Source: an uncultured Eubacteriales bacterium (GTDB taxonomy: Bacteria > Bacillota > Clostridia > Christensenellales > Aristaeellaceae). Taken from it: a DNA stretch of 61,789 nucleotides. Made by a program: the position numbers and the translations under genes. The stretch spans positions 1 through 61,789 of the forward strand of contig CACZXF010000003.1 in the NCBI GenBank assembly GCA_902785105.1. The letters run 5' to 3'. Below the pieces are notes generated by a model that made no database searches, had not been told where the DNA came from, and saw nothing but the letters and a program-made list of their open reading frames with translations. Position 1 is the stretch's first letter; each line of letters begins with the position of its first letter. Below are positions 1-61,789 of the stretch, in pieces.

Positions 1-135
1 ATCCTCTCTTCGGACAGACAAAACGCAACACCCACACTTTGACAGAGTAAATGCAACCCCTCTTAACCAAGCCGTTGCGTTTACCTTGTCAATTCAGTCC
101 GGATGTATGCTCAATGTAAAATTAGTGGATAATCC

Positions 136-164
136 TTGACAAATGCCATCTCGAAAGCTATAAT
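136..164 (+). promoter_or_regulatory. Promoter of tRNA-Leu
   Basis: A perfect TTGACA (136-141) and a perfect TATAAT (159-164) are separated by 17 bases and lie 11 bases before the mature tRNA. This is a full-consensus housekeeping sigma-factor promoter, as expected for a strongly expressed tRNA. Confidence 0.9.
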
Positions 165-175
165 ATATCTGTCGC

Positions 176-255
176 GCGGTCGTGGCGGAATAGGCATACG
201 CGCACGTTTGAGGGGCGTGTGGGAGACCGTACGGGTTCAAGTCCCGTCGACCGCA
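176..255 (+). tRNA. tRNA-Leu (anticodon GAG)
   Basis: The acceptor stem pairs GCGGTCG (176-182) with CGACCGC (248-254), followed by discriminator A255; CCA is not encoded. The anticodon loop reads TTGAGGG, giving GAG, which decodes CUU/CUC leucine codons. A long variable region and the TTCAAGTC T-loop fit a class II leucine tRNA. The gene stands alone, with its own promoter and a terminator right behind it. Confidence 0.95.
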
Positions 256-267
256 CTCGTTTTTTGA

Positions 268-306
268 GACCTGAAAATTATGATTTTCAGGTCTTTTTTA
301 TTTTTC
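268..306 (+). terminator. Intrinsic terminator of tRNA-Leu
   Basis: An 11-bp perfect stem (GACCTGAAAAT / ATTTTCAGGTC) with a 4-base loop is followed by a run of T's starting at 294. It is a textbook Rho-independent terminator. Confidence 0.9.
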
Positions 307-342
307 AAACAAAAGCGGGACACGGCTGATAACTGTATCCTA

Positions 343-877
343 TCAGAAATTCCCTGTCCTGGATACGAGCAGTAACCTTATAAAAAACCTTGATGTTGTC
401 CGCGGGCTGCTTAAGATGGACTTTTCACAGTCGTCCCATTCAGGATCGGCGGGGTGATAGCTCAGGTATTGAGAAGGCTCCCCTTCCGGATTGTCGTATT
501 GATGCACCACATCGGCTGCCAGCGACCGTTCAATCGCATTCCGCAGTCTGCCAAGGAAGCTGTCGGTGATTTCATTTTTCCTCGAGGACGCGGAGGAAAT
601 CAGGTTGTAGCGGTTTTCGTGGTCAGGTGTGGGAAAAACGCCTCGTCCTCCGCTTCGATCCAGAAGGACGCCTGTTTCTCGCCGGTCACACTGCGAATCA
701 GGGAGAGCGTTTCTCCGTGATATAGTCCAATTGAAGAGCTTCCTCATCCTTCAGTTTCTGGAGAGCCGCAAGCTTTTTGGTCTCATCAATCGCCTTCGCG
801 TCATTGATGCGTTTGATGTGAAGAACGCCAGGAAAAAGCAACACAAATCCAATTGTATTATAACATCTCACAGCCAT
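343..877 (-). pseudogene. Degraded membrane-anchored protein of unknown function
   Basis: Reading the minus strand from an ATG at 877 gives a short N-terminal hydrophobic stretch (IGFVLLFPGVLHI). A charged helical stretch with repeated Lys/Glu follows, up to about position 727. The natural continuation (LSLIRSVTGEKQASFWIEAEDEAFF) is in another frame, and from about position 640 the sense-looking sequence moves to the frame that ends at 343. No frame is open throughout, so at least two frameshifts are needed to make one protein of about 175 residues. I do not recognise the family. It could also be chance reading frames, since no good ribosome site precedes 877. Confidence 0.35.
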
Positions 878-957
878 TGAGCGAAAAAAAGCGGGATAAA
901 TACCACAAATAACCGTACGTTAGCATACCATATATTTCTAATGCTTTTCTCCCCAGT

Positions 958-983
958 GCAAGCGATGCTTGCCCGGCTTTTTT
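958..983 (+). terminator. Possible small hairpin terminator
   Basis: GCAAGC / GCTTGC form a short stem with a 3-base loop, followed by CCGG and a run of six T's. The region 878-1081 is otherwise AT-rich and non-coding. It holds the upstream region of the STAS operon, with TATAAT at 1041-1046 but no convincing -35 box. Confidence 0.35.
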
Positions 984-1081
984 ACATACAATTATCCTTT
1001 CATTCCTCTTTCATGTGAACACAGTTATGGCAAATCATACTATAATAATTATAGGTTATTTTTTATGAGGAGGACACTGAT

Positions 1082-1381
1082 ATGACCGTAACGAAGGGGC
1101 GGGATGGCAAAAAGCTGACCGTAGCCGTCGAGGGACGTCTGGACACCCTGACGTCGCCTGATTTCGAGGATGCGCTGATACCGGAGCTGAACGGGATCGA
1201 TACACTGGTGTTTGACCTCAGAGATCTGGCCTACATCTCCAGCGCGGGCATTCGGGTAATGGTGCACGCCGCGCAAATCCTGGATGAGCAGGATGGCGAA
1301 ATAAGGACGCTGAACGTCAACAAGGACGTGAAAAATATATTCAATATTACCGGCCTTACGGGCGCGCTGGGCGTGGAATAG
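1082..1381 (+). CDS. STAS-domain protein (anti-sigma factor antagonist type)
   Basis: This 99-residue protein is a single STAS domain, the SpoIIAA/RsbV fold. In partner-switching circuits such proteins bind an RsbW-type kinase when unphosphorylated and release it when phosphorylated on a conserved serine. That serine lies at residues 53-54 in YISSAGIRV, the usual position at the start of the second helix. The start has a strong ribosome site (GAGGAGGAC, ATG at 1082). It is the first gene of an operon in which the third gene carries an RsbW-like domain and the next locus encodes two RsbU-like phosphatases, so all three classic partners are present. Its target (a sigma factor or the transporter itself) cannot be told from sequence. 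Confidence 0.9.
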   Translation: MTVTKGRDGKKLTVAVEGRLDTLTSPDFEDALIPELNGIDTLVFDLRDLAYISSAGIRVMVHAAQILDEQDGEIRTLNVNKDVKNIFNITGLTGALGVE

Positions 1382-1396
1382 TGAGGAAGTGATGCC

Positions 1397-2067
1397 TTGA
1401 GCCTTCAAGAAAAGCTCTACAGCATATTGATCAAAGGCGGCTCCTGGAAAACCATATTGAACGGGCTGTGGGTCACCGTGCAGATATCGGCGCTTTCGAT
1501 GCTGCTGGGCACGGCGCTGGTGGCGCTCATCTGTCTGCTGCGCACGCGCAGGCAGGCGCTGCCCCGCCGCTTTGCCCAGGCCTATATCGCCGTGCTCCGG
1601 GGCACGCCGGTGTTGATGCTCCTGCTGCTGTTGTTTTATGGCGTGCTGGCGCGATACGGCGTGCCCCCTTAACGGTTGCGGTCATCGCCTTCGGGTTGAA
1701 TGTCTCCGCCCATGTGGCGGAGCTGTTGCGGGCCGCCTGGGAAGCCACGGACAAGGGGCAGGCGGAGGCGGCCCGGACGCTCAGTCTGTCCGCCTGGGAG
1801 GCTTTTCGCTGGGTGACGCTGCCGCAAATGCTGCGCACGGCTCGGCCCGTGTTTCAGTCCACCATCGTGAACCTGATCCAGTGGACCAGCGTGGTGGGCT
1901 ACGTCACCATCACCGACCTGACCCGCGTCATCAACACCACCGCATCCCGCACCATGCAGCCCCTGCTGACCACCATCATCGGGATGCTGATCTACCTTGC
2001 GCTGAGCTACCTGGTTTTCGGCCTCTTCGCGCTGACGGACCGAAAGAAGGGAAGCGCTGAAAAATGA
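1397..2067 (+). pseudogene. Polar amino-acid ABC transporter permease, frameshifted
   Basis: This is a HisM/GlnP-type permease of about 223 residues with several membrane segments. The EAA loop that contacts the ATPase is recognisable near 1760-1830 (QAEAARTLSLSAWEAFRWVTLP). Translation from TTG 1397 runs 91 residues to a TAA at 1670-1672. The homologous sequence continues in the -1 frame from about 1666 to the TGA ending at 2067. The break falls in a run of five C's (1664-1668). Restoring a sixth C gives an uninterrupted RYGVPPLTVAVIAFGLN, so one base seems to be missing. The gene lies 15 bases after the STAS gene and its end overlaps the ATPase start by 4 bases. A sequencing error, a true null allele or -1 slippage are the alternatives. 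Confidence 0.85.
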
Positions 2068-3158
2068 GCCTGATCGAAGTCAGGGGATTGAAGAAGTCCT
2101 TCGGCGGCATGGAGGTGCTGAAGGGCGTGGACCTGACGGTGGAGCAGGGCGAGCGCATCGCCATCATCGGCAGCTCCGGCTGCGGCAAGAGCACCTTTCT
2201 GCGCTGTCTGGAGCTCCTGGAAAAGCCGGACGCGGGGCAGATATTCATCGACGGACAGGAGATCACCGCCAAACGGGCCAGGGTGGACGAGATTCGACGC
2301 AGCATGGGCATGGTGTATCAGGGGTTCCACCTGTTCTCCGAAATGGACGTGATGGACAATCTGTGCCTTGCCCCGGTCCTTCGAAAGCGCATGACGCGGG
2401 CGGAGGCGGAGAAGAAAGCCCTGGCGCTGCTCGCCCAGGTGGGCCTGGCCTCCCGCTCTCACGCCTGGCCCACGCAGCTCTCCGGCGGTCAGCAGCAGCG
2501 CATCGCCATCTGTCGGTGTCTGATGATGGAGCCGAAGGTACTGCTGTTCGATGAACCCACCAGCGCGCTGGACCCCACGATGGTGGGCGAGGTGCTGGCG
2601 GTCATACGGATGCTGGCCAGAGAGGGCCTGGGGATGCTGATCGTCACCCATGAGATGAGCTTTGCCCGGGAGGTTGCCGACCGCGTGCTGTTCTTCGCGG
2701 ACGGCGTCATCTACGAGCAGGGCACGCCCGCTCAGCTTTTCAACATCCCGATGCGGGAAAAGACCATCGCCTTCATCCGCAAAATCAAGTATTTCACCTT
2801 TAACATACAGGAAAAGCACTTTGACCTGATGTCCATGCAGGGTGGCATACAGGGCTTTGCAGAGCGATATGGCATTGATTCGGAGCACGTATATCCCCTG
2901 CAGGTCTGCTTTGAGGAGATGGTGGTTGACTTTCTGAATCACTGCTTTCCGGAGGGTGAACCCATCGACATTCACCTGGAGGTGTCCTACGCCGAGGCGG
3001 ACCATGCCGTGGTCGTTCAGGTTTCAAGCGCCGGCAGGGCCTACAACCCCCTGGAGCAATCGGACAACGCGCTGGCGGTCGCCATCATTCAACAAAGCGC
3101 GCAAAAAACGGACTATCGATTCGATCAAAACCGCAATCACCTGACCCTCGTGTTATAA
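2064..3158 (+). CDS. Amino-acid ABC transporter ATPase fused to a degenerate RsbW-like domain
   Basis: Residues 1-240 are a GlnQ/HisP-type ATPase: Walker A GSSGCGKST (36-44), Q-loop Gln86, signature LSGGQ (139-143), Walker B LLFDEP (160-165) and switch His196 are all intact. Residues 245-364 are an extra domain that aligns by eye with RsbW/HATPase_c_2 anti-sigma kinases (EEMVVDFLNH, then AGRAYNPLE, then a last strand with NHLTLV). The ATP-site residues are altered: N-box Asn is Asp289, the Asp of the G1 DxG is Ser322, and the G2 GLG is ALA (336-338). The family normally ends near residue 245, so this is a real fusion. The domain probably acts as a protein-binding module for the STAS protein in the same operon, not as a kinase. 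The start overlaps the permease stop (ATGA). Confidence 0.9.
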   Translation: MSLIEVRGLKKSFGGMEVLKGVDLTVEQGERIAIIGSSGCGKSTFLRCLELLEKPDAGQIFIDGQEITAKRARVDEIRRSMGMVYQGFHLFSEMDVMDNLCLAPVLRKRMTRAEAEKKALALLAQVGLASRSHAWPTQLSGGQQQRIAICRCLMMEPKVLLFDEPTSALDPTMVGEVLAVIRMLAREGLGMLIVTHEMSFAREVADRVLFFADGVIYEQGTPAQLFNIPMREKTIAFIRKIKYFTFNIQEKHFDLMSMQGGIQGFAERYGIDSEHVYPLQVCFEEMVVDFLNHCFPEGEPIDIHLEVSYAEADHAVVVQVSSAGRAYNPLEQSDNALAVAIIQQSAQKTDYRFDQNRNHLTLVL

Positions 3159-3181
3159 AAAGATAATAACTATTCAATCCA

Positions 3182-3207
3182 CCCCGACAAATCCCTGTTT
3201 GTCGTGG
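3182..3207 (+). promoter_or_regulatory. Intergenic stem-loop between ATPase and binding-protein genes
   Basis: CGACAAA / TTTGTCG form a hairpin in the 79-base gap, with no T-run after it. It ends just before the ribosome site of the binding-protein gene, so it may stabilise that part of the message or expose it. Such hairpins commonly set the high ratio of binding protein to membrane components. Confidence 0.35.
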
Positions 3208-3237
3208 AGGACTGGATAGTCATAAAGGAGGATAAAC

Positions 3238-4254
3238 ATGAAAAAGATTATTGCTCTCATCGCCACCCTGGCCATGTTTTGCGCTGTACTGACGCCCGCT
3301 CTGGCCGAAAGCACGATCAAGCGCATTGGCACGCTTCAAATGCTAAATATGTCCGAGCAGGATTACGCCGCCGTTCAGAAGCTGCGCGCCGTCGCCGGGG
3401 AGATGCTGAACCAGGAAAACATTCCCGCCGAGAACCCCTACTACGATGGAATGCTGGATGAAAACCCGGAGATCATCTATTTTGATTCTCTGAATGACAT
3501 GATCATGGCGCTGGATGCCAACCAGATCGACGCCATCGATCTGAACCGAAGCACCGCCGAATAACTGTGCGCCTTGAACGATAACCTCAAAATCTTGATG
3601 GATTATTCAGACGCGGAGGATAACGTGCTGACGGACTTTGTGTTCTACTCCCTGCTGAGCTTTGATTTCTCCCTGATGCTGCCGGAGGGAAATCAGACGT
3701 TGGCGGACGAACTTTCCGAGGTTTTGACCGCCATGGAGGAGGATGGCACGGTGGATGAACTGGCAGCCACTTACATCGACGATGTGAACGGCGAGGTCCC
3801 CGCCGCGGAACCGGCCTCCATCGATGGCGCCGAGACCCTCCGCGTGGCCGTCACCGGCGATTTGCCGCCCATGGACTTTGTGACCCCTGATGGCAAGCCC
3901 GCGGGCTACAACGTGGCCGTGCTGACCGAGGTCGGCAGGCGGATCGGCAGAAATATTGAGTTCGTGCCCATCTCCGCCTCCGCCCGCGCCATGGCCCTCG
4001 CCTCCGGCCAGGTGGACGCGGTGTTCTGGAGCCGAAGCTGCATGGCGGCCCAGGAGATCATCGAAAACGGGATGGAATGGAAGGATCTGGTTGTGCCCGA
4101 GGATGAAGAAGATAAAGCGATGCTGGAGAAGATCGACAAGACGCTGATGTCCTCCTTCGATTACGTCAACTATAATACCAAGGACGTCCCCGAGGACCTG
4201 GTGGTCACCGACCGTTACTACAGCGACAATATCGTGCTCGTCGCGAAAAAGTAA
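3238..4254 (+). pseudogene. Tandem amino-acid binding protein, interrupted by an in-frame TAA
   Basis: The N-terminus is a clear signal peptide (MKKIIALIATLAMFCAVLTPALAES), preceded by AAAGGAGG. Residues about 30-185 and 200-338 are two bacterial solute-binding (PBPb-type) halves; the second has the family pattern LRVAVTGDLPPMDFVTPDGKPAGYNVAVL. A TAA at 3562-3564 interrupts the reading frame after 108 residues, and the same frame then continues to 4254. The context AE-stop-LCALND suggests a Tyr codon (TAY) mutated to TAA. A downstream TTG at 3574 has no good ribosome site. As written, the cell makes a short secreted fragment unless the stop is read through. It would deliver polar amino acids to the ABC transporter in front of it. 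Confidence 0.85.
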
Positions 4255-4308
4255 AAACGGAATAACTGTTTGGTTCAGGCAGACAAGTTAGAATTTGTTG
4301 GACTGATG

Positions 4309-4380
4309 AAAAATGGAGAATGGAAAATGTAGAATGCCTTTTTGCGGGCTAACTACATTCTCCATTCTCCATTTTCCATT
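4309..4380. repeat. Imperfect palindrome of the ATGGAGAATGG type
   Basis: About 25-bp arms (4309-4336 and 4356-4380) form a long hairpin with a few mismatches, placed between convergent genes. AT-rich palindromes of this style, here and at 55054-55130, are probably dispersed non-coding repeats that double as two-way terminators. Confidence 0.6.
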
Positions 4381-4441
4381 CACCGCGATAAATCCCAGTC
4401 TATAGGAAAAGACCGGGGAATTGCGAGATGTATATAAGGCA

Positions 4442-6199
4442 TCAGGTGCCGTCCGCTCCCCTGTACTCCAGGCAGAGCATGGTCAAGTCGTCGAACTGAC
4501 TGGCTTCGCCTGTGAACCCATCCACGGCGCGGCGCACATGCTCCAGCAGTTCCCGGGGCGAACCATCGGGCTGATCATTCAGTGCCTGTAGAATCCGGTC
4601 TGTGCCGAACTGCTCCTCCCGCTCATTGTTGGCCTCGGCCAGGCCGTCGGTGTAGACGAACAGCTTTGCGCCGGGCTTCAGGTCGAGCGTGTAATCCCGG
4701 TATGCCGTCCTCTTCATGACGCCCATCACAATGCCGTGCTCATCCTCAAACATCCGGAAATCCTCACCGGGGCGTCTGAGCATCGGGTATTCATGGCCCG
4801 CGTTGGTGCAGGTCAGCCGTCCAGTGGACAGCTCCAGTATGCCCAGCCACACCGTGACGAACATCCGCATGGCATTGTCCTCACGCAATTGAGCGTTGGC
4901 AGAGGTCAGTATTTCACTGGGTGTGCCGCCCATCTTCGCGCGATAGTTGATAATATTCCTGGCCGACATCATGAACAGCGCGGCGGGCACGCCCTTGTCG
5001 GACACATCCGCGATGACCAGGGCCAGGTGGTCGTCGTCCACCATGAAGAAATCGTAGAAATCGCCGCCGACCGCCTTGGCCGGGTCCATGCTGGCGTAGA
5101 GATCGAATTCCGGGCGGTCCGGGAAGGCCGGGAACTGTCTGGGCAGCACGGAGGTCTGGATTTTCGCGGCCATGTTCAGCTCTGTTTTGACCCGCTCCCG
5201 CTCCGCGGTGACGCGGGTCAATTTGTCGGCGCTGTCCACAATGCGCATCTGCATGGACTTTATCTCATGGTACAGATCGCCAATCTCGTCGTTGGAGCGA
5301 ATGGGCAGGTCTATCACCATGTCCCTGGAGAAACCCTCCTCCCCCATCTCAAATTTCGCGGCGCCCTCCGCGAGCTGCATCAGGGGCTTTGTGGCCAGCC
5401 TCCGGGTCAGCAACATGGTGACCGCCATCGCCACGAGGGTGAGAACCGCGATGTACAGGGCGCTGTTCACCAGAAACCAGCGGCGCTCCTCCACCACACC
5501 GCGCATGTCGATGTCCACGTATAACCGGGCGGGAATCCAGTAATCGTCATCCCAGTATTCCTCAATCGGCTCACAGGCGGTGCAAAGCCAATCCTCCCCG
5601 TTTCGATAGATGGTGGGCGGCATGACATCGTCGCCGCCGTATTGGGCAAAGGCGTCTATGGGGTCCTTTGCCGTGCCGATGAGCAGCAGGCTCTCCCCAG
5701 GGGTCACGAGGCTGTAGTTCACGCCATCCACGACATACTGTATGTACGCGGCATCAATGTCAAAGGTCGCCCTTTCATCCTCCAAATGAACTTCGAGCAT
5801 CCGATAATCGCCATAGAGGGTATATCTCCCCTTGTCAGCAATGTTGGATTCATTTTTGGCATAGTATTCCGCGAGATAGGGCGTCGGCGGCTGTGCGCGC
5901 ATCCAGTCCTCGATGATCCGCTCATCATTCGCCGCTGTAGCCCTGGCGCGCACCTCCCGGAATTCGTCCGAATCGATCCTTTCACGCAGATAGGAGGTCA
6001 ATTGATAGGGAAAGTGTTCTATCGCCAAATCACGGGCGGCGACCTCCGCCTGTTTGAAATAGATGCTGTCCACCTTCTGCTTATAGACTGTATAGGTGAT
6101 CAGCAGCAGTCCCAGTGAGATCAAAAGGATGCCGGCGATCAGCATGAGGTTCAGCTTTGCCCCCATCCCGAAGCGATGACTCTTTCGCGTCTGAATCAT
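4442..6199 (-). CDS. Membrane SpoIIE/RsbU-type PP2C phosphatase with HAMP domain (copy 1)
   Basis: The 585-residue protein has a membrane helix at about 15-38, an extracytoplasmic domain to about 240, a second helix at about 243-266, a HAMP linker, then a SpoIIE-type PP2C domain from about 355. The metal-binding Asp motifs are present (VGGDFYDFF near 375, IADVSDKG, YTDGLAEANN, DDLTMLCLEY). Enzymes of this family dephosphorylate STAS proteins, so the substrate is likely the STAS protein encoded upstream. The extracytoplasmic domain has a Cys pair in WLCTACEP near residue 204. The start at 6199 is chosen for the AGGAGGAGA ribosome site; an upstream ATG at 6283 has none. It is a close paralogue of the next phosphatase. 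Confidence 0.92.
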   Translation of the reverse strand: MIQTRKSHRFGMGAKLNLMLIAGILLISLGLLLITYTVYKQKVDSIYFKQAEVAARDLAIEHFPYQLTSYLRERIDSDEFREVRARATAANDERIIEDWMRAQPPTPYLAEYYAKNESNIADKGRYTLYGDYRMLEVHLEDERATFDIDAAYIQYVVDGVNYSLVTPGESLLLIGTAKDPIDAFAQYGGDDVMPPTIYRNGEDWLCTACEPIEEYWDDDYWIPARLYVDIDMRGVVEERRWFLVNSALYIAVLTLVAMAVTMLLTRRLATKPLMQLAEGAAKFEMGEEGFSRDMVIDLPIRSNDEIGDLYHEIKSMQMRIVDSADKLTRVTAERERVKTELNMAAKIQTSVLPRQFPAFPDRPEFDLYASMDPAKAVGGDFYDFFMVDDDHLALVIADVSDKGVPAALFMMSARNIINYRAKMGGTPSEILTSANAQLREDNAMRMFVTVWLGILELSTGRLTCTNAGHEYPMLRRPGEDFRMFEDEHGIVMGVMKRTAYRDYTLDLKPGAKLFVYTDGLAEANNEREEQFGTDRILQALNDQPDGSPRELLEHVRRAVDGFTGEASQFDDLTMLCLEYRGADGT

Positions 6200-6290
6200 G
6201 CTGTCTCTCCTCCTTCCTTTGATTGCTGCCCTGTTTTTTAGCGCAACTTGCCCTTTAAACATGGATTTATCGGGGAGATGCACACGCTCC

Positions 6291-6369
6291 TGTAGGGGCG
6301 GCGTTGCGCCGCCCGCCGGGTAAAACGATGCGTTTCGTTGGGGACGGGCGCCGAAACGGCGCCCCTACA
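6291..6369. repeat. 79-bp dispersed palindromic element (GTAGGGGCGG family)
   Basis: The ends are inverted (TGTAGGGGC at 6291, GCCCCTACA ending at 6369) and the interior contains two smaller GC-rich hairpins. The left 28 bases (6290-6317) recur with one mismatch at 61550-61577. It is a REP/MITE-like non-coding repeat in the gap between the two phosphatase genes. Confidence 0.7.
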
Positions 6370-6449
6370 AGGTTGGTTTGACTCCCCGACAAATTCCAAT
6401 TTACCCAGCATCCTGATTGTTAGCGTTCCGCGGAATCGTTGCTCTTAAG

Positions 6450-8216
6450 CTATTCCGCTTTCTTCGGCCCCCTGTATTCCAGGCAGAGCATCGTCAGGTC
6501 GTCAAACTGGACCGCACCCTTGACGAAAGCGTCCACATCCGCGCGCACGCCCTTCAATATGCCTTCCGGATCGTTCCCCTGAAACTGGTTCAGTGCCATC
6601 TCCAGGCGGGCCCGGGTATACAGCTCGCCCTCGGCGTTATTGGCCTCGGAAACGCCGTCCGTATAGACGAACACCGCATCTCCGGGGCGCAGCGAAATCG
6701 TGTAATCCCGATACTTCATTCCCGACATGATGCCCAGGGGCAGCCCATGCGGGTCCGTCAATATCCGGAACCTGCCGTTTTCCCGGACGACAGGGTATTC
6801 ATGACCCGCGTTGGTGCATGTCAGCCTGCCCGTGCTCAATTCCAGTATGCCGAGCCACACCGTGACGAACATCCCCGTTGGGTTGTTCCCGCAGAGCTGT
6901 GCGTTGACGGACGTCAGTATCTCGCCGGGAGCGCCGCCCATACGCGCACGGTATTTGAGGATGATTTTGGCGGACATCATAAACAGCGCGGCGGGCACGC
7001 CTTTGTCGGAGACGTCCGCGATCACCAGGGCAAGGTGGTCGTCGTCCACCAGGAAGAAATCATAGAAGTCGCCCCCGACCTCCTTGGCGGGGTCCATGCT
7101 GGCGTACAGGTCAAATTCCGGGCGGTCCGGGAAGGCTGGAAACTTTCTGGGCAGCACGGAGGTCTGGATATGCGCCGCCATGTTGAGCTCCGTGTTGACG
7201 CGCTCACGCTTTGCCGTAGCGCGGGTCAGCGCGTCAGCGTCGTCCACGATGCGCACCTGCATGGCCTTTATCTGGTGATACAGATCGCCAATCTCATCGT
7301 TCGAGCGGATCGGCAGGTCAATCACATCGTCCCTCGAAAAGCCCTCGTCCCCCATCTCAAATTTCGCAGTTCCCTCTGCCAACTGCTTCAGGGGAGTCGC
7401 CGCCAATCTGCGGGTCAGCAGCAGCGTGACCGCCATCACCGCAAGGGTGAGCAGCGCGATGAACACGGCGCTGTTGACCAGGAACCAATGGCGCTCCCGG
7501 ACCACATCGTTCATGTTGATGTCCACGCACATCTGCGCGACCGGCACACGCTCATTGCTATCCCATTCATCCAGGATCGGTTCGCAGGCGGTGCAGAGCC
7601 AGTCTCCTCTGAATTGATAAATGGTGGGCGGTATGCGGTCGTTGCCGGTATATCTGGCAAGAGCCTCGATGGGCTCCTCCGCCGTGCCAATGTCCAGCAG
7701 GCTCATATCAGGGTCCGCCAGGTTGTAGGTCACGCCGTCCACGACGTACTGTATGTAGACATCGACGTCGAAAATATCCTCCGCGTCCGGCAGCGTCCAG
7801 GTTATGAGAGTCAAATAATCGCCATACAGCGTATATTGGACCTTCTCCTCCTCGGTCAGCTGGGAAAAATCCGGAGCGACACGCCCCTCGATAACATTGT
7901 CCGAGGGCTTTTCAAGCATCCAGTCCTCGATGATCTGCTCGTCGTTCGCGGCCACGGCCCGCGCCCGCACCTCACGGAATTCGTCGGTATCGATCATCTT
8001 TCTCAAATTCGCTGAGAATCCATCGGGAGTATGATTATACACGATGTCGATCACAGCGCGTTCGGCCCGCTCAAAATATTTGCTGTCCACCTTGCGGCAA
8101 TAGACCCCGTAGGTGATCCGCACAAATCCCAGCGCAATCGCGAGGATGCAGGCGATGAGCATGATGTCCAGCTTTGTTCCCAGCCCAACCCGGCGTGCCC
8201 TTCGCTCCGTCCTCAT
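6450..8216 (-). CDS. Membrane SpoIIE/RsbU-type PP2C phosphatase with HAMP domain (copy 2)
   Basis: This 588-residue protein has the same layout as its neighbour: helix about 15-37, extracytoplasmic sensor, helix about 243-266, HAMP, and PP2C with VGGDFYDFF, IADVSDKG, YTDGVSEANN and DDLTMLCLEY. The Cys pair in WLCTACEP (about 205) is conserved, although much of the sensor domain differs, so the two copies may detect different cues while sharing one output. ATG 8216 follows an AGGGGGAA ribosome site. The two genes probably arose by tandem duplication. The dispersed repeat between them may limit read-through from this copy into copy 1. Confidence 0.92.
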   Translation of the reverse strand: MRTERRARRVGLGTKLDIMLIACILAIALGFVRITYGVYCRKVDSKYFERAERAVIDIVYNHTPDGFSANLRKMIDTDEFREVRARAVAANDEQIIEDWMLEKPSDNVIEGRVAPDFSQLTEEEKVQYTLYGDYLTLITWTLPDAEDIFDVDVYIQYVVDGVTYNLADPDMSLLDIGTAEEPIEALARYTGNDRIPPTIYQFRGDWLCTACEPILDEWDSNERVPVAQMCVDINMNDVVRERHWFLVNSAVFIALLTLAVMAVTLLLTRRLAATPLKQLAEGTAKFEMGDEGFSRDDVIDLPIRSNDEIGDLYHQIKAMQVRIVDDADALTRATAKRERVNTELNMAAHIQTSVLPRKFPAFPDRPEFDLYASMDPAKEVGGDFYDFFLVDDDHLALVIADVSDKGVPAALFMMSAKIILKYRARMGGAPGEILTSVNAQLCGNNPTGMFVTVWLGILELSTGRLTCTNAGHEYPVVRENGRFRILTDPHGLPLGIMSGMKYRDYTISLRPGDAVFVYTDGVSEANNAEGELYTRARLEMALNQFQGNDPEGILKGVRADVDAFVKGAVQFDDLTMLCLEYRGPKKAE

Positions 8217-8333
8217 TGCGTTCCCCCTATACAGACATCCATTAACGTATCATAACATCGCTGATATTCATTTGCAATGCGTATTTTAATAACAGAATAA
8301 GCGGCAATGTTTTTTAATCTAAGCCTTGTGCGG

Positions 8334-8362
8334 TTGATAAATATACAATTATTTGGTATAAT
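8334..8362 (+). promoter_or_regulatory. Promoter of the diguanylate cyclase gene
   Basis: TTGATA (8334-8339) and TATAAT (8357-8362) are 17 bases apart, 79 bases upstream of the ATG. The rest of 8217-8440 is AT-rich and shows no gene. Confidence 0.75.
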
Positions 8363-8440
8363 GATATTCCCTCGGCTGTTGCCACGGCGGGAAATCTGTT
8401 TTTCCCAAATGATATAAAGCATTCATGAGGACGAAAGACC

Positions 8441-9547
8441 ATGACAAACGCAATTCATATAGAGCTTAACGCGCTGTGTCTGCTGATGCTCTACGCAATC
8501 GCCCATCAAACCCTGGCAAACGTCAACCAGCAGATGAACCGGGTGCTGTTTCGCAGCCTGGTCTATGGCGTCATCACTCAGCTTGCGCTGGACATCCTCT
8601 GGCTGCTGGTGGAGGGTCATCTCTTTCCCGGAGCCATACTTGCCAACAAGGTGATCAACGCGCTGTTTCTCGCCGAGGGCGTCATATTGGGCTGCGTCTG
8701 GAACCTGTATGTACTGGAAACTCTGGGGCATCCGATAACCCGGCGGCTGCAAACCATCGTCATGATACCGGGTCTCATCTTCCTCGCTCTGAATGCGCTG
8801 TCGATCTGGACGGGGTGGATTTTCACGGTTTCCCCGGAAAATATTTACGCCCACGGTCCCCTCTTCTGGGCTCAGATGATCGGCGCCTATGGTATGCTGG
8901 CCCTGCCCCTGTTCCCCCTTCTCCGCAACCTCGGAAAGGATCGCGTTCCGCGAAACGTCGTGCTTTCTCTGCTGAGCTTCTACGCGGTTCCCGTATTGGG
9001 CGCCATCGTCTCGCTGTTCTATACCGGTATGCCCGGCACCTGGACCTGTGCCTCGGTTTCCCTGGTGCTGATGTATATGAACGATCAGGACAATGAGATC
9101 ATACGGGACGGCCTTACAGGGCTCAACAATCGAAAGACGCTGCCCGGCGTATTCTCTGAATATGTGAAGGAGCCGCCGCTGTATCTGCTCATGATGGACC
9201 TCGACAGCTTCAAAACCATCAACGACACCTACGGCCATCCCGCAGGGGACCAGGCGCTCGTCGCCGCCGCCGGAATTCTGACCCATGCGATGGCCGGGCG
9301 CAGGGGCATCGTGGTCCGCTATGGCGGGGATGAGTTTCTGGTGATGACAAGTTCTGATCCGGTCGGCCTTGAGCAGGATATTCAGCAGAGGTTCGAGCAG
9401 TACCGAAGGGAACAAACGCCCCCCTACAAGTTCGCGATGAGCATTGGCATCGCGGAGTATAAGGCGGGGCAAACCCTTGAGGCGCTGATCGAGGAAGCGG
9501 ACGCGGAGCTATATAAGGTAAAGCAACGCACGAAGGCGGGAAGATGA
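8441..9547 (+). CDS. Membrane-bound diguanylate cyclase (GGDEF)
   Basis: The 368-residue protein has about seven N-terminal hydrophobic segments (1-215), then a GGDEF domain that makes cyclic di-GMP from two GTP. The active-site YGGDEF is intact at 294-299, and the usual DGLTGLNNR and DLDSFKTINDTYGH motifs precede it. The inhibitory RxxD site expected just before GGDEF is absent (the sequence is GRRG), so product inhibition of the common type is unlikely. It faces an HD-GYP gene across a shared terminator, which suggests synthesis and breakdown of c-di-GMP are encoded side by side. Confidence 0.93.
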   Translation: MTNAIHIELNALCLLMLYAIAHQTLANVNQQMNRVLFRSLVYGVITQLALDILWLLVEGHLFPGAILANKVINALFLAEGVILGCVWNLYVLETLGHPITRRLQTIVMIPGLIFLALNALSIWTGWIFTVSPENIYAHGPLFWAQMIGAYGMLALPLFPLLRNLGKDRVPRNVVLSLLSFYAVPVLGAIVSLFYTGMPGTWTCASVSLVLMYMNDQDNEIIRDGLTGLNNRKTLPGVFSEYVKEPPLYLLMMDLDSFKTINDTYGHPAGDQALVAAAGILTHAMAGRRGIVVRYGGDEFLVMTSSDPVGLEQDIQQRFEQYRREQTPPYKFAMSIGIAEYKAGQTLEALIEEADAELYKVKQRTKAGR

Positions 9548-9654
9548 CGACGACACGGTCCTTGAAAATAATGGCAACTGTTCAGTAATGACCATAAACA
9601 AGTGATTGTAAGGAAGATGCACACTCTTCTGACATGTAAACTGAATTGTATAAT

Positions 9655-9697
9655 TAAAAACAGACGTCCATGAACCGCTCATGGACGTCTGCGCTGT
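9655..9697. terminator. Bidirectional terminator between GGDEF and HD-GYP genes
   Basis: A 13-bp perfect stem (9661-9673 with 9679-9691) has a 5-base loop, A's on its left side and T's on its right. It can stop transcription from both convergent genes. Confidence 0.85.
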
Positions 9698-9731
9698 TTT
9701 AAGGAACTGATCACGGGCTTTTCACTTGCTC

Positions 9732-11657
9732 TCATATATCATTCCCATCGTCATCCGCGTCATGTCCATCCCCGTAAGCGCCGAAGGTCATCTTTGAAAG
9801 CAAATAATAGGTGTCACGATAGGTTTCCCGTCGGCCCTCGGTCAGGAGATTGCGGATGCTGGAATCCGCGTCGTTCAGTATCGGCCACAGCCATGGGGCA
9901 TAGTGGGTGCCCGGCTCCGGCCGGATCTCCTCGAGGAAATCGTCGAAGGTCTTTCCCGCGCGATAGCTGCGCCCCACGGAGTCCGTACAGGCGTCCATGC
10001 AGTCCGCGCACAGCACCAGGTCGATGATGGGCTTGATGGGGCTGATGGAGGTATCAAAGGTCTCGGGATACCCGCGGGAATTGTCATACCAGCGGTGGTG
10101 TCCCGCGGCGACATCGGCATAGGCGCGGGTCGAATTATACCGCTTCAACAGCTCATAGCCGGCGAGTGGGTGGGTTTTAATGAGGTCAAATTCCACATCA
10201 AACAGATTGCGCCCGTACACGAAAATCGTATCAATGATCGCCAGCTTGCCAAAGTCATGGCAGAACCCGGCGTGGGCAACAAATTCGCAAAGCTCCTGCC
10301 GACGGAGCAGGACGTCCTCCGCCGTGGCGCAGCCCAGCACGCCGATCAGCAGGGCGGGTTCGCGATCGATGAGATTTTCGCACAGGCAGCGGGCGATCTT
10401 GCCAACCATCACCGAATGAATATAGGTCGGAGGATGGAGCGCGGCCAGGCAGTCGAGCATCATGTCCTCAAAGGTGATTTCCCCCGGAACCTCGATGAAG
10501 CGGTGGATGATGTGAATGTAATACTCCAGCATGGTGGAGAGGCTGTTCCCGTTTGGCATTCTGAAGGCATAGCGGATCATATCCCTGTAGAGGATATGCA
10601 GCCTCGAAGCCTCCAAAGGGGTGATATGCGCCGGGTCATACAGGCAAATCGCCTCGGCGGGGATTTGCAGGTTTTCGTAGATGCCGTTCAAATCATAGCG
10701 ATCGGGGTCGCGCTGACGGTACAGGGAGATGAGTTCATCGTGGTATTCTTCCTCGCTGATTCTGCCCGCCAGATAGCGATTTCGATACAGCAGCAGCCGA
10801 ATCTGCCGCTCGTTGTCGAACTGGGAGAAAAACGCCCTGTCGCTCTCCCACAGTTTGACGAAGGCCTCCGTCCTGTCGCAGATCGCATTCAGCGCGTCGG
10901 TGCCGAAGCCCCTGGCATTGCAGAAATCCGTCATTTTCGAATAGTAGTTCAGGGCGCGATAGCGAAAATAGGACCAGTTCAGGTCGGGAGCGAGATGATG
11001 GCAGAACGGATCATCCGCCATGGCCAGTATTCTGTCCAGGAACGCGGGCTCCTCCAACTGCACAGGATTTTCGGCGGCCAGGCCCTCATAGAACACGGCC
11101 ATATACCGTATATCCGTGAGGATGATTTCCCGGCTCTTTTCGTCCAGGCACAGCCCATGCCTTTCCCGATCAAGCAGATCGAGGAAGTAATGGCCAATGC
11201 GCAAGCCCTCCTGGCGGAAACGATCGGAGATATCCGACGCGAATCGGGAGCGGCCCATCATGGACATGAGCGCATAGCAGGTGTCCATCCGAATGTCAAA
11301 GCGCTGGATGGTCAAAGAGATATCCTCTCTCTTCTCCGCGTCCTCCAGCAGCCTTTCGGACAGCAGGGACATCAGCGCCAGGTCAAGGTTTTCAACATCG
11401 ACCGCGGACAGCAGGGTCTCCCCGAAGGACAGCAGATCTGTGGTTTCATCGCTGGAAAGGAGCCTGTCCGCGTGAATGGTGGGAAAGAAAACCGCGTTCA
11501 GGAAGCTGCGGTTCTCCTGGGCAAGCTCGCCGATCCGTATGAAATTCTGCCGCAGCGTTTCACAATACCTTTCCGCGTCCGGAATGCCCTTCATCGACGG
11601 CGAGGAAAGCCGCCTGATTTCTTCGAGACGCTGAACAAAACCATTGTATCCCGACAT
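9732..11657 (-). CDS. HD-GYP-type phosphodiesterase with long helical N-terminus
   Basis: This 641-residue soluble protein has about 400 helical residues with no recognised motif, followed by an HD-GYP domain. Visible motifs are the early metal His region HPPTYIHSVMVG, then CHDFGK (HD pair about 466-467), KTHPLAGYELL, and GHHRWYDNSRGYP near 518-531, close to the HHERxDGxGYP signature. HD-GYP enzymes hydrolyse c-di-GMP; the variant GYP segment leaves some doubt about activity. It is convergent with the diguanylate cyclase, so the pair probably sets a local c-di-GMP level. The N-terminal helices may be a TPR-like or ligand-sensing region. Confidence 0.85.
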   Translation of the reverse strand: MSGYNGFVQRLEEIRRLSSPSMKGIPDAERYCETLRQNFIRIGELAQENRSFLNAVFFPTIHADRLLSSDETTDLLSFGETLLSAVDVENLDLALMSLLSERLLEDAEKREDISLTIQRFDIRMDTCYALMSMMGRSRFASDISDRFRQEGLRIGHYFLDLLDRERHGLCLDEKSREIILTDIRYMAVFYEGLAAENPVQLEEPAFLDRILAMADDPFCHHLAPDLNWSYFRYRALNYYSKMTDFCNARGFGTDALNAICDRTEAFVKLWESDRAFFSQFDNERQIRLLLYRNRYLAGRISEEEYHDELISLYRQRDPDRYDLNGIYENLQIPAEAICLYDPAHITPLEASRLHILYRDMIRYAFRMPNGNSLSTMLEYYIHIIHRFIEVPGEITFEDMMLDCLAALHPPTYIHSVMVGKIARCLCENLIDREPALLIGVLGCATAEDVLLRRQELCEFVAHAGFCHDFGKLAIIDTIFVYGRNLFDVEFDLIKTHPLAGYELLKRYNSTRAYADVAAGHHRWYDNSRGYPETFDTSISPIKPIIDLVLCADCMDACTDSVGRSYRAGKTFDDFLEEIRPEPGTHYAPWLWPILNDADSSIRNLLTEGRRETYRDTYYLLSKMTFGAYGDGHDADDDGNDI

Positions 11658-11740
11658 ATATCAAGTCCTCATTTGCGTAGCGGGTTATGACCATGGCACA
11701 GCCATGTCTGACCATCGACGGCAGGCTTAGGCGCTGTGAA

Positions 11741-11876
11741 GAAATAAGTTGAACAATAATGCGTAGGATAAATTTTCATATGCAAGGCGGAGGAGGGAGG
11801 CGATGTGGAACATCGCTGACCGACGACAACGCAGCAGATGGAAATTTAGACAAGCAGAATGTTCAAATTATTTCTG
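11741..11876. repeat. 136-bp imperfect palindromic element
   Basis: Ends AGAAATAA (11741) and TTATTTCT (11869-11876) are inverted. Inside, GTTGAACA pairs with TGTTCAA, AAATTTTCATATGC with GCAGATGGAAATTT, and the centre is a GCGATGT/ACATCGC hairpin. No protein is encoded. It looks like a MITE or large REP-type element and ends only a few bases before the guaA-like sequence at 11887. Confidence 0.65.
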
Positions 11877-11882
11877 AACAGT

Positions 11883-11902
11883 GCCTTACTCCCACTCGAC
11901 AA
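11883..11902. other. Possible left attachment site (guaA 3'-end-like sequence)
   Basis: On the minus strand this reads GTC GAG TGG GAG TAA GGC AC, that is Val-Glu-Trp-Glu-stop. It matches the 3' end of guaA (Ile-Glu-Trp-Glu-stop, at 49624-49643) in 16 of 20 positions; the differences are all transitions, mostly at third codon positions. The 8-base core TCCCACTC is identical. This is what an attL for a guaA-targeting integrase would look like, but the match is short. Confidence 0.4.
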
Positions 11903-12000
11903 GATATTTCTATTAATATCTTGATTTCAATATTTCTATTCTATTTTCATATCTTTATTTGTTTATATTTCCTCTCATCCACGCCTTTTCAGACTTTTTC

Positions 12001-12018
12001 AGTATCAAAACAGTATCA
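12001..12018. repeat. 18-bp direct repeat, left copy
   Basis: AGTATCAAAACAGTATCA occurs exactly here and at 49551-49568 in the same orientation; here it is extended by CGCGTGATAC, an inverted copy of the GTATCA half. It may be an integrase arm-type site. Apart from this, the palindrome and the guaA-like core, 11658-12332 is AT-rich and non-coding; a 68-codon minus-strand frame at 12117-12323 is open but has no ribosome site. Confidence 0.5.
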
Positions 12019-12332
12019 CGCGTGATACTGTAAAATGCCGATTGAGGTCTCTTACTATTATTATAATACATGAGGCCTTCGAATTGCAAGCTTTTTCTGC
12101 CCGAATTGTCCACTATTCATTCTGAGATTTCAAATAACCTCTTAATTGACAAATTAACATGCACTTGTCGTCCAAATAAGGTATCTGAACCATCCATTGC
12201 TTTCTGATAGACAATTGCTTCACTTATCCAAATAATAGTGGCTAATTTCGTATTAAAGTTGACCACCGAGGATGGCTCTGGTGGATAATAAATGATACAA
12301 TGGACGATTACTCGAAAATGCATCCGGTGGAT

Positions 12333-13933
12333 TCATTTTGAAGGTTGGGTTAAGAGATGTTTCATCTCCTCCCACTTCTCTATCTTACACTCATATTCCT
12401 TACTGCCCTTATCATAGCTTATCCCAACCAGCCGCAATTCTCCACCGTAGTCCTCTAAGCCTTTAGCATACCCCTTCGCCTTGATCTGGCTAATTGCTGT
12501 CTCCGCATCCTTTTTCCACTTCAGCACAACCAACAGAATCGGTACGCCCTTTCCCTGCTTTGGTAAATATACGATATCGGCATACCCCTCCCCTGTCGCC
12601 AATTCCTCAAACTTCAAATAGTAATCCTTTTAGGCGAAGTATGCGACCTGAATCGCTGCACGGAGTGAGTCCTCTCTGTTGCGGGTTAAGGGGTTTGACG
12701 CTTCCTCGTGGACGCGCTTGATCTGGGCGGCAACAGCTTCCTCATTCCCATGAATCGTATCCATGATCAGCTGATCGCTCTCCTGGACGCGCTTCATGGT
12801 TTCGACGTTCGTCGTCTTCCTCAGCGTTCGCACGAACTCCAAGCGAATCTCTTCGTTGGGGATATGAACTGTACCTGTATCCTGATTATACGCCAAGTAA
12901 CCCAGGTGGACGAGCATCGTTAGCGCAGCGTCTCGTGTATCGTATACCAAATCATTATCATACCCAGCTGTATCAATCTCGATTTCCACACCGCCCATGA
13001 GTTCAATGATCGCCTGACGAAGGCCACCTATGTCCCATTTTATAAATTCCAGTAGGTTGTCCGCAGCAAAGGACTGAGCCCAGTAGGATTTGAATCTCAT
13101 TTTCTGGGCTGCCTTCATTACGGAATTCGGATTATAAATAGGGCCAATCCCTGACACCTCGTATCCATCGTACCAACGCTTCATCTCAGAGAATGACACT
13201 CCATATTCCTTGCAGAGTTCCTGCACATCATCCTCTGTAAAACCCACATACTCTGCCAGTTCGCCGGGATCCAACATCGTATACTCTTCAAAATTCGACA
13301 CGGCCGATTGCCCTTTTTGCTTCTTGATTGGCAAAATGCCCGTCATGTAGACAGCTGCAAAGAGCTTTGCTGTTGTTCCACTATTCTTGAACAGCGAACG
13401 GAGAAAATCCAGATATTCTTGTTCGTTTCCCATTCCCTCGCGAAGAGGTGCGTCCCACTCATCAATGATCATGATAAACTTGCTTTTTAGCGCTTCCACA
13501 GCATTGACGAGTGTGGTCATGAAGTCGGAATCAATTCTTATGCAGTCATATGCTTGGCTGAGTTCGTATGTGATTCTATCCTTTAAATAAGGAACAAGCG
13601 TTCTGTAATTATCACAGAACGACTTTACCCCGGCTATGTCGATATAAATCACGTTGTATTTGTTTAAGTGATCCTGATACGATGCCTTCTTTGTGATCGT
13701 TAACTGATTTGGTTCCTCAAAAAGGGAGCGCGAATCCACAGTCCGATCATAATACGCGCAAAGCATCTGAGCTGCATAGGATTTCCCGAACCGCCGTGGG
13801 CGGCTGATGCAAGTCAAATTCATCCCCGTGTCGATGGTGCTGTTAATCACATCGATCAGGCCTGTTTATCAATATATTTGGTTCTCAGAACGCTGGCAAA
13901 CCCGCTGTTGCCAGGATTCAGATAAGTCCCCAT
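12333..13933 (-). pseudogene. AAA-ATPase-like / PD-(D/E)XK-type protein (AAA-ATPase_like + DUF1703), broken twice
   Basis: The intact form would have about 530 residues. It starts MGTYLNPGNSGFASVLRTKYIDK at 13933, continues with the ISRPRRFGKS nucleotide-binding loop and YIDIAGV, and ends in the DUF1703 part with GYADIVYLPKQG and ILLVVLKWKKDAETAI. Two lesions are visible. A frameshift near 13858-13862 follows KYIDK, and an in-frame TAA at 12630-12632 replaces what is probably a Tyr (YFA-stop-KDYYLKFEEL). Members are abundant in gut bacteria, often in many degraded copies, and their function is unclear (nuclease or mobile-element-linked). Lower GC than the genes to its left and right suggests acquisition. 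Confidence 0.85.
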
Positions 13934-13937
13934 GTGC

Positions 13938-14190
13938 TCACCTCCAGGACGATAAACCCTCGCTTAAAGCATACCATAAACTACGAACCGTTGCAAGGCT
14001 TTTTGAGTAGCCGATGGGGGTACTGTACTTACCCAATGCGATATGGTTGAAGGTTTCGATCAGCTCGTCCGCCGCGGCGTGCACGGCCTCCTCGGTGGTA
14101 ACGCCGTAATCAGAGAGCCGTAGCGGCACCTGCCCTCTTTGATCAGGCAGGCCGTCGCCGCCCAAAGTGAAATCATTGCAGATTACTCCC
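13938..14190 (-). pseudogene. Gene remnant of unknown origin
   Basis: The minus strand from about 14190 reads KGVICNDFTLGGDGLPDQRGQ and then PLRLSDYGVTTEEAVHAAADELIETF before running out at 13938 in non-conserved sequence. The LRLSDYGVT...A...L pattern loosely recalls the C-terminal part of iron-containing alcohol dehydrogenases, but no diagnostic residues are left. It has no start signal and lies directly upstream of the broken AAA-ATPase gene, so it is probably debris left by insertion. Confidence 0.3.
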
Positions 14191-14196
14191 TTTGTC

Positions 14197-14724
14197 TCAG
14201 CCGACGTTCTCGTCGTTGCCCAACGTCAGGGTGTGGTCGCGCAGGTTCTCCCAGGCCAGGCGGTTCAGCGGGTCATACATAACCTCGTCCATCGCGTCCG
14301 CCGCGCCGGCGTCCTCAAAGATCGCGCGGTTCGCATCGTAGTCCTCAAGGCACTCGTCCAGCAGGGCGCGCACGGTATCGAAATTCGTCCAGAAGGCTGC
14401 CTGCTCATCCTCATCCATGCCCTCGAAGGCGGCGAGCATGTTGGCGCGCAGGGGCTCCACGTCGGGATTGTAGAGCTCGTGGGTCTCCGCGAAGGTGCAG
14501 ACCTCGCTGGCGGCGATGGCCGTCTTGAGGGACGCACCCGCCATGCCGGATTCGAGGTTCGCCAGCACGCCGAAATAGCCCTCGGTGAATTCTTCCGCCG
14601 TGGGGGCTTCCGCAGGCGCGGGCGTTTTGTATTCATCGTCCTCCGCGGTGAATTCTTCCCCATAGGCAGCGCCGGAGGCAAAGAGGAGGATCGCGTATCT
14701 AAAGCAGGTAATCGTTCCACACAT
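14197..14724 (-). CDS. Small secreted acidic protein of unknown function
   Basis: From ATG 14724 the 175-residue product begins MCGTITCFRYAILLFASGAAYGEEF, which resembles a signal peptide, followed by an acidic Pro/Ala linker and a helical domain rich in Asp/Glu (DVEPLRANMLAAFEGM, DDYDAN-like and LNRLAWENLRDHTLTLG segments). The same frame is open upstream to 14889 inside the preceding gene, and no ribosome site is obvious at 14724. The start is therefore uncertain, or the true 5' end was lost in a fusion. The gene overlaps the end of the acyltransferase-like gene by 26 bases, which would allow coupled translation. I do not recognise the family. Confidence 0.5.
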   Translation of the reverse strand: MCGTITCFRYAILLFASGAAYGEEFTAEDDEYKTPAPAEAPTAEEFTEGYFGVLANLESGMAGASLKTAIAASEVCTFAETHELYNPDVEPLRANMLAAFEGMDEDEQAAFWTNFDTVRALLDECLEDYDANRAIFEDAGAADAMDEVMYDPLNRLAWENLRDHTLTLGNDENVG

Positions 14725-15895
14725 TGGCAAATTCGTCGATTCTGGGATAGGCATAGGCCACGACGGCGATGGTGGCGATCCATATCGTCGCGAACACCAC
14801 CGCCCGTTTTCTGCCCGTCCGCCCCGCGATGCCGAAGCGCAGGTGCCGCTCGTTCCACTCGATGATGAAAAAGCAGGCGGCCTCCACAAAGACGGCGTAG
14901 ATCGTGGGCAGCAGCCAGCCCGGCATCAGCTCGCCGCGAATCAGCATCAGCAGCATCTGCATGGGCAGGATGAACATATAGCTGACGCAATAATATTGGT
15001 TGATGTGCCGCGACATGTGGCTGGCGATGGGGTGCGCGTCCCTGCCCCCGGACAATAGGCAGAACACTGCCAGCAGCACCACCGCCAGCAGGCACGTCCC
15101 CCAGGCGTCCGGGCCCGGCATCAGTATGTATTGCAGATAGGAGTTGAACTCCGGCAGCCAGGGAATCACGCCCAAAATCCGCAGCGCAAACCATGCTGCG
15201 CACACCGGCAGCCCCACTGCCAGCACCCGCTTGGCCAGGCGCTTCTTATCCGCGATCCGGAGATAGACGCCGCCCAGCCAATAGCCAAAGGCCACGAACA
15301 CAAAGTAGCTGCACAGCGGGAAGTAGGACTCGGCATCCGTGACCACGAAGAAGCCCACCAACTGGCTGACCAGATAGTTCTCCGGGGGCTTCATGACATT
15401 GTAGAGCGCCGCCGCGGCCAGGTTCAGGCCGATCCCCAAGCCCAGTACGCCCCGGTTCGGCACGCGCAGCGATTTCAGCGCCGCCAGCAGCATATACGCC
15501 AGGCCCGCGAAGGAGAGGATGTCCGCCTGGACCACCAGCAGAGCGTTGGCGATGAAAAACTGCCTTCCCGAAATCCACCAGGCGATCAGGTTCGGCAGCG
15601 CGTTTCTACATAGGTTCAGCAGCTGCCCCACGGTCAAAAGCTCCCAGCCCCGCGACAGCCGTTCCTTCGGCGATTGCCTCCGGGAATAGCGCATGCCCAG
15701 CCCCATGCAGATCATGAACGCAGCCGCCCCGGTGAAGGTGCAGGCGTAATCCGAAACGGTGAATACCAGGTTTTCCGTTTCGGCCAGGCATTCCTGGGTA
15801 TGCAGCAGGATCATCCAGCCGAGGCAGAACGCCTTGAGCATATCCACCTCGGGCTGGCGTCCGGTATTCACCCGGTACCTTGAAAACAACCTCAT
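14699..15895 (-). CDS. Polytopic membrane protein, acyltransferase-like (HGSNAT/DUF1624 type)
   Basis: The 398-residue protein has about ten hydrophobic segments. Near the N-terminus, RQPEVDMLKAFCLGWMILLHTQE resembles the Arg/Asp...LLH pattern of DUF1624/acyltransferase-3 membrane proteins, where a His in the first helices takes part in acyl transfer. The ATG at 15895 lies one base after the stop of the clostripain gene (TGACATG), so the two are translationally coupled. It could modify surface glycans or a secreted protein. The family call rests on topology and the N-terminal motif only. Confidence 0.6.
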   Translation of the reverse strand: MRLFSRYRVNTGRQPEVDMLKAFCLGWMILLHTQECLAETENLVFTVSDYACTFTGAAAFMICMGLGMRYSRRQSPKERLSRGWELLTVGQLLNLCRNALPNLIAWWISGRQFFIANALLVVQADILSFAGLAYMLLAALKSLRVPNRGVLGLGIGLNLAAAALYNVMKPPENYLVSQLVGFFVVTDAESYFPLCSYFVFVAFGYWLGGVYLRIADKKRLAKRVLAVGLPVCAAWFALRILGVIPWLPEFNSYLQYILMPGPDAWGTCLLAVVLLAVFCLLSGGRDAHPIASHMSRHINQYYCVSYMFILPMQMLLMLIRGELMPGWLLPTIYAVFVEAACFFIIEWNERHLRFGIAGRTGRKRAVVFATIWIATIAVVAYAYPRIDEFANVWNDYLL

Positions 15896-15896
15896 G

Positions 15897-17966
15897 TCAT
15901 TCCTCCGGTGCGACGACCGTCACCGTGCCCTCCCAGGTCTCGCCAGGAGCCAGCGTCAGCGCCTGGCCGTCCCAGTACATCTCCGCCCGGCCGATGGTCA
16001 GCGGCCGCATGAACATATCCCGCGCCCAGAATTCAATGGTGATCGGGCCCTCGGGCAGCGGCTCCTCCGTGACCCGCAGCGAGCGGTACAGGGTCAGCGG
16101 CTCGCTGGACTGATAGACCGTCCTGCCGCCGTCGTCCGCGCCGTCGATGGGATAGAGCAGGCTGAACTCCTGCCCCGCCATCTGCGCGAGGGACTGCACG
16201 TTGCGGCCGAACACGCCGGTGTCCGCGTCGTAGCCCTCCCAGAGGCCATAGACCACGTAACCGTCGATCTCGCTCTCGTAGCCGCAGCGCAGGATCCACT
16301 GCTCCGTACCGATCTGGATGGGAATGTTGAACAGGTAATTGTCGCTGTAATCGAAGCTCACCAGCTCGGCGTCGCAGGTCACACCCTCCACGGCCAGCCA
16401 CAGGTACGGCGCTTCCGGGCAGAACATAAATTCGCCTGTCTCCGAATTCTCCACGAGCAGCCCTACAGTAGTGCCAAAGCGCAGCGTATTCCCCGTTTTT
16501 TCATCCACGCGGTAAAGATTCATATAATAGCCCTGCGCATTGAATGCGCCCTCCAAAGTAAAAACGCCGGGAGTGCCGTCAGGGGCGATCCGCTTATCCA
16601 CCACTACGCGGTAATCCTTCAGCTCCCGGATATCCGGCAGGGGCTGAACCTGTTCGTACACCCACGCGGGAGCCGTCCACGCCGGGGTGATGGCGTCCAG
16701 CAGCGCCAGGTAGTGGGGCGAGGGGCAGTTGCGGGCGTACACATCCAGCTCCGCGGGAGAAAATTCCGCCGCGTAGCAAAAGGAGAGCCCCAGCGCCTTG
16801 CTGCGACCCGCGCCCTGCACGGCGTAATCCACGGCGTCCATCATCGCGTCCATCATATCCCAGTAGATATCCATCCCGATAAACCGGCTTTCCAGCTCCT
16901 CATAGAGCAGCCCGGAAATGTCAAACATATTATCCGATCCGCTGCCGAATTCCTCCACGCCATACATGAGGCTGGCAAGAATGTTCATCCGACGAGGATC
17001 GTTTACATAGGCCTCGCAGCAGCGCGCGAAGAAGCGGTCACAGACCTCGGCCAGGCCCTCTATTTCGGAAAGGTTAATCACCGACCAGGTGAGCAGCTGC
17101 TGACTCTGTTCATCCGCTTCGTTCGCATACTTGATATGGGTCATGTTGCAGATCCAGTAGCCCAGCCGCGCTCCGTCCCATTGGGGCGCGAAGTAGAGCT
17201 GCTGCAGCCAGCTGCCCATGGCGGTGCCCTTTCCGGCCACCACCTCCTCGGAAGCAATCATCCATTTCGCGCTGTCCTTGATGGCGTAGGCCGTTTCCAA
17301 GTTCGCCATCAGGCAGGCGTCAAACAGCACGGCCTCCAGCTCCACGCCGCCGCCCAGGAGGGCGTCCCGCAGCTCGTCCAGATACATGACGTCGCCCTGA
17401 AATAGCTCGTCGATAAAGATGCCGGTCTTGCTGCCGCCGCCGTGATCCCACAGCACCAGCGCGTACTTCCGCGCCGGATATTTTTCCACGCCCCAGCGGA
17501 TAAAATCCGCCAAAGTTTCCGGATCGGCCATGCTTTGGAGGGGCAACGTCTCCTCCAGCTCAAAGGTGTTGCTGGCCTCTATATTCAAGGTTTCCATGGG
17601 CTTGTAATGCCATCGCTGCAGCGCGGAGGCGTCCACCTCCATCCCAAGATCCTTCGTGTGCCATTCCCTGCTGCCGCCTGTCTCCACCACCACGTTCACC
17701 CGCATGTGGGCCAGCTGTTCCTCGCTGAGAATATTCTCCGGATAATCCGAAACGATTTTGTTCAGGCTGCTGTACGGAACGCATCCGGCAATCTCCTCCA
17801 GGTTCCCGGTGGCAAAGCCGTGTCTGCTCTCCAGATCGCTGCCGCAGAGGTAGAACATCACCGTCCATTCAGCGGCGTCCTCCTCTGCCTCGGCAAGCGC
17901 CGGGAATGTAAACAGAAGCAGGGCGAGCAGTGTGAGAATGACTGAAAAAGGCCACGTTTTTTTCAT
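15897..17966 (-). CDS. Secreted C11 (clostripain-family) cysteine peptidase
   Basis: The 689-residue precursor starts at ATG 17966 behind GGAGGGG and has a signal peptide (MKKTWPFSVILTLLALLLFTFPALAEA). The peptidase domain begins at WTVMFYLCGSDLES. It contains the catalytic His in VLWDHGGG (about His175) and the catalytic Cys in LFDACLMANLE (about Cys218), the standard C11 dyad. Known family members cut after Arg or Lys and often self-process. The C-terminal 250 residues are beta-rich and of unknown role. It follows the giant secreted protein on the same strand and may mature it or other surface proteins; that link is inferred from position. Confidence 0.92.
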   Translation of the reverse strand: MKKTWPFSVILTLLALLLFTFPALAEAEEDAAEWTVMFYLCGSDLESRHGFATGNLEEIAGCVPYSSLNKIVSDYPENILSEEQLAHMRVNVVVETGGSREWHTKDLGMEVDASALQRWHYKPMETLNIEASNTFELEETLPLQSMADPETLADFIRWGVEKYPARKYALVLWDHGGGSKTGIFIDELFQGDVMYLDELRDALLGGGVELEAVLFDACLMANLETAYAIKDSAKWMIASEEVVAGKGTAMGSWLQQLYFAPQWDGARLGYWICNMTHIKYANEADEQSQQLLTWSVINLSEIEGLAEVCDRFFARCCEAYVNDPRRMNILASLMYGVEEFGSGSDNMFDISGLLYEELESRFIGMDIYWDMMDAMMDAVDYAVQGAGRSKALGLSFCYAAEFSPAELDVYARNCPSPHYLALLDAITPAWTAPAWVYEQVQPLPDIRELKDYRVVVDKRIAPDGTPGVFTLEGAFNAQGYYMNLYRVDEKTGNTLRFGTTVGLLVENSETGEFMFCPEAPYLWLAVEGVTCDAELVSFDYSDNYLFNIPIQIGTEQWILRCGYESEIDGYVVYGLWEGYDADTGVFGRNVQSLAQMAGQEFSLLYPIDGADDGGRTVYQSSEPLTLYRSLRVTEEPLPEGPITIEFWARDMFMRPLTIGRAEMYWDGQALTLAPGETWEGTVTVVAPEE

Positions 17967-18002
17967 AATCCCCTCCTGTTTGAGAATGTTCTTAAACGCC
18001 CA

Positions 18003-18032
18003 CAAGGGAACCGCATGAAAGCGGCTCCCTTG
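18003..18032 (-). terminator. Stem-loop after the giant-protein gene
   Basis: AAGGGAACCGC and GCGGCTCCCTT form an 11-bp stem with one mismatch and a 6-base loop, 50 bases past the giant-protein stop. The T-run on the minus strand is short (GTTT), so it may be a partial terminator that lets some transcripts into the peptidase gene. Confidence 0.5.
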
Positions 18033-18082
18033 GTATATAGTTTTGTATCGCAGACCTGCGCCATTTCAAGAAGGCTTTGGCC

Positions 18083-21000
18083 TTACGCCGCCTGGGCGTC
18101 TTCCGGGAGTTCTTCCCAGGCTTCTTCCACTGGCGCGTCCTCCTCCGGATACCACACGCCATCCACGCGGACATAGCGGTCGCCCTGTAGATCCTCGGCG
18201 ATGTTCTCACCGATCCATTCCGGCCAGATGGGCTGACCCTCCTTGATGGTGACGATCAAATCGCCATCCAGGATGCCCTCGATCTTCGTGTAATCGCTCT
18301 CGAAGATATCGCCGTCGAATACCGCGTCATAGCCGCCGTCGAGCATGCTGACTGCGCCATCGGTGGCATCGCACATGGCGAAGAAGTGGTCGGTGAGGCT
18401 GTAGGCCGGGTAATCCGCGCCGGGAAGGTCGAAACCGCGCAGGATGACGCGCAGGGGCTTGGGCATTTCCAGTGTCCGAGCCTCCAACACGTCGGTGATG
18501 AACTTCACCAGGCTCTTCTCGCCCGCAGGGGTATCGAAGAACATAATGTTGTACTTCTCCACCTCCATGCGGTCGGCCTGACTATCGCGGAATATGTACA
18601 GGGACACATCCACGCTGGCTTCTCCTCGGTTCATGGCGGCAACGCTGGTGCGGAAGGCGTCCACCTCGTCGGTTTCGTCGTTCACGACCAAGTAGATCAG
18701 CGTCTGATCCTTGTCCGCCGCGGTTTGGGGGGTGTCGCCCAGCCAGTACAGCTTCCATTCGCCCTCCTCGCCGCCGAGAGTAAGCCCCTCCACGATCGCG
18801 CCTTCGGGCAATTGATTGCCCTCGCCCACGGCATAATCCGTGAATTGGGCGATATCGCCGCTGTAGGTACGGAAGACGCCCTTTTCCAGCTGCTCCACAA
18901 GCCACGCGCCGGAGACCTCATGCAGATACAGTTCGAAATCGGCCTTGGCGGGCAACAGCAATGTACCGCTCGCGAAGTCCAGGCTGCCGGCGGAGCCGAT
19001 GGGCACCACCGGATGGCGGAAGGCATAGTCATTCAGGGCGGCGAAGATGTCGATGTCCGCGTCCTTGACGCCGCGCACGTCGCTCGTGAGCACCTCGGAC
19101 ACATAGTCCAGCCTTGCGCCCCTATAGAGGCGGGTGGAATTCGGCAGCATGGACACATGATGCCGGGTGACCTGGTTGGTCCAGATCACATACTTTTTAA
19201 GGCGCTCGCTGTCCAGGACGACATCCTTTGTCAGCGGAACCTCAAGATCCAGCGCGAAGATCTGGGCGGCGGCTCTGTTCTCCTCCTCGCCGTAGCGGGC
19301 CCTGACCACCACGGTGCGCCCTTTCAGCAGGGTGTCCAGGTAGGTCAGCGGCACCAGGCCCTTGGCCAGCTTGTAGGCCAGGCTGGCGCTGGCGTCCACG
19401 GGCAGCATGCCCGCCTTCTGGCGGATCAGGTCGATGGCGTCCATGGCCGCCTTGTAGGCCGCCTCGTAGCGCTTGCGCATCGGATCCTGAGCGGTGGGCT
19501 TCACGTCCATCTTGTCGCCCTCGCCGCAGAAATCGCAGTAGTTGTAGTACTTCCAGTCCAGCCGGTTCGTCACGTCCGCCTTGGTGAGGGTGAGCGTGAC
19601 GAACCAGATCTTCACCTCCCAGCGGTCATAGGTGGCCTTCTGCTCCGTCCAGATCGTATTGATGGGGTTGGTGGCGATGTGCGTCACCGTATCTTTGGTA
19701 TTGAATCGCACCAAGTTCGGATCGTTGGAACGGATCTGGTTGATCTGGATGCCGCTGATGCGGGAGGTGGGAGCCACCTTGCCCGCCAGGCCGCTCAGCG
19801 CCGCGTGGGCGTTGGCGATCAGGTGCAGCCGATCCGCGCCGGCGTCGCCGTTGTTCGCCCGGATGGTGATGGTCTTGCCATTATTGCCGCTGGAAAGGGT
19901 CGTGTTGTCGATCCAGACGGCGTTTTGCAGGTACACCTCGTTCCAGGCGGTGGCGTTGCTGACGCCGAAGCCGCCCTTGCCCTTGGCCAGGGCGTCCGCC
20001 TTGGCGGTCAGGCCCGCGTTGGTGGCCAGGATCGTGATGGGCGCGCCATTGTGGTAATTGATATAGCTGCGACTGTCGTTGGCATCCTGGTTGATGCCGA
20101 TGTAGGTATTGAAGGTCAGCGTGTTGTGGGCCACGCCGTTGGGCACGGCCACCAGGCCCAGAGCGTCCACATGGCCGATGGTGGTGATGCCCGGCTCGTT
20201 GCTGGTCTTCCCTCTGCTCTTGTAGCTGGTGGCGATGGCCTCCAGCGCGGTCCCCGTGTCGCCGCGCAGATCCGCGCCGTTGCCGACAATGATCTCAGCG
20301 TTGCTGGTTACGTCGGCGTAGGCCTTGGCGTTGCCGATGTCTACCAGGCCCGCGCTGCTGACAGAGGCATGGGTGTAGATGTCGTCGCCCACGCCGGACC
20401 GGGCGCGCAGGGTCACCGTGCCTTGCGCGCTGATGTCCGAATTGGGGCCCATGTTGACGCGCACCACGCGGTCGATCGTATTGCGCGCCGTGGCGGTATC
20501 GCCGGCGATCAGGCCGCCGCCGGAGGAGAGGGTCTCAGCATAGGCCCGGGTGTTCTGCAGGGCCTCCACCACAACATTGCCCGTGATGCCAGTACGGTAG
20601 CCATCGCCCTTCAGATATACGTTCTTGCCGAAGTCGATGTTGTTCTCCTGGTGGATGGTGTTCTTGCCCTGCAGGGTGTTGAAGTTCATCAGGATGCCCA
20701 CGCTGCTGGAATCCACCGCGGATTTCGCGTCGGCCGAATCCTCGGACTGAACGGTGATGTTGCCATACGTGATTCTCGCGTTCTCACCCACGCTGATCAG
20801 CGTGCTGTACCAGCTCTCGGTCTCCTGAGTGGAGGTCTTGAAGCTGCCCGCGCTCCAGGAGGTGTCGGACTGATCCATGTTGGCCTCGGCATAGCCCGTA
20901 TTTTTGGCGGTGATGGTCGTAGCGCCGCTAAAGGATCCGGTCAGCCGGACATTCTCGCCCAGCACCACAGTCGCGCTCTGCTTGTCGTTGGGCTTGCCCA

Positions 21001-24000
21001 CCATGGCCTTCACGGTGGAGTGGTCCACGGACACAAGGTCCACGCCGCCGGACTTGAAGCCCGTGGCATAGGCGGCGGTGTTGGCCGCGGAGGACAGGTT
21101 CAGATTTTGGTAGTTGCTGACTTCCATGCCCTCGATCATCGCGCTGACGGCGTCGCTGGCGGTGGCGCGGGCCTCCAGGCTGCCCATGGACAGCGCCCCG
21201 ATGCCCTTGGCTCCGTTGGTGCTGGCGACGGCCTTGGTCTGATTCTTGGCGTCCTCCATGCCCGCGAAGACGTTCACGTTCAAGTTGTCACTGTTGAGTT
21301 TCAGCCAGTTCTTCGATGCGTCGTAGAGGTCGACCTCCACCATCACCGGCTTGTATTCGGGCACCCATACGGTCTCCTCCACGGTCTTGGTGCCGTAATT
21401 GGGAGTCTCAGTGGCTTCAAACAGATCATATGTGCCGTCTGCAAAGTAACTCGCGGCGAAAAGCCAGCCGTAATCCTGAATTTCATTATCCGTTAAGCTG
21501 TAAATCATGCGCATCAGAGTCGCGGGATCAGTGGAACCCATGTATTCTTCCACATAAGGCCTGTAAAAAGAGCTTTCCTCGCATAAAGATTCACACAACT
21601 GAGCAAGCACTTTGTCATCCAGCGCTTCAAAGGCTTTCGGATCGGTTGTGGTGCTGTCTTTCAGTTTTGACTGAACATCGCTGATATATGAGCATGCCTG
21701 TTTCTGATAGTTGTTGATGCGTCTCATAAACGTTTGAGTGGTGCCAAGTCTATATACATCACGAAACTCATCCGAATGATCCATGTAATACTTCATCATC
21801 CGAATCTTTATAGATGCCGCGGATTCATTACTTGTGATTGTATTGTCTTTTACCCACCAATTTCTAAAGTCATAGGTCACGCTCTCGACGACGTCATAGT
21901 CCGTCTCGGTGACGGTCTGCACCGCATAGTCGCCCATGTCCACCATGGCCTCCACCTTTTCGGTGCCGTAGGCCGCGCCCAGCAACGCGGCGGTGTTGGT
22001 CAGGTTTTCGTTGGCGACGGCCTTGCTGACGTCCAGGCTGGCGAGGCTGACGCTGAGGCCGGAATCGCCCACGGTGTTCGCGCCGATTTGGGCGGTGGCG
22101 GTGGCGGTCCGGGCGAGGCTTTGCACGTCCAGATTGCCGTAGACATACAGACTGCCGCCCACGCGCATCACCGCGGACTGGGTGGCGCTCAGATCCGCCT
22201 TGGCGATGTTCGCGCCCATGGACAGGCCGCTGACGGAGAGCTTGGCCGTGCGCACGGTGGCCTCCACCTCGTCGGTGCCCAGGGTTCTGACGCGGATATC
22301 CCCTTTCACCTCGTTGGAGTTCTTGGGGATGCTGAATTCCAGGTCGGCGCCGGCGTAGGCGGTGTTCTTCGCCACAGCCATGTTGAAGGCCAGCTTGCCC
22401 AGGCTCAGATCCAGGCCCCGGTTGGAGGGGGTGACGTCGGCGGTGGTCTTGAGGGTGTAATCCGTCAGCACGTCCGCGCTGCCCAGCGTGTAATCGCCGC
22501 CGGTCAGCTGGATCTTCGTGGAGAACACATCCTGGCTGTAGGCCGCGCCCACCATGGCCGCGACGGTCAGCGCGGAGATGGCGGCATTCGAGATCTCGGC
22601 CTTGGTGATGTCCTTGGCCGTGTTGGTGGATTTCAGGTAGGCGTAATTCCCGCCGCCGTCGATGGCCGCGTCCACGATGGAGCTGCTGCGGCCGTAGGCC
22701 AGCACCACGTTCGCCTTGGCGCTGACCAGGCTGCCGCCGCCGGTGGTGGCGGTGGCGGTGGTGGCCGCGTCCTGAATGGCGTCCAGCGTCAGCCCGCCAT
22801 TGGCCTTGAGGCCGTTGGTGAGCACGGTGGTGCGGGCGTCGGCGTCGTTCAACGCCACCACAGCGGTGGCGGCAATATCCGCGACGCTGACCGTCAGGCC
22901 GGTGAAGGTGGCCTCCGCGGTGGCCTTGGTCTGGCCGCGGATCAGGGTCTCGCCGGTGATGGTCATCTCCCGGTCGCCCACAACGGTAGCGTAGCCCTTG
23001 GTGTTGTTCCGGGCAATGGCGGCGTTCAGGCCCACGGTGGCCGCGCCCACCTGACCCGCCACGGTATCGGCCTTGGCGGAGGTGGATGAGCCGTCCCAAT
23101 TGGTCAGAACATGCAGCCAGCCGCCCACGTTCACCTTGCTGTTGTTCAGGCTGGCCCGGTTGGCGGCGGCCATGTCGGCGTAGTTTACGGACAGGCCCAC
23201 GGTGGCCGCGCCCACCTGGCCGGTGGTCAGCGTGGATTCGGCGCTGCCGGACAGGTTGCCGTAGATGTCCAGGTTCCGGGCCGTGGTGATGTCGGCGTTT
23301 TCCGCGATGGCGGTGGCGTCGGTCTGGTTGAAGGCCAGCAGCACGTTGCCGGTGGCGGAGACCGCGCCCGCGCTGGCGGACAGCAGCTGAGGCTTGGCGG
23401 CGCTGGTGACCGTGTTGGTCAGAATCACATCCCTTGCGCTGACGACGGCCGCGGGCATGTTGTCGCTGGTGTCCCCCGCCCGGGTGGGCATGGACTGGCC
23501 GATGAAGGTATTCACGTTGGCCGAGGTATCGCTGACGGCGGCGTTCAGACCCAGCGCGATCGCGCCGGCGTTCACGCCCAGCAGGTAGCTGTTGGCCGCG
23601 GTGTCGGCTGTTGCGGCGACCTTCACGTCGCCCTTGGCGGTGACGGAGGTTCCGGCCTCGATGCCGGTGGTCTGGTTCAGGCGGTTGATGGCCACGGCCA
23701 CGCCCGCGTTGCCCGCGATTGCGCCCACGGCGGCTGCCGCTGCCGCGGCGTCCACATTGACGTTGGAATCGGTGGTTACGCTGACGCCGCCGGTGACATC
23801 CAGCATGGCGTCGCGGTTGATGCCCGCCTTTACCGTGCCGTTGGCCTGGGCTACCGCCACGGAGGCCGCGGCGCTGATGGCCCCGCCGGATGCCGCGCCT
23901 GTGGCGGCCAGGACAGTGCCATAGTTGTGGGTCGCGGAAACCTTCACGTCGCCGGAGCCGGTGACGCTGCCGCCCAGGGTGGCGGAGGTGATGTTGTCTG

Positions 24001-27000
24001 TGAGCACCACGCCCACGCCCACGGCGGGGCTGACCGCGCCAGCGCCGAAGGCAACGCCGATGGCGCGGATGGCGCGGTTGCCCACCACGTTCAGATCGTT
24101 GTTCAGCAGCGCCTTCACATCGCTGTCGCGCTTAGCGGCGTCGGTATCATTCTTCAGGGTTCCGGCCCTGGATTCGGCGGTCACGCTGACGCCACCGGTG
24201 GCTCCGGTGATTTTGCCCAGCGAGGCAGCCAGCACATTGCTGCGCAGGATGGCCACGCTGGTGCTGATGCCCACGCCCACCACTCCGGCGCCGGCGGAGG
24301 CGCCGACCAGATCGGCGGCCACGGGCTGAGACGCGGCGACGCTCACCTGCGTCGCGGCGACCTCAGCGGTCTCGGCGATGCGGGCGATCACGGCGTCCTC
24401 CGGCTCCGCGGAGCCATAGGCGACGGTATTCAGCTGCTTGGCAGCGGCGATGTCCTTGGTGTCGGTGGCCTTCAGATTCTCGCCCCGGGCCGTGTCTTCG
24501 TCGTCGTCGAAATCCTGGTTGTCGAAGTCGGCGCTGCGATAGCCGGTGGTGGCGTCAAACGCGCCGTCCTTTTCGACATCGCCGTTGCCGCCCACGCCGG
24601 TCTTGCTGTCGTAGTGGCCGTTGCCCGCAAGATCCTCGGAAAGCGCGCCGGCATCCACGGTGGCGCTGGACTTCTTCACGCGGTTTCCGTTTGCGTCCAG
24701 CACATAGTCGCCGTTGGCATCGCGCTTGTATTCGCTGGTACTCGAAGCGAGCCCCTGCGTAGCCAGCACCTTGGCGGGGTCGAAGGTCTTTTGGCGATTA
24801 TCCTTCGCGGAATTGCCATAGGTCAGCATATCGGCGGCGTCCTGGCTCATCTTCGTGCCGGCCACGAGGACCATCACGTTCACGCCCACGCCGGCGGTGC
24901 CGCCGCCCACGGAAGCGCCCGCGTTCACCACGTCCCGCCCGCCGGCGGCCTGCACGTTTACCTTGCCGGACTTGGCCGTGGCCTTGCCCGCCAGCTCGGC
25001 GGTGGTGTTGCTCTTGAGGACGCTGACCACGGCGTTCACACCGATGCCCGCGGTGCCGGCAACGCCGATGGCGGCGCTGGCGGAGCGCAGGGTATAGTCA
25101 GCCTGGACGGTCACGTCCACGTTGCCGCCGGAAGCAATGCTGGTTCCCGCGTCCGCGAGAGCCTGGGCCTTGTCCCGGCTGACCAGCACGTTGGCCGTGC
25201 CGGAGATCCCAGCGGTGCCGCCCACGGCTACGCCCGCGGAGTAAAGATTCACTTTCTTGTCGCCCTTGGCTTCAATCTTCACGTCCTTGGCGGCGCTGAC
25301 GGCGCTGCCGGATTTCAGCTCGGCCCGGGACTCGCCCTCGAACACGGTGACGGCGGCCACGGGGGTCACGGCGGCCGCGCTGCCTATGCCCACCGCGCCC
25401 GCGGCGTTGGTGAGCGCGGTTTCATTGTTGGAGGTGACGCTGACGCCGCCCTTTGCGGAGGTGACGGTGCTGCCGACCTCGGCCACGGCACTGCTCTTGA
25501 GTACCTGCACCGCCGCGCCGACCTGCACCGCACTCGTGCCGATGGCCGCGCTGACGGCCACGGTAGTAACATCGTCCTTGTTCTCGGCGGATACATTGAT
25601 ATCGCCTGCGGCGGTCATATCATGGGCCAGCGCACGCACGTCCTTATTGGAAACCAGGGTGGTCACCGCCGCACCCACGCCCGTGCCCAGACCGGCGCTC
25701 AGGCCGCCCGCCAGCAGAAGCTGCTTGGTGTCGTCGGTAGCCTTAACGGTAACGGCGGAGGTGTCGTAATTCTTGATGGGCGCGAGGGAGCCCTCCAGGT
25801 TGTCCAGATCCACCGTATATATCGAACCATCCGCCGCCTGGAACTGCAGCCTTCTATATGCGCCGCTGCGAAGGCTGCCAATATCCGTATTCAGGAAGCG
25901 GCTCATACTGTGGGTGCCCTGCCAGTAGATGTTGGCCACATCGGGTTTCCAGTATCTGACCAAAACGCTTCCCACATTCCAATCGCTTTTGCCCAGAGTC
26001 GCCTTGGAAGCGTCCGCAATCACGGTATTGTTGTTCACCAGCACGCCCACCACACCGTTGACGGTGGAGCCGCCGGCCACGGCGACGCCCGCCGCGCCAA
26101 CGATCTGGGTTTCCTTCGCGTTCGCGCCGACATATACGCCTATGGCGTCATCGCCGGAGAGAGATTTCACGGCTTCCGCGCCCGCGGCGGACACAGTGCT
26201 GGCCGCCAGCTGCGCGCGCACATCGTTGTCCTTCACCACCACCGCGCCGGTGACGCCGAAAGCGGAGCCGGTGCCGGAGGCGGCGATGCTGCCCGCCGCG
26301 TCCACGGTAAAGTCGCTGTAATAGGCTTCGATCAAGGCATTTTTGCCCGCTACGGCGGTGACACCTTTGGCGATATTGGTATGAACGCGGTTGCTCTCCA
26401 CCAGCACCTGGGCGTTGCCGCTGACAGATGTGCCGGATACGCTTCCCGCGATTGCCAGGCCCGCTGCGATATTGCTATCCCGCCCGGAGGACTGGACGGA
26501 CAGGTTTCCGCCCGCCGTCAGGGTGCCGTCGGTCAGGTTCACCACAGCCTGGCGGTCAAACACGTTCACGTTGAAGCTGCCGCCGATGGCCGTCTTCATC
26601 GAGCCCGCCGCCGCCAGCGAGGCGTTCAGCATCCAGGCGTCGTTGTTGGCGGTGACGGCCAGGTCGCCTTCGGTGGCGGTCAGGTTCGCCTCGCCGCCCA
26701 CGGTGGTATCCGCCGCGGACTTGGAGACGATCACGTTCACCGCGCCCGCGCCGGACTTGCCGTTGGCGGAGAGGCCCGCGGAGGCCGACAGAGCGCCGGA
26801 GATCATCTGGTCGGAGACGTCAGACGTCACGAAAATATCCTTTCCTGCGGCGATGTCAGCGTTTTTGCCGAGCGCCGTCCGGGCCTCGGTCTTATCCACG
26901 ATCACGTTCACGACGCCGCCCGCCGCCACGCTGCCATTCATGGCCGTGACGTTGGCGTTGCCGGAGATCAGCATCAGGTCGTACTTGGCCTGGCTGTCGA

Positions 27001-30000
27001 TCTTCGCGTCGCCGCCTGCGGTGAGGGTGGTATTGTCGCCAATGGCGCTGCGGGCCGCGCTCTTGTTCACGATCACGTTGATCGCGCCGCCCACGGCGGC
27101 CTTGGCGTCTGTGCCCGCGGCCACCGCCAGCGCGGCGGTAAACAGCTGGGCGTCGCCGGTCTGCTGGGCGGTATGGGTGATATCGCCGGAGGCTTCCATT
27201 TTTGCGTTGTCGCCGGTCACGGCCTCGGCGGTGTCGCTGTTCACCAGCACGGCCACGGTCGCGCCCACGCTGGCCTTGGCCGGAGCGGCGGACAGGCTGC
27301 CCGCGATGACGCGGGTGGTCGCGCCGTCGGCGGCATTTACATCCACATTGCCATTATTGGCCTTGATGATCACGTTGTCGCCCAGCACTGCTTTGATGGT
27401 ATTGCTGGTCGTGGCCACGGCGAAGGAACCGGCCAGATTGGCCTTGGTCTTGCCGGTGGCCACCGAGCCCGCGATGGCCTCGGCGTAGGTATTCTGGCTG
27501 GACAGGAAGTTCAGCCCGTCCGCGGCGTCCAGCAGCTTGTCGCTGGACAGGTTCACGTCCACGTCGTAGACTTCCTTGCCATCCTTGTCCTTCGTCTTGT
27601 GCACGTCGATCAGGCCCGTGTCGGCCTCCTTGCGCTGTTCATCATTCAGCTTACTGGAATCGGTGATCAGATAGCGCATGTCGATGTTCGACTTGTAGTC
27701 GTCGTCGGTCACGGCCTTCTTCTCCGCGTTCAGCCTGAAGCTGTCGGCGGTGATGGTGGCGCCGTCGCCCACGGCGGCGGTCACGGCGTTGGAACTGACG
27801 ATGGTGGTGCTGGCGATGCCCATTCCCACAGCGGAGCCCCGGGACAGGCTGACGCCGCCCGCACGGGCCGCGAGCTTCGATTTGTCAGTAGACTCGATGG
27901 TCACGTTTGCGCCTGTAACACTCCCTGCCTTTACGATGGATTCGGCATTCGAGACCACGACGCTCACCGCGCCGCCCAGGGACACCTTGGAATCGCTGCC
28001 CGCCACGCTGCCGGCCAGGGACTGCGCCGCCAGCTTGCCCTGGAAGTCGCCGTCCATATTCTGGGTCAGAGTGGAGGCAAGGGTCACGTCGCCGCCCGCC
28101 GCAATGTCCCCGGCAGCATCAACCTTCGCCTGATTGCTGTTCACGCTCACGGCCACGCCCAGGGCGATGGAATTCGCCTTTTCAGCCATGGACATGGCCG
28201 CGCCGGTGCCCAGGGTGTTGAAATTGCCGGTATTCTCGGCGGTGGCCTCCACGCTGCCGCCCGCGGTGATCCTGCCCACGTTCACGGCGGCTTCATGGCT
28301 GGCCACAGTAACGCCCACGGCGGCGGCCACCTGCACCTTGGACTTGCTGTCGCTGCCCGTCTTGCCCAGATCGGTTCCGTTGTTCTCGCTGATCTGGCTC
28401 AGGGCCTCATTCGTGCCCTCGCTGCCGGCGTCCTCGCCGTTCGTGGTCACGTTCTGGTTGCGCAGGGCATTGCTCGAAAGGCTCAGGTTCTTGCTGCTGC
28501 TTTCGCCGCCCTCAGCCTTCTTTTTATCCATCCGCTCGTTGATCTTGTCTGCGGTCTGGTTGTCCTTATTGCTGCCGCCGTCGGTCTTGCCGTCGAACAG
28601 CTTGCCCTGCAGCAAGTCGTCGCTCTTTTCCTCCAGCTTCTCGGCGGCCTCACCCACCTTGTTCATGGCCCGGGCGATGTCCGCGCCCATGGCCGTAGCC
28701 AGGGCCCGGGTCACGTCCTCGCTGTGGCTGCTGGCGTCGAGCCTCGCGCTGCCGACGGCGGTGATATCCTTCATGGCCTCCACGTTCACGGCGGAGGAGG
28801 CGATGTTTACGGCCACGGCAGCGCCCACGGCAGTCTGATTGCCCACAGCATAGCCGCTGGCACGGGTCTCGGAGACCGCGTTCTCGCTGGCAGTCAAGGC
28901 CAGGTCGCCCTGAGTGATGTTTGCCGTGCCGGTCAACTTGGCGTTCACATCGTTGTCCAGGATGTCCAGCGCCACGGAGGCATCCACGGAGGTCTTCTTC
29001 ATGGCGTCGACGTTCAGTTCGCCGCTCAGCGCGTCCGTACCGGAAACGGAAGCCGTGTTTTCCACATGATCCGATTCTGCATTCACGGCGAGGCTGCCCG
29101 CGTTCACATCACGGCCGATCTCAGCCTTCACGCTGGAATCTCCGTACACCATGGCGAAGGAAGCGCCCACGCCCACCGAGCGGCCCTTGGCATCAGTGGC
29201 GGCGGTCTTGCTGGTGTTGGCGCTTTCCTCGGCCTGATCCACCTCCACCAGGATGCCCGTCACGTTTTGACCGGGCATGGCGAAGGTGAACACGATCTCA
29301 TTGCCGTTCTCCGTAGCGGAAAGCGGCACGGCGTGGATCTTGCCATCGGCGGTAATATAGTTGATGGAATCCACCTGCAAGCCCTTCAACTTGGTCTTAT
29401 CGATGGAGATTTTGACGGTATCGGTCACCTTGGCGGAGAGCTTGCCGTCCTTCACAGCCTCGTCCCGACCCTCCACGGTCACCGAAACTGCCCCGTCGGG
29501 CACTTTGCCCTTGGTAGCGTCGTCCTCGCTGAGGTTGATGGCGTCCAACCCGGAAATAGTATGCAGATCCTCCTCCGGGGTAATGGTCACGGTAGTCAGC
29601 TTGCCATCGGCCGTGGTGGCCTCGGAGGCCTTCACATAATACTTGGTTTCGCCGTCCACGGTCTTGGAATAGATCTGGATCTTGCCGGTTTTCTCCTCGC
29701 CGTTATCTGTATAGGACCAGGCGGCCTTATCAGCGCCCGCCGTGATCTTGTAGCCCTCCCGGGGCGTGATCCACACAATGTTCTTATCGGAAGCGTCCTG
29801 CGCAAGCTCTGCGCCCGCGTTGGCCTTCACCTGCAGCTGCTCGCCCAGGTGCACCGTGGGCGTGGCGGCATTGCCGCCGACTGTATCCTTTTCTTCCTTC
29901 TTGCCGGCGTTGGCGTTGGTGTCGGCGTCGCCGTTGCTGTCCAGCGCCGCGCTGGCGGTGGTGGTGACGCGCCGGGCCTCGCGGGCATCCACGACAGCGT

Positions 30001-33000
30001 CGCCCGTGATGTTCAGGGTGTCGCCCCCGTTCACGGCGGCGCGGGTGTTGGCGTTCACGATGGCGATGGCCACGCTGCCCGCAATGCCCACGTCCTTGGC
30101 CGCCGCGCCGGAGATGGCCTCGGTGCGAATGACGTGCTTGTCGGAAACGTCCTCCGGCTCCAGCTGCACATCCAGGTTGGAAACCAGCGATTCGATGGCC
30201 TCGTTGCCCAGCTTCGCCGTGGAGGCGTTCAGCGCGCCGCGCATCATTTTCTTGGCCTCGGTGGCAAAGTCCGTATTGGATATCCTGTCCATCACCGCGG
30301 AGTAGTCGAACACCTTGCTCTGGAAGGACTCGGTGAAGTAATTGACGAAGCCGTCCTTCTTCTCATCGAGGGAGGTGGTGAACGCGGACTTGATGGTGTC
30401 GATATTCTGCTGCGTCAGCGCCGGAACCTCGCTGCGCAGGCGTGTGAGGGCATCGTTCAGCAGCTCATTCGAGAATTTCGTCCACTCGGCCTTCACGGCG
30501 TTTTTCAGCGTCTCCTTGGCCTTCTCCTTGGTAGAGGACTGATCCTTGCCCTTAATCTTGTTGTTGACGGCCTCCAGCGCCAGGGAGCCGAGGTCGTCCT
30601 TGGCGCGGTTCAGCACCGCCATCGCGGTGTTTTTCAGCAGGTTCGGCAGCTGGGTTTTCAGTTCGCCCAGCATGATGGTCTTCAACTGATCCACATCCAC
30701 GTCCTCAAGGGCGGTGATCTCGTCCTGCAGGGTGGAAAGGGGCTCCAACAGAACGGCGGGGTAGTCCTGCACGGATTCCCACAGTTTGTTCAGATCATTA
30801 AGAACCTTGTCCACTTTTTCGTCAAAGGTGCCGTTGCCCAGCAGCTCTTCCAGACCGGTCTCCTTCAGCACATACTCCACGAAGGTCTCGGAGAAATCCG
30901 CCGCCAGCTCGCCGATAACGGACTGATCCACGCCCAGCTCGGACAGGGTATCATTGATGCCGTCCTTGATGTAATTCGCCAGCTGCGCCACCATCGCGTC
31001 CTTGCTCTCGGGCATCTTTACGGTGGTCATCTGGTCCACAGCGTTGTCGGCCTTTTCCGGCATCAGGGCGGAGACCTCCAGGCTCCCGGCGGTCACAGCG
31101 CCCGTGCCGATCTCCGCGGTATTCTCGATGTCCACGATGTTCACGGCCACCGCGACGCCCACGCCGGTATCCGTCTTGGCTGTGGAGCCGTTGGCCTTCA
31201 CCTTGGTCTCCGTGCGGTTCACGGATTTAACCGCCAGCGCGCCGCCGATGTTTATGGTCGAGCCGTCCATGACGCGGGCCACCGCGCCGGTGGACAGCAC
31301 GTTCACGGCCACCGCCGCCGCGCCGCCCACAGAGCCCTCGCCGGTCTGCGCCTTCTGGCGATCCGCGGAGCCGGAGCCCTTCATGCTCAGGCTGTTCGAT
31401 TTGTTGCTTGCGGCGATGTTGCCCACGCCGCCCAGGATGGAATCCACCTGCTTGTCGGCGCTGCCCGCTGAGCCGTTCTTGCCCGCGCTGCCCTTTACGC
31501 CGCCGGACACGCCGGCGGTGGCGTTCACGCTCTGGGTCGTGGTGGTCGTGGCGGAAACGGTGATGGCGCTGTCCGCAGCATCGTCCTTGACGCTGGTGTT
31601 CAGCCGCGCCAGGGATTCGTCGTGGATCACGGTCACGGCGAACGCGCCGCCCAGGGCCACGCTGCCACCGCCGGTGCTGGCATCCGCGACCATGTCGTGA
31701 ACGGCGCTATTGTTGGCCGTCACCGAAACCGTCTTGGCGTTCAGAACAGCGCCCTTGACGTTGCCCAGATAGGCGCTGGCGGACGAGCCGAATACGTCCA
31801 CGCCGATGACAGGCGTGACACCGGTGTCGCCCTTCGCGCCAGCCTTCGCGGTCACTTTGTCGCTTGTCTTGTTGGCGGCGGCGATCTTCAGCCTGCCGTC
31901 ATTGATGTTAATGTTCGCCCCATCCTGGACCGCCGCGGTCACGTCGGCACTGGACACGTTTACGGCGATGCCGGAGCCCACGCCGGTGGTCCCGGCATCC
32001 TTCGCGCCCGCGGCGCTGCCGGTAGTCTCAAAGCCGTGGGTGCCCTTGGCGGAGACGGTCAGGGCCTTGGCGTCGATGCTCGCGGCCTGCTTCACCAGCG
32101 CGTCAGTGTCAAAGGCGGTCACCTGCACGCCGAAGCCGCCCGCCAGGCCGGTCACGGCCTTGCTGTAGCCCGCGGAAGCGGAGGTCTTGCTCTCGCCGAC
32201 GGTGACGGCGGTCACGTTCACGGCGCCGGTATTGACGCTGCCGCCGGAAATAACCGCCCGGTTGTTCGCGTTCACCACGGCCACGGCCGCCGCCGCGCCG
32301 ATGCTGGTCTGGTAGCTGCTGGAGTCGGGGTTGCCCTTTTCAAATTCGCCCTTGAGGGTGACGTTCACCTTGGCCTCAGTCAACTCCGCGCTGGTCATGG
32401 AGGAGGGCATCGTGAAGGTGAGGGATCCGTCGTCCTTGCGGGTCAGCTTCACCTTATAGGTAGAGGTGCTGGTGGTGATCTCCACAGTGCCGCTGCCCTG
32501 TTTGAAGCGATAGCCCGCCTCCGGCGTGACAGTGACGACCACCTTCTCGCCCTTGTCAGCCCTGGAGGAGGCGATTTTCAGCGTGCCGTGGTCCAGCTTC
32601 GCCTCGCCGCCGCTGATCTCAATGGCCTTATCCACGGCGTTCACGGCGATTTGTACGTCGGTGCTGTCGGCAATGTCGTCCGGCAGGGCGATCTTGCCGT
32701 CCTTCACGTCCACCTGCACAGTTTTGCGCTGCCCATCCCTGGGGGTATAGGTGACCTGCGTCGTGGCGTTCAGCTTCTTGCCGGCCTGAACGGCCGCGTC
32801 GGTCAGGCTGACGGCGATCTTCTCGCCCGCGCTGGCCTTCACCGATGTATCGATTTTGACATCCGTGGACTGGCTATCCTTTATGATCGTCAGCGTCTTG
32901 GCGTTGAACACGGCGCTGACGTACAGGCTGGTCGAATCCGCCAGCACGGGCATGGTGAATTTGGCCTTGCCGTCCTCGTCGCAGGTCAGCTCGACAGTTT

Positions 33001-36000
33001 CAGTCTTGCCGGTATTCTTATTGGTGTAATGAACGGTGATCTTACCCACGCCGTAGTTTGCATCCGGGGTCGCCGTGATGGTGATGACGTCCGTGGCCTT
33101 GGCGCTGCTTTCGCTGAAGGTCAGCTTGCCGTTCTTCGTGGTGCCGTCGGGGATCACGATTTTGTGCTTATCCTCGGTGAAGCGCACATTCACGGTCACG
33201 TTGCCGCCCTGGGGGATGCCCGCCAGGTCGGAGGCCTGCACATACCAGTATTGGCTGGCCGCGTCCTGATGGAGTTTGACCTTCTTCTCCACGCCGTTGC
33301 CGTCTTTATAGGAGGCCCACAGGCTGGAGATGTCCGTGCCGTTCATGGTATAGCCCTTGGCCCAATCCGGCTGGATGTCGAAGTAGTATTTCGCATCGGC
33401 GCCCGTGCCTGTCGTCTTGACGTAGTAGACGTTGCCGATCTTCCGGTTGCCGACGTTGTAGGGATCCTCTTCCTTGGACAGCTGGAATACATTGTAGCTG
33501 ACGTTCATGGTGTAATCCACCAGATCGCGCATATCCTGAGATTCGGAGGAGCTGCCGGGCATGGCAAAGCCGAGCACCGCCTGGGTGCCCTTGTCGATGG
33601 CATAATCGGTCAGGTTGACGGAGTAGGTGCCGTCGCTGTTCGCAGTCAGGGTCTCAGAGGTCCACTTGCCATTCTTCATGAAGCGCAGGGTCGCGGTCGC
33701 GCCCTTCACGGCGTTGCCGTTCTGCTTGGGCGTGAAGGTATAGCCGTAGGCCCCGCTCTGCTGCACATCCACCGTGCCGCCGGAGACATTGTCCAGCGTC
33801 AGGGAAACCTCCTTGCCGGTCACGATGTACTGGCCGGTAAGCAGCTTCTGCTGCTCCTCCTGCTTCTTTTTCTCTCCGTCTTCCTTTTTCTCCGGGTTCT
33901 TCACCACGCCGGTGCCGTCGGTATTGGTGTCCACCCGAGTCTCTTCATTGGCGATCACGTTCACCGCGTTTCCGGCGGTCACGCTCGCGCCGCTGAGAAT
34001 CTCGGCGCGGTTGTCGTTCATCGCTACGGTCACGGCCACGGAGCCATTGAACTGCGTCTCGGTCTGATCCACGCTGTTGTCGGATTCGCCTTTCTTCGCC
34101 TCAAATTCGCTCAGGACCTTGAAGGCGACGCCGCCCTCGTACTTATTGGTCAGGATGCCGGCCGGCACGGTAAAGGTATAGCGGCCGTTGCCGTCGTCCT
34201 TCAAAACGGCCTTCTGCTCCTTGTCCTCACCTTCGACATAATAGGTGACCACCAGCCCGTCATCCTTGAGCTTATAGCCGCTTTTTGCGTTGACGACGAA
34301 GGTGACCTTGCCGTTCTTTTCAACGGTGGTAAGGCTCTGGCCGGTGCTCTTGCTGAATTGCGCGTTCAGGATGGAGCCGACGGTCTTGCCATTATTATCT
34401 TTCGTATCCGTGGGCTCGATGGAGAACTTCAATTTGTCGCCCGCGTCCGTGTCGTCCTCGGCGGCGTCCTCGTCAAAGAGCCTCTGCAGGTCCTCGCCGT
34501 AATCGTCGTCGTCGGTGTTCTGAGCGCCGGCGGTGGCGTCGTCGAACAGACTTTGCAGATCCTGGCTGTAATCGTCGTCGTTTTCGCCAAACAGGTCGTC
34601 CGGCGTCCAGTTGTCAGGATCGTCGGCGGCGTAGCTCCCCTCCTTGTAGGTCACGTACACCCACACGTTGGCGTTCTTCTGGGGGATATAGAAAGCGCCG
34701 TCGGCATCATCATAGTCGTCCCAATCCAATGCCTCAACGGTATACTTTGTCGCCGCGTCCTGCCCGTTCTCATTGTTCAGATAGACATAGTACACCTTGT
34801 CCACCTGATACCCTTCCCAGGGCGTTATATCCACTTCGGTGCGGGCGATGCCGTTCTCAGTCCTGGTGGTGAACTTCACGTCGCCCTTCTGCTCGCTGTC
34901 CTCGGCCAACTTGACGGTATATTCGCCACCGGACACGGACTTCATCATGCTGTCCAGCTTCTCGGATTCGGTGGGAGCATCCTTAAACAGGCCGCCCACT
35001 CTGTCCTTGATCTTACCCCAGAGAGTGCCAAGGGGGCCGCCGATGTACTCCTTGGCCATAGCAATGCCGGCGTCCTTGGTCTTGTCGAGGCCGGAATCCT
35101 CCTTCTCGGTGGCGTAGCCGTCTCCATTGTTGGACGCTTCGGCGGGCGCACTGCCGGACCTGGCGACGGTGGTCGCCTTCTGATTCGCGGTGGATTTCAC
35201 GCTCACCGCGCCTCCCGCGTTCACCACAGCGCCTTCGCCCAGCAGGGCGCGCACGTTCTGCAGAGGCACATTGACGCCTACGAACAGGCCGGAAAGGTCA
35301 TCCCCTTCGTGCTTCGCCGTCGCCGAGCTGGTCATATCGCCCAGGGCAGACACGGTCACGTTTCCGCCCGCCGTCAGCTTGCCGTTCACATCGGCGGTAG
35401 CATTGTTCAGGATCACATTCACGCCGACGGCAAAGGGAACGTCCTTGCTGGCAGCCTTGGAAGGCGCTTCCGCCTTGGCCTCGATCCTGCCCTCAGCGCT
35501 GATGTTGATATTGCCCGCGGCTTTCAGAACCGCGTTCTCTGCCACCTCCACGGAGGCGTTTTGAACCGCCACGTTCACGGCGACGGGCAGGCTCAGCTTG
35601 CCGTCACCGGCGGACATATCGGTAGTCACCTTCGCTTCGGCGGTGATGGAGCCGCTACCGGAGGGGGCACTATCCCCTCTTGCACCATAGCCCGCGGCCA
35701 GCTTCGCGCCGGAAGCGATGTTCACTTTGGCGGTTCCGATCTTCACATTCACGGGGTTGACGATCCCGCTGATCAGATCGCTGTTCAGCAGTCCGCCGCT
35801 CTGCTTCACCTGAGCGGACAGGTCGATGTCGTTTTCAGCATACAGCTTCGCGTCATTACCCACGTTGATGGTCGCTGTCCGAACGACGTTCTGGTCAAAG
35901 TTCTTCCCGATCCAATCGAAGAGATCCTCGATCTTGCCCAGAATATCCTCGGATTCAAGCTTTAAGGAAATGTCATGCTCGTCCTTGGCCACCACGACGA

Positions 36001-38557
36001 TATTCTTCGCATTGACAGTGCCGGTCAGGTCGATCTCCTTGCCCTGGATCAGCAGGTTGAAGCCGGTCGCGCCCACGTCGCCCACCTTGATGTCCTCCTG
36101 CGCCTTGCCCAGCACCAGATTTGTCAGGGTGAGGTCGGCGGAGGCTGCAGCGCTGCCGTTCCAGGACTTGACGCCATCTTTTTCGGTGACGTTGTCCAGG
36201 GTATAATTGGTGAAATCCTCAAAGTTGCCATTCGCTGCGGAGACATTCAGCGTCCGCTTGTTCTCCAGCGCGTCGGTGAGGGTATAGAAATTGTTCACGC
36301 CGCTGATGGTCAGCGTCTTGCCATCTGTCGGATGGAGTACGAAGGCCGCCTTCTCGTCGGACGCCCACTCGATGCGCTTATCCTCAGCTACGGAATCGGT
36401 ATCGCCGTTCAGCTTGCCCGTCAGGTGCAGCCGGCTGCCGGAGGCCTTGTCGGCCTTGGTGTCAATGGCAGCATAGCTCTTGCCCACGGACAGATCCACT
36501 TCCAGCCGGGAAGCGCCGCCGCCCAGGTCGATCGTCATCGTGCCGGTGGGCTCGCCGGAATAGAGACTGTCCGATTTCTTCACGGAAACCCGGTCGTCCC
36601 CTGCGCCCGTTTCCACATTGATATTGTCGGAACCGTACTGCGCGTCGATTTCCACAACGTCCGCGCCTTCGCCGGTCTTGACGGTCGTGCCGCTGTTGGC
36701 GATTTTGGCTTCCACTTTGTCGTCGCCCGCGCCGGTATGCACGTTCACCGCGCCGGTGCCGCTTTGAAGGTTCAGAGCGACAGTATCGTCGCCCGCGCCG
36801 GTCTCGATTTTTGCCGAACCGTCGTAGCCGGTGACGCTCACCTTGTCGTCATCGTCACCGGTATCAACTTCGGCATTGCGCGCGCCGTCGTACAACACTA
36901 CGGACACGTTGTCCTCGCCCGCGTAGGTATTGATCTGAGCGGAGCTGTTCGAGGCCAGCTCGACTTCCAGCACGTCCGCTTCGCCCGTACCTTCATAGGT
37001 GAGGGTGGCGTCGGAAACGGTAACCTTCTTGCCCAGCGCCATCATCACACCGCGCATCAACACATTCAGGCCGCTGATCTTCAGGTTGCCGCTGACGACG
37101 GTCTTGCCGGAGCCGCCGCCTTCAATGACCGCGCCTTTTTCATCCAGCGCGTCCTCGGCGATCAGCTGCAGCTCAAAATCGTCCGATACCGTCTGATCCT
37201 CAGACTTTTCGATCTCCACGTCGCCCTCGAAGGTGGTGTTCTTCGCCAGAACGATCTGCACGATGCCGGACAGCGTCGTCAGGGCGGCGATCCTGTCCTT
37301 GACCAGCTGCTGGAGGGCAACGGTGCCCTCCACCGTCTGGGGAGACGCGGTTTCATCGGTCGTTTCTTCATTCGCCGCGGAAGCAGATGCTTGCTCTTCC
37401 GGGGCGGCGGTCATCAGAACCGCGTTCGCCCTGGGGACGGCCATCGTTGCGGCCACATTGGAAATCTCCAACGCTGGCTCGGTGATTCCAATCGTCTCGT
37501 CCGCGTCGTTGCTTCCTTCGTCCGCCTGCTGGACCGCGACACTCGCGGGCGTGACCATCATCACGGTGAACCTCGCGGGAATCGCTGTCGTGGGAATCGC
37601 CTGATCTTCCTCAGGTTCCCCGATCATTTCCTCGACGGCGACCCCTGTCGGTTCCTTGGCTTCTTCCTCGACGGGAACGGTAATGGATTCTTCAGTTTTT
37701 CCCTCAATGGGAGCCTCGGTGGGTTCCTCGACTTCTTTCTCTATGGGAACCTCGCCGGATTCCTTCGTTTTTTCCTCTATAGAAGTCTCGGCAGGTCCTT
37801 CGGCTTCCTCCTCTACGGAAGCCTCCGCGGGTTCCTCGGCTTCTCCCTCTACGGAAGCCACAGTCGGCTCCTCGGCTTCTTCCTCGACGGAAACCTCGGT
37901 CGATTCCTTGGTTTCTCCCTCTACGGGAGCCTCCGAAGGTTCCTCAGCTTCTCCTTCTACGGAAGCCTCGATCGATTCCTCGGCTTCTCCCTCTACGGAA
38001 GCCTCCGCGGGTTCCTCGACTTCTTTCTCTATGGGAGCCTCGTCAGATTCCTCCGTTTCTTCCTCGGCGGTTTCCTCGGCGGGTTCCTCAGCTTCTCCCT
38101 CTACGGAAGCCTCGGTCGGTTCCTCGGCTTTCTGCTCCACAGGTGCAGCAGCGGCTTCCTCGGCTTTCTGCTCCACGGGCGCAGCAGCGGGTTCCTCGGC
38201 TTTCTGCTCCACAGGTGCAGCAGCGGGTTCCTCGGCTTTCTGCTCCACGGGTGCAGCAGCGGCTTCCTCGGCTTTCTGCTCCACAGGCGCAGCAGCGGCT
38301 TCCTCGGCTTTCTGCTCCACAACGGTCTCGGCGGATTTTTCCTCCGAGGGCGCTTTGCCAGCTTTCTCTTGCTTCGCTGGCTCACCCTTCTCCGAACCGG
38401 AGGCAGGATTATCTTCCGTTTGAACCTCTATCTGAGCTTCAGCATCCTCGGCAAAAGCCGTAAACCACCCCGGAACATATCCTCCCAGCGTGGTCAGCAT
38501 CATGGATAGCGCCAGTGCCATCGCCATGATCCGCTTTGCCAATTTCAAATTACTCAT
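18083..38557 (-). CDS. Giant secreted repetitive (adhesin-like) protein, 6,824 residues
   Basis: One uninterrupted 20.5-kb frame starts at ATG 38557 behind AGGAGGCAGG. Residues 1-37 are a signal peptide (ALSMMLTTLGG...FTAFAED). Residues about 38-330 are Glu/Ala/Pro-rich, with 12-residue tandem repeats of VEQKAEEAAAAP type. Residues about 550-660 carry RTX-like TGAGDDxV repeats. Most of the rest is degenerate beta-solenoid repeats of the form AVAVNI...AEIG...AG.V.V.A, resembling large filamentous adhesins. Four or more Ig-like or InlB-B-like modules lie near 1220-2100, a helical domain at about 2510-2810, an Asp-rich linker near 4580-4740, and a low-GC insert at about 5560-5710. The last 500 residues are non-repetitive. 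There is no LPXTG motif or C-terminal hydrophobic anchor. The antigen is expected to be surface-associated or secreted; its ligand is unknown. Confidence 0.93.
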   Translation of the reverse strand: MSNLKLAKRIMAMALALSMMLTTLGGYVPGWFTAFAEDAEAQIEVQTEDNPASGSEKGEPAKQEKAGKAPSEEKSAETVVEQKAEEAAAAPVEQKAEEAAAAPVEQKAEEPAAAPVEQKAEEPAAAPVEQKAEEAAAAPVEQKAEEPTEASVEGEAEEPAEETAEEETEESDEAPIEKEVEEPAEASVEGEAEESIEASVEGEAEEPSEAPVEGETKESTEVSVEEEAEEPTVASVEGEAEEPAEASVEEEAEGPAETSIEEKTKESGEVPIEKEVEEPTEAPIEGKTEESITVPVEEEAKEPTGVAVEEMIGEPEEDQAIPTTAIPARFTVMMVTPASVAVQQADEGSNDADETIGITEPALEISNVAATMAVPRANAVLMTAAPEEQASASAANEETTDETASPQTVEGTVALQQLVKDRIAALTTLSGIVQIVLAKNTTFEGDVEIEKSEDQTVSDDFELQLIAEDALDEKGAVIEGGGSGKTVVSGNLKISGLNVLMRGVMMALGKKVTVSDATLTYEGTGEADVLEVELASNSSAQINTYAGEDNVSVVLYDGARNAEVDTGDDDDKVSVTGYDGSAKIETGAGDDTVALNLQSGTGAVNVHTGAGDDKVEAKIANSGTTVKTGEGADVVEIDAQYGSDNINVETGAGDDRVSVKKSDSLYSGEPTGTMTIDLGGGASRLEVDLSVGKSYAAIDTKADKASGSRLHLTGKLNGDTDSVAEDKRIEWASDEKAAFVLHPTDGKTLTISGVNNFYTLTDALENKRTLNVSAANGNFEDFTNYTLDNVTEKDGVKSWNGSAAASADLTLTNLVLGKAQEDIKVGDVGATGFNLLIQGKEIDLTGTVNAKNIVVVAKDEHDISLKLESEDILGKIEDLFDWIGKNFDQNVVRTATINVGNDAKLYAENDIDLSAQVKQSGGLLNSDLISGIVNPVNVKIGTAKVNIASGAKLAAGYGARGDSAPSGSGSITAEAKVTTDMSAGDGKLSLPVAVNVAVQNASVEVAENAVLKAAGNINISAEGRIEAKAEAPSKAASKDVPFAVGVNVILNNATADVNGKLTAGGNVTVSALGDMTSSATAKHEGDDLSGLFVGVNVPLQNVRALLGEGAVVNAGGAVSVKSTANQKATTVARSGSAPAEASNNGDGYATEKEDSGLDKTKDAGIAMAKEYIGGPLGTLWGKIKDRVGGLFKDAPTESEKLDSMMKSVSGGEYTVKLAEDSEQKGDVKFTTRTENGIARTEVDITPWEGYQVDKVYYVYLNNENGQDAATKYTVEALDWDDYDDADGAFYIPQKNANVWVYVTYKEGSYAADDPDNWTPDDLFGENDDDYSQDLQSLFDDATAGAQNTDDDDYGEDLQRLFDEDAAEDDTDAGDKLKFSIEPTDTKDNNGKTVGSILNAQFSKSTGQSLTTVEKNGKVTFVVNAKSGYKLKDDGLVVTYYVEGEDKEQKAVLKDDGNGRYTFTVPAGILTNKYEGGVAFKVLSEFEAKKGESDNSVDQTETQFNGSVAVTVAMNDNRAEILSGASVTAGNAVNVIANEETRVDTNTDGTGVVKNPEKKEDGEKKKQEEQQKLLTGQYIVTGKEVSLTLDNVSGGTVDVQQSGAYGYTFTPKQNGNAVKGATATLRFMKNGKWTSETLTANSDGTYSVNLTDYAIDKGTQAVLGFAMPGSSSESQDMRDLVDYTMNVSYNVFQLSKEEDPYNVGNRKIGNVYYVKTTGTGADAKYYFDIQPDWAKGYTMNGTDISSLWASYKDGNGVEKKVKLHQDAASQYWYVQASDLAGIPQGGNVTVNVRFTEDKHKIVIPDGTTKNGKLTFSESSAKATDVITITATPDANYGVGKITVHYTNKNTGKTETVELTCDEDGKAKFTMPVLADSTSLYVSAVFNAKTLTIIKDSQSTDVKIDTSVKASAGEKIAVSLTDAAVQAGKKLNATTQVTYTPRDGQRKTVQVDVKDGKIALPDDIADSTDVQIAVNAVDKAIEISGGEAKLDHGTLKIASSRADKGEKVVVTVTPEAGYRFKQGSGTVEITTSTSTYKVKLTRKDDGSLTFTMPSSMTSAELTEAKVNVTLKGEFEKGNPDSSSYQTSIGAAAAVAVVNANNRAVISGGSVNTGAVNVTAVTVGESKTSASAGYSKAVTGLAGGFGVQVTAFDTDALVKQAASIDAKALTVSAKGTHGFETTGSAAGAKDAGTTGVGSGIAVNVSSADVTAAVQDGANININDGRLKIAAANKTSDKVTAKAGAKGDTGVTPVIGVDVFGSSASAYLGNVKGAVLNAKTVSVTANNSAVHDMVADASTGGGSVALGGAFAVTVIHDESLARLNTSVKDDAADSAITVSATTTTTQSVNATAGVSGGVKGSAGKNGSAGSADKQVDSILGGVGNIAASNKSNSLSMKGSGSADRQKAQTGEGSVGGAAAVAVNVLSTGAVARVMDGSTINIGGALAVKSVNRTETKVKANGSTAKTDTGVGVAVAVNIVDIENTAEIGTGAVTAGSLEVSALMPEKADNAVDQMTTVKMPESKDAMVAQLANYIKDGINDTLSELGVDQSVIGELAADFSETFVEYVLKETGLEELLGNGTFDEKVDKVLNDLNKLWESVQDYPAVLLEPLSTLQDEITALEDVDVDQLKTIMLGELKTQLPNLLKNTAMAVLNRAKDDLGSLALEAVNNKIKGKDQSSTKEKAKETLKNAVKAEWTKFSNELLNDALTRLRSEVPALTQQNIDTIKSAFTTSLDEKKDGFVNYFTESFQSKVFDYSAVMDRISNTDFATEAKKMMRGALNASTAKLGNEAIESLVSNLDVQLEPEDVSDKHVIRTEAISGAAAKDVGIAGSVAIAIVNANTRAAVNGGDTLNITGDAVVDAREARRVTTTASAALDSNGDADTNANAGKKEEKDTVGGNAATPTVHLGEQLQVKANAGAELAQDASDKNIVWITPREGYKITAGADKAAWSYTDNGEEKTGKIQIYSKTVDGETKYYVKASEATTADGKLTTVTITPEEDLHTISGLDAINLSEDDATKGKVPDGAVSVTVEGRDEAVKDGKLSAKVTDTVKISIDKTKLKGLQVDSINYITADGKIHAVPLSATENGNEIVFTFAMPGQNVTGILVEVDQAEESANTSKTAATDAKGRSVGVGASFAMVYGDSSVKAEIGRDVNAGSLAVNAESDHVENTASVSGTDALSGELNVDAMKKTSVDASVALDILDNDVNAKLTGTANITQGDLALTASENAVSETRASGYAVGNQTAVGAAVAVNIASSAVNVEAMKDITAVGSARLDASSHSEDVTRALATAMGADIARAMNKVGEAAEKLEEKSDDLLQGKLFDGKTDGGSNKDNQTADKINERMDKKKAEGGESSSKNLSLSSNALRNQNVTTNGEDAGSEGTNEALSQISENNGTDLGKTGSDSKSKVQVAAAVGVTVASHEAAVNVGRITAGGSVEATAENTGNFNTLGTGAAMSMAEKANSIALGVAVSVNSNQAKVDAAGDIAAGGDVTLASTLTQNMDGDFQGKLAAQSLAGSVAGSDSKVSLGGAVSVVVSNAESIVKAGSVTGANVTIESTDKSKLAARAGGVSLSRGSAVGMGIASTTIVSSNAVTAAVGDGATITADSFRLNAEKKAVTDDDYKSNIDMRYLITDSSKLNDEQRKEADTGLIDVHKTKDKDGKEVYDVDVNLSSDKLLDAADGLNFLSSQNTYAEAIAGSVATGKTKANLAGSFAVATTSNTIKAVLGDNVIIKANNGNVDVNAADGATTRVIAGSLSAAPAKASVGATVAVLVNSDTAEAVTGDNAKMEASGDITHTAQQTGDAQLFTAALAVAAGTDAKAAVGGAINVIVNKSAARSAIGDNTTLTAGGDAKIDSQAKYDLMLISGNANVTAMNGSVAAGGVVNVIVDKTEARTALGKNADIAAGKDIFVTSDVSDQMISGALSASAGLSANGKSGAGAVNVIVSKSAADTTVGGEANLTATEGDLAVTANNDAWMLNASLAAAGSMKTAIGGSFNVNVFDRQAVVNLTDGTLTAGGNLSVQSSGRDSNIAAGLAIAGSVSGTSVSGNAQVLVESNRVHTNIAKGVTAVAGKNALIEAYYSDFTVDAAGSIAASGTGSAFGVTGAVVVKDNDVRAQLAASTVSAAGAEAVKSLSGDDAIGVYVGANAKETQIVGAAGVAVAGGSTVNGVVGVLVNNNTVIADASKATLGKSDWNVGSVLVRYWKPDVANIYWQGTHSMSRFLNTDIGSLRSGAYRRLQFQAADGSIYTVDLDNLEGSLAPIKNYDTSAVTVKATDDTKQLLLAGGLSAGLGTGVGAAVTTLVSNKDVRALAHDMTAAGDINVSAENKDDVTTVAVSAAIGTSAVQVGAAVQVLKSSAVAEVGSTVTSAKGGVSVTSNNETALTNAAGAVGIGSAAAVTPVAAVTVFEGESRAELKSGSAVSAAKDVKIEAKGDKKVNLYSAGVAVGGTAGISGTANVLVSRDKAQALADAGTSIASGGNVDVTVQADYTLRSASAAIGVAGTAGIGVNAVVSVLKSNTTAELAGKATAKSGKVNVQAAGGRDVVNAGASVGGGTAGVGVNVMVLVAGTKMSQDAADMLTYGNSAKDNRQKTFDPAKVLATQGLASSTSEYKRDANGDYVLDANGNRVKKSSATVDAGALSEDLAGNGHYDSKTGVGGNGDVEKDGAFDATTGYRSADFDNQDFDDDEDTARGENLKATDTKDIAAAKQLNTVAYGSAEPEDAVIARIAETAEVAATQVSVAASQPVAADLVGASAGAGVVGVGISTSVAILRSNVLAASLGKITGATGGVSVTAESRAGTLKNDTDAAKRDSDVKALLNNDLNVVGNRAIRAIGVAFGAGAVSPAVGVGVVLTDNITSATLGGSVTGSGDVKVSATHNYGTVLAATGAASGGAISAAASVAVAQANGTVKAGINRDAMLDVTGGVSVTTDSNVNVDAAAAAAAVGAIAGNAGVAVAINRLNQTTGIEAGTSVTAKGDVKVAATADTAANSYLLGVNAGAIALGLNAAVSDTSANVNTFIGQSMPTRAGDTSDNMPAAVVSARDVILTNTVTSAAKPQLLSASAGAVSATGNVLLAFNQTDATAIAENADITTARNLDIYGNLSGSAESTLTTGQVGAATVGLSVNYADMAAANRASLNNSKVNVGGWLHVLTNWDGSSTSAKADTVAGQVGAATVGLNAAIARNNTKGYATVVGDREMTITGETLIRGQTKATAEATFTGLTVSVADIAATAVVALNDADARTTVLTNGLKANGGLTLDAIQDAATTATATTGGGSLVSAKANVVLAYGRSSSIVDAAIDGGGNYAYLKSTNTAKDITKAEISNAAISALTVAAMVGAAYSQDVFSTKIQLTGGDYTLGSADVLTDYTLKTTADVTPSNRGLDLSLGKLAFNMAVAKNTAYAGADLEFSIPKNSNEVKGDIRVRTLGTDEVEATVRTAKLSVSGLSMGANIAKADLSATQSAVMRVGGSLYVYGNLDVQSLARTATATAQIGANTVGDSGLSVSLASLDVSKAVANENLTNTAALLGAAYGTEKVEAMVDMGDYAVQTVTETDYDVVESVTYDFRNWWVKDNTITSNESAASIKIRMMKYYMDHSDEFRDVYRLGTTQTFMRRINNYQKQACSYISDVQSKLKDSTTTDPKAFEALDDKVLAQLCESLCEESSFYRPYVEEYMGSTDPATLMRMIYSLTDNEIQDYGWLFAASYFADGTYDLFEATETPNYGTKTVEETVWVPEYKPVMVEVDLYDASKNWLKLNSDNLNVNVFAGMEDAKNQTKAVASTNGAKGIGALSMGSLEARATASDAVSAMIEGMEVSNYQNLNLSSAANTAAYATGFKSGGVDLVSVDHSTVKAMVGKPNDKQSATVVLGENVRLTGSFSGATTITAKNTGYAEANMDQSDTSWSAGSFKTSTQETESWYSTLISVGENARITYGNITVQSEDSADAKSAVDSSSVGILMNFNTLQGKNTIHQENNIDFGKNVYLKGDGYRTGITGNVVVEALQNTRAYAETLSSGGGLIAGDTATARNTIDRVVRVNMGPNSDISAQGTVTLRARSGVGDDIYTHASVSSAGLVDIGNAKAYADVTSNAEIIVGNGADLRGDTGTALEAIATSYKSRGKTSNEPGITTIGHVDALGLVAVPNGVAHNTLTFNTYIGINQDANDSRSYINYHNGAPITILATNAGLTAKADALAKGKGGFGVSNATAWNEVYLQNAVWIDNTTLSSGNNGKTITIRANNGDAGADRLHLIANAHAALSGLAGKVAPTSRISGIQINQIRSNDPNLVRFNTKDTVTHIATNPINTIWTEQKATYDRWEVKIWFVTLTLTKADVTNRLDWKYYNYCDFCGEGDKMDVKPTAQDPMRKRYEAAYKAAMDAIDLIRQKAGMLPVDASASLAYKLAKGLVPLTYLDTLLKGRTVVVRARYGEEENRAAAQIFALDLEVPLTKDVVLDSERLKKYVIWTNQVTRHHVSMLPNSTRLYRGARLDYVSEVLTSDVRGVKDADIDIFAALNDYAFRHPVVPIGSAGSLDFASGTLLLPAKADFELYLHEVSGAWLVEQLEKGVFRTYSGDIAQFTDYAVGEGNQLPEGAIVEGLTLGGEEGEWKLYWLGDTPQTAADKDQTLIYLVVNDETDEVDAFRTSVAAMNRGEASVDVSLYIFRDSQADRMEVEKYNIMFFDTPAGEKSLVKFITDVLEARTLEMPKPLRVILRGFDLPGADYPAYSLTDHFFAMCDATDGAVSMLDGGYDAVFDGDIFESDYTKIEGILDGDLIVTIKEGQPIWPEWIGENIAEDLQGDRYVRVDGVWYPEEDAPVEEAWEELPEDAQAA
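21420..21880 (-). other. Low-GC helical insert within the giant protein
   Basis: This coding segment (residues about 5560-5710) is visibly poorer in GC than its flanks and uses codons such as TTA, TCA and AGA that the rest of the gene avoids. It encodes a helical, Tyr/Met/Cys-containing stretch (IRMMKYYMDHSDEFRDVYRL, LCESLCEESSFYRPYVEEYM) between beta-solenoid repeats. It appears to be a separately acquired domain. Confidence 0.65.
30135..31030 (-). other. Alpha-helical domain inside the beta-repeat region of the giant protein
   Basis: Residues about 2510-2810 lack the Gly/Val/Ala repeats and are amphipathic helical (for example LANYIKDGINDTLSELG, LKTQLPNLLKNTAMAVL, AVKAEWTKFSNELLND). It breaks the solenoid and may be a coiled spacer or a functional module. 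Confidence 0.6.
36540..36900 (-). other. RTX-like acidic repeat block in the giant protein
   Basis: About five repeats of roughly 20 residues share the core V-x-TGAGDD-x-V (residues about 550-660). They resemble calcium-binding hemolysin-type repeats, but the GGxGxD nonamer is not exact. A structural role in calcium-dependent folding outside the cell is plausible. Confidence 0.55.
38121..38320. repeat. 36-bp tandem repeats (five and a half copies)
   Basis: Units begin at 38121, 38157, 38193, 38229 and 38265, with a partial one at 38301, and differ by only a few bases. Each encodes 12 residues (E/A/P/V/Q/K). Near-identity at the DNA level suggests recent expansion, and copy number could vary between strains. 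Looser 33-39-bp units of the same composition continue to about 37600. Confidence 0.9.
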
Positions 38558-38620
38558 AATCCTGCCTCCTATTTATATAGAAAGAAAGGGGTTCCCTTGC
38601 CTTTTCCTTTTATGTTGCGT

Positions 38621-39802
38621 TTACTCGGCCACGCTCAAGGAAGCCCGCAAATCGCTGTTCTGGTTTTCCGTGTCGCCCAGAGCGGCATAGACCTGCGCCC
38701 GCTGATAGTAGCTCTGGGCCAGTTCATAACCATGGTCGATGCAGACGGTGTAATCCGCCAGCGCAGCCTCCAGATTGCCCAGCGCCGCGTTGCACACCGC
38801 GCGATAGTAATACGCTCCGTCGTTCACTTCGCGCTCCGCATCGGCTTCCTCCGCATCCTCGGTCTCCCCGTCGCCGATCAGCGCAGTAAACGTGGCCACC
38901 GCGGTCTCGTATTCCTCCTGCTGCATCTGGCAGATGGCCAGATTGTAGCGGGCATCGTTCACATAGGGCTCGGATTCGATGGACTTGGCGAAATCCGCCG
39001 CGGCAGCTTCCCATTCCGCGCTCATCAGCGCACACACGCCGCGATTGTAATAGATACCCTCGAACGCGCCGCCCTTTTCCTCGCAGCTGTTGAAAGCTTC
39101 GATGGCTCCGGCGTAGTCCCCCAGATTCATCTTGCAAATGCCGATGTTGTAAGCCGCGCCCGCTCCATAGGTCTCGTCCTCGGCATAGGCCTCGAAGGCC
39201 GCGATGGCCTCCTCCAGCTGGCCCGCCTGCATCTTGTACAGGCCGGACTGGAAGCCTGCTTCTTCAACTTCCTCGCCCGCGCCCTCGACATACTTGTCGT
39301 AAGCCGCCTGAGCCGCCTCGATGTTGCCGTTGGCTTCCTGGAGCTGGGCTACTGTCTCATAGAGAGAAGTGTCTTCGGTCAACTCTATGTACTTTTCCAG
39401 ATTCTCGATGGCCGCGTCCACATTGCCCTGAGCGGCATATACCTGTGTACGCACCAGATAGGCATCTGCCAGGTCCGGCTGCACCCGCAGCGCCGCGTCC
39501 AGATTCAGAAGCGCCATGTCGTTCTTCTCCTCGATCACGTCGATGCAGGCCCGCTTGAGCAGCAGATCAGCGTACATGGTGGGGTTCGACTGCGGATCGC
39601 ACCAGGCAAAGCAAACATTCAGATATTCCTTCGCGGTATCATAGTCCTCGGCATTGATGGCGTTCAGCGCCAAGGTGTAGCTGGCATCCAACTTCTGCGT
39701 ATCGACGATAGCCACGGCATCAGTTTCCTCTGCGACGGTCGGCACAGCCGTAAGCAGCATTCCGGCGGTCAAACCGGCCGCGATAAGTTTTTTCACATTC
39801 AT
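38621..39802 (-). CDS. Secreted TPR-repeat protein
   Basis: This 393-residue protein starts at ATG 39802 behind GGAGGATG and has a signal peptide (MNVKKLIAAGLTAGMLLTAVPTVAEE). It is made of about ten tetratricopeptide repeats (for example AYLVRTQVYAAQGNVDAAIENLEKY, YYNRGVCALMSAEWEAAAADFAKS). TPR arrays bind other proteins. The gene ends 63 bases before the start of the giant-protein gene on the same strand, and both are exported, so it may be a chaperone or assembly partner for it. A small hairpin (AAGGG-AA-CCCTT type) and the giant gene's ribosome site fill the gap. Confidence 0.88.
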   Translation of the reverse strand: MNVKKLIAAGLTAGMLLTAVPTVAEETDAVAIVDTQKLDASYTLALNAINAEDYDTAKEYLNVCFAWCDPQSNPTMYADLLLKRACIDVIEEKNDMALLNLDAALRVQPDLADAYLVRTQVYAAQGNVDAAIENLEKYIELTEDTSLYETVAQLQEANGNIEAAQAAYDKYVEGAGEEVEEAGFQSGLYKMQAGQLEEAIAAFEAYAEDETYGAGAAYNIGICKMNLGDYAGAIEAFNSCEEKGGAFEGIYYNRGVCALMSAEWEAAAADFAKSIESEPYVNDARYNLAICQMQQEEYETAVATFTALIGDGETEDAEEADAEREVNDGAYYYRAVCNAALGNLEAALADYTVCIDHGYELAQSYYQRAQVYAALGDTENQNSDLRASLSVAE

Positions 39803-39892
39803 GGTTTCATCCTCCTGTCCCTTGTATCCATTGGGTGTTAGAAGCCTGCACAGCATTTCTGTTTCTGTCTATACCTACTTGCACCTATACAT

Positions 39893-39933
39893 ATTTTACT
39901 TTACCATACGCCATCCATCCAATATCCATCCAA
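39893..39933 (-). promoter_or_regulatory. Candidate SARP-type promoter of the TPR/giant-protein operon
   Basis: On the minus strand two 11-bp direct repeats, TTGGATGGATA and TTGGATGGATG (39933-39912), stand in tandem. TAAAAT (39898-39893) follows 13 bases downstream. The second repeat therefore covers the -35 position, which otherwise has only a weak TTGGAT. SARP regulators typically bind such 11-bp-phased direct repeats next to -10 boxes, and a SARP-like response regulator is encoded just upstream. Confidence 0.5.
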
Positions 39934-40051
39934 ACGGGGGGTAGGTCGTACCCATTCTTGTAAATTTAACCGTTCTGCCAAAAATGGCCTGCTCTGAAAG
40001 TTATCAAAGCAGGTCAACCTATTATTGTGTAGTTTTTATAACTCCCGCGCG

Positions 40052-40852
40052 CTATTCACCGTGGCGCGAAAACGTCAAACCGGACTCGCTCAAAGCCGCC
40101 CACGGATAGCCGGACATATACTGTCCACGATAGGCGTTCACGGCCGCCGGGTCGCGCTCCAGGAAACGGTACAGATCGCAGGAGAGCTTTTCCGGGCGAA
40201 TCCGCAAAAAGCCGCTCTTGACCTCCAGAATGTCCTCCACGCCCTTATCGGCCAGCGCGTCCCGCAAGCCTCGAATAATCACGTCCAGATATTTCTGTTG
40301 GGAATGGTTATACTCGCCTTCCTCCCAAAGCTCGGAAAAGATCTCGCGCCGGCTGACACCCTTTCCCTGCCGATCCACCAGAAAAGCCAGCAGTTCCTTG
40401 CTCTTGGCGCGCCGGAAACGCAGCGTTTCCCCGTCTACCAGGATTTCAAAGCCGCCGAAGGTCTGTACCTCGATGTGTTCATGGGGCTTCTGCGGCATTC
40501 TGGCGTTCGCATAGGCCACCTCGCGCGCCAGGGCTTCCTCGTTGACGGGCTTGAGAAGATAGCCCGAGGGATGCACCTCAAAGGAATCCAGCGCGTATTG
40601 GGCAAAGGCGGTCAGAAAGATGACGGCGCAGTCGGGCTGTATCTGCTTGATTTGCGCCGCGAGCTTCAGTCCGTTCATGTCGGGCATGTCGATATCCAGC
40701 AGCGCGACGTCCACAGGGTTCACTCGCACCCATTCCAGCGCCTCGCGGGCCCGCGTAAAGCCCTGCGCGTCGTCCACCTGGGCAAGCTTTTTGCACAGGG
40801 AGACCGTGTATTTGACCACCCGCTCCACATCGTCCACGCAGATCAGCTTCAT
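40052..40852 (-). CDS. Response regulator with receiver, winged-helix and SARP/BTAD-like tail
   Basis: The 266-residue protein has a CheY-like receiver at 1-115 (acidic D7/D8, phospho-acceptor Asp53 in LLDIDMPDMNG, Thr near 79, Lys in YLLKPVN). A Trans_Reg_C-type winged helix follows (about 128-215, FGGFEILVDGE...SKELLAFLVDR), and then a short BTAD-like tail with YRGQYMSGYPWA. This is the SAPR/SARP group of regulators (COG3947-like), which activate transcription from direct repeats. It starts behind GGAGGTG, 6 bases after the kinase gene. The target is probably the TPR/giant-protein promoter 250 bases downstream, and perhaps its own operon. Confidence 0.88.
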   Translation of the reverse strand: MKLICVDDVERVVKYTVSLCKKLAQVDDAQGFTRAREALEWVRVNPVDVALLDIDMPDMNGLKLAAQIKQIQPDCAVIFLTAFAQYALDSFEVHPSGYLLKPVNEEALAREVAYANARMPQKPHEHIEVQTFGGFEILVDGETLRFRRAKSKELLAFLVDRQGKGVSRREIFSELWEEGEYNHSQQKYLDVIIRGLRDALADKGVEDILEVKSGFLRIRPEKLSCDLYRFLERDPAAVNAYRGQYMSGYPWAALSESGLTFSRHGE

Positions 40853-40858
40853 GCCCGT

Positions 40859-42256
40859 TCACCTCCTGTTCGGTTTCGCGTCTCCGGCGGCGTGGGGGAT
40901 GCGAATGATCACCCGCGTCCCCTCGCCGACGGCGCTTTCGATGTCCAGCGTTCCGCCGCACAGCCTTTCCAGCCGCTCGCGCACGTTGGCGATGCCGATA
41001 TGCCCGCCTTCCGCCAGGGCCTTTGTCGTATCGAAGCCCTTGCCGTTGTCCCGGACCACGATCTCATGGCCGCCCGACACGCGCCGCGTGGTGACGGTAA
41101 CCACGCCTTCCTCGCGTATGCGCACCCCGTGCCGGATGGCGTTCTCCACCAGCGGCTGGATCGTCAGCGCCGGCAGCTTGAAATCCGCGTCCATGACATC
41201 AAAATCCACGCGGATATTGGGAAACATCGCCATCTCGATCTCCGCGTAGATGCGGGTGTGCTCGATCTCCTTTTCGACGGCTATCAGATTCGCGTCGTTC
41301 AGCGAATCCATGTTCTGGCGCAGATACCGGCTTAACTGCTCCACGACCCGGGGCGCCTTCTCCGGCTCCGTGGCGCACATGGCCTGGATGGTGGAGAGCG
41401 TATTGTACAGGAAGTGGGGCTGGATTTGGGAGATCATGATCTGGATCCGCTGCTCCGCCTGCAGGGCGTCCTCATGCTCCCGAACGAATTGCAGGTGCAG
41501 CCAGATGTAGTAAGCCACGCACCCGATCACCGCCGCGATGGTGAGGTAGGTGATGGGCTGGGGGAGCAAGCCCACATGGCCGTCCATCACGATTCCCCCG
41601 ACGATCAGCAAAAGCACCAGCACAGGCACCCATGTCTCCGTGCGCCTTTGGAGTTTGAATACGCGAAGGGTCTGAACGATCCAATAGGCCAGCAGGATCG
41701 CGCTGGTCCAGAGGCATATGTTGCTAAGCTGCCCGCCATGGTAGTGGTTATCCGGGCTGATCCAAAAACAGACGCGGGAAAACAGCGCCGTGGCGTTGAC
41801 TGCCGCGTTCACACCCGCCAGCGCCCACGCCCAGCCAAATCGCTTTCCCGGCTCGATGATGCGCAAAAACAGGATCAGCACCACGGGCCTGACGGCATAG
41901 CCGTAGATGGAGACCAGCGTCCGTGCCAGCCAGCGCACCTCGCCCTCCGCCAGCCGGTACTCAAAATAGTTCTGCGCCACCAGGCTGAACACCGCGATGA
42001 TAATAAGCCGCATGGTCTTTCTAAGATCAGCGTGGATGTAGCGGTCAATATTGACGATAAAAGCCAGCAGTGCCAATAATATCAGCGCGGGGAGAACGCC
42101 CAGGGTCTCCGTATAGTTCCAAGAAATGAACGTCTTGAGCCTGTCGGCGGATTCGGCACAGGCCGAAACAAGAAACATCACGCAAATCACAGTAATGCAT
42201 AACGCGGCTATCGCCTTCCCCGCATGGCTCGGATATGTACTCTTCATAGACTTCAT
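40859..42256 (-). CDS. LytS/YehU-type membrane sensor histidine kinase
   Basis: The 465-residue protein has seven or eight membrane segments in the first 250 residues and no large extracellular domain. A His_kinase (PF06580-type) phosphoacceptor region follows with QIQPHFLYNTL, then a HATPase domain with N-box PLVENAIRHGV and G1 box DNGKGF. Such kinases usually phosphorylate the regulator encoded next to them, here the SARP-like one. The signal might be a membrane-borne or small hydrophobic ligand, as no sensor fold is recognisable. Confidence 0.92.
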   Translation of the reverse strand: MKSMKSTYPSHAGKAIAALCITVICVMFLVSACAESADRLKTFISWNYTETLGVLPALILLALLAFIVNIDRYIHADLRKTMRLIIIAVFSLVAQNYFEYRLAEGEVRWLARTLVSIYGYAVRPVVLILFLRIIEPGKRFGWAWALAGVNAAVNATALFSRVCFWISPDNHYHGGQLSNICLWTSAILLAYWIVQTLRVFKLQRRTETWVPVLVLLLIVGGIVMDGHVGLLPQPITYLTIAAVIGCVAYYIWLHLQFVREHEDALQAEQRIQIMISQIQPHFLYNTLSTIQAMCATEPEKAPRVVEQLSRYLRQNMDSLNDANLIAVEKEIEHTRIYAEIEMAMFPNIRVDFDVMDADFKLPALTIQPLVENAIRHGVRIREEGVVTVTTRRVSGGHEIVVRDNGKGFDTTKALAEGGHIGIANVRERLERLCGGTLDIESAVGEGTRVIIRIPHAAGDAKPNRR

Positions 42257-42348
42257 TTAGGTGTTCTCCCGATTAACTTTGACAATTAGGTGCCAATCGA
42301 TTTTCACTTCTGCTCGTATTTTACCACAGACCATTTTTCGTTTCAACA

Positions 42349-42879
42349 GGTTGTCTATCCATAATACCGTGACATTATCTATCCATAATTCCGTGACAAC
42401 CGTGACAACCGTGACAACCTATACGATACCTCGGTAGCCTGTCACGGTTGTCTTATCATGGCCGTTCATCGGCCATGCTGTGAGCGAAGCGAACCAATGG
42501 AGCATTTGCTTGCAAATGCGGATTCGAGGGTATGGGGAGCGAAATCCCCATCAAGATTGCCAGTCAAGATAATTGCGAAAGCAATTTGTTTGACGTGGCG
42601 TATCTTGCTTTCGCAAAAGCGGAAGGTTGTCACGCTATACAGGCCTTCAGATAGCAATAAAGCCCTCCTTGAAGAGCCCGGAAAAACGTGACAACCATCT
42701 GCTTTATCCCATTTCCCGGTATAAACCCGTCCTATTTCCTGTCAGGCAGATAGTACTAAAAGTGATACTATGGAAGTACTACTCAGGGATGACTGTGATA
42801 CTACTGTTGCTGGCCTGCATGGACAGGTAGTACTACTCGTTTAGAGGTTCGTACTAAAATCAGTATCAGGGTGATACTA
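42349..42879. other. Iteron-rich non-coding region (candidate centromere or origin)
   Basis: Three exact tandem copies of GTGACAACC lie at 42393-42419. Further copies lie at 42688-42696 and, inverted, at 42625-42633, with a weaker inverted one at 42446. A 21-base unit with period 24 (TCTATCCATAAT then CCGTGACA) starts at 42354 and 42378. Hairpins follow (CATGGCCG/CGGCCATG, GCATTTG/CAAATGC, GCGAAAGCAA/TTGCTTTCGC). Right of these, GTGATACTA occurs three times (42762, 42795, 42871) and AGTACTACTC twice (42775, 42829). No credible gene is present between 42257 and 42876. Confidence 0.65.
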
Positions 42880-43329
42880 TATGCGCGCCAGGTTTTCCAC
42901 ATGAATCAGTCCTTTGTCTTCCCTGTGTCGGGCATATTCCACCAGCTTTCGCGTGTTGCCGATCCTGCCGGCGTCGTAGGCAATCAGATAATCGCAATGG
43001 CGAATCATGTATTGATTGGCTCGGACAATAGCAACTCTTCTTGGAGCGTGCTCCAGACCATCGGGATAGAGGGAACCGTCAAAGCCGGTTGGCAGTTCTA
43101 AGGGCTTGGTTGGATCGTAATATGGCAGCAGCAGCGTCAGCCTGATCTCAGGGTGGCGCTGTTTTGCTTCCATGATCGCCTGGGTTGCGAGGCTGTCAAA
43201 GCTGCCATACCGCCCGACGACGAATTCTGTTACGCCGTACTTGGCGATGTGTCGTTCCACTGCCTCCCGCAATTTGGGGAGGATTGAAGCTGGTGTGTCC
43301 CTATGTCCGATGAAAAAGCATATTGCCAT
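42877..43329 (-). CDS. SLOG-family protein (DUF1273/YpsA-like)
   Basis: The 150-residue Rossmann-like protein has the pattern IGHRDTP near the N-terminus, VVGRYGSFDSLATQAI in the middle and DYLIAYDAG near the end. SLOG proteins bind nucleotides or nucleotide-like ligands, and many sit in mobile elements or defence loci. It is divergent from an XRE regulator across a 126-base AT-rich gap. Its role here is unknown. Confidence 0.75.
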   Translation of the reverse strand: MAICFFIGHRDTPASILPKLREAVERHIAKYGVTEFVVGRYGSFDSLATQAIMEAKQRHPEIRLTLLLPYYDPTKPLELPTGFDGSLYPDGLEHAPRRVAIVRANQYMIRHCDYLIAYDAGRIGNTRKLVEYARHREDKGLIHVENLARI

Positions 43330-43384
43330 ATGAATCTCTCCGATAATCCAAGCCCATTTTCATCTCCATCAATAAGATATTATA

Positions 43385-43448
43385 TCTCCTATTATGAGAG
43401 ATTTCAAATCGTTTAATAGGAATTCTCATTTCTGTACAATATAGGAGA
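43385..43448. promoter_or_regulatory. Possible operator pair between SLOG and XRE genes
   Basis: TCTCCTAT (43385-43392) and its inverse ATAGGAGA (43441-43448) flank the presumed divergent promoters; the second also serves as the ribosome site of the XRE gene. This symmetry suggests autoregulation by the XRE protein. Confidence 0.3.
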
Positions 43449-43455
43449 ATACTTA

Positions 43456-43824
43456 TTGAACAGGTGCATGGATATGGCAGATCAAAAGGAACATTATGAG
43501 TTCGACTTTATGCCCATAGGTCAGGCAATCAAGAAAGCCCGCGAAGCCAAAGGGATGACCCGTGAACAGCTCGCCGGGATCATTGGCTATGCCCCTCGTC
43601 ATATCCAGGCCATCGAAAATGAAGGACAATACCCCAGCGTTGAACTGCTCGTACAGCTCGCTACGATGTTCGACATATCCTTGGATCAGTTTATCTTCCC
43701 GGAGCGCCCCGGTCACAAGAGCGATACACGAAGGCGTATCGACAGAATACTAGATACTCTGAATGAGCGTGATCTCATGGTCATAGAGGCCACGGCGAAC
43801 AGCCTCAAGTCTTCCTGTGAGTAG
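43456..43824 (+). CDS. XRE-family transcriptional regulator
   Basis: The 122-residue protein has a Cro/CI-type helix-turn-helix at about 22-76 (IGQAIKKAREAKGMTREQLAGIIGYAPRHIQAIEN). A TTG start at 43456 is favoured because TAGGAGA lies at the right distance; in-frame ATGs at 43468 and 43474 lack one. Together with the second XRE protein at 48934 it probably controls maintenance genes of the element. Confidence 0.85.
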   Translation: MNRCMDMADQKEHYEFDFMPIGQAIKKAREAKGMTREQLAGIIGYAPRHIQAIENEGQYPSVELLVQLATMFDISLDQFIFPERPGHKSDTRRRIDRILDTLNERDLMVIEATANSLKSSCE

Positions 43825-43962
43825 GGCTATTTCCATAATGAATACTTATCAACATCGCGTTTCTAAGCGCGATGTTTTATGTTCTCTCCCTCTTGACTTT
43901 TGACAATCGGGTCGCTACAATCGCTTTACCATGCTAATGCGCATATCAAAGGAGGGAAAATC

Positions 43963-44307
43963 ATGGAAATCACCTATACCCGCAAAGGCGACTATCTCTA
44001 TCCCAATCTCGCGCTCGACCCAGCAGATCAGGTGGATGTCGGAAAGTACGGACGGATGCGTCGGCGCTATCTGCGCGAGCATCGGGAAGCCATGTACTGG
44101 GGTATGTTCGTCGAAGGCAACCTAACGAAACATCTGCTGGAAATCAACGACTCCGCGCAGGCACAGGTGGATCTGCCCGTCAAGCAACTTCTTAAGCAGC
44201 ATCCCGCGCCAGACAGAGATGTGGACTTCCTCGCCTACGTCGGCCACATGAACAATCTGACCGCCATGGCAGAAGAAGCCGTACTCCGCGATTTGATCTA
44301 CGCCTGA
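43963..44307 (+). CDS. tnpV: TnpV-family protein
   Basis: This 114-residue product begins MEITYTRKGDYLYPNL and continues GKYGRMRRRYLREHREAMY, the recognisable TnpV pattern of Tn4451-type mobilisable transposons. The start at 43963 follows AAAGGAGGG. No large serine recombinase of that transposon family is near, so the gene has been captured by a different element. Its biochemical role is not established. Confidence 0.8.
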   Translation: MEITYTRKGDYLYPNLALDPADQVDVGKYGRMRRRYLREHREAMYWGMFVEGNLTKHLLEINDSAQAQVDLPVKQLLKQHPAPDRDVDFLAYVGHMNNLTAMAEEAVLRDLIYA

Positions 44308-44361
44308 TACCAAAAATAGACGAACCGGGGACGATGATTTCGCATCGTCCCCGGCATTTGC

Positions 44362-44766
44362 TTAGAATCCGCTCATGAAGTCGTCCGCGCTGCTCCAGTC
44401 TTCTTCTGGTTCTTCCTCCACAGGGTCTTCTGTCTGCACCGCTGCTGTTGCTGGAACCATAGCAGCAGGAGCCATCTGAAAGAGCCGCATCAACGATGCC
44501 ATGCTGCCTATCGGTGATTCTTCGATTGCCTGGCGAATCTTCTCCTCGATCCTTTGCAGGAAAGCATCTTCTCTTTCCTTCTCTGGATCAGCTTCAACAG
44601 CGGTCTGCTCATCATACCTGCCGCTGCATTGGTTTATCGCCGCAATGATCGCCTGCGTATAGGAGCCAAACCTGTTCCGGCCTTCGCCTTGCAGGTACTC
44701 CAGCGCACGGCGATCCTCCTCCCTGTCCAGGTTGAAGCGGATTGTCGTCACAAAGGTGTTGCTCAC
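44362..44766 (-). CDS. ParR-like centromere-binding adaptor
   Basis: The 134-residue protein has an N-terminal ribbon-helix-helix-like stretch (TFVTTIRFNLDREEDRRALEYLQG), then an acidic, flexible C-terminus. It begins 4 bases inside the end of the actin-like gene (ATGA overlap). That order and spacing are typical of parM-parR operons, where ParR binds direct repeats and couples them to the filament. Confidence 0.7.
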   Translation of the reverse strand: MSNTFVTTIRFNLDREEDRRALEYLQGEGRNRFGSYTQAIIAAINQCSGRYDEQTAVEADPEKEREDAFLQRIEEKIRQAIEESPIGSMASLMRLFQMAPAAMVPATAAVQTEDPVEEEPEEDWSSADDFMSGF

Positions 44767-45722
44767 GCCTGGCCACCCGCTTTGAGCTTTGCCTTCTCCA
44801 GATCGTGGCGTGCCCAGGCCTCGTAGCCAATCGCCGTGGCGTGGATGTCCTCGTTGAACGTCACCCTGTCGGGATCGAACTCACCAAAGTTCTTGATGAG
44901 GCACGCACCACCGCCCATGACATACAACCGCATGATCTCCGGGTTGTAGTCATGATCCCGGAGCCTGCGCATGATGCCCTCTGTGTAGGTAGTCGCGCTG
45001 TCCACGATCACATCCTGGATGCGCTGGCTGATGTCGGCTTTCTTGAAGCGCAGCACCTGCTCGATGACCGGCTCGTCCAGCTTCACATGGCACTTCTGCA
45101 TCAGGTTTTCCCGAATGGCGATCATGCATTGGCGAGTGCCGTACTGCTCTGTGTAGCAGTCCTTGAGCATAGCCTTCCCATCGTTGATCCGCATCACGTT
45201 CATGGTGCCGTTGCCGATGTCGCACAGCATGTTCAGGCCCTGGAACCGCGTGGCGACGCTCGCCACTGCTGCGAAGCCCTGGGGGTACACGCTCGCGCCG
45301 GCGAACTCCACATGGTAGTCTGTGCCCTTGTAGTTGAAGTCCGCCGCTTCGTTCTGGAGCAGGTAGGCCTTGAAGTCGTCCCGCTGCTCCATCACCCAGG
45401 TCAGCGGAAGGCCCACCGCGAGATAAACCCTCGCTGAGGTGCGATTCTGGAGATACAACTCCCTGGCGATGGCCGCCAGCGTCAGAATGTAGTAGTCAGG
45501 ATCGCTCATCTTATCGGGCACGAACTCCTTGTGCTCCTCGCCGATGACATAATACTTGCCGTTGTAGACGAGTAAATCACTGGTGAGGATAGGCTTCTTG
45601 TCGCAGGCAGTCACGCCGGTGCGGAAGCAGCAGTGGGCGGTCTTGATGTTGCCAAAGCCGTGATCGACGGCGATGACGGTGAAATCGTTTTTCTTGATGA
45701 TGGTGTTCATAATGTTGTTCAT
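44763..45722 (-). CDS. ParM-like actin homologue for plasmid segregation
   Basis: The 319-residue product starts at ATG 45722 behind AGAGAGG. Actin-fold nucleotide motifs are visible: phosphate 1 AVDHGFGNIKTAH, phosphate 2 LCDIGNGTMNVM, and adenosine YVMGGGACLI. Such proteins polymerise with ATP and push plasmid copies apart. In an integrated element this implies that the element spends time as a low-copy circle. Tandem 9-bp repeats 80 bases upstream are a likely parC. Confidence 0.85.
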   Translation of the reverse strand: MNNIMNTIIKKNDFTVIAVDHGFGNIKTAHCCFRTGVTACDKKPILTSDLLVYNGKYYVIGEEHKEFVPDKMSDPDYYILTLAAIARELYLQNRTSARVYLAVGLPLTWVMEQRDDFKAYLLQNEAADFNYKGTDYHVEFAGASVYPQGFAAVASVATRFQGLNMLCDIGNGTMNVMRINDGKAMLKDCYTEQYGTRQCMIAIRENLMQKCHVKLDEPVIEQVLRFKKADISQRIQDVIVDSATTYTEGIMRRLRDHDYNPEIMRLYVMGGGACLIKNFGEFDPDRVTFNEDIHATAIGYEAWARHDLEKAKLKAGGQA

Positions 45723-45802
45723 AAATCCTCTCTTTCTGCCCTGTGGGCGGTAAAAATGTAATGGAATTGAGTTTGTGACGGCCTGCATGATAGGTATTTA
45801 CA

Positions 45803-45829
45803 GGTCGTCACGGTTGTCATGGTTGTCAC
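45803..45829. repeat. Iterons upstream of parM (candidate parC)
   Basis: GGTCGTCAC, GGTTGTCAT and GGTTGTCAC stand in tandem; the consensus GGTTGTCAC is the reverse complement of the GTGACAACC iterons at 42393-42419. They overlap the last codons of the RepA-type gene and precede parM, the usual place of a ParR-binding centromere. Confidence 0.65.
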
Positions 45830-46968
45830 GCCGGAACGGGCTTTCGTTCATCGTTTGGACGCTCAAGCGTCAGCTTCACACCTCGCCCTTTGTGGGAACG
45901 ATAGCGTTCATAGCGGATGTGGTAATCTGTTTTCAGCTGGTCGGCACAGACATTCAGTCTCATCGCCAACGAGATCGGGCTGGCGCTATACTGTATCTGC
46001 TTCGCAAGGGCTGTCACCGAACCTTCCCACTTGGGATTGTCCTCGGAGACAACTTTCGCCACTTCCTCCAGCAGCGGATCGGGCTCCTCCTCCCACAGCT
46101 CCGTTTCGGTGCTTTCCAGCTCCCACAACAAGGTCTTGGTGTCCCTCACAAGATGAAGCCGCTGATCCTGCTGGTCGCGTCCGGCGATGTCCAGCATGGC
46201 ATCGTTGGCAGTGCGCTTCGCCTTCGTCAGCAGGAACGCACCGTCCGCCGCGCCCAGCAAGCCGTTGGTGCCGGAGATGGTATCAAACCTATCCTCTGAC
46301 TGCTGTTTCCGGGTGTGGTGAACAATCATCAGGCATAGGTTCCGGCTATCTGTAAAATGCTTGAGCTGGCAGATGTCCTGATAGTCGCTGGAGTAGGTGT
46401 GGCCGTCACTGCTGCCGCGCACCTTTTGCAGGGTGTCCACGATGATGAGCCGCGTGTCAGGATGGTCTTCTACGAAACCTTCTAATAGGTCGATCAGGCC
46501 GTCGCCGAGGCTCGGTGCTTCGATGCCGAAGTATAAGTTCTTCGCCGTCTCCACGCCGAACATCTTGTAGAGCCGCTTCTGGAGGCGACCGTAATCGTCC
46601 TCCAACGCCAGATACAACACCGAACCTCGCTGCACCGGGAAGCCCCACATATCGGTGCCTGTACTGACGTGATACGCCAGCTGGGCCATGAGGAAACTCT
46701 TGCCCAGCTTCGGCGCACCTGCAAGGATGTACGTCCCCGGATACAGCAAACCGCCGATGATCGGCGGCCTGCTGGTGTACACCTGGTCGTAAAGATCGGT
46801 CATAGAGATAGTTTTCAGTTTGTTCTTCTCGCCCTTTACCGAATTAACGGTTTGGGTATTGACATCGCCAGCGCTATCGGCTATACTGGCATTGTGATTG
46901 GTGATTGGCTGCTCTCCCTCTGCTGCAACAGACGGATTCAGAGCAGTCCTTTCCTTTTCATGGATCAT
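45826..46968 (-). CDS. RepA-type replicative ATPase/helicase (AAA_25)
   Basis: The 380-residue protein has a RecA-like core with Walker A GAPKLGKS (about 88-95), Walker B RLIIVDTLQKV, and IVHHTRKQ, as in RSF1010-like RepA and related primase/helicase proteins of plasmids and integrated elements. The C-terminal 100 residues look like a winged-helix DNA-binding part. It starts inside the end of the RHH gene behind AAGGAGGAA. It supports autonomous replication of the excised element. Confidence 0.85.
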   Translation of the reverse strand: MIHEKERTALNPSVAAEGEQPITNHNASIADSAGDVNTQTVNSVKGEKNKLKTISMTDLYDQVYTSRPPIIGGLLYPGTYILAGAPKLGKSFLMAQLAYHVSTGTDMWGFPVQRGSVLYLALEDDYGRLQKRLYKMFGVETAKNLYFGIEAPSLGDGLIDLLEGFVEDHPDTRLIIVDTLQKVRGSSDGHTYSSDYQDICQLKHFTDSRNLCLMIVHHTRKQQSEDRFDTISGTNGLLGAADGAFLLTKAKRTANDAMLDIAGRDQQDQRLHLVRDTKTLLWELESTETELWEEEPDPLLEEVAKVVSEDNPKWEGSVTALAKQIQYSASPISLAMRLNVCADQLKTDYHIRYERYRSHKGRGVKLTLERPNDERKPVPA

Positions 46969-47311
46969 TCAATTCCTCCTTGTCTTGGTTTGTTTCTTCC
47001 ATCATGCCCCGCATGATTGAGGTGATTTGCTCGACCCTATCAAGCAGTTCGTCGTCGATGAAGCGTTCCGCGCTGATATGCTGGAGATCATCGCAGATCG
47101 CCTCCATCTGAATCCGCAGCCCCTTGTAGACGCGAGGGTTGCCATTCACGATTACCTCACGCTGCAAGGCTCGCTGGATCAGGTAGTCCTGCTTGGGCAG
47201 GCCGGACATCTGGACGAAAGCGTCCAGTTGATTCGCCTCCTCCGGAGACATCCGAAACGCCACCGTCTTGCTGCGCCAACGGTTGTGATTGTCCATCGTT
47301 TTCGCCGTCAT
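46958..47311 (-). CDS. Ribbon-helix-helix protein, MobC-like
   Basis: The product of about 117 residues contains RSKTVAFRMSPEEANQLDAFVQMSGLPKQDYLIQR, the pattern of MobC-type relaxosome accessory proteins. ATG 47311 has GGAGG nine bases ahead; a TTG at 47317 is possible. No relaxase is encoded in the window, so it might recruit the nickase of another element to oriT, or act as a copy or partition regulator. Confidence 0.7.
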   Translation of the reverse strand: MTAKTMDNHNRWRSKTVAFRMSPEEANQLDAFVQMSGLPKQDYLIQRALQREVIVNGNPRVYKGLRIQMEAICDDLQHISAERFIDDELLDRVEQITSIMRGMMEETNQDKEELNDP

Positions 47312-47313
47312 GG

Positions 47314-48396
47314 TCAAAAGCCTCCTTCCGCGCGCTTCATTTCCAGCCGCTGTACCATGTCCTTCTGCCGGGTCGGGAACAGATGCGCATAACGGTAAGT
47401 AATGTCGATGCTCTCATGTCCAACCCTCTCCGCAATCGCTACCGCCGAGAAGCCCATGTCGATCAACAGGCTGATGTGACTGTGGCGCAGGTCATGAATC
47501 CGAATCCGCTTCACGCCCGCCGCCTTCGCGCCGCGATCCATCTCATGGTGAAGATAGCTCTTGGACATATCGAAGATTCGATCGTCCGGTTTCACGCCGT
47601 AGAGGCTTTTCAGATAATCCCGGATCTCGTCCACCAGAAACGACGGCATCTCCACCACCCGAATGCTCTTCGGTGTCTTGGGATCGGTGATGACATCCCG
47701 CCCTTTGAGCCGCTGATACGACTTGGTGATGGACAGCGTGCCCTTCTCCAGATCGAAGTCTGCGGGCGTGAGCGCCAGCAACTCGCCCTCCCGGATGCCG
47801 CACCAATACAGCACCTCGAAGGCGTAGAAGGAGCGGGGCTTGTCCATCATCGCGGTAGCGAACTTCGCGTACTCTTCCCGCGTCCAGAACAGCATCTCCT
47901 GACGTTTCTCCGAACCCATGTTGCCCGCCGTCTGCGCCGGATTGGCGCGCAGGTTGTAGTACTTCACCGCGTGGTTGAAGATGGCACTCAGCTGGTTGTG
48001 CACGGTCTTCAGATAGGTGGAAGAGTACGGCTTGCCCTTGTCGTCCTTCGCGCTCATCAGCTCGTTCTGCCAGGCGATCACGTCGCGCGCCTGAATCTCG
48101 CTCAGCTTCCTGTCTTTGAAGTAGGGCAGAATCTTCGTGTTGATGATGTGCTCCTTCGTCAGCCAGGTGTTCTCCCGCAGCCTGTCCTTGCGGTCAGCGA
48201 TGTATTGCTCTACAAACTTGTCGAACCGCATATCGGTGTCCGCTGCCCGTTGGAGCAGGAACTGCCGTTCCCAGTCCTGTGCCGCTTTCTTGGTCTCGAA
48301 GCCGCGCTTCATCTTCTTTTTGCGCTCGCCGTTCCAGTCCTCGAAATAGAAAGCGCAGTACCAGTTGTTCCTTGTTTCGTCCTTGTAGGCCGGCAT
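47314..48396 (-). CDS. Tyrosine recombinase (site-specific integrase)
   Basis: The 360-residue protein has an N-terminal AP2-like arm-binding domain (WYCAFYFEDWNGERKKKMKRGF), a SAM-like core-binding domain (about 60-160) and a catalytic domain. The active-site residues are visible: Arg in CGIREGELL, His/Arg in HDLRHSH, His in VGHES and Tyr in TYRYAHLF. It lies 1.2 kb from the 3' end of guaA, with only small regulators between, consistent with integration there. The start codon directly follows the excisionase stop. Confidence 0.95.
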   Translation of the reverse strand: MPAYKDETRNNWYCAFYFEDWNGERKKKMKRGFETKKAAQDWERQFLLQRAADTDMRFDKFVEQYIADRKDRLRENTWLTKEHIINTKILPYFKDRKLSEIQARDVIAWQNELMSAKDDKGKPYSSTYLKTVHNQLSAIFNHAVKYYNLRANPAQTAGNMGSEKRQEMLFWTREEYAKFATAMMDKPRSFYAFEVLYWCGIREGELLALTPADFDLEKGTLSITKSYQRLKGRDVITDPKTPKSIRVVEMPSFLVDEIRDYLKSLYGVKPDDRIFDMSKSYLHHEMDRGAKAAGVKRIRIHDLRHSHISLLIDMGFSAVAIAERVGHESIDITYRYAHLFPTRQKDMVQRLEMKRAEGGF

Positions 48397-48594
48397 TTAA
48401 TCATCTCCCTTCTTGTCAGCCAGTCCATACATATGTTCCTTGTAATACTGTCGGCTCACACGCCCATTGACCGTCGCGTAGCCCTTGGCGCGAAGCTCCT
48501 CGTTCCACTGGCGAATCATCTTGTAGGCTTTCGCCTTGGAGATCTCCAGCTCCTGAGCCAACTCCTCTGCCCGGATGAAAACCGCATTTGACAT
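48397..48594 (-). CDS. Excisionase-like small helix-turn-helix protein
   Basis: The 65-residue protein contains FIRAEELAQELEISKAKAYKMIRQWNEELRAKGY, an HTH_17/MerR-like fold typical of Xis proteins. Its stop codon touches the integrase start, so both are made together. It probably biases the integrase towards excision. Confidence 0.8.
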   Translation of the reverse strand: MSNAVFIRAEELAQELEISKAKAYKMIRQWNEELRAKGYATVNGRVSRQYYKEHMYGLADKKGDD

Positions 48595-48863
48595 TTACAC
48601 ACCCCCTTTCCTTTGAATAATGCTTGCCGTTCTCCCTGTACCGGTTCCCGGCGGGTGTGCCCTGTGCGGCTCCTTTCCCGTTCCCTTGTGAGGCGCTCGC
48701 TCCTTTCCAGAAGGTCGTCGCGGTTTGTTCCAGTACAGACGGTCATTTTGTTTAGACTTATCTTTATTTGTATAAGTCATGTATATCTTACTACCTTTCT
48801 CTCTAAAAAGCAAGCGATTTTGCTATTGATTTCACAATTTAATAAACAATTAAATTTATGTTC

Positions 48864-48892
48864 TTGTTTTTCACTTATCGCTGTGCTATACT
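48864..48892 (+). promoter_or_regulatory. Promoter of the second XRE gene
   Basis: TTGTTT (48864-48869) and TATACT (48887-48892) are 17 bases apart, 41 bases before the ATG. The 339-base gap 48595-48933 between excisionase and this gene is AT-rich and presumably holds the divergent int/xis promoter as well; nothing else was seen in it. Confidence 0.65.
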
Positions 48893-48933
48893 GTCTTTAA
48901 TGATCGCAAGGAATTATCAAGGAGGTCATCCCC

Positions 48934-49440
48934 ATGGCATTTGGAAAGCGCATCAAGCTATTCCGCACCCTACGCGGCATGAAGCAACGACAGGTCGGCG
49001 AAATCCTCGGCTTCAACGGCGCGGCCACGGAAGTCCGCATGGCACAGTATGAGGCGGAAGCCCGCGAGCCGAAAGCAGCGCTCGTGGAGCAGATGGCCCA
49101 AATCTTCAAGGTCAACCCGAAGGCAATTACTGTGCCGGAGATCGACACCTATGACGGCCTTATGCACACCTTCTTCGCGCTGGAGGATATGTATGGTCTC
49201 AAGATCGCGGAGATCGACGGCGAGCTGTGCTTGCACCTCGACCGCACGCTCAACCCCGACATGAACCTGCTCGATCTCCTTGAGCTCTGGCACAAGCAGT
49301 CCATGCGCCTCGCCAACGGGATGATCACCAGGCAGGACTACGACGAGTGGCGCTACAACTACCCCGCCAGCCAGGCCGCATTGGAGCAGGCGGCCCGCGA
49401 CAAGCGGCGCAAGAATAAATCGAGCAATAGTGACGAGTGA
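48934..49440 (+). CDS. XRE-family regulator of the integrated element
   Basis: The 168-residue protein has an N-terminal helix-turn-helix (FGKRIKLFRTLRGMKQRQVGEILGF...VRMAQYEA) and a longer, mostly helical C-terminal region. It starts behind AAGGAGG and is divergent from the xis-int genes, the usual position for a repressor of excision. A hairpin terminator follows it. Confidence 0.88.
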   Translation: MAFGKRIKLFRTLRGMKQRQVGEILGFNGAATEVRMAQYEAEAREPKAALVEQMAQIFKVNPKAITVPEIDTYDGLMHTFFALEDMYGLKIAEIDGELCLHLDRTLNPDMNLLDLLELWHKQSMRLANGMITRQDYDEWRYNYPASQAALEQAARDKRRKNKSSNSDE

Positions 49441-49472
49441 GCATCCTACAAACCTCCTGAAACATATAAAAA

Positions 49473-49515
49473 GTCCTCTGGAAAACATCTTGTCGTTTTC
49501 CAGAGGACAACTTTT
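49473..49515 (+). terminator. Terminator after the XRE gene
   Basis: A perfect 14-bp stem (49473-49486 with 49495-49508) with an 8-base loop is followed by AACTTTTG. It closes the element's rightmost gene. Confidence 0.75.
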
Positions 49516-49550
49516 GTATTATCCTACAGAATAATGAGAATCCGGAAAAT

Positions 49551-49568
49551 AGTATCAAAACAGTATCA
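49551..49568. repeat. 18-bp direct repeat, right copy
   Basis: AGTATCAAAACAGTATCA is identical to 12001-12018. It lies about 55 bases inside the guaA end, where an integrase arm-type site would be expected. Confidence 0.5.
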
Positions 49569-49583
49569 TCCGGTTGTCATACC

Positions 49584-49618
49584 CCTCGAAAAGCCCGTGT
49601 TTTCAGGCATTTTCGAGG
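49584..49618 (-). terminator. Stem-loop downstream of guaA
   Basis: CCTCGAAAAGCC and GGCATTTTCGAGG form a long stem with one bulge. It starts 8 bases after the guaA stop but lacks a clear T-run. If it belongs to the element, the insertion replaced the native guaA terminator. Confidence 0.5.
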
Positions 49619-49623
49619 ATTGT

Positions 49624-49643
49624 ACCTTATTCCCACTCAATGC
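49624..49643. other. Probable attachment site (attR) at the guaA 3' end
   Basis: The last codons and stop of guaA (Ile-Glu-Trp-Glu-stop) lie here. The 3' end of guaA is a documented integration site for integrative elements, and an integrase gene lies 1.2 kb away. A similar sequence occurs at 11883-11902. Confidence 0.5.
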
Positions 49644-51171
49644 TGGCGGGCGGCTTGGAGGTCACGTCCAGCACCACGCGGCTGGCGTGGGGCACCTCGT
49701 TGACGATGCGCTCGGAGACCCGGGCAATGAGGTCATAGGGCAGCCGCGCCCAATCCGCCGTCATGAAGTCGTCGGTGGTGACGGCGCGCAGGGCGATGGT
49801 GTAATCATACGTGCGCTCGTCGCCCATCACGCCCACGGAATGGACGCCGGTCAGCACCGTGAAGTACTGATTGACCTGCCCGGTGAGGCCGGCTCTGGCG
49901 ATCTCCTCCCGGAAGATGGCGTCGCTCTCCCGGACGATGTCGGCCTTTTCCGCCGTCACCTCGCCGATGATGCGTATGGCCAGGCCGGGGCCGGGGAAGG
50001 GCTGACGCCAGACCAGATCATGAGGCAGGCCAAGCGCCTCGCCCAGGGCGCGCACCTCGTCCTTGAACAGCATCCGCAGCGGCTCGATGAGCTCGGTGAA
50101 GCCCAGCTCCTTCGGCAGGCCGCCCACGTTGTGGTGGCTCTTGATCACCGCGGTGCTGGTGCCCTGACCGCTCTCGATGACGTCCGGGTAGATGGTGCCC
50201 TGGGCGAAGTAGTCCAATTTGCCCAGGTCCTTTGCGGTGTCCTTGAAAACCTCGATGAAGTCCCGCCCGATGATCTTGCGCTTCTGCTCGGGTTCGATGA
50301 CGCCCCTGAGGTCATTGAAAAACCGTCCGGCGGCGTCCACGCGGACGAACCGCACTGGGAACAGCTCGCTGAACACGCGGCAAACCTGCTTGCTCTCGCC
50401 CTTGCGCAGCAGGCCGTGATCGACAAACACGCAGGTCAGCCGGCTACCGATGGCCCGGTGGATCAGCGCCGCCGCCACGGAGGAATCCACGCCACCGGAC
50501 AGCGCCAGCAGCACCGTGCCGTTGTCGCCGACGATCTCCCGTATCTGCCGGATGGCCGTTTCGGCATAGGCGTCCATCGTCCAGTCGCCGGCGCAGCCGC
50601 ATATGCGCAGCACAAAGTTCTCGATGATTTGCCGGCCCTCGTCGGAGTGGGTCACCTCGGGATGGAACTGCACCCCGTAGACGCGCCGCTCCTCGCAGGC
50701 CATGGCGGCGACGGGGCAGTTGTCCGTCTCCGCGATGACCTGGAAGCCGGGCGGGCAGGCGCGGACCTGCCAGGTGTGGCTCATCCAGCAGGCGGATTCA
50801 GGGGACAGGCCCTCCAGCAGGCCGTCGCGGGCCTTCATGTGAACGGTCACTCGCCCGTATTCCCGCTCCGCCGCCCGCTCCACGCTGCCGCCCAGCAGCG
50901 CGGCGGTCAACTGCATACCGTAGCAGATGCCCAACACCGGCACGCCGAGGGTGTAGACGGCCGGGTCACAGCGGGGCGCGTCCGGGTCGGTGACGCTGGC
51001 GGGTCCGCCCGAAAGTATGATGCCCCTCGGCTGACGGGCCTGTATGTCCTCCGCGGAGACGCTCCACGGCACGACCTCCGAATAGACGTGACATTCCCGC
51101 ACCCGCCGGGCGATCAACTGAGTATACTGCCCGCCAAAGTCCAGTATGAGAATCTTCTGCTGATTTGCCAT
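49627..51171 (-). CDS. guaA: GMP synthase (glutamine-hydrolysing)
   Basis: This 514-residue enzyme converts XMP to GMP using glutamine and ATP. The N-terminal glutaminase (class I GATase) shows the nucleophile Cys in VLGICYGMQ and the His-Glu of [10 protein letters not shown]. The synthase domain has the P-loop [12 protein letters not shown], and the C-terminus is the usual PGPGLAIRI...PPASIEWE. The start at 51171 follows GAGGAG; an upstream frame to 51234 has no ribosome site. Full length and all motifs are intact, so the element inserted at its 3' end preserved the gene. No purine riboswitch was seen in 51172-51454. Confidence 0.98.
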
Positions 51172-51454
51172 ATGCACGCTCCTCGCTATTCTACCGTCTA
51201 CCCGATCTGAAGCATCCATGCCTGACCGAGACATCCTCGCCTGTACAATTTATGATATTTGTATCACGATAAACAGGGATGTGTCTGGGAGACGTATCTC
51301 CCCTACAAATTCCAATTTGTCAGTGTCAACCGACCAATTGCCATTCTCCTTCTATTTTCGCACAAAATCAAGCCGAAATCAAGCTAAAAGCCAGAGTAAT
51401 AATAATCAAATCACTTGTGGTTTTTTCCCGTTCCTTTCGGCATTTTCACGCGAC

Positions 51455-52213
51455 CTAAAGCGCTATCTCCTCCAAAACTCTGGGCACCCTGCACGTCATC
51501 TGATATTTTGCATCAAGGTAATCGGCAAACGCTTCCGGATCGCCTGGATTGTCCGCGAACATGTCCCAATGGCCGGGGATGACGAGGCGGGGCCTGAGGG
51601 CTCCGGCCAGGTCCGCGGCCTCCTGGAAGGTCATGTTGCCGATACAGTTTCTTCTGTAGCGCGCGCCATCCCTGCCGTTGATGGGAAGCAGGGCCGCGTC
51701 TATGGGTCCAAAAGCTTGCAGCGTCGGAAGCATACCCTCATAGCGCAGGGTGTCCCCCGCGTGATAGAGGCGAACACCGGAACCTTCTATAATATATTGC
51801 AGGCACGGGCAGCGCCCCTGCTCATCCTTCTCCAGAAACTCATGGGCGGCGGGAATGGCGTGAATGGTCACATTTCCGAGGGTCACATGCTCCCCCGCGT
51901 CGATGGGTATCTGACGCGCCGGGGCAATGCCGTCCTCCGTCACGGTATGGACGTGCGCGGCAGGAAACACAAAGCTGGCGTTGGGACAGGTCTTGGCCCA
52001 GATTCTCCAGGCCCCGTGGTCGATGTGGTCCACATGATCGTGGGTGCCGATGATGAAATCCACATCGCTGATCTTTTCCGGTGGGATCGGCACGGGGGTC
52101 TGCCTGTCAAGGATGTCGGAAGCAAAATAGTCGATAAGAAGGGCAACGCCGCCAATTCTGACCATCAATCCCATCTGGCCCAGCCAGGTTATCGTGGCTT
52201 TTTCATTCTTCAT
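51455..52213 (-). CDS. Metallo-beta-lactamase-fold hydrolase (UlaG-like)
   Basis: The 252-residue protein has the metal-binding motif THDHVDH (about 57-63), a later AGD in LYHAGDT, and IPGHW near the end. This matches the L-ascorbate-6-phosphate lactonase (UlaG) group, which opens lactone rings on phosphorylated sugars. No other ascorbate genes are near, so the substrate is open. It has about 220 bases of AT-rich sequence between its end and guaA, including a copy of a short repeat (ACAAATTCCAATTT) also seen near 6390. Confidence 0.85.
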   Translation of the reverse strand: MKNEKATITWLGQMGLMVRIGGVALLIDYFASDILDRQTPVPIPPEKISDVDFIIGTHDHVDHIDHGAWRIWAKTCPNASFVFPAAHVHTVTEDGIAPARQIPIDAGEHVTLGNVTIHAIPAAHEFLEKDEQGRCPCLQYIIEGSGVRLYHAGDTLRYEGMLPTLQAFGPIDAALLPINGRDGARYRRNCIGNMTFQEAADLAGALRPRLVIPGHWDMFADNPGDPEAFADYLDAKYQMTCRVPRVLEEIAL

Positions 52214-52429
52214 TGTCTCTCTCCCTTTCGCCTGTCTCCTCTTTTTCCATATCTTTCAGGCAACTCTCCGGCTGTCCATTACTCTAAGCTATTGTAACAC
52301 AAAACCGGGAAACTGGCAATTCTGCGGCGCTTATTTCATCCCTGTTTGTGTCGGCATGTGGATCAGTATGAGTGGCAAGAATTCTGAACGTGCGCAGCAA
52401 CGTTCGAGACATTTTTACAGCGAAGGATA

Positions 52430-52482
52430 AAACAAAAAAGCCCCATTTATCAGCAACATAATACAATGTACTGATAAATGGG
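52430..52482 (-). terminator. Terminator of the sugar ABC operon
   Basis: CCCATTTATCAG (52442-52453) pairs with CTGATAAATGGG (52471-52482), and on the minus strand the stem is followed by TTTTTTGTTTT. It lies 15 bases after the permease stop. Confidence 0.85.
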
Positions 52483-52496
52483 AAAATACCATTTAT

Positions 52497-53477
52497 TTAC
52501 TTTTTCCTGGCGTTCTTCCGCATATCCAGCACGACGGAGCCAATGATGATGCAGCCCTTGACGATGTTGGTCATGTTGTCATCGACCTTCAGCATGACGA
52601 GGCCGTTGTTGACGACGCCGAGGATGAGGATGCCCGCCAGCACGCCGGAGACGCGGCAGATGCCGCCGGTGTGGGAGGTACCGCCGATGGTAGCGGCGGC
52701 GACGGCGTCCAGCTCGTAGCTCAAGCCGGTATTGGCCGGGTCAGCGGAACCGGCGCGGCCCGCCAGCAGGATGGCGCCCACCGCGGCGCAGAAGGAGGAC
52801 CAGGCGTAGATGCCGACCAGGGTCTTCTCGACGTTAATGCCGGCCACGCGGGCGGCCTGATCATTGCCGCCGACGGCAAACACGTTCTTGCCGAAGCGGG
52901 TCTGCGTCAGCAGGAACGCCGCCAATGCGTACATGATGATGAACACGATGATGATGACCGGGAAGCCGCCGATCTTGCCGTGGCCCAGGAAGCGATAGGC
53001 CTCAGAGAGCTTGGAAACGGGGCGGTCGGTGTAGATCTTCGCGCAGGCGCGGCAGATGAGCTGGGCGCCCAGGGTGGCGATGAAGGGGGGGATCTTGGTG
53101 TAGGCAATCAAAGCGCCATAGGCCGCGCCGATGAGCGCGCCGAACACCAGCGCCACGATGATGACCAGCGGCGCGGGCAGGGGGCCGAAGCTCAGCAGGC
53201 GGTTGGCGTAATCGGCATTCTGCACCAGGGAGGCGGAGACTACGGCCACCAGCGCGGCGGACGCGCCGACGGTCAGGTCGATGCCGCGGGAGCAGATGGC
53301 GAACATCATGCCGAAGGCCATGATGCCGCGCACAGCCTCGCCCTGGATCAGCGTGATCATGTTATTGAAGGACAGGAACTTCGGCTGTGCGATGCTGACC
53401 AGAGCGATCAGACCAATCAGTACCAGCCAGATCGAGTTCTGGCTAAGGAACTTCTTTTTGTCGAAAGTTTTCTGCAT
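52497..53477 (-). CDS. Sugar ABC transporter permease (RbsC/MglC family)
   Basis: The 326-residue protein has about nine to ten hydrophobic segments of the BPD_transp_2 type, with the family patterns RGIDLTVGA, IATLG, and AATIGGTSHTGG ending in a GVVNNGLVML segment. It forms the membrane channel for the sugar importer whose ATPase and binding protein lie just upstream. It begins 4 bases after the ATPase stop. Length and order match ribose/galactose-type systems. Confidence 0.93.
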   Translation of the reverse strand: MQKTFDKKKFLSQNSIWLVLIGLIALVSIAQPKFLSFNNMITLIQGEAVRGIMAFGMMFAICSRGIDLTVGASAALVAVVSASLVQNADYANRLLSFGPLPAPLVIIVALVFGALIGAAYGALIAYTKIPPFIATLGAQLICRACAKIYTDRPVSKLSEAYRFLGHGKIGGFPVIIIVFIIMYALAAFLLTQTRFGKNVFAVGGNDQAARVAGINVEKTLVGIYAWSSFCAAVGAILLAGRAGSADPANTGLSYELDAVAAATIGGTSHTGGICRVSGVLAGILILGVVNNGLVMLKVDDNMTNIVKGCIIIGSVVLDMRKNARKK

Positions 53478-53481
53478 GATG

Positions 53482-54996
53482 TTAACCTTCTTTCTTCGAC
53501 GGGTCGTAGGGAGTATCGCTGGTGGCGTATTCGAGGATCAGCTCGGAGGAGAAGTCCTTGCGGTCCACGATGGCGGTCATGATGCCCTCGTGCATGACGA
53601 TGATGCGGTCGGACATGCCCATGACCTCGGGCATTTCGCTGGAGATCAGTATGATGGCCTTGCCCTCGCCCGCCAGGCGGGTGATGAGGGAGTGGATTTC
53701 CGCCTTCGCGCCGACGTCGATGCCGCGGGTGGGCTCGTCGACGATGAGGATATCGGGATTGGTCAGCAGCCAGCGGCCGACCAGCACCTTCTGCTGATTG
53801 CCGCCGGACAGGTTCTGGATGGGCGTCTCAATGTTCGGCGTCTTGATGTTCAGCTTGTCCACATAGTCCGTGGTATCGGTGCGCATCTTGCCGTGGTTCA
53901 GCGGGAAGCCGTATTCCTTCATGTTGGCGATGGCGGTGTTGTCCGTGATGCTCAGCAGGCCCAGTATGCCCTGGCCGCGGCGGTCCTCGGTCAACAGCGC
54001 GATGCCGTTGGCGATGGCGTCCTCGGGGGACTTGATGTTCAGTTCCTTGCCGTCTTTATAGATCTTGCCGCCCGTGCGTGTGCGCAGGCCGAAGATGGCT
54101 TCGGCGGTCTCCGTGCGGCCCGCGCCGACCAGACCGGCCATGCCCAGTATCTCGCCCTTGTGGAGCTCGAAGCTGACGTTCTTCACGGCCTTGCCGGCGG
54201 AGAGGTTTTCGACTTTCAAAACGGTCTCGCCGATGGGACATTCGATCTTCGGGAACATCTCGGTGACCTCGCGGCCCACCATCAGGGTGATGAGCTTGTC
54301 GACGGTCAGGTTCTTCGCCTCGTCGGTGGCGACGTATTCGCCATCGCGGAAGACGGTGATGTCGTCGGAGATTCGGAAGATCTCGTCCATCTTGTGGGAG
54401 ATGTAGATGACGGCCACGTTGCGGGCCTTCAGGTCCTCGATGATCTTGAACAGATGCTCGACCTCGGTCTCCGTAAGAGACGAAGTAGGCTCGTCCATGA
54501 TGATGATCTTGCTGTCGTAGGAGACGGCCTTGGCGATCTCGACCATCTGCATCTTGGCGACGGTCAGATTGCCCATCTTTTCATCCGGGTTGACGTCCAG
54601 GCCCAGCTTTTCAAACAGCTTGTAGCTGTCCTCGCGCATCTTCTTGTGGTCCACCCGGAAGAAGCTCTTGGTGGGCACGCGGCCCAGCCACAGATTCTCC
54701 GCCACGGACCTCTCGGGTACCGGCGAGAGCTCCTGATGGATCATGGAGATGCCGGAGTTCAGCGCCTCCTGAGTGGTCTTGAAGTTGACTTCCTTGCCGT
54801 CGAATATGATGCGGCCCGACGTCGGCGGATGGATGCCGATCAGGCACTTCATCAGGGTCGATTTGCCCGCGCCGTTTTCCCCCATCAGCGTGTGCACCTT
54901 GCCCGGCCTGACCTTGAGCTGCACGCCCTTCAGAGCGCGGACGCCCGGGAATTCCTTCACGATGTCTATCATTTCAAGGATGTATTCCTGGCTCAC
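53482..54996 (-). CDS. Sugar ABC transporter ATPase, two nucleotide-binding domains (MglA/RbsA family)
   Basis: The 504-residue protein has two ATPase halves. The first has Walker A GENGAGKST, a Q-loop and IIMDEPTSSL. The second has the usual degenerate P-loop (GLVGAGRTE), the signature LSGGNQQK and LIVDEPTRGIDV. This is standard for carbohydrate uptake type 2 (CUT2) importers. A GTG start at 54996 follows AAGGGGTGAA. It would energise import of a monosaccharide such as galactose, a methyl-galactoside or ribose. Confidence 0.95.
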   Translation of the reverse strand: MSQEYILEMIDIVKEFPGVRALKGVQLKVRPGKVHTLMGENGAGKSTLMKCLIGIHPPTSGRIIFDGKEVNFKTTQEALNSGISMIHQELSPVPERSVAENLWLGRVPTKSFFRVDHKKMREDSYKLFEKLGLDVNPDEKMGNLTVAKMQMVEIAKAVSYDSKIIIMDEPTSSLTETEVEHLFKIIEDLKARNVAVIYISHKMDEIFRISDDITVFRDGEYVATDEAKNLTVDKLITLMVGREVTEMFPKIECPIGETVLKVENLSAGKAVKNVSFELHKGEILGMAGLVGAGRTETAEAIFGLRTRTGGKIYKDGKELNIKSPEDAIANGIALLTEDRRGQGILGLLSITDNTAIANMKEYGFPLNHGKMRTDTTDYVDKLNIKTPNIETPIQNLSGGNQQKVLVGRWLLTNPDILIVDEPTRGIDVGAKAEIHSLITRLAGEGKAIILISSEMPEVMGMSDRIIVMHEGIMTAIVDRKDFSSELILEYATSDTPYDPSKKEG

Positions 54997-55053
54997 CGTT
55001 GCTTCACCCCTTTGTTTGTCAGTGGCAGCGGCGCGGTTCCTGGTTCATGTGCA

Positions 55054-55130
55054 AATTGACAATTGAAAATTGAAAATCACCTGGGATTGCGTGCCGTTCA
55101 TCTTCAATTTTCCATTTTCAATTGTCAATT
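55054..55130. repeat. Palindromic repeat between binding-protein and ATPase genes
   Basis: Arms of 24 bp (55054-55077, 55107-55130) read AATTGACAATTGAAAATTG and its inverse, with one or two mismatches and a 29-base loop. It is an AT-rich dispersed palindrome like that at 4309-4380, here inside an operon. Confidence 0.65.
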
Positions 55131-55168
55131 CATCCCGCCGTGGGAACCGCCGCTGCTTTTTTAAGAAG

Positions 55169-55196
55169 GAAAGGGGCACTTTGACATGCCCCTTTC
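55169..55196 (-). promoter_or_regulatory. Hairpin after the sugar-binding-protein gene
   Basis: GAAAGGGGCA / TGCCCCTTTC is a perfect 10-bp stem with an 8-base loop, 19 bases after the binding-protein stop, followed on the minus strand by CTTCTTAAAAAA. It probably acts as a partial terminator or 3' stabiliser, giving more binding protein than ATPase and permease. Confidence 0.65.
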
Positions 55197-55215
55197 TGTG
55201 TTATGCGGCGATGGA

Positions 55216-56187
55216 TTACTTGTTCTCGTAGTCAGCCACGTTCTCGGGATAGACAGGCTCGAAGGGAACCCACACGATGTAGGGATTCTCGGAGTCGACC
55301 TCGAAGGTGGTGCCGTCGTTGAAGGCCTTGCCCTCAACCATGTTGGCGGCGGCCATCAGAGCGCCCTTGCCCTGGCCCTTGGGGTCCTGGAAAACGGTCA
55401 TGGCGAGCTCGCCTTCCTTGACAGCCTCAACGCCGTCCACGGTGGCGTCGATGCCGACGATCGGCACAGCCTTGGGGTCCAGGCCGGCGTCCTTCAGAGC
55501 CTCGATGGCGCCCAGAGCCATGGCGTCGTTGTTGGCGATGATGCAGTCATACTCGGTGGTGCCCACCAGGGGAGCGATCATGTCCATGGCGGTGGCGCGG
55601 TCGTAATCAGCGACCAGGGGAGCCGCGGCCTCGGAGATGGTCAGGCCGCCGTCCTGCATGTGCTGCAGCACGGAAGCGGTGCGCTGGGTGGTGTGGACCA
55701 GGCCCAAGGTGCCGGAGAGCAGGATGTACTTGACATCGGTCTGGCCCTTCTCATTGAAGTACTTGGCCAGGAAGTCGCCCTGGTAGCCGCCGGACTGCAT
55801 CTCGTTGGAGCCAACGTAGGCCACGTTGTCGCCCAGGATGGAGGTGTCGGCGGGGCAGCGGTTGACGAATACGACCTTCATGTCGCCAGCGGCCTCGATG
55901 CACTCGGCAGCGGTCTCGGTGTCAACCAGGTTGATGATGACGGCGTCCTCGCCGGCGTTCTTGGCGGCTTCGATGAACTGCAGGACCTTGGCGGAGTCGT
56001 TCTGGGCGTCCTGGGCAGACAGCTCGATGCCCAGCTCGGTGGCGGCGTCGGAGGCGGCGCGCTCCAGCGTGCTCAGGAACTCGTCACGGGAGGACATGAT
56101 GATCGTCATCTTGTAGCCCTCGGCCAGGCAGGCCACGGAGGACAGCACCATTGCTACGACCAGCAGACACATCAGGATCTTCTTCAT
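55216..56187 (-). CDS. Sugar ABC transporter substrate-binding protein (CUT2 type)
   Basis: The 323-residue precursor starts at ATG 56187 behind AAAGGGGAAA with a signal peptide (MKKILMCLLVVAMVLSSVACLAEG). It is a periplasmic-binding-protein type 4 fold, with IIMSSRDEFLSTLERAA, AVIINLVDTETAAECIEAA, FVNRCPAD and IVGIDATVDGVEAV. The Cys in VACLAE could be a lipoprotein cysteine, though the lipobox is not perfect. It captures a monosaccharide for the transporter encoded downstream. Nearby catabolic genes suggest the sugar or polyol is oxidised by the dehydrogenase at the window edge. Confidence 0.93.
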   Translation of the reverse strand: MKKILMCLLVVAMVLSSVACLAEGYKMTIIMSSRDEFLSTLERAASDAATELGIELSAQDAQNDSAKVLQFIEAAKNAGEDAVIINLVDTETAAECIEAAGDMKVVFVNRCPADTSILGDNVAYVGSNEMQSGGYQGDFLAKYFNEKGQTDVKYILLSGTLGLVHTTQRTASVLQHMQDGGLTISEAAAPLVADYDRATAMDMIAPLVGTTEYDCIIANNDAMALGAIEALKDAGLDPKAVPIVGIDATVDGVEAVKEGELAMTVFQDPKGQGKGALMAAANMVEGKAFNDGTTFEVDSENPYIVWVPFEPVYPENVADYENK

Positions 56188-56323
56188 TGTTGTTTCCCCT
56201 TTCTTTTTGTGAGATATGCCCGGGCGCGCCCCGCGCCCTTCATCCGCCGCTTTCCGCGGCGGCAATGAACCCAATCGTCCGCGATGTGTCAATTTCTAAC
56301 ATAGAATTTCGCGGAATTTAATT

Positions 56324-56333
56324 ATGTATACAT
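56324..56333. promoter_or_regulatory. Possible operator ATGTATACAT
   Basis: A perfect 10-bp palindrome lies 137 bases upstream of the sugar-binding-protein start. The 499-base gap 56188-56686 between the divergent transporter and regulator genes is AT-rich and must hold both promoters. I could not place a confident -35/-10 pair in it. Confidence 0.3.
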
Positions 56334-56686
56334 GATAACACAATCATAAGCCTGATTTATACGCGATGTGTGACCAATCATACCCCCTTTAATACATTTT
56401 TACCTTACGGGCAAAGATGTTTCGTCTTCTAAAACGTTTAACATGCCAAAATTCATATATTATCAATCAAATAACATGTATTTTTTGGCTTTGTGAAATG
56501 CCATAATATATTATGAAGCAAAGCAATATAACCTGATTTTGCCAGCCCCGGAATTGTCACCCAAAATCACCGGTTCATCGAGCCTTCCGGACCGCTTTTC
56601 CCGATGTTAAGATATATATATTTTTGCCCCCGCGGCCATAATATAGCAGCTTCCCTCTCCACCCCCTTCCGAAAGGAGCGTCAGCC

Positions 56687-59161
56687 ATGATTGATTTGGG
56701 ACATCCCAGCTACGCCCATGAGTTTGAACTGACATTGAACGGCTTCGGCAAGACGGAAATCCACAACCACGCGCGGCTGGACATCATCTACATGCTGGCA
56801 GGCAGCGCGGGCATCGAGACAGCCTACCACACCTACAAGCTGGACGCCACGGACTACTGCGCGCTGAACGTGATGGAGCTGTACCACGTCACCTACTCCG
56901 AAAACGCCCAGGCGCTGTGCCTGTCCATCGCGGCGGGGATGCTGGGGCAGTCGGAGAACCGGGTAGACTTCTGCTCCAACAGCGTCAACGTCTCCGCCGC
57001 CGACGCCTCCAGCCTGCGCACCTACATCGCCCGGGCCTTCCAGCTCTACTACCGGGACGCGGAGCGCAACCGCTTTGGCATCTACAGCTGCGTCTACAGC
57101 ATCATTGATATACTGTTCCGGTATTATGCGGTGCCGGACTATTCGGCGTCCTCGGGGCGGGAGAAGTTCGAGGTGTTGGAGCAGATGCTTCGATATATCC
57201 AGGAGAACAGCGGGCAGAATTTGCAGCTCAGCGACCTGGCGGGAAAGTTTTATCTTTCCGTGGGCCACGTCTCCCGCATGTTCCAGCGGCACCTGCACAC
57301 CACCTTCACCAACTACCTGCGGGAGGTGCGGCTCAACAACGCCTACGATCTGCTGCTGAACACCAACCAGTCCGTCACGGAAATCGCCATAAGCTGCGGC
57401 TTCGGCTCCACCAACCGGCTCATTGAAGTTTTCAGCAAGAAGTACAACGTTACCCCCGGCAAGTTCCGCAAGCGCCGCCACGAGAGCGAGGCCATGCCCC
57501 GGCTCCAGGAGCAGACGCGGCTGTTCGACGACCTGCTGAAATACGTGGCCGAGGCCCCGCGCCCCACGCCCACGGCGCGGCAGGTGGAGCGCGTCCACTT
57601 CGACGTCGCCCACCCCCAGAATGGCAGGCTCAAGGAGATGGGCTTCTTCAAGCTCATCAACGTGGGCTGGGCCAAGGAGCTTTTATACAAGCCGGTGCAG
57701 GAGCAGCTTCGCTTCTGTCAGGAGAAGATCGGCTTTGAGTACGTCCGCTTCCACGGCATGTTCGACGAGGACATGATGGTCTATCAGGAGGACAGCCTGG
57801 GCCGTCCCGTCTACAACTTCACCTATCTGGACATGGTGTATGACTTCATACTCTCCCTCGGCTTCAAGCCCTATGTGGAATTCAGCTACTTCCCCAAGGC
57901 GCTGGCCGCGGACCAGCGGGCGGAGCAGGGGCACGGCAGCTATCTCTACGGCATGCCCAATTCCATGGAGAAGTGGCGGGAGCTGGTGCGGACCACCACC
58001 ATACACTTTGTGGAGCGCTACGGGGTGAAAAACGTCCGGAAGTGGATGTTCCGCGCCGGCGAGGGCCACAACATCTACTATCGACGCATGGACATCGAGG
58101 ACTTCCTGCTGCTGTACGCGGAGACCATGCGGGCAGTCAAGTCCGTGGACCCGCAGTTCCAGTTCGGCGGCATGAACCTGGACATCGGCATGTTCGAGCT
58201 CAACACCGGTTTCAGCGCCGATGTTTTCCTGAAATACTGTATACAGCACGACTGCCTGCCGGACTTCCACTCCTTCCAGTGCTTCCACAACGACTACGGC
58301 ACGGACTACCAGAGCATGCTCCACGCCGTTTCCAGCCACGGCACCGAGCCGGCCACGCTCTCCGCCGATGAGAACTACCTGGCCAACCATATGAAGACCC
58401 TGCGCCGCCAGCTCCGCAAGCTGGACGAACGAAGCCGGCCCATCTTCCTGGACACCTGGAACGCCTCCATCTGGCAGCGCGACCTGCGCAGCGATACCTG
58501 CTTCAAGTCCGCGTTCATCTTCAAAAACATGCTGGAAAACGTGGACAACCTGTCTGGCTTCGGCTACTGGAACCTCAGCGACATGTTTGAGGAGGTCCAC
58601 GCCTCCGCCCAGCTCTTCCACGGCGGCTACGGCCTGATGACCTACAACGGCATCCCCAAGGCCAGCTTCTACGCCTTCGCGCTTCTAAAGCACCTGGGCA
58701 ACTGCTTCGTCCAGCGGGGCGACGGCTACTTCATCACCTGCTCCACTTACGGCGAGGTGCAGGTCGCGCTGTACAACTACTGTCACTATGACACCCTGGG
58801 CCGCCAGCACATATTCGTCGAAGGCAACGCCGCCAACCCCTACGAGATGTTCCAGAACGCACGCTCCCGGCAGTTTGACATCGAATTGAAGCTGCCCGAC
58901 GGAGACTACACCCTGGAGAAGCGGGTCATCGCTCGCCGTGGCAACTGGGGCTCGGCCTACGACCTGTGGGTCAACATGGGCTCCCCGGAAAGCCTCACCC
59001 CGCAGCAGGTGGAATATTTGAAGAATCGCGCCCAGCCGCAGTACAACATCCGCCGCGTCACCGCAAAGGACGGGCTGGTGCTCAATGAGGTCCTCGACCC
59101 TCACGACGTCTGCGTCATCGTCATCAGACCCATGCCAAATCATTATCCGGTATATGATTGA
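56687..59161 (+). CDS. AraC-family regulator fused to a GH39-like domain lacking catalytic glutamates
   Basis: The 824-residue protein has an AraC-type cupin (about 1-100), a linker, two AraC helix-turn-helix motifs at about 165-263 (LSDLAGKFYLSVGHVSRMFQ; VTEIAISCGFGSTNRLIEVF), and a GH39 beta-xylosidase-like barrel plus C-terminal beta domain (about 300-824). In GH39 enzymes the acid/base Glu is in W-x-F-E-x-W-NEPN; here the segment is WMFRAGEGHN (453-462), so that position is not Glu. The nucleophile segment TEWN is DTWN (589-592), with Thr for Glu. The barrel is therefore likely a sugar-binding sensor. It is divergent from the sugar importer and upstream of the catabolic operon, and probably controls both. 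ATG follows GAAAGGAGCG. Confidence 0.88.
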   Translation: MIDLGHPSYAHEFELTLNGFGKTEIHNHARLDIIYMLAGSAGIETAYHTYKLDATDYCALNVMELYHVTYSENAQALCLSIAAGMLGQSENRVDFCSNSVNVSAADASSLRTYIARAFQLYYRDAERNRFGIYSCVYSIIDILFRYYAVPDYSASSGREKFEVLEQMLRYIQENSGQNLQLSDLAGKFYLSVGHVSRMFQRHLHTTFTNYLREVRLNNAYDLLLNTNQSVTEIAISCGFGSTNRLIEVFSKKYNVTPGKFRKRRHESEAMPRLQEQTRLFDDLLKYVAEAPRPTPTARQVERVHFDVAHPQNGRLKEMGFFKLINVGWAKELLYKPVQEQLRFCQEKIGFEYVRFHGMFDEDMMVYQEDSLGRPVYNFTYLDMVYDFILSLGFKPYVEFSYFPKALAADQRAEQGHGSYLYGMPNSMEKWRELVRTTTIHFVERYGVKNVRKWMFRAGEGHNIYYRRMDIEDFLLLYAETMRAVKSVDPQFQFGGMNLDIGMFELNTGFSADVFLKYCIQHDCLPDFHSFQCFHNDYGTDYQSMLHAVSSHGTEPATLSADENYLANHMKTLRRQLRKLDERSRPIFLDTWNASIWQRDLRSDTCFKSAFIFKNMLENVDNLSGFGYWNLSDMFEEVHASAQLFHGGYGLMTYNGIPKASFYAFALLKHLGNCFVQRGDGYFITCSTYGEVQVALYNYCHYDTLGRQHIFVEGNAANPYEMFQNARSRQFDIELKLPDGDYTLEKRVIARRGNWGSAYDLWVNMGSPESLTPQQVEYLKNRAQPQYNIRRVTAKDGLVLNEVLDPHDVCVIVIRPMPNHYPVYD

Positions 59162-59237
59162 ATACCTGTGCGCGAATAGTCATATTTTGAAGGACTGTTA
59201 ATCCATATATTTTGATTAATCATCATCATTTCTTGAT

Positions 59238-59297
59238 AATTGCCGCCTGCTTTCGCCAAACTCCCCCGACATCAGGCGAGGCAGGCGGCAATTTTGG
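59238..59297 (+). terminator. Stem-loop after the AraC-GH39 gene
   Basis: AATTGCCGCCTGC (59238-59250) pairs perfectly with GCAGGCGGCAATT (59281-59293); TCGCC/GGCGA add an inner pairing. A short TTGG follows. It separates the regulator from the catabolic operon, whose likely -10 box TATAAT lies at 59333-59338. Confidence 0.65.
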
Positions 59298-59373
59298 CGA
59301 GTATCGGTGTATTCACAAAGTGACTAAAAAGTTATAATAGGATTAACAGCAAAACTGCAAGGAGGCAAAGCCT

Positions 59374-60630
59374 ATGACTTCCAAGGAACGGGTAAGAGCC
59401 GCGTTTGAACATCGCCAGCCGGACAAGGTGCCGGTGGACTTCGGCGGCACCAGCACTTCTATGATCAACTGCCAGGTGACGGCGCAGCTTCGCGACTATT
59501 TCGGCCTCGAAAAGCGCCCCCCGAAGATCAATGACATGTCCACCATGACGGCCTACACCGAGCCCGACCTGGCGGAGGCCATGGGCGTGGACATCCAGCA
59601 GCTCTACAACTACGGCGACACCTACGGCCACATCAACACCGAGTGGAAGGAATGGGAGTATCACGGCACCCCCATCCTCATCCCCAAGAACTGCACGCTG
59701 CATGACGACGGCAAGGGCGGCTATTATGTCTATCCCGAAGGCGACGACACCGTCGCGCCCAGCGGCCACATGCCCGCCGGCGGCTTCTACTTCGACAACC
59801 TGACCCGCTCCCCCGAGTTCGACGAGGACGAGGCCAATCCCGAGGACAACGCCGAGGACTACATGCCCGTCTCCGACGACCAGATCGCCTATCACAAGAA
59901 GGTTCTGGAGGACACCCGGCATCTGAACAAGTGGGTCAGCGTGGGTCCCGCCTACATGGGCGCGGGCGACGCCAACAACATCCCCGGCCCCAACATCAAG
60001 CATCCCAAGGGCATCCGCGACATCTCCGAGTGGTACACCGCTCCCCTGCTCTATCCCGAGTACGTCGAAGAAGTCTTTGAGCTGGGCGCCGAGCGCACCA
60101 TCGCCAACCTCAAGCGCTACTGGGACGCCTTCGGCTCCGACATCGACATGATCACTGTCTGCGGCACCGACTTCGGCACCCAGCGCGGCCCCTTCATGTC
60201 CGTGGACACCTTCAAGGAGTTCTATCTGCCCTACTATAAGAAGATCAACCACTGGATCCACACCAACACCACCTGGAAGACCTACAAGCACTGCTGCGGC
60301 GGCATCTTCCCGCTGATCCCCTACTTCATCGAGTCCGAGTTCGACGCGCTGAACCCCGTGCAGTGCTCCGCCGAGGGCATGGACCCCAAGGCCCTCAAGA
60401 GCACCTACGGCAAGGACATCGTGTTCTGGGGCGGCGGCGTCGACACCCAGCACGTCCTGCCCTTCGGCACGCCCGAGGAGGTCAAGAAGCAGGTGCTGGA
60501 GCGCCTGGAGATCTTCTCCAAGGATGGCGGCTATGTCATCAACACCATCCACAACATCCAGGCCAACACCCCCATCCCCAACATCATCGCCATGCTGGAC
60601 GCCATCAAGGAGTTCAACGGGGACAAATAA
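59374..60630 (+). CDS. URO-D-family protein (MtaA/CmuA-like), sugar-locus type
   Basis: The 418-residue protein has the uroporphyrinogen decarboxylase/methyltransferase barrel: start MTSKERVRAAFEHRQPDKVPVDFGG, GVD, HCCGG, and GTPEEVKKQV near the end. In MtaA/CmuA methyltransferases zinc is held by His-x-Cys and a late Cys. Here His306 and Cys308 are present, and the late position is His393 (HNIQANTP). No corrinoid protein gene is seen. Its place between a sugar regulator and a sugar isomerase suggests a role in sugar or methyl-sugar catabolism, not heme synthesis. The start follows AAGGAGG. Confidence 0.85.
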   Translation: MTSKERVRAAFEHRQPDKVPVDFGGTSTSMINCQVTAQLRDYFGLEKRPPKINDMSTMTAYTEPDLAEAMGVDIQQLYNYGDTYGHINTEWKEWEYHGTPILIPKNCTLHDDGKGGYYVYPEGDDTVAPSGHMPAGGFYFDNLTRSPEFDEDEANPEDNAEDYMPVSDDQIAYHKKVLEDTRHLNKWVSVGPAYMGAGDANNIPGPNIKHPKGIRDISEWYTAPLLYPEYVEEVFELGAERTIANLKRYWDAFGSDIDMITVCGTDFGTQRGPFMSVDTFKEFYLPYYKKINHWIHTNTTWKTYKHCCGGIFPLIPYFIESEFDALNPVQCSAEGMDPKALKSTYGKDIVFWGGGVDTQHVLPFGTPEEVKKQVLERLEIFSKDGGYVINTIHNIQANTPIPNIIAMLDAIKEFNGDK

Positions 60631-60666
60631 TAAGAATTACAACCTGAAATATAAGGAGGTCTTCCC

Positions 60667-61536
60667 ATGAAAATCGGTTTCAACGAGGCAAACGATCGTT
60701 TTTGCAAGAATCATTCCGTGATGAAGGACCTGGAGTTCTGCGAAAAGTACGGCTTTGACTACATCGACATTCAGTCCGAGTGCCTGGACCGCGACCTGGA
60801 AAAGGGCGTCGTGACCGTCGAGGAGCTGGGCGAGTGGTTCAAGAACCATCACCTCAAAATGCTGTCCTACAACGCGCTGTGCTTCTTCAACATGAAGCCC
60901 ACCCAGGCCGAGAAGGACGCCGTCATGGCCGAGCTGGACGAGATCATCCGCCGCTGCAACATTCTGGGCTGCAAGATGATCGTGGTCGTGCCCTCCCAGG
61001 ACATGAAGGCCAAGGGCCTGAAGCCCTCCCGCCAGGAGATCCGCGAGGACGCCGTGGCCGTCATCCGCGAGATGCTCAAGAAGACCGAGCCCTATGGCAT
61101 CAAGCTCTCCATCGAATTCTGCGGCGCACCCGATATGACCATCAACCGCTTTGACGACGCCTATGCCATCGTCAAGGAGGTCAATCATCCCCTGGTCGGC
61201 GTGACCCTGGACCAGTTCCACTTCCACGCCATGGCTTCCAGCTGGGATGAGCTGGAGAAGGCCGACGGCAGCAAGATCTTCGTGTGGCACGTGAACGGCT
61301 CCGAGGATGTGCCCTGCGGCGCGTACTATAACAACGATGAGATCCGCATGTGGATGGACGGCGAGGGCGACTGCCTGCCCCATGCCCGCTATGCCGAAAC
61401 CCTGAAGAAGATCGGCTTCACCGGCGGCCCCACCATCGAGATCTTCCGTCCCGAATACTATGAGATGGACCAGGAGGAGAACGTGAAGAAGTCCGCCGAG
61501 GTCACCAAGGCCTTCGTCGAGAAGTACTGCAAATAA
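60667..61536 (+). CDS. Sugar phosphate isomerase/epimerase-type TIM barrel (AP_endonuc_2)
   Basis: The 289-residue protein has the xylose-isomerase-like barrel pattern of IolE/IolI and related epimerases. Metal-ligand candidates are Glu in LSIEFCG, Asp/His in VTLDQFHFHAM, His in FVWHVNG and Glu in PTIEIFRPEYY. It starts behind AAGGAGG, 36 bases after the URO-D-family gene. With the following dehydrogenase it resembles inositol or ketosugar catabolic operons. Confidence 0.88.
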   Translation: MKIGFNEANDRFCKNHSVMKDLEFCEKYGFDYIDIQSECLDRDLEKGVVTVEELGEWFKNHHLKMLSYNALCFFNMKPTQAEKDAVMAELDEIIRRCNILGCKMIVVVPSQDMKAKGLKPSRQEIREDAVAVIREMLKKTEPYGIKLSIEFCGAPDMTINRFDDAYAIVKEVNHPLVGVTLDQFHFHAMASSWDELEKADGSKIFVWHVNGSEDVPCGAYYNNDEIRMWMDGEGDCLPHARYAETLKKIGFTGGPTIEIFRPEYYEMDQEENVKKSAEVTKAFVEKYCK

Positions 61537-61549
61537 TTTAATACTATCC

Positions 61550-61577
61550 CTGTAGGGGCGGCGTTTCGCCGCCCGCC
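61550..61577. repeat. Second copy of the GTAGGGGCGG dispersed repeat
   Basis: This 28-base segment matches 6290-6317 with one mismatch and forms a GC-rich hairpin (GGCGGCG/CGCCGCC). It lies in the 77-base gap between two catabolic genes, without an obvious T-run. Confidence 0.7.
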
Positions 61578-61613
61578 CTTTAAAAAACGATCATCGAGAG
61601 TGAGGAATATATT

Positions 61614-61789
61614 ATGAATGAAGTACGCATCGGTATGCTGGGCTTTGGCCGCATCGGCCGCCTGCACGCCGCCAATCTGGCCCATTCCGTGAAGGGCGCG
61701 AAGCTGGTCGCCGTGGCGGACCCCTATCTGAACGATGACGGCATCGCCTGCTGCAAGGCTCTGGGCGTGGAGCGCTGGGGCAAGGACGA
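61614..61789 (+). CDS. Gfo/Idh/MocA-family dehydrogenase (5' part, cut by window edge)
   Basis: The visible 58 codons read MNEVRIGMLGFGRIGRLHAA and continue AKLVAVADPYL, the NAD-binding Rossmann start (GFGRIG, then an acidic residue after the second strand) of inositol 2-dehydrogenase-like enzymes. ATG 61614 follows GTGAGGAAT. The gene runs off the end. It probably oxidises the sugar or polyol imported by the nearby transporter; the exact substrate needs the missing part. Confidence 0.85.
   Translation, partial: MNEVRIGMLGFGRIGRLHAANLAHSVKGAKLVAVADPYLNDDGIACCKALGVERWGKD

Follow-up and report, generated by a model that had tools for sequence, protein, structure and literature searches.

A polar-amino-acid-type ABC importer locus with a predicted RsbW-like tail on its ATPase and its recurrent linkage to partner-switching genes

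To our knowledge, partner switching has until now been known mainly from gene control, and the regulation of ABC transporters after translation is not well understood. In the available part of the report on MlaFEDB (PMC7367683), the STAS protein MlaB touches both the nucleotide-binding domain (NBD) of MlaF and its C-terminal extension of about 25 amino acids, phospho-control through Thr52 of MlaB is proposed and left open, and no PDB entry besides MlaFEDB that combines STAS and ABC domains is said to have been found. For the SiaABCD system of Pseudomonas aeruginosa, the accessible portions of the published accounts describe a PP2C phosphatase, a kinase and a STAS-like protein that acts on an enzyme (PMC7647112; PMC8457831). 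With respect to RsbW itself, the portion of the structural report at hand places the dimer interface in helix 1 and strand 1 and describes a contact between RsbW Glu49 and RsbV Ser56 (PMC7340262). Among the literature matches listed, in the text available for them, neither an ABC ATPase that bears an RsbW-like domain nor a partner-switched importer is described.

The importer locus in the window

The window, i.e., the whole stretch of DNA analyzed, is an entire contig (C3:1-61789) of 61,789 nucleotides from an uncultured Eubacteriales bacterium. Positions 1082-8216 hold a locus that encodes a STAS protein, a permease, a tailed ABC ATPase, a binding protein and two PP2C membrane proteins:

1082..1381, plus strand: STAS protein of the anti-sigma-factor-antagonist type, 99 aa (PF01740, TIGR00377)
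1397..1672, plus strand: N-terminal part of a polar-amino-acid-type permease, up to a frameshift (TIGR01726, 55.7 bits)
1675..2067, plus strand: C-terminal part of the permease, in a different frame (PF00528, BPD_transp_1, 43.7 bits, cut-off 26.4)
2064..2786, plus strand: ABC ATPase nucleotide-binding domain of the GlnQ/ArtP type, residues 1-241 (PF00005, E 2.8e-37)
2787..3158, plus strand: putative pseudokinase tail of the RsbW/SpoIIAB type, the part of the ATPase protein from residue 242 to 364 (HATPase_c_2, predicted fold, hhalign)
3238..4254, plus strand: family-3 solute-binding protein gene with an in-frame stop at 3562-3564 (PF00497, 65 bits, cut-off 26.4, in 3574-4254)
4442..6283, minus strand: membrane PP2C/SpoIIE phosphatase 1 (PF07228, 168.8 bits; HAMP 24.6 bits, cut-off 25)
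6450..8216, minus strand: membrane PP2C/SpoIIE phosphatase 2, a tandem paralogue (PF07228, 167.7 bits; HAMP 27.3 bits, over the cut-off)

The STAS antagonist noticed in the initial annotation of this DNA is confirmed by matches to PF01740 (49 bits, cut-off 22.6) and TIGR00377 (61.7 bits, cut-off 53.45). Its conserved loop contains the motif YISSAGIR, which holds the expected phosphorylatable serine; the pattern YxSSAG(L/I)R is present in all 18 STAS proteins selected for comparison, the window protein included, with Tyr and Ser kept in 18/18. The protein is 66% identical to the STAS protein at the equivalent place in a near relative, locus L147. Its gene starts 1,081 bp from the left contig edge, so that a further upstream partner could lie beyond that edge. 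The two membrane RsbU-like phosphatases that had also been claimed are present as SpoIIE proteins with HAMP domains (PF07228 at 168-169 bits) and are 64% identical to each other over 585 columns (blastp). The hydropathy profile of phosphatase 1 indicates two transmembrane segments and an extracytoplasmic stretch of about 200 amino acids, followed by HAMP and PP2C. A GGDEF protein (8441-9547) adjoins the phosphatases.

The tailed ATPase occupies a single frame (2064-3158), the start of which overlaps the end of the C-terminal part of the permease by 4 bp; its residues 1-241 are GlnQ/TcyN-like, and the top PDB fold match of the ATPase model is ArtP (2olj, 55% identity). The permease belongs to the HEQRo 3-TM subfamily (TIGR01726, cut-off 42.2) and the family-3 binding protein (PF00497), though its gene is interrupted in the window, is of the kind found in PAAT importers; none of the equivalog cut-offs for a named substrate was reached by the window importer in the profile search. 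The permease recognized earlier stands as regards its polar-amino-acid-type domains but not as a single open frame, given that the frame is shifted near 1655-1675, whereas relatives have an intact single ORF. The 'tandem binding protein' of the initial annotation had to be given up: it is a single gene split by the in-frame stop, with an intact 337-aa homologue in the two nearest relatives (L047/L147 and L148). With these two genes disrupted, the window copy may not transport. The C-terminal part of the permease is 90% identical to that of L147, and dN/dS between the window and L147 is well under 1 for all pieces (0.14-0.36), so that any decay is recent.

The RsbW-like tail and the search for kinases and sigma factors

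Residues 262-362 of the ATPase protein match HATPase_c_2 with E 9.2e-6 and 26.1 bits, just below the cut-off of 27.4, and the 123-residue tail yields a confident model (pLDDT 92.7, pTM 0.84). When this model was compared with the PDB using Foldseek, all 18 matches at E<=0.001 were SpoIIAB, RsbW or UsfX entries, many of them solved with a STAS partner (8ih8, 1tid, 6m37, 1th8), and the next two were chains of the SiaB-SiaC complex. Alignment of the tail with genuine RsbW proteins by hhalign gives a probability of about 97% (97.1%) and E 7.5e-11. When the tail profile was searched against PDB sequences, no RsbW was among the matches (best E 0.23); the kinship is visible only by fold and profile-profile comparison. 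The earlier claim of an RsbW-like tail is borne out by these results: an RsbW/SpoIIAB anti-sigma kinase fold is predicted for the tail and, judged by profile and fold comparison, its match to RsbW is more than chance. Purifying selection acts on the tail (dN 0.17 and dS 0.93 against L147). A viral origin was also considered; a single scan of viral contigs with one tail, the reach of which is close relatives, gave no match.

The N-box Asn and the G1 Asp are both lost in 71/71 tails, and the N-box Glu is kept in all of them; the three residues are present together in each of the 8 stand-alone RsbW proteins compared. By alignment, this Glu corresponds to RsbW Glu49, the glutamate in contact with the STAS serine. 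Four RsbW positions in helix 2 that contact RsbV correspond to positions 37 (Arg in 65/71), 39 (Gln in 67/71), 43 and 44 (Glu in 71/71 each) of the tail, all of which are among the 29 invariant or nearly invariant columns of the 123; of the six tails that lack Arg at position 37, three have Pro, namely that of the window and those of the two relatives closest to it. An Asp occupies the neighboring column 80 in 8/71 tails, for which a shifted G1 register is therefore possible. With both the N-box Asn and the G1 Asp missing from 71/71, the window tail included, a functioning kinase was ruled out, and we regard the tail as a putative pseudokinase from which the ATP-binding residues are gone while the predicted STAS-contact glutamate is retained.

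The initial annotation had seen neither a stand-alone anti-sigma kinase nor a sigma factor at the locus, and searches with HATPase_c_2 and sigma70_r2 extend this to the contig. The HATPase_c_2 matches of the genome that lie on this contig are the tail itself and an ORF of 465 aa that contains a His_kinase domain; no stand-alone RsbW-type gene was found there, nor an RsbW-type kinase with intact N and G1 boxes in the locus. None of the 12 sigma70_r2 matches of the genome falls on the contig, and a local SigB-type target was ruled out for lack of a sigma factor there. Such a kinase is encoded elsewhere in the same genome and in the related clusters L147, L148 and L193, and is fused to PP2C in L198; a strong RsbW match occurs somewhere in 8/8 genomes checked. 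In the four Synergistales genomes checked, no SigB/F/G sigma factor scores over its cut-off and no sigma factor is apparent as the switched target; these are MAGs, so that the absences are provisional. Each of the four has three sigma70_r2 matches, namely RpoD (over its own cut-off in three, recognized by eye in the fourth, where the frame is interrupted), FliA/WhiG and a small sigma70-ECF-type protein. In three of the four, the sole HATPase_c_2 match better than E 1e-15 lies in the importer cluster.

Recurrence of the neighborhood

The first reading of this DNA had been made to depend on conservation of the neighborhood in relatives, and the neighborhood does recur. STAS, RsbW and/or PP2C genes are found in the examined flanks of 23 of the 76 tailed ATPases (75 loci and the window) and of none of 40 ATPases that lack the tail and belong to the same taxonomic family, the mean flanks of which are longer (one-sided Fisher, 1.5e-5); some of the counted loci served as seeds for the detection profiles, and the loci are mutually related, so that this and the following Fisher value overstate independence. 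Partner genes linked on the same strand occur in 14/76 tailed and 0/40 tail-less cases (Fisher 1.7e-3), two of the linked STAS matches (L128, L144) being gene fragments. Five loci (L055, L107, L113, L117, L126) had been left out before counting because of a missing long tailed ATPase frame, a cut contig or a weak tail, and 29 of the 31 places on one search list were covered. L112, in which the C-terminal extension is present although it gives no tail match at E 1e-3 and a partner gene is absent, was kept among the 75. A second set, the best 80 of 120 confirmed relatives, gives 15 loci with partner genes, 7 of them linked, among 79 loci after exclusion of L148, in which the ATPase core is missing while STAS, RsbW and PP2C are present; the two sets overlap (L147, for instance, is the record of L047) and were not summed. 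No partner gene lies in the examined flanks of the other 53 of the 76 tailed ATPases; hence, the tail needs none next door and could act in trans.

Fuller clusters recur across phyla, in Synergistales and in records of a Veillonellaceae and a Peptococcaceae member. The fullest Synergistales operon has the order STAS, PP2C, RsbW, STAS-APH, binding proteins, permease, tailed ATPase; L147 has the order STAS-permease-tailed ATPase-SBP-RsbW-PP2C; in L288 the genes from STAS through the tailed ATPase are co-directional over 11 kb; and further clusters are found in L208, L060 and L058. The tail is also present in cultured rumen Butyrivibrio (L153, L155, L182). Given these clusters in another phylum and the counts against the controls, we judge chance neighbors to be unlikely. 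RsbW-like domains are also attached to MATE and sodium-dicarboxylate carriers and, in L060, L118 and L194, such carriers lie in the cluster of the importer. The N-terminal domain of the L060 symporter is not recognized by Pfam and aligns with the tail by hhalign at 96.3% and E 1.5e-9. Among the MATE-linked domains, 15 of the 23 loci scanned match both the N-box and the G1 patterns, which shows only that intact sites exist, because the patterns themselves require Asn and Asp, respectively, and the other 8 are unassigned.

A partner-switched importer and its alternatives

Computation establishes the domains, the predicted RsbW fold of the tail, the loss and retention of its residues, the purifying selection and the linkage that recurs across phyla. 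The explanation that we favor, and that we rate as just on the probable side, is a partner-switching-controlled importer, of which the window holds a remnant or slightly damaged copy. The dead RsbW-type domain of the ATPase would be the docking site for the STAS protein and would bind it in the unphosphorylated form only; a true RsbW-type kinase, the gene of which adjoins the importer in relatives but lies at another place in the genome studied here, would phosphorylate the STAS serine; and the membrane PP2C phosphatases would read an external or membrane signal and strip the phosphate. If the tail binds in this manner, the signal would set the share of importers with STAS bound and hence their activity, after translation and without the involvement of a sigma factor. 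STAS could equally well be a brake or a required co-activator. Binding of STAS to the tail, its dependence on phosphorylation and its effect on transport are what we infer here. The link between importer and partner switch suggested at the outset is thus supported in part, by the recurring neighborhood and by the confidently modeled RsbW fold of the tail, while the permease and binding-protein genes of the window itself are broken.

The main alternative is that the tail is an RsbW-derived dimerization or regulatory domain that has ceased to interact with STAS proteins, comparable with the accessory domains of MalK and MetN, the nearby partner genes serving other targets. The 53 tailed ATPases without a partner gene nearby are in its favor, as is the good conservation of the tail regions that match the helix 1/strand 1 dimer interface of RsbW. 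It is at odds, however, with the absence of such genes from all 40 controls, the co-directional run of partner genes and importer in L288, the retention of the predicted STAS-contact glutamate in 71/71 tails that have lost the ATP site, and the occurrence, within the same clusters, of carriers of two further types that bear RsbW-like domains, and we hold it to be rather unlikely. A flow in the reverse direction, in which the importer is the sensor and substrate binding or turnover makes the tail release or sequester STAS, and free STAS then acts on a different target (a further RsbW, a diguanylate cyclase or one more transporter with a tail), seems to us distinctly unlikely. Titration of STAS is the very principle of partner switches, and the GGDEF protein beside the window phosphatases, the ability of the STAS-like SiaC to drive a diguanylate cyclase, as given in the available text (PMC7647112; PMC8457831), and the carriers that share the importer cluster would all suit it; nevertheless, no common downstream target is seen beside the loci, and the usual sensor layout of extracytoplasmic stretch and HAMP is that of the phosphatases, not of the importer.

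That the window copy is merely a decaying operon, with a frameshifted permease, an interrupted binding protein, leftover STAS and ATPase genes and unrelated phosphatases adjoining, fits the two disrupting lesions, the in-frame stops ahead of the PP2C gene in the near relative L047, and L148 (RUG14601), a near relative from which the core of both permease and ATPase is gone and in which STAS, tail, SBP, RsbW and PP2C are kept. We nonetheless consider it highly improbable in view of the low dN/dS of all pieces against L147 and the intact copies in other genomes; moreover, it has no bearing on the system as such. Beyond the favored reading of a partner-switched importer, we tentatively entertain, as plausible though short of probable, a general form of transport control, in which RsbW-type domains, either dead or with an apparently intact ATP site, have been joined to carriers of unrelated kinds (ATPases of ABC importers, some of them in all-in-one chains that also comprise the binding protein and the permease, as well as MATE exporters, sodium-dicarboxylate symporters and one further membrane protein). 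In this view, a shared STAS/RsbW/PP2C module would switch them post-translationally in anaerobes of the gut and rumen that belong to two or more phyla, in some genomes as the main or only partner-switching output.

If the proposed control is real, partner switching would act on nutrient uptake directly, quickly and reversibly, and there would be a target for the STAS/RsbW/PP2C sets of those anaerobes that have no SigB-type factor; the data suggest that uptake in gut and rumen bacteria is turned up or down through a partner switch.

With respect to known systems, MetN and MalK are likewise importer ATPases with a C-terminal control domain, but these domains have other folds and roles, and Foldseek aligned the MetN and MalK chains via the NBD or with large rmsd. 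The locus and its relatives resemble RsbU-RsbV-RsbW and SpoIIE-SpoIIAA-SpoIIAB (PDB 6m36, 1th8, 1tid) in the STAS protein with its expected phospho-serine, the phosphatases of the SpoIIE/PP2C type, the predicted fold of the tail and, in related clusters, the presence of RsbW-type kinases, whereas the switch is here proposed to act on an ABC ATPase that carries a dead RsbW domain and not on a sigma factor. The non-sigma output of partner switching proposed here has a parallel in SiaABCD, and phosphatase 1 resembles SiaA (E 1.1e-24), although it scores 87 bits against a cut-off of 700 for the SiaA equivalog NF038263 and the output of SiaABCD, in the text available, is a diguanylate cyclase. MlaFEDB, so far as the accessible part of its description extends, is similar in that a STAS protein is co-encoded with an ABC ATPase bearing a C-terminal extension. 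It differs in that the tail here is a 123-aa domain with a predicted RsbW-like fold instead of a short extended tail, the permease is of the polar-amino-acid type (BPD_transp_1/HEQRo) and not of the MlaE/MCE type, and a kinase and a phosphatase adjoin in relatives. Since STAS, the likely kinase, the phosphatase and the tailed ATPase are encoded together in these relatives, phospho-control of a STAS protein on an ABC ATPase becomes directly testable.

The importer locus and its condition

The host genome comprises 3.44 Mb in 131 contigs, of which the window is the entire contig C3. The locus under study consists of an ABC importer flanked by a STAS gene and two phosphatase genes:

from 1082, plus strand: STAS protein of 99 aa, identified in domain searches
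frame shifted near 1655-1675, plus strand: permease, by open-frame and domain reading
2064-3158, plus strand: ABC ATPase of 364 aa, with a 4-bp overlap with the permease gene
plus strand: binding-protein gene with an in-frame stop inside
minus strand, downstream of the plus-strand genes: two membrane PP2C/SpoIIE phosphatases

The initial annotation had described a tandem binding protein; a binding protein is indeed encoded, but by this one gene with its in-frame stop and not in tandem. Both phosphatases (64% identical to each other) contain two hydrophobic segments flanking an extracytoplasmic stretch of ~200 aa, followed by a HAMP domain, just below the cut-off in one of them, and the PP2C domain. 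A GGDEF protein (8441-9547, plus strand) and an HD-domain protein (9732-11657, minus strand) adjoin the phosphatases.

The permease and binding-protein genes, interrupted in the window, are intact in relatives. Among the nearest relatives, L148 (RUG14601) lacks the permease/ATPase core and keeps the remaining parts: a deletion (9732-10372) fuses the beginning of the permease with the tail of the ATPase and spares STAS, the tail, the binding protein, RsbW and PP2C. L047 carries in-frame stops ahead of its PP2C gene. Either the importer is being lost in this branch or some of these lesions are assembly errors. Four RsbW-type genes elsewhere in the host genome encode proteins with 42-49% identity to RsbW of the L047/L147 cluster (L147 being a record of L047), and one of these could be the kinase serving the STAS protein of the window.

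In the same genome, STAS domains are also located C-terminally on ~420-aa proteins at two loci (L007 and L008, contigs C5 and C20), which we take to resemble methyltransferases. Further along the window, a 6,824-aa open frame (18083-38557, minus strand) with an apparent signal peptide and a composition rich in Ala, Val, Gly and Thr perhaps encodes a giant surface protein; three pieces spanning the whole frame yielded zero Pfam matches at E<=1e-5.

The RsbW-like tail of the ATPase

Residues 242-364 of the ATPase match HATPase_c_2 weakly (E 9.2e-6, under the cut-off). Structural models were obtained for the full ATPase (pLDDT 91, pTM 0.70; built with 67 relatives) and for the tail only (pLDDT 92.7, pTM 0.84; 70 relatives). 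All 18 PDB chains matching the tail model at E<=0.001 are UsfX, SpoIIAB and RsbW entries, several of them from structures solved with a STAS partner, and the ranks directly after these are occupied by two chains from the SiaB-SiaC complex. Moreover, profile-profile comparison of the tail with the RsbW proteins of these genomes gave 97.1% (E 7.5e-11).

The N-box Asn is replaced in all 71 tails (Glu in 58, Asp in 9, Ala in 3 and Val in 1) and the G1 Asp is absent from all 71, with the N-box Glu kept throughout; all three residues are present in 8/8 stand-alone RsbW proteins. In the Bacillus subtilis RsbV-RsbW structure, Glu49 of RsbW contacts the phosphorylatable serine of RsbV, and Asp42, Lys44 and Ser48 make other RsbV contacts (PMC7340262). 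In the alignment register, Glu49, Asp42, Lys44 and Ser48 correspond to tail positions 44, 37, 39 and 43, every one in an invariant or nearly invariant column; the usual Arg at position 37 is missing in 6/71 tails, including that of the window. A pseudokinase that serves for docking would be expected to show such a residue pattern. Furthermore, comparison of the window with L147 yields dN 0.17 and dS 0.93 for the tail, which indicates that it is under purifying selection.

Recurrence of the neighborhood in relatives and other lineages

In a family-wide search, 30 of 308 genomes, spread over 7 genera, had window-type tailed ATPases (E<=1e-110); an all-in-one chain, in which binding-protein domains, permease, ATPase and tail form one protein, gave matches at E<=1e-120 in 34/308 genomes, split and partial forms included. 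We examined 28 window-type loci, 12 all-in-one loci and 35 loci whose ATPases are of other types and carry a long extension at the C-terminus (28, 12 and 34, respectively, match the tail profile at E 1e-3), mostly over up to ~8 kb per side, contig permitting. A STAS, RsbW or PP2C gene is present in the flanks of 11/28, 6/12 and 5/35, and is linked, that is, in a same-strand chain with gaps <=500 bp, in 6/28, 5/12 and 2/35. With the window counted in, 23 of the 76 tailed ATPases have such a partner gene (linked in 14) versus 0/40 tail-less ATPases of the same family (one-sided Fisher, 1.5e-5 for any partner and 1.7e-3 for linked ones, the loci not being independent), with mean total flanks of 11.3 (window-type), 9.9 (all-in-one), 11.6 (other) and 12.7 kb (tail-less). 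The neighborhood of STAS, ATPase tail and phosphatase, whose conservation the initial annotation suggested checking, recurs in relatives.

Of 120 loci confirmed in a tail-alignment scan of genome contigs, the best 80 were retained. By title, these 80 are mostly MAGs, many from ruminant gut, and include Clostridia, Selenomonadales, Synergistales, a few Chloroflexi/Anaerolineaceae and some Butyrivibrio isolates. Partner genes occur at 15 of the 79 intact-ATPase loci among them and are linked in 7. Representative loci are:

L147 (MAG RUG11065): STAS, permease, tailed ATPase, binding protein, RsbW, PP2C
L208 (Veillonellaceae): binding protein, permease, tailed ATPase, PP2C, STAS
L196 (Peptococcaceae): STAS and PP2C-RsbW fusion 2.4 kb downstream, beyond the <=500-bp linkage rule
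L288 (longer stretch around L193), 6060-16934, co-directional: STAS, 364-aa protein, PP2C, RsbW, STAS-APH-like fusion, five binding proteins, permease, tailed ATPase

At loci titled Synergist- or Fretibacterium, partner genes are found in 5/9 and none in 4/9. In L289-L292, the remaining four Synergistales stretches, STAS, PP2C-RsbW and the importer likewise lie together; L291 and L292 have one or two ORFs on the opposite strand ahead of the permease, and L289 has one ahead of the PP2C-RsbW gene.

Several further features were observed at these loci. In the most complete operon, the ATPase (L193, 9296-10405) seems to be shortened in-frame at the Walker A region, through either a genuine loss or an error of assembly. 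An RsbW-like helix-2 motif occurs in a ~205-aa protein whose gene is directly paired with a STAS gene (L288, 5409-6032; L289, 515-1132; L052, 11226-11831); this protein is possibly another degenerate kinase. PP2C phosphatases of 1,058-1,067 aa are encoded at L164 (10451-13627), directly 3' of the tailed ATPase and with regulator-propeller repeats (Pfam), and at L169 (15506-18709), the latter resembling the former by sequence. Within Synergistales clusters, a multi-spanning membrane protein ends in a tail-like domain (L197, 3-1751; L205, 188-1036); that of L205 has zero Pfam matches at E<=0.01.

With respect to a possible sigma-factor output, four Synergistales genomes bearing the cluster have three sigma70_r2 matches each. 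One of these is a FliA/WhiG factor that passes its own cut-off and another a small sigma70-ECF-type protein; the SigB/F/G cut-off is reached by neither in these MAGs. RpoD accounts for the third match: it exceeds the RpoD cut-off in three genomes, and in the remaining one an interrupted frame was assigned to RpoD by eye. In G308, G309 and G315, the importer cluster supplies the sole HATPase_c_2 match better than E 1e-15, and a frame of 429-471 aa in each genome gives one weaker match that still exceeds the Pfam cut-off. G310, the fourth genome, contains a further strong match outside the cluster. A classical SigB-type target looks unlikely in these genomes, the absences being provisional because the genomes are MAGs.

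Other carriers, competing readings and known systems

MATE transporters with a C-terminal RsbW-like domain (MatE and HATPase_c_2 both over the Pfam cut-off) are encoded at L118, L194 and, in the window's own genome, L014. Matches to such a protein at E<=1e-50 occur in 25/100 family genomes, and 32 of 33 cover the full chain including the RsbW-like domain. In L118 the MATE-RsbW gene lies next to the tailed ATPase, and in L194 next to the importer genes; in L058, a protein of similar appearance, whose frame runs off the edge of the stretch, adjoins the PP2C-RsbW gene. At L060, the gene of a symporter overlaps the importer gene; hhalign relates the N-terminal domain of this symporter to the tail (96.3%), and five homologs from the alignment share the domain. 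Fusion of RsbW-like domains to carriers is a theme wider than the ABC importer.

On the strength of the residue pattern and the gene neighborhoods, we lean slightly towards a role in which STAS docking on the pseudokinase tail would directly control the importer, with RsbW and PP2C setting STAS phosphorylation. The tail could instead have an unrelated role, 53 of the 76 tailed ATPases having no partner gene in the inspected flanks; we regard this as unlikely. Operation of the importer as the sensor appears quite improbable. That the window locus, with its interrupted genes and a tail under apparent purifying selection, is mere decay seems very improbable. Our literature searches found in print no importer ATPase that bears an RsbW-type dock and is encoded alongside a partner switch.

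Direct STAS docking has a precedent in the binding of the STAS protein MlaB to the ABC ATPase MlaF; phospho-control of this pair is raised and left open by the authors (PMC7367683). SiaABCD exemplifies partner switching beyond sigma factors (PMC7647112, PMC8457831), and the GGDEF, HD-domain and PP2C neighbors in the window recall its set of PP2C, STAS and diguanylate-cyclase proteins.
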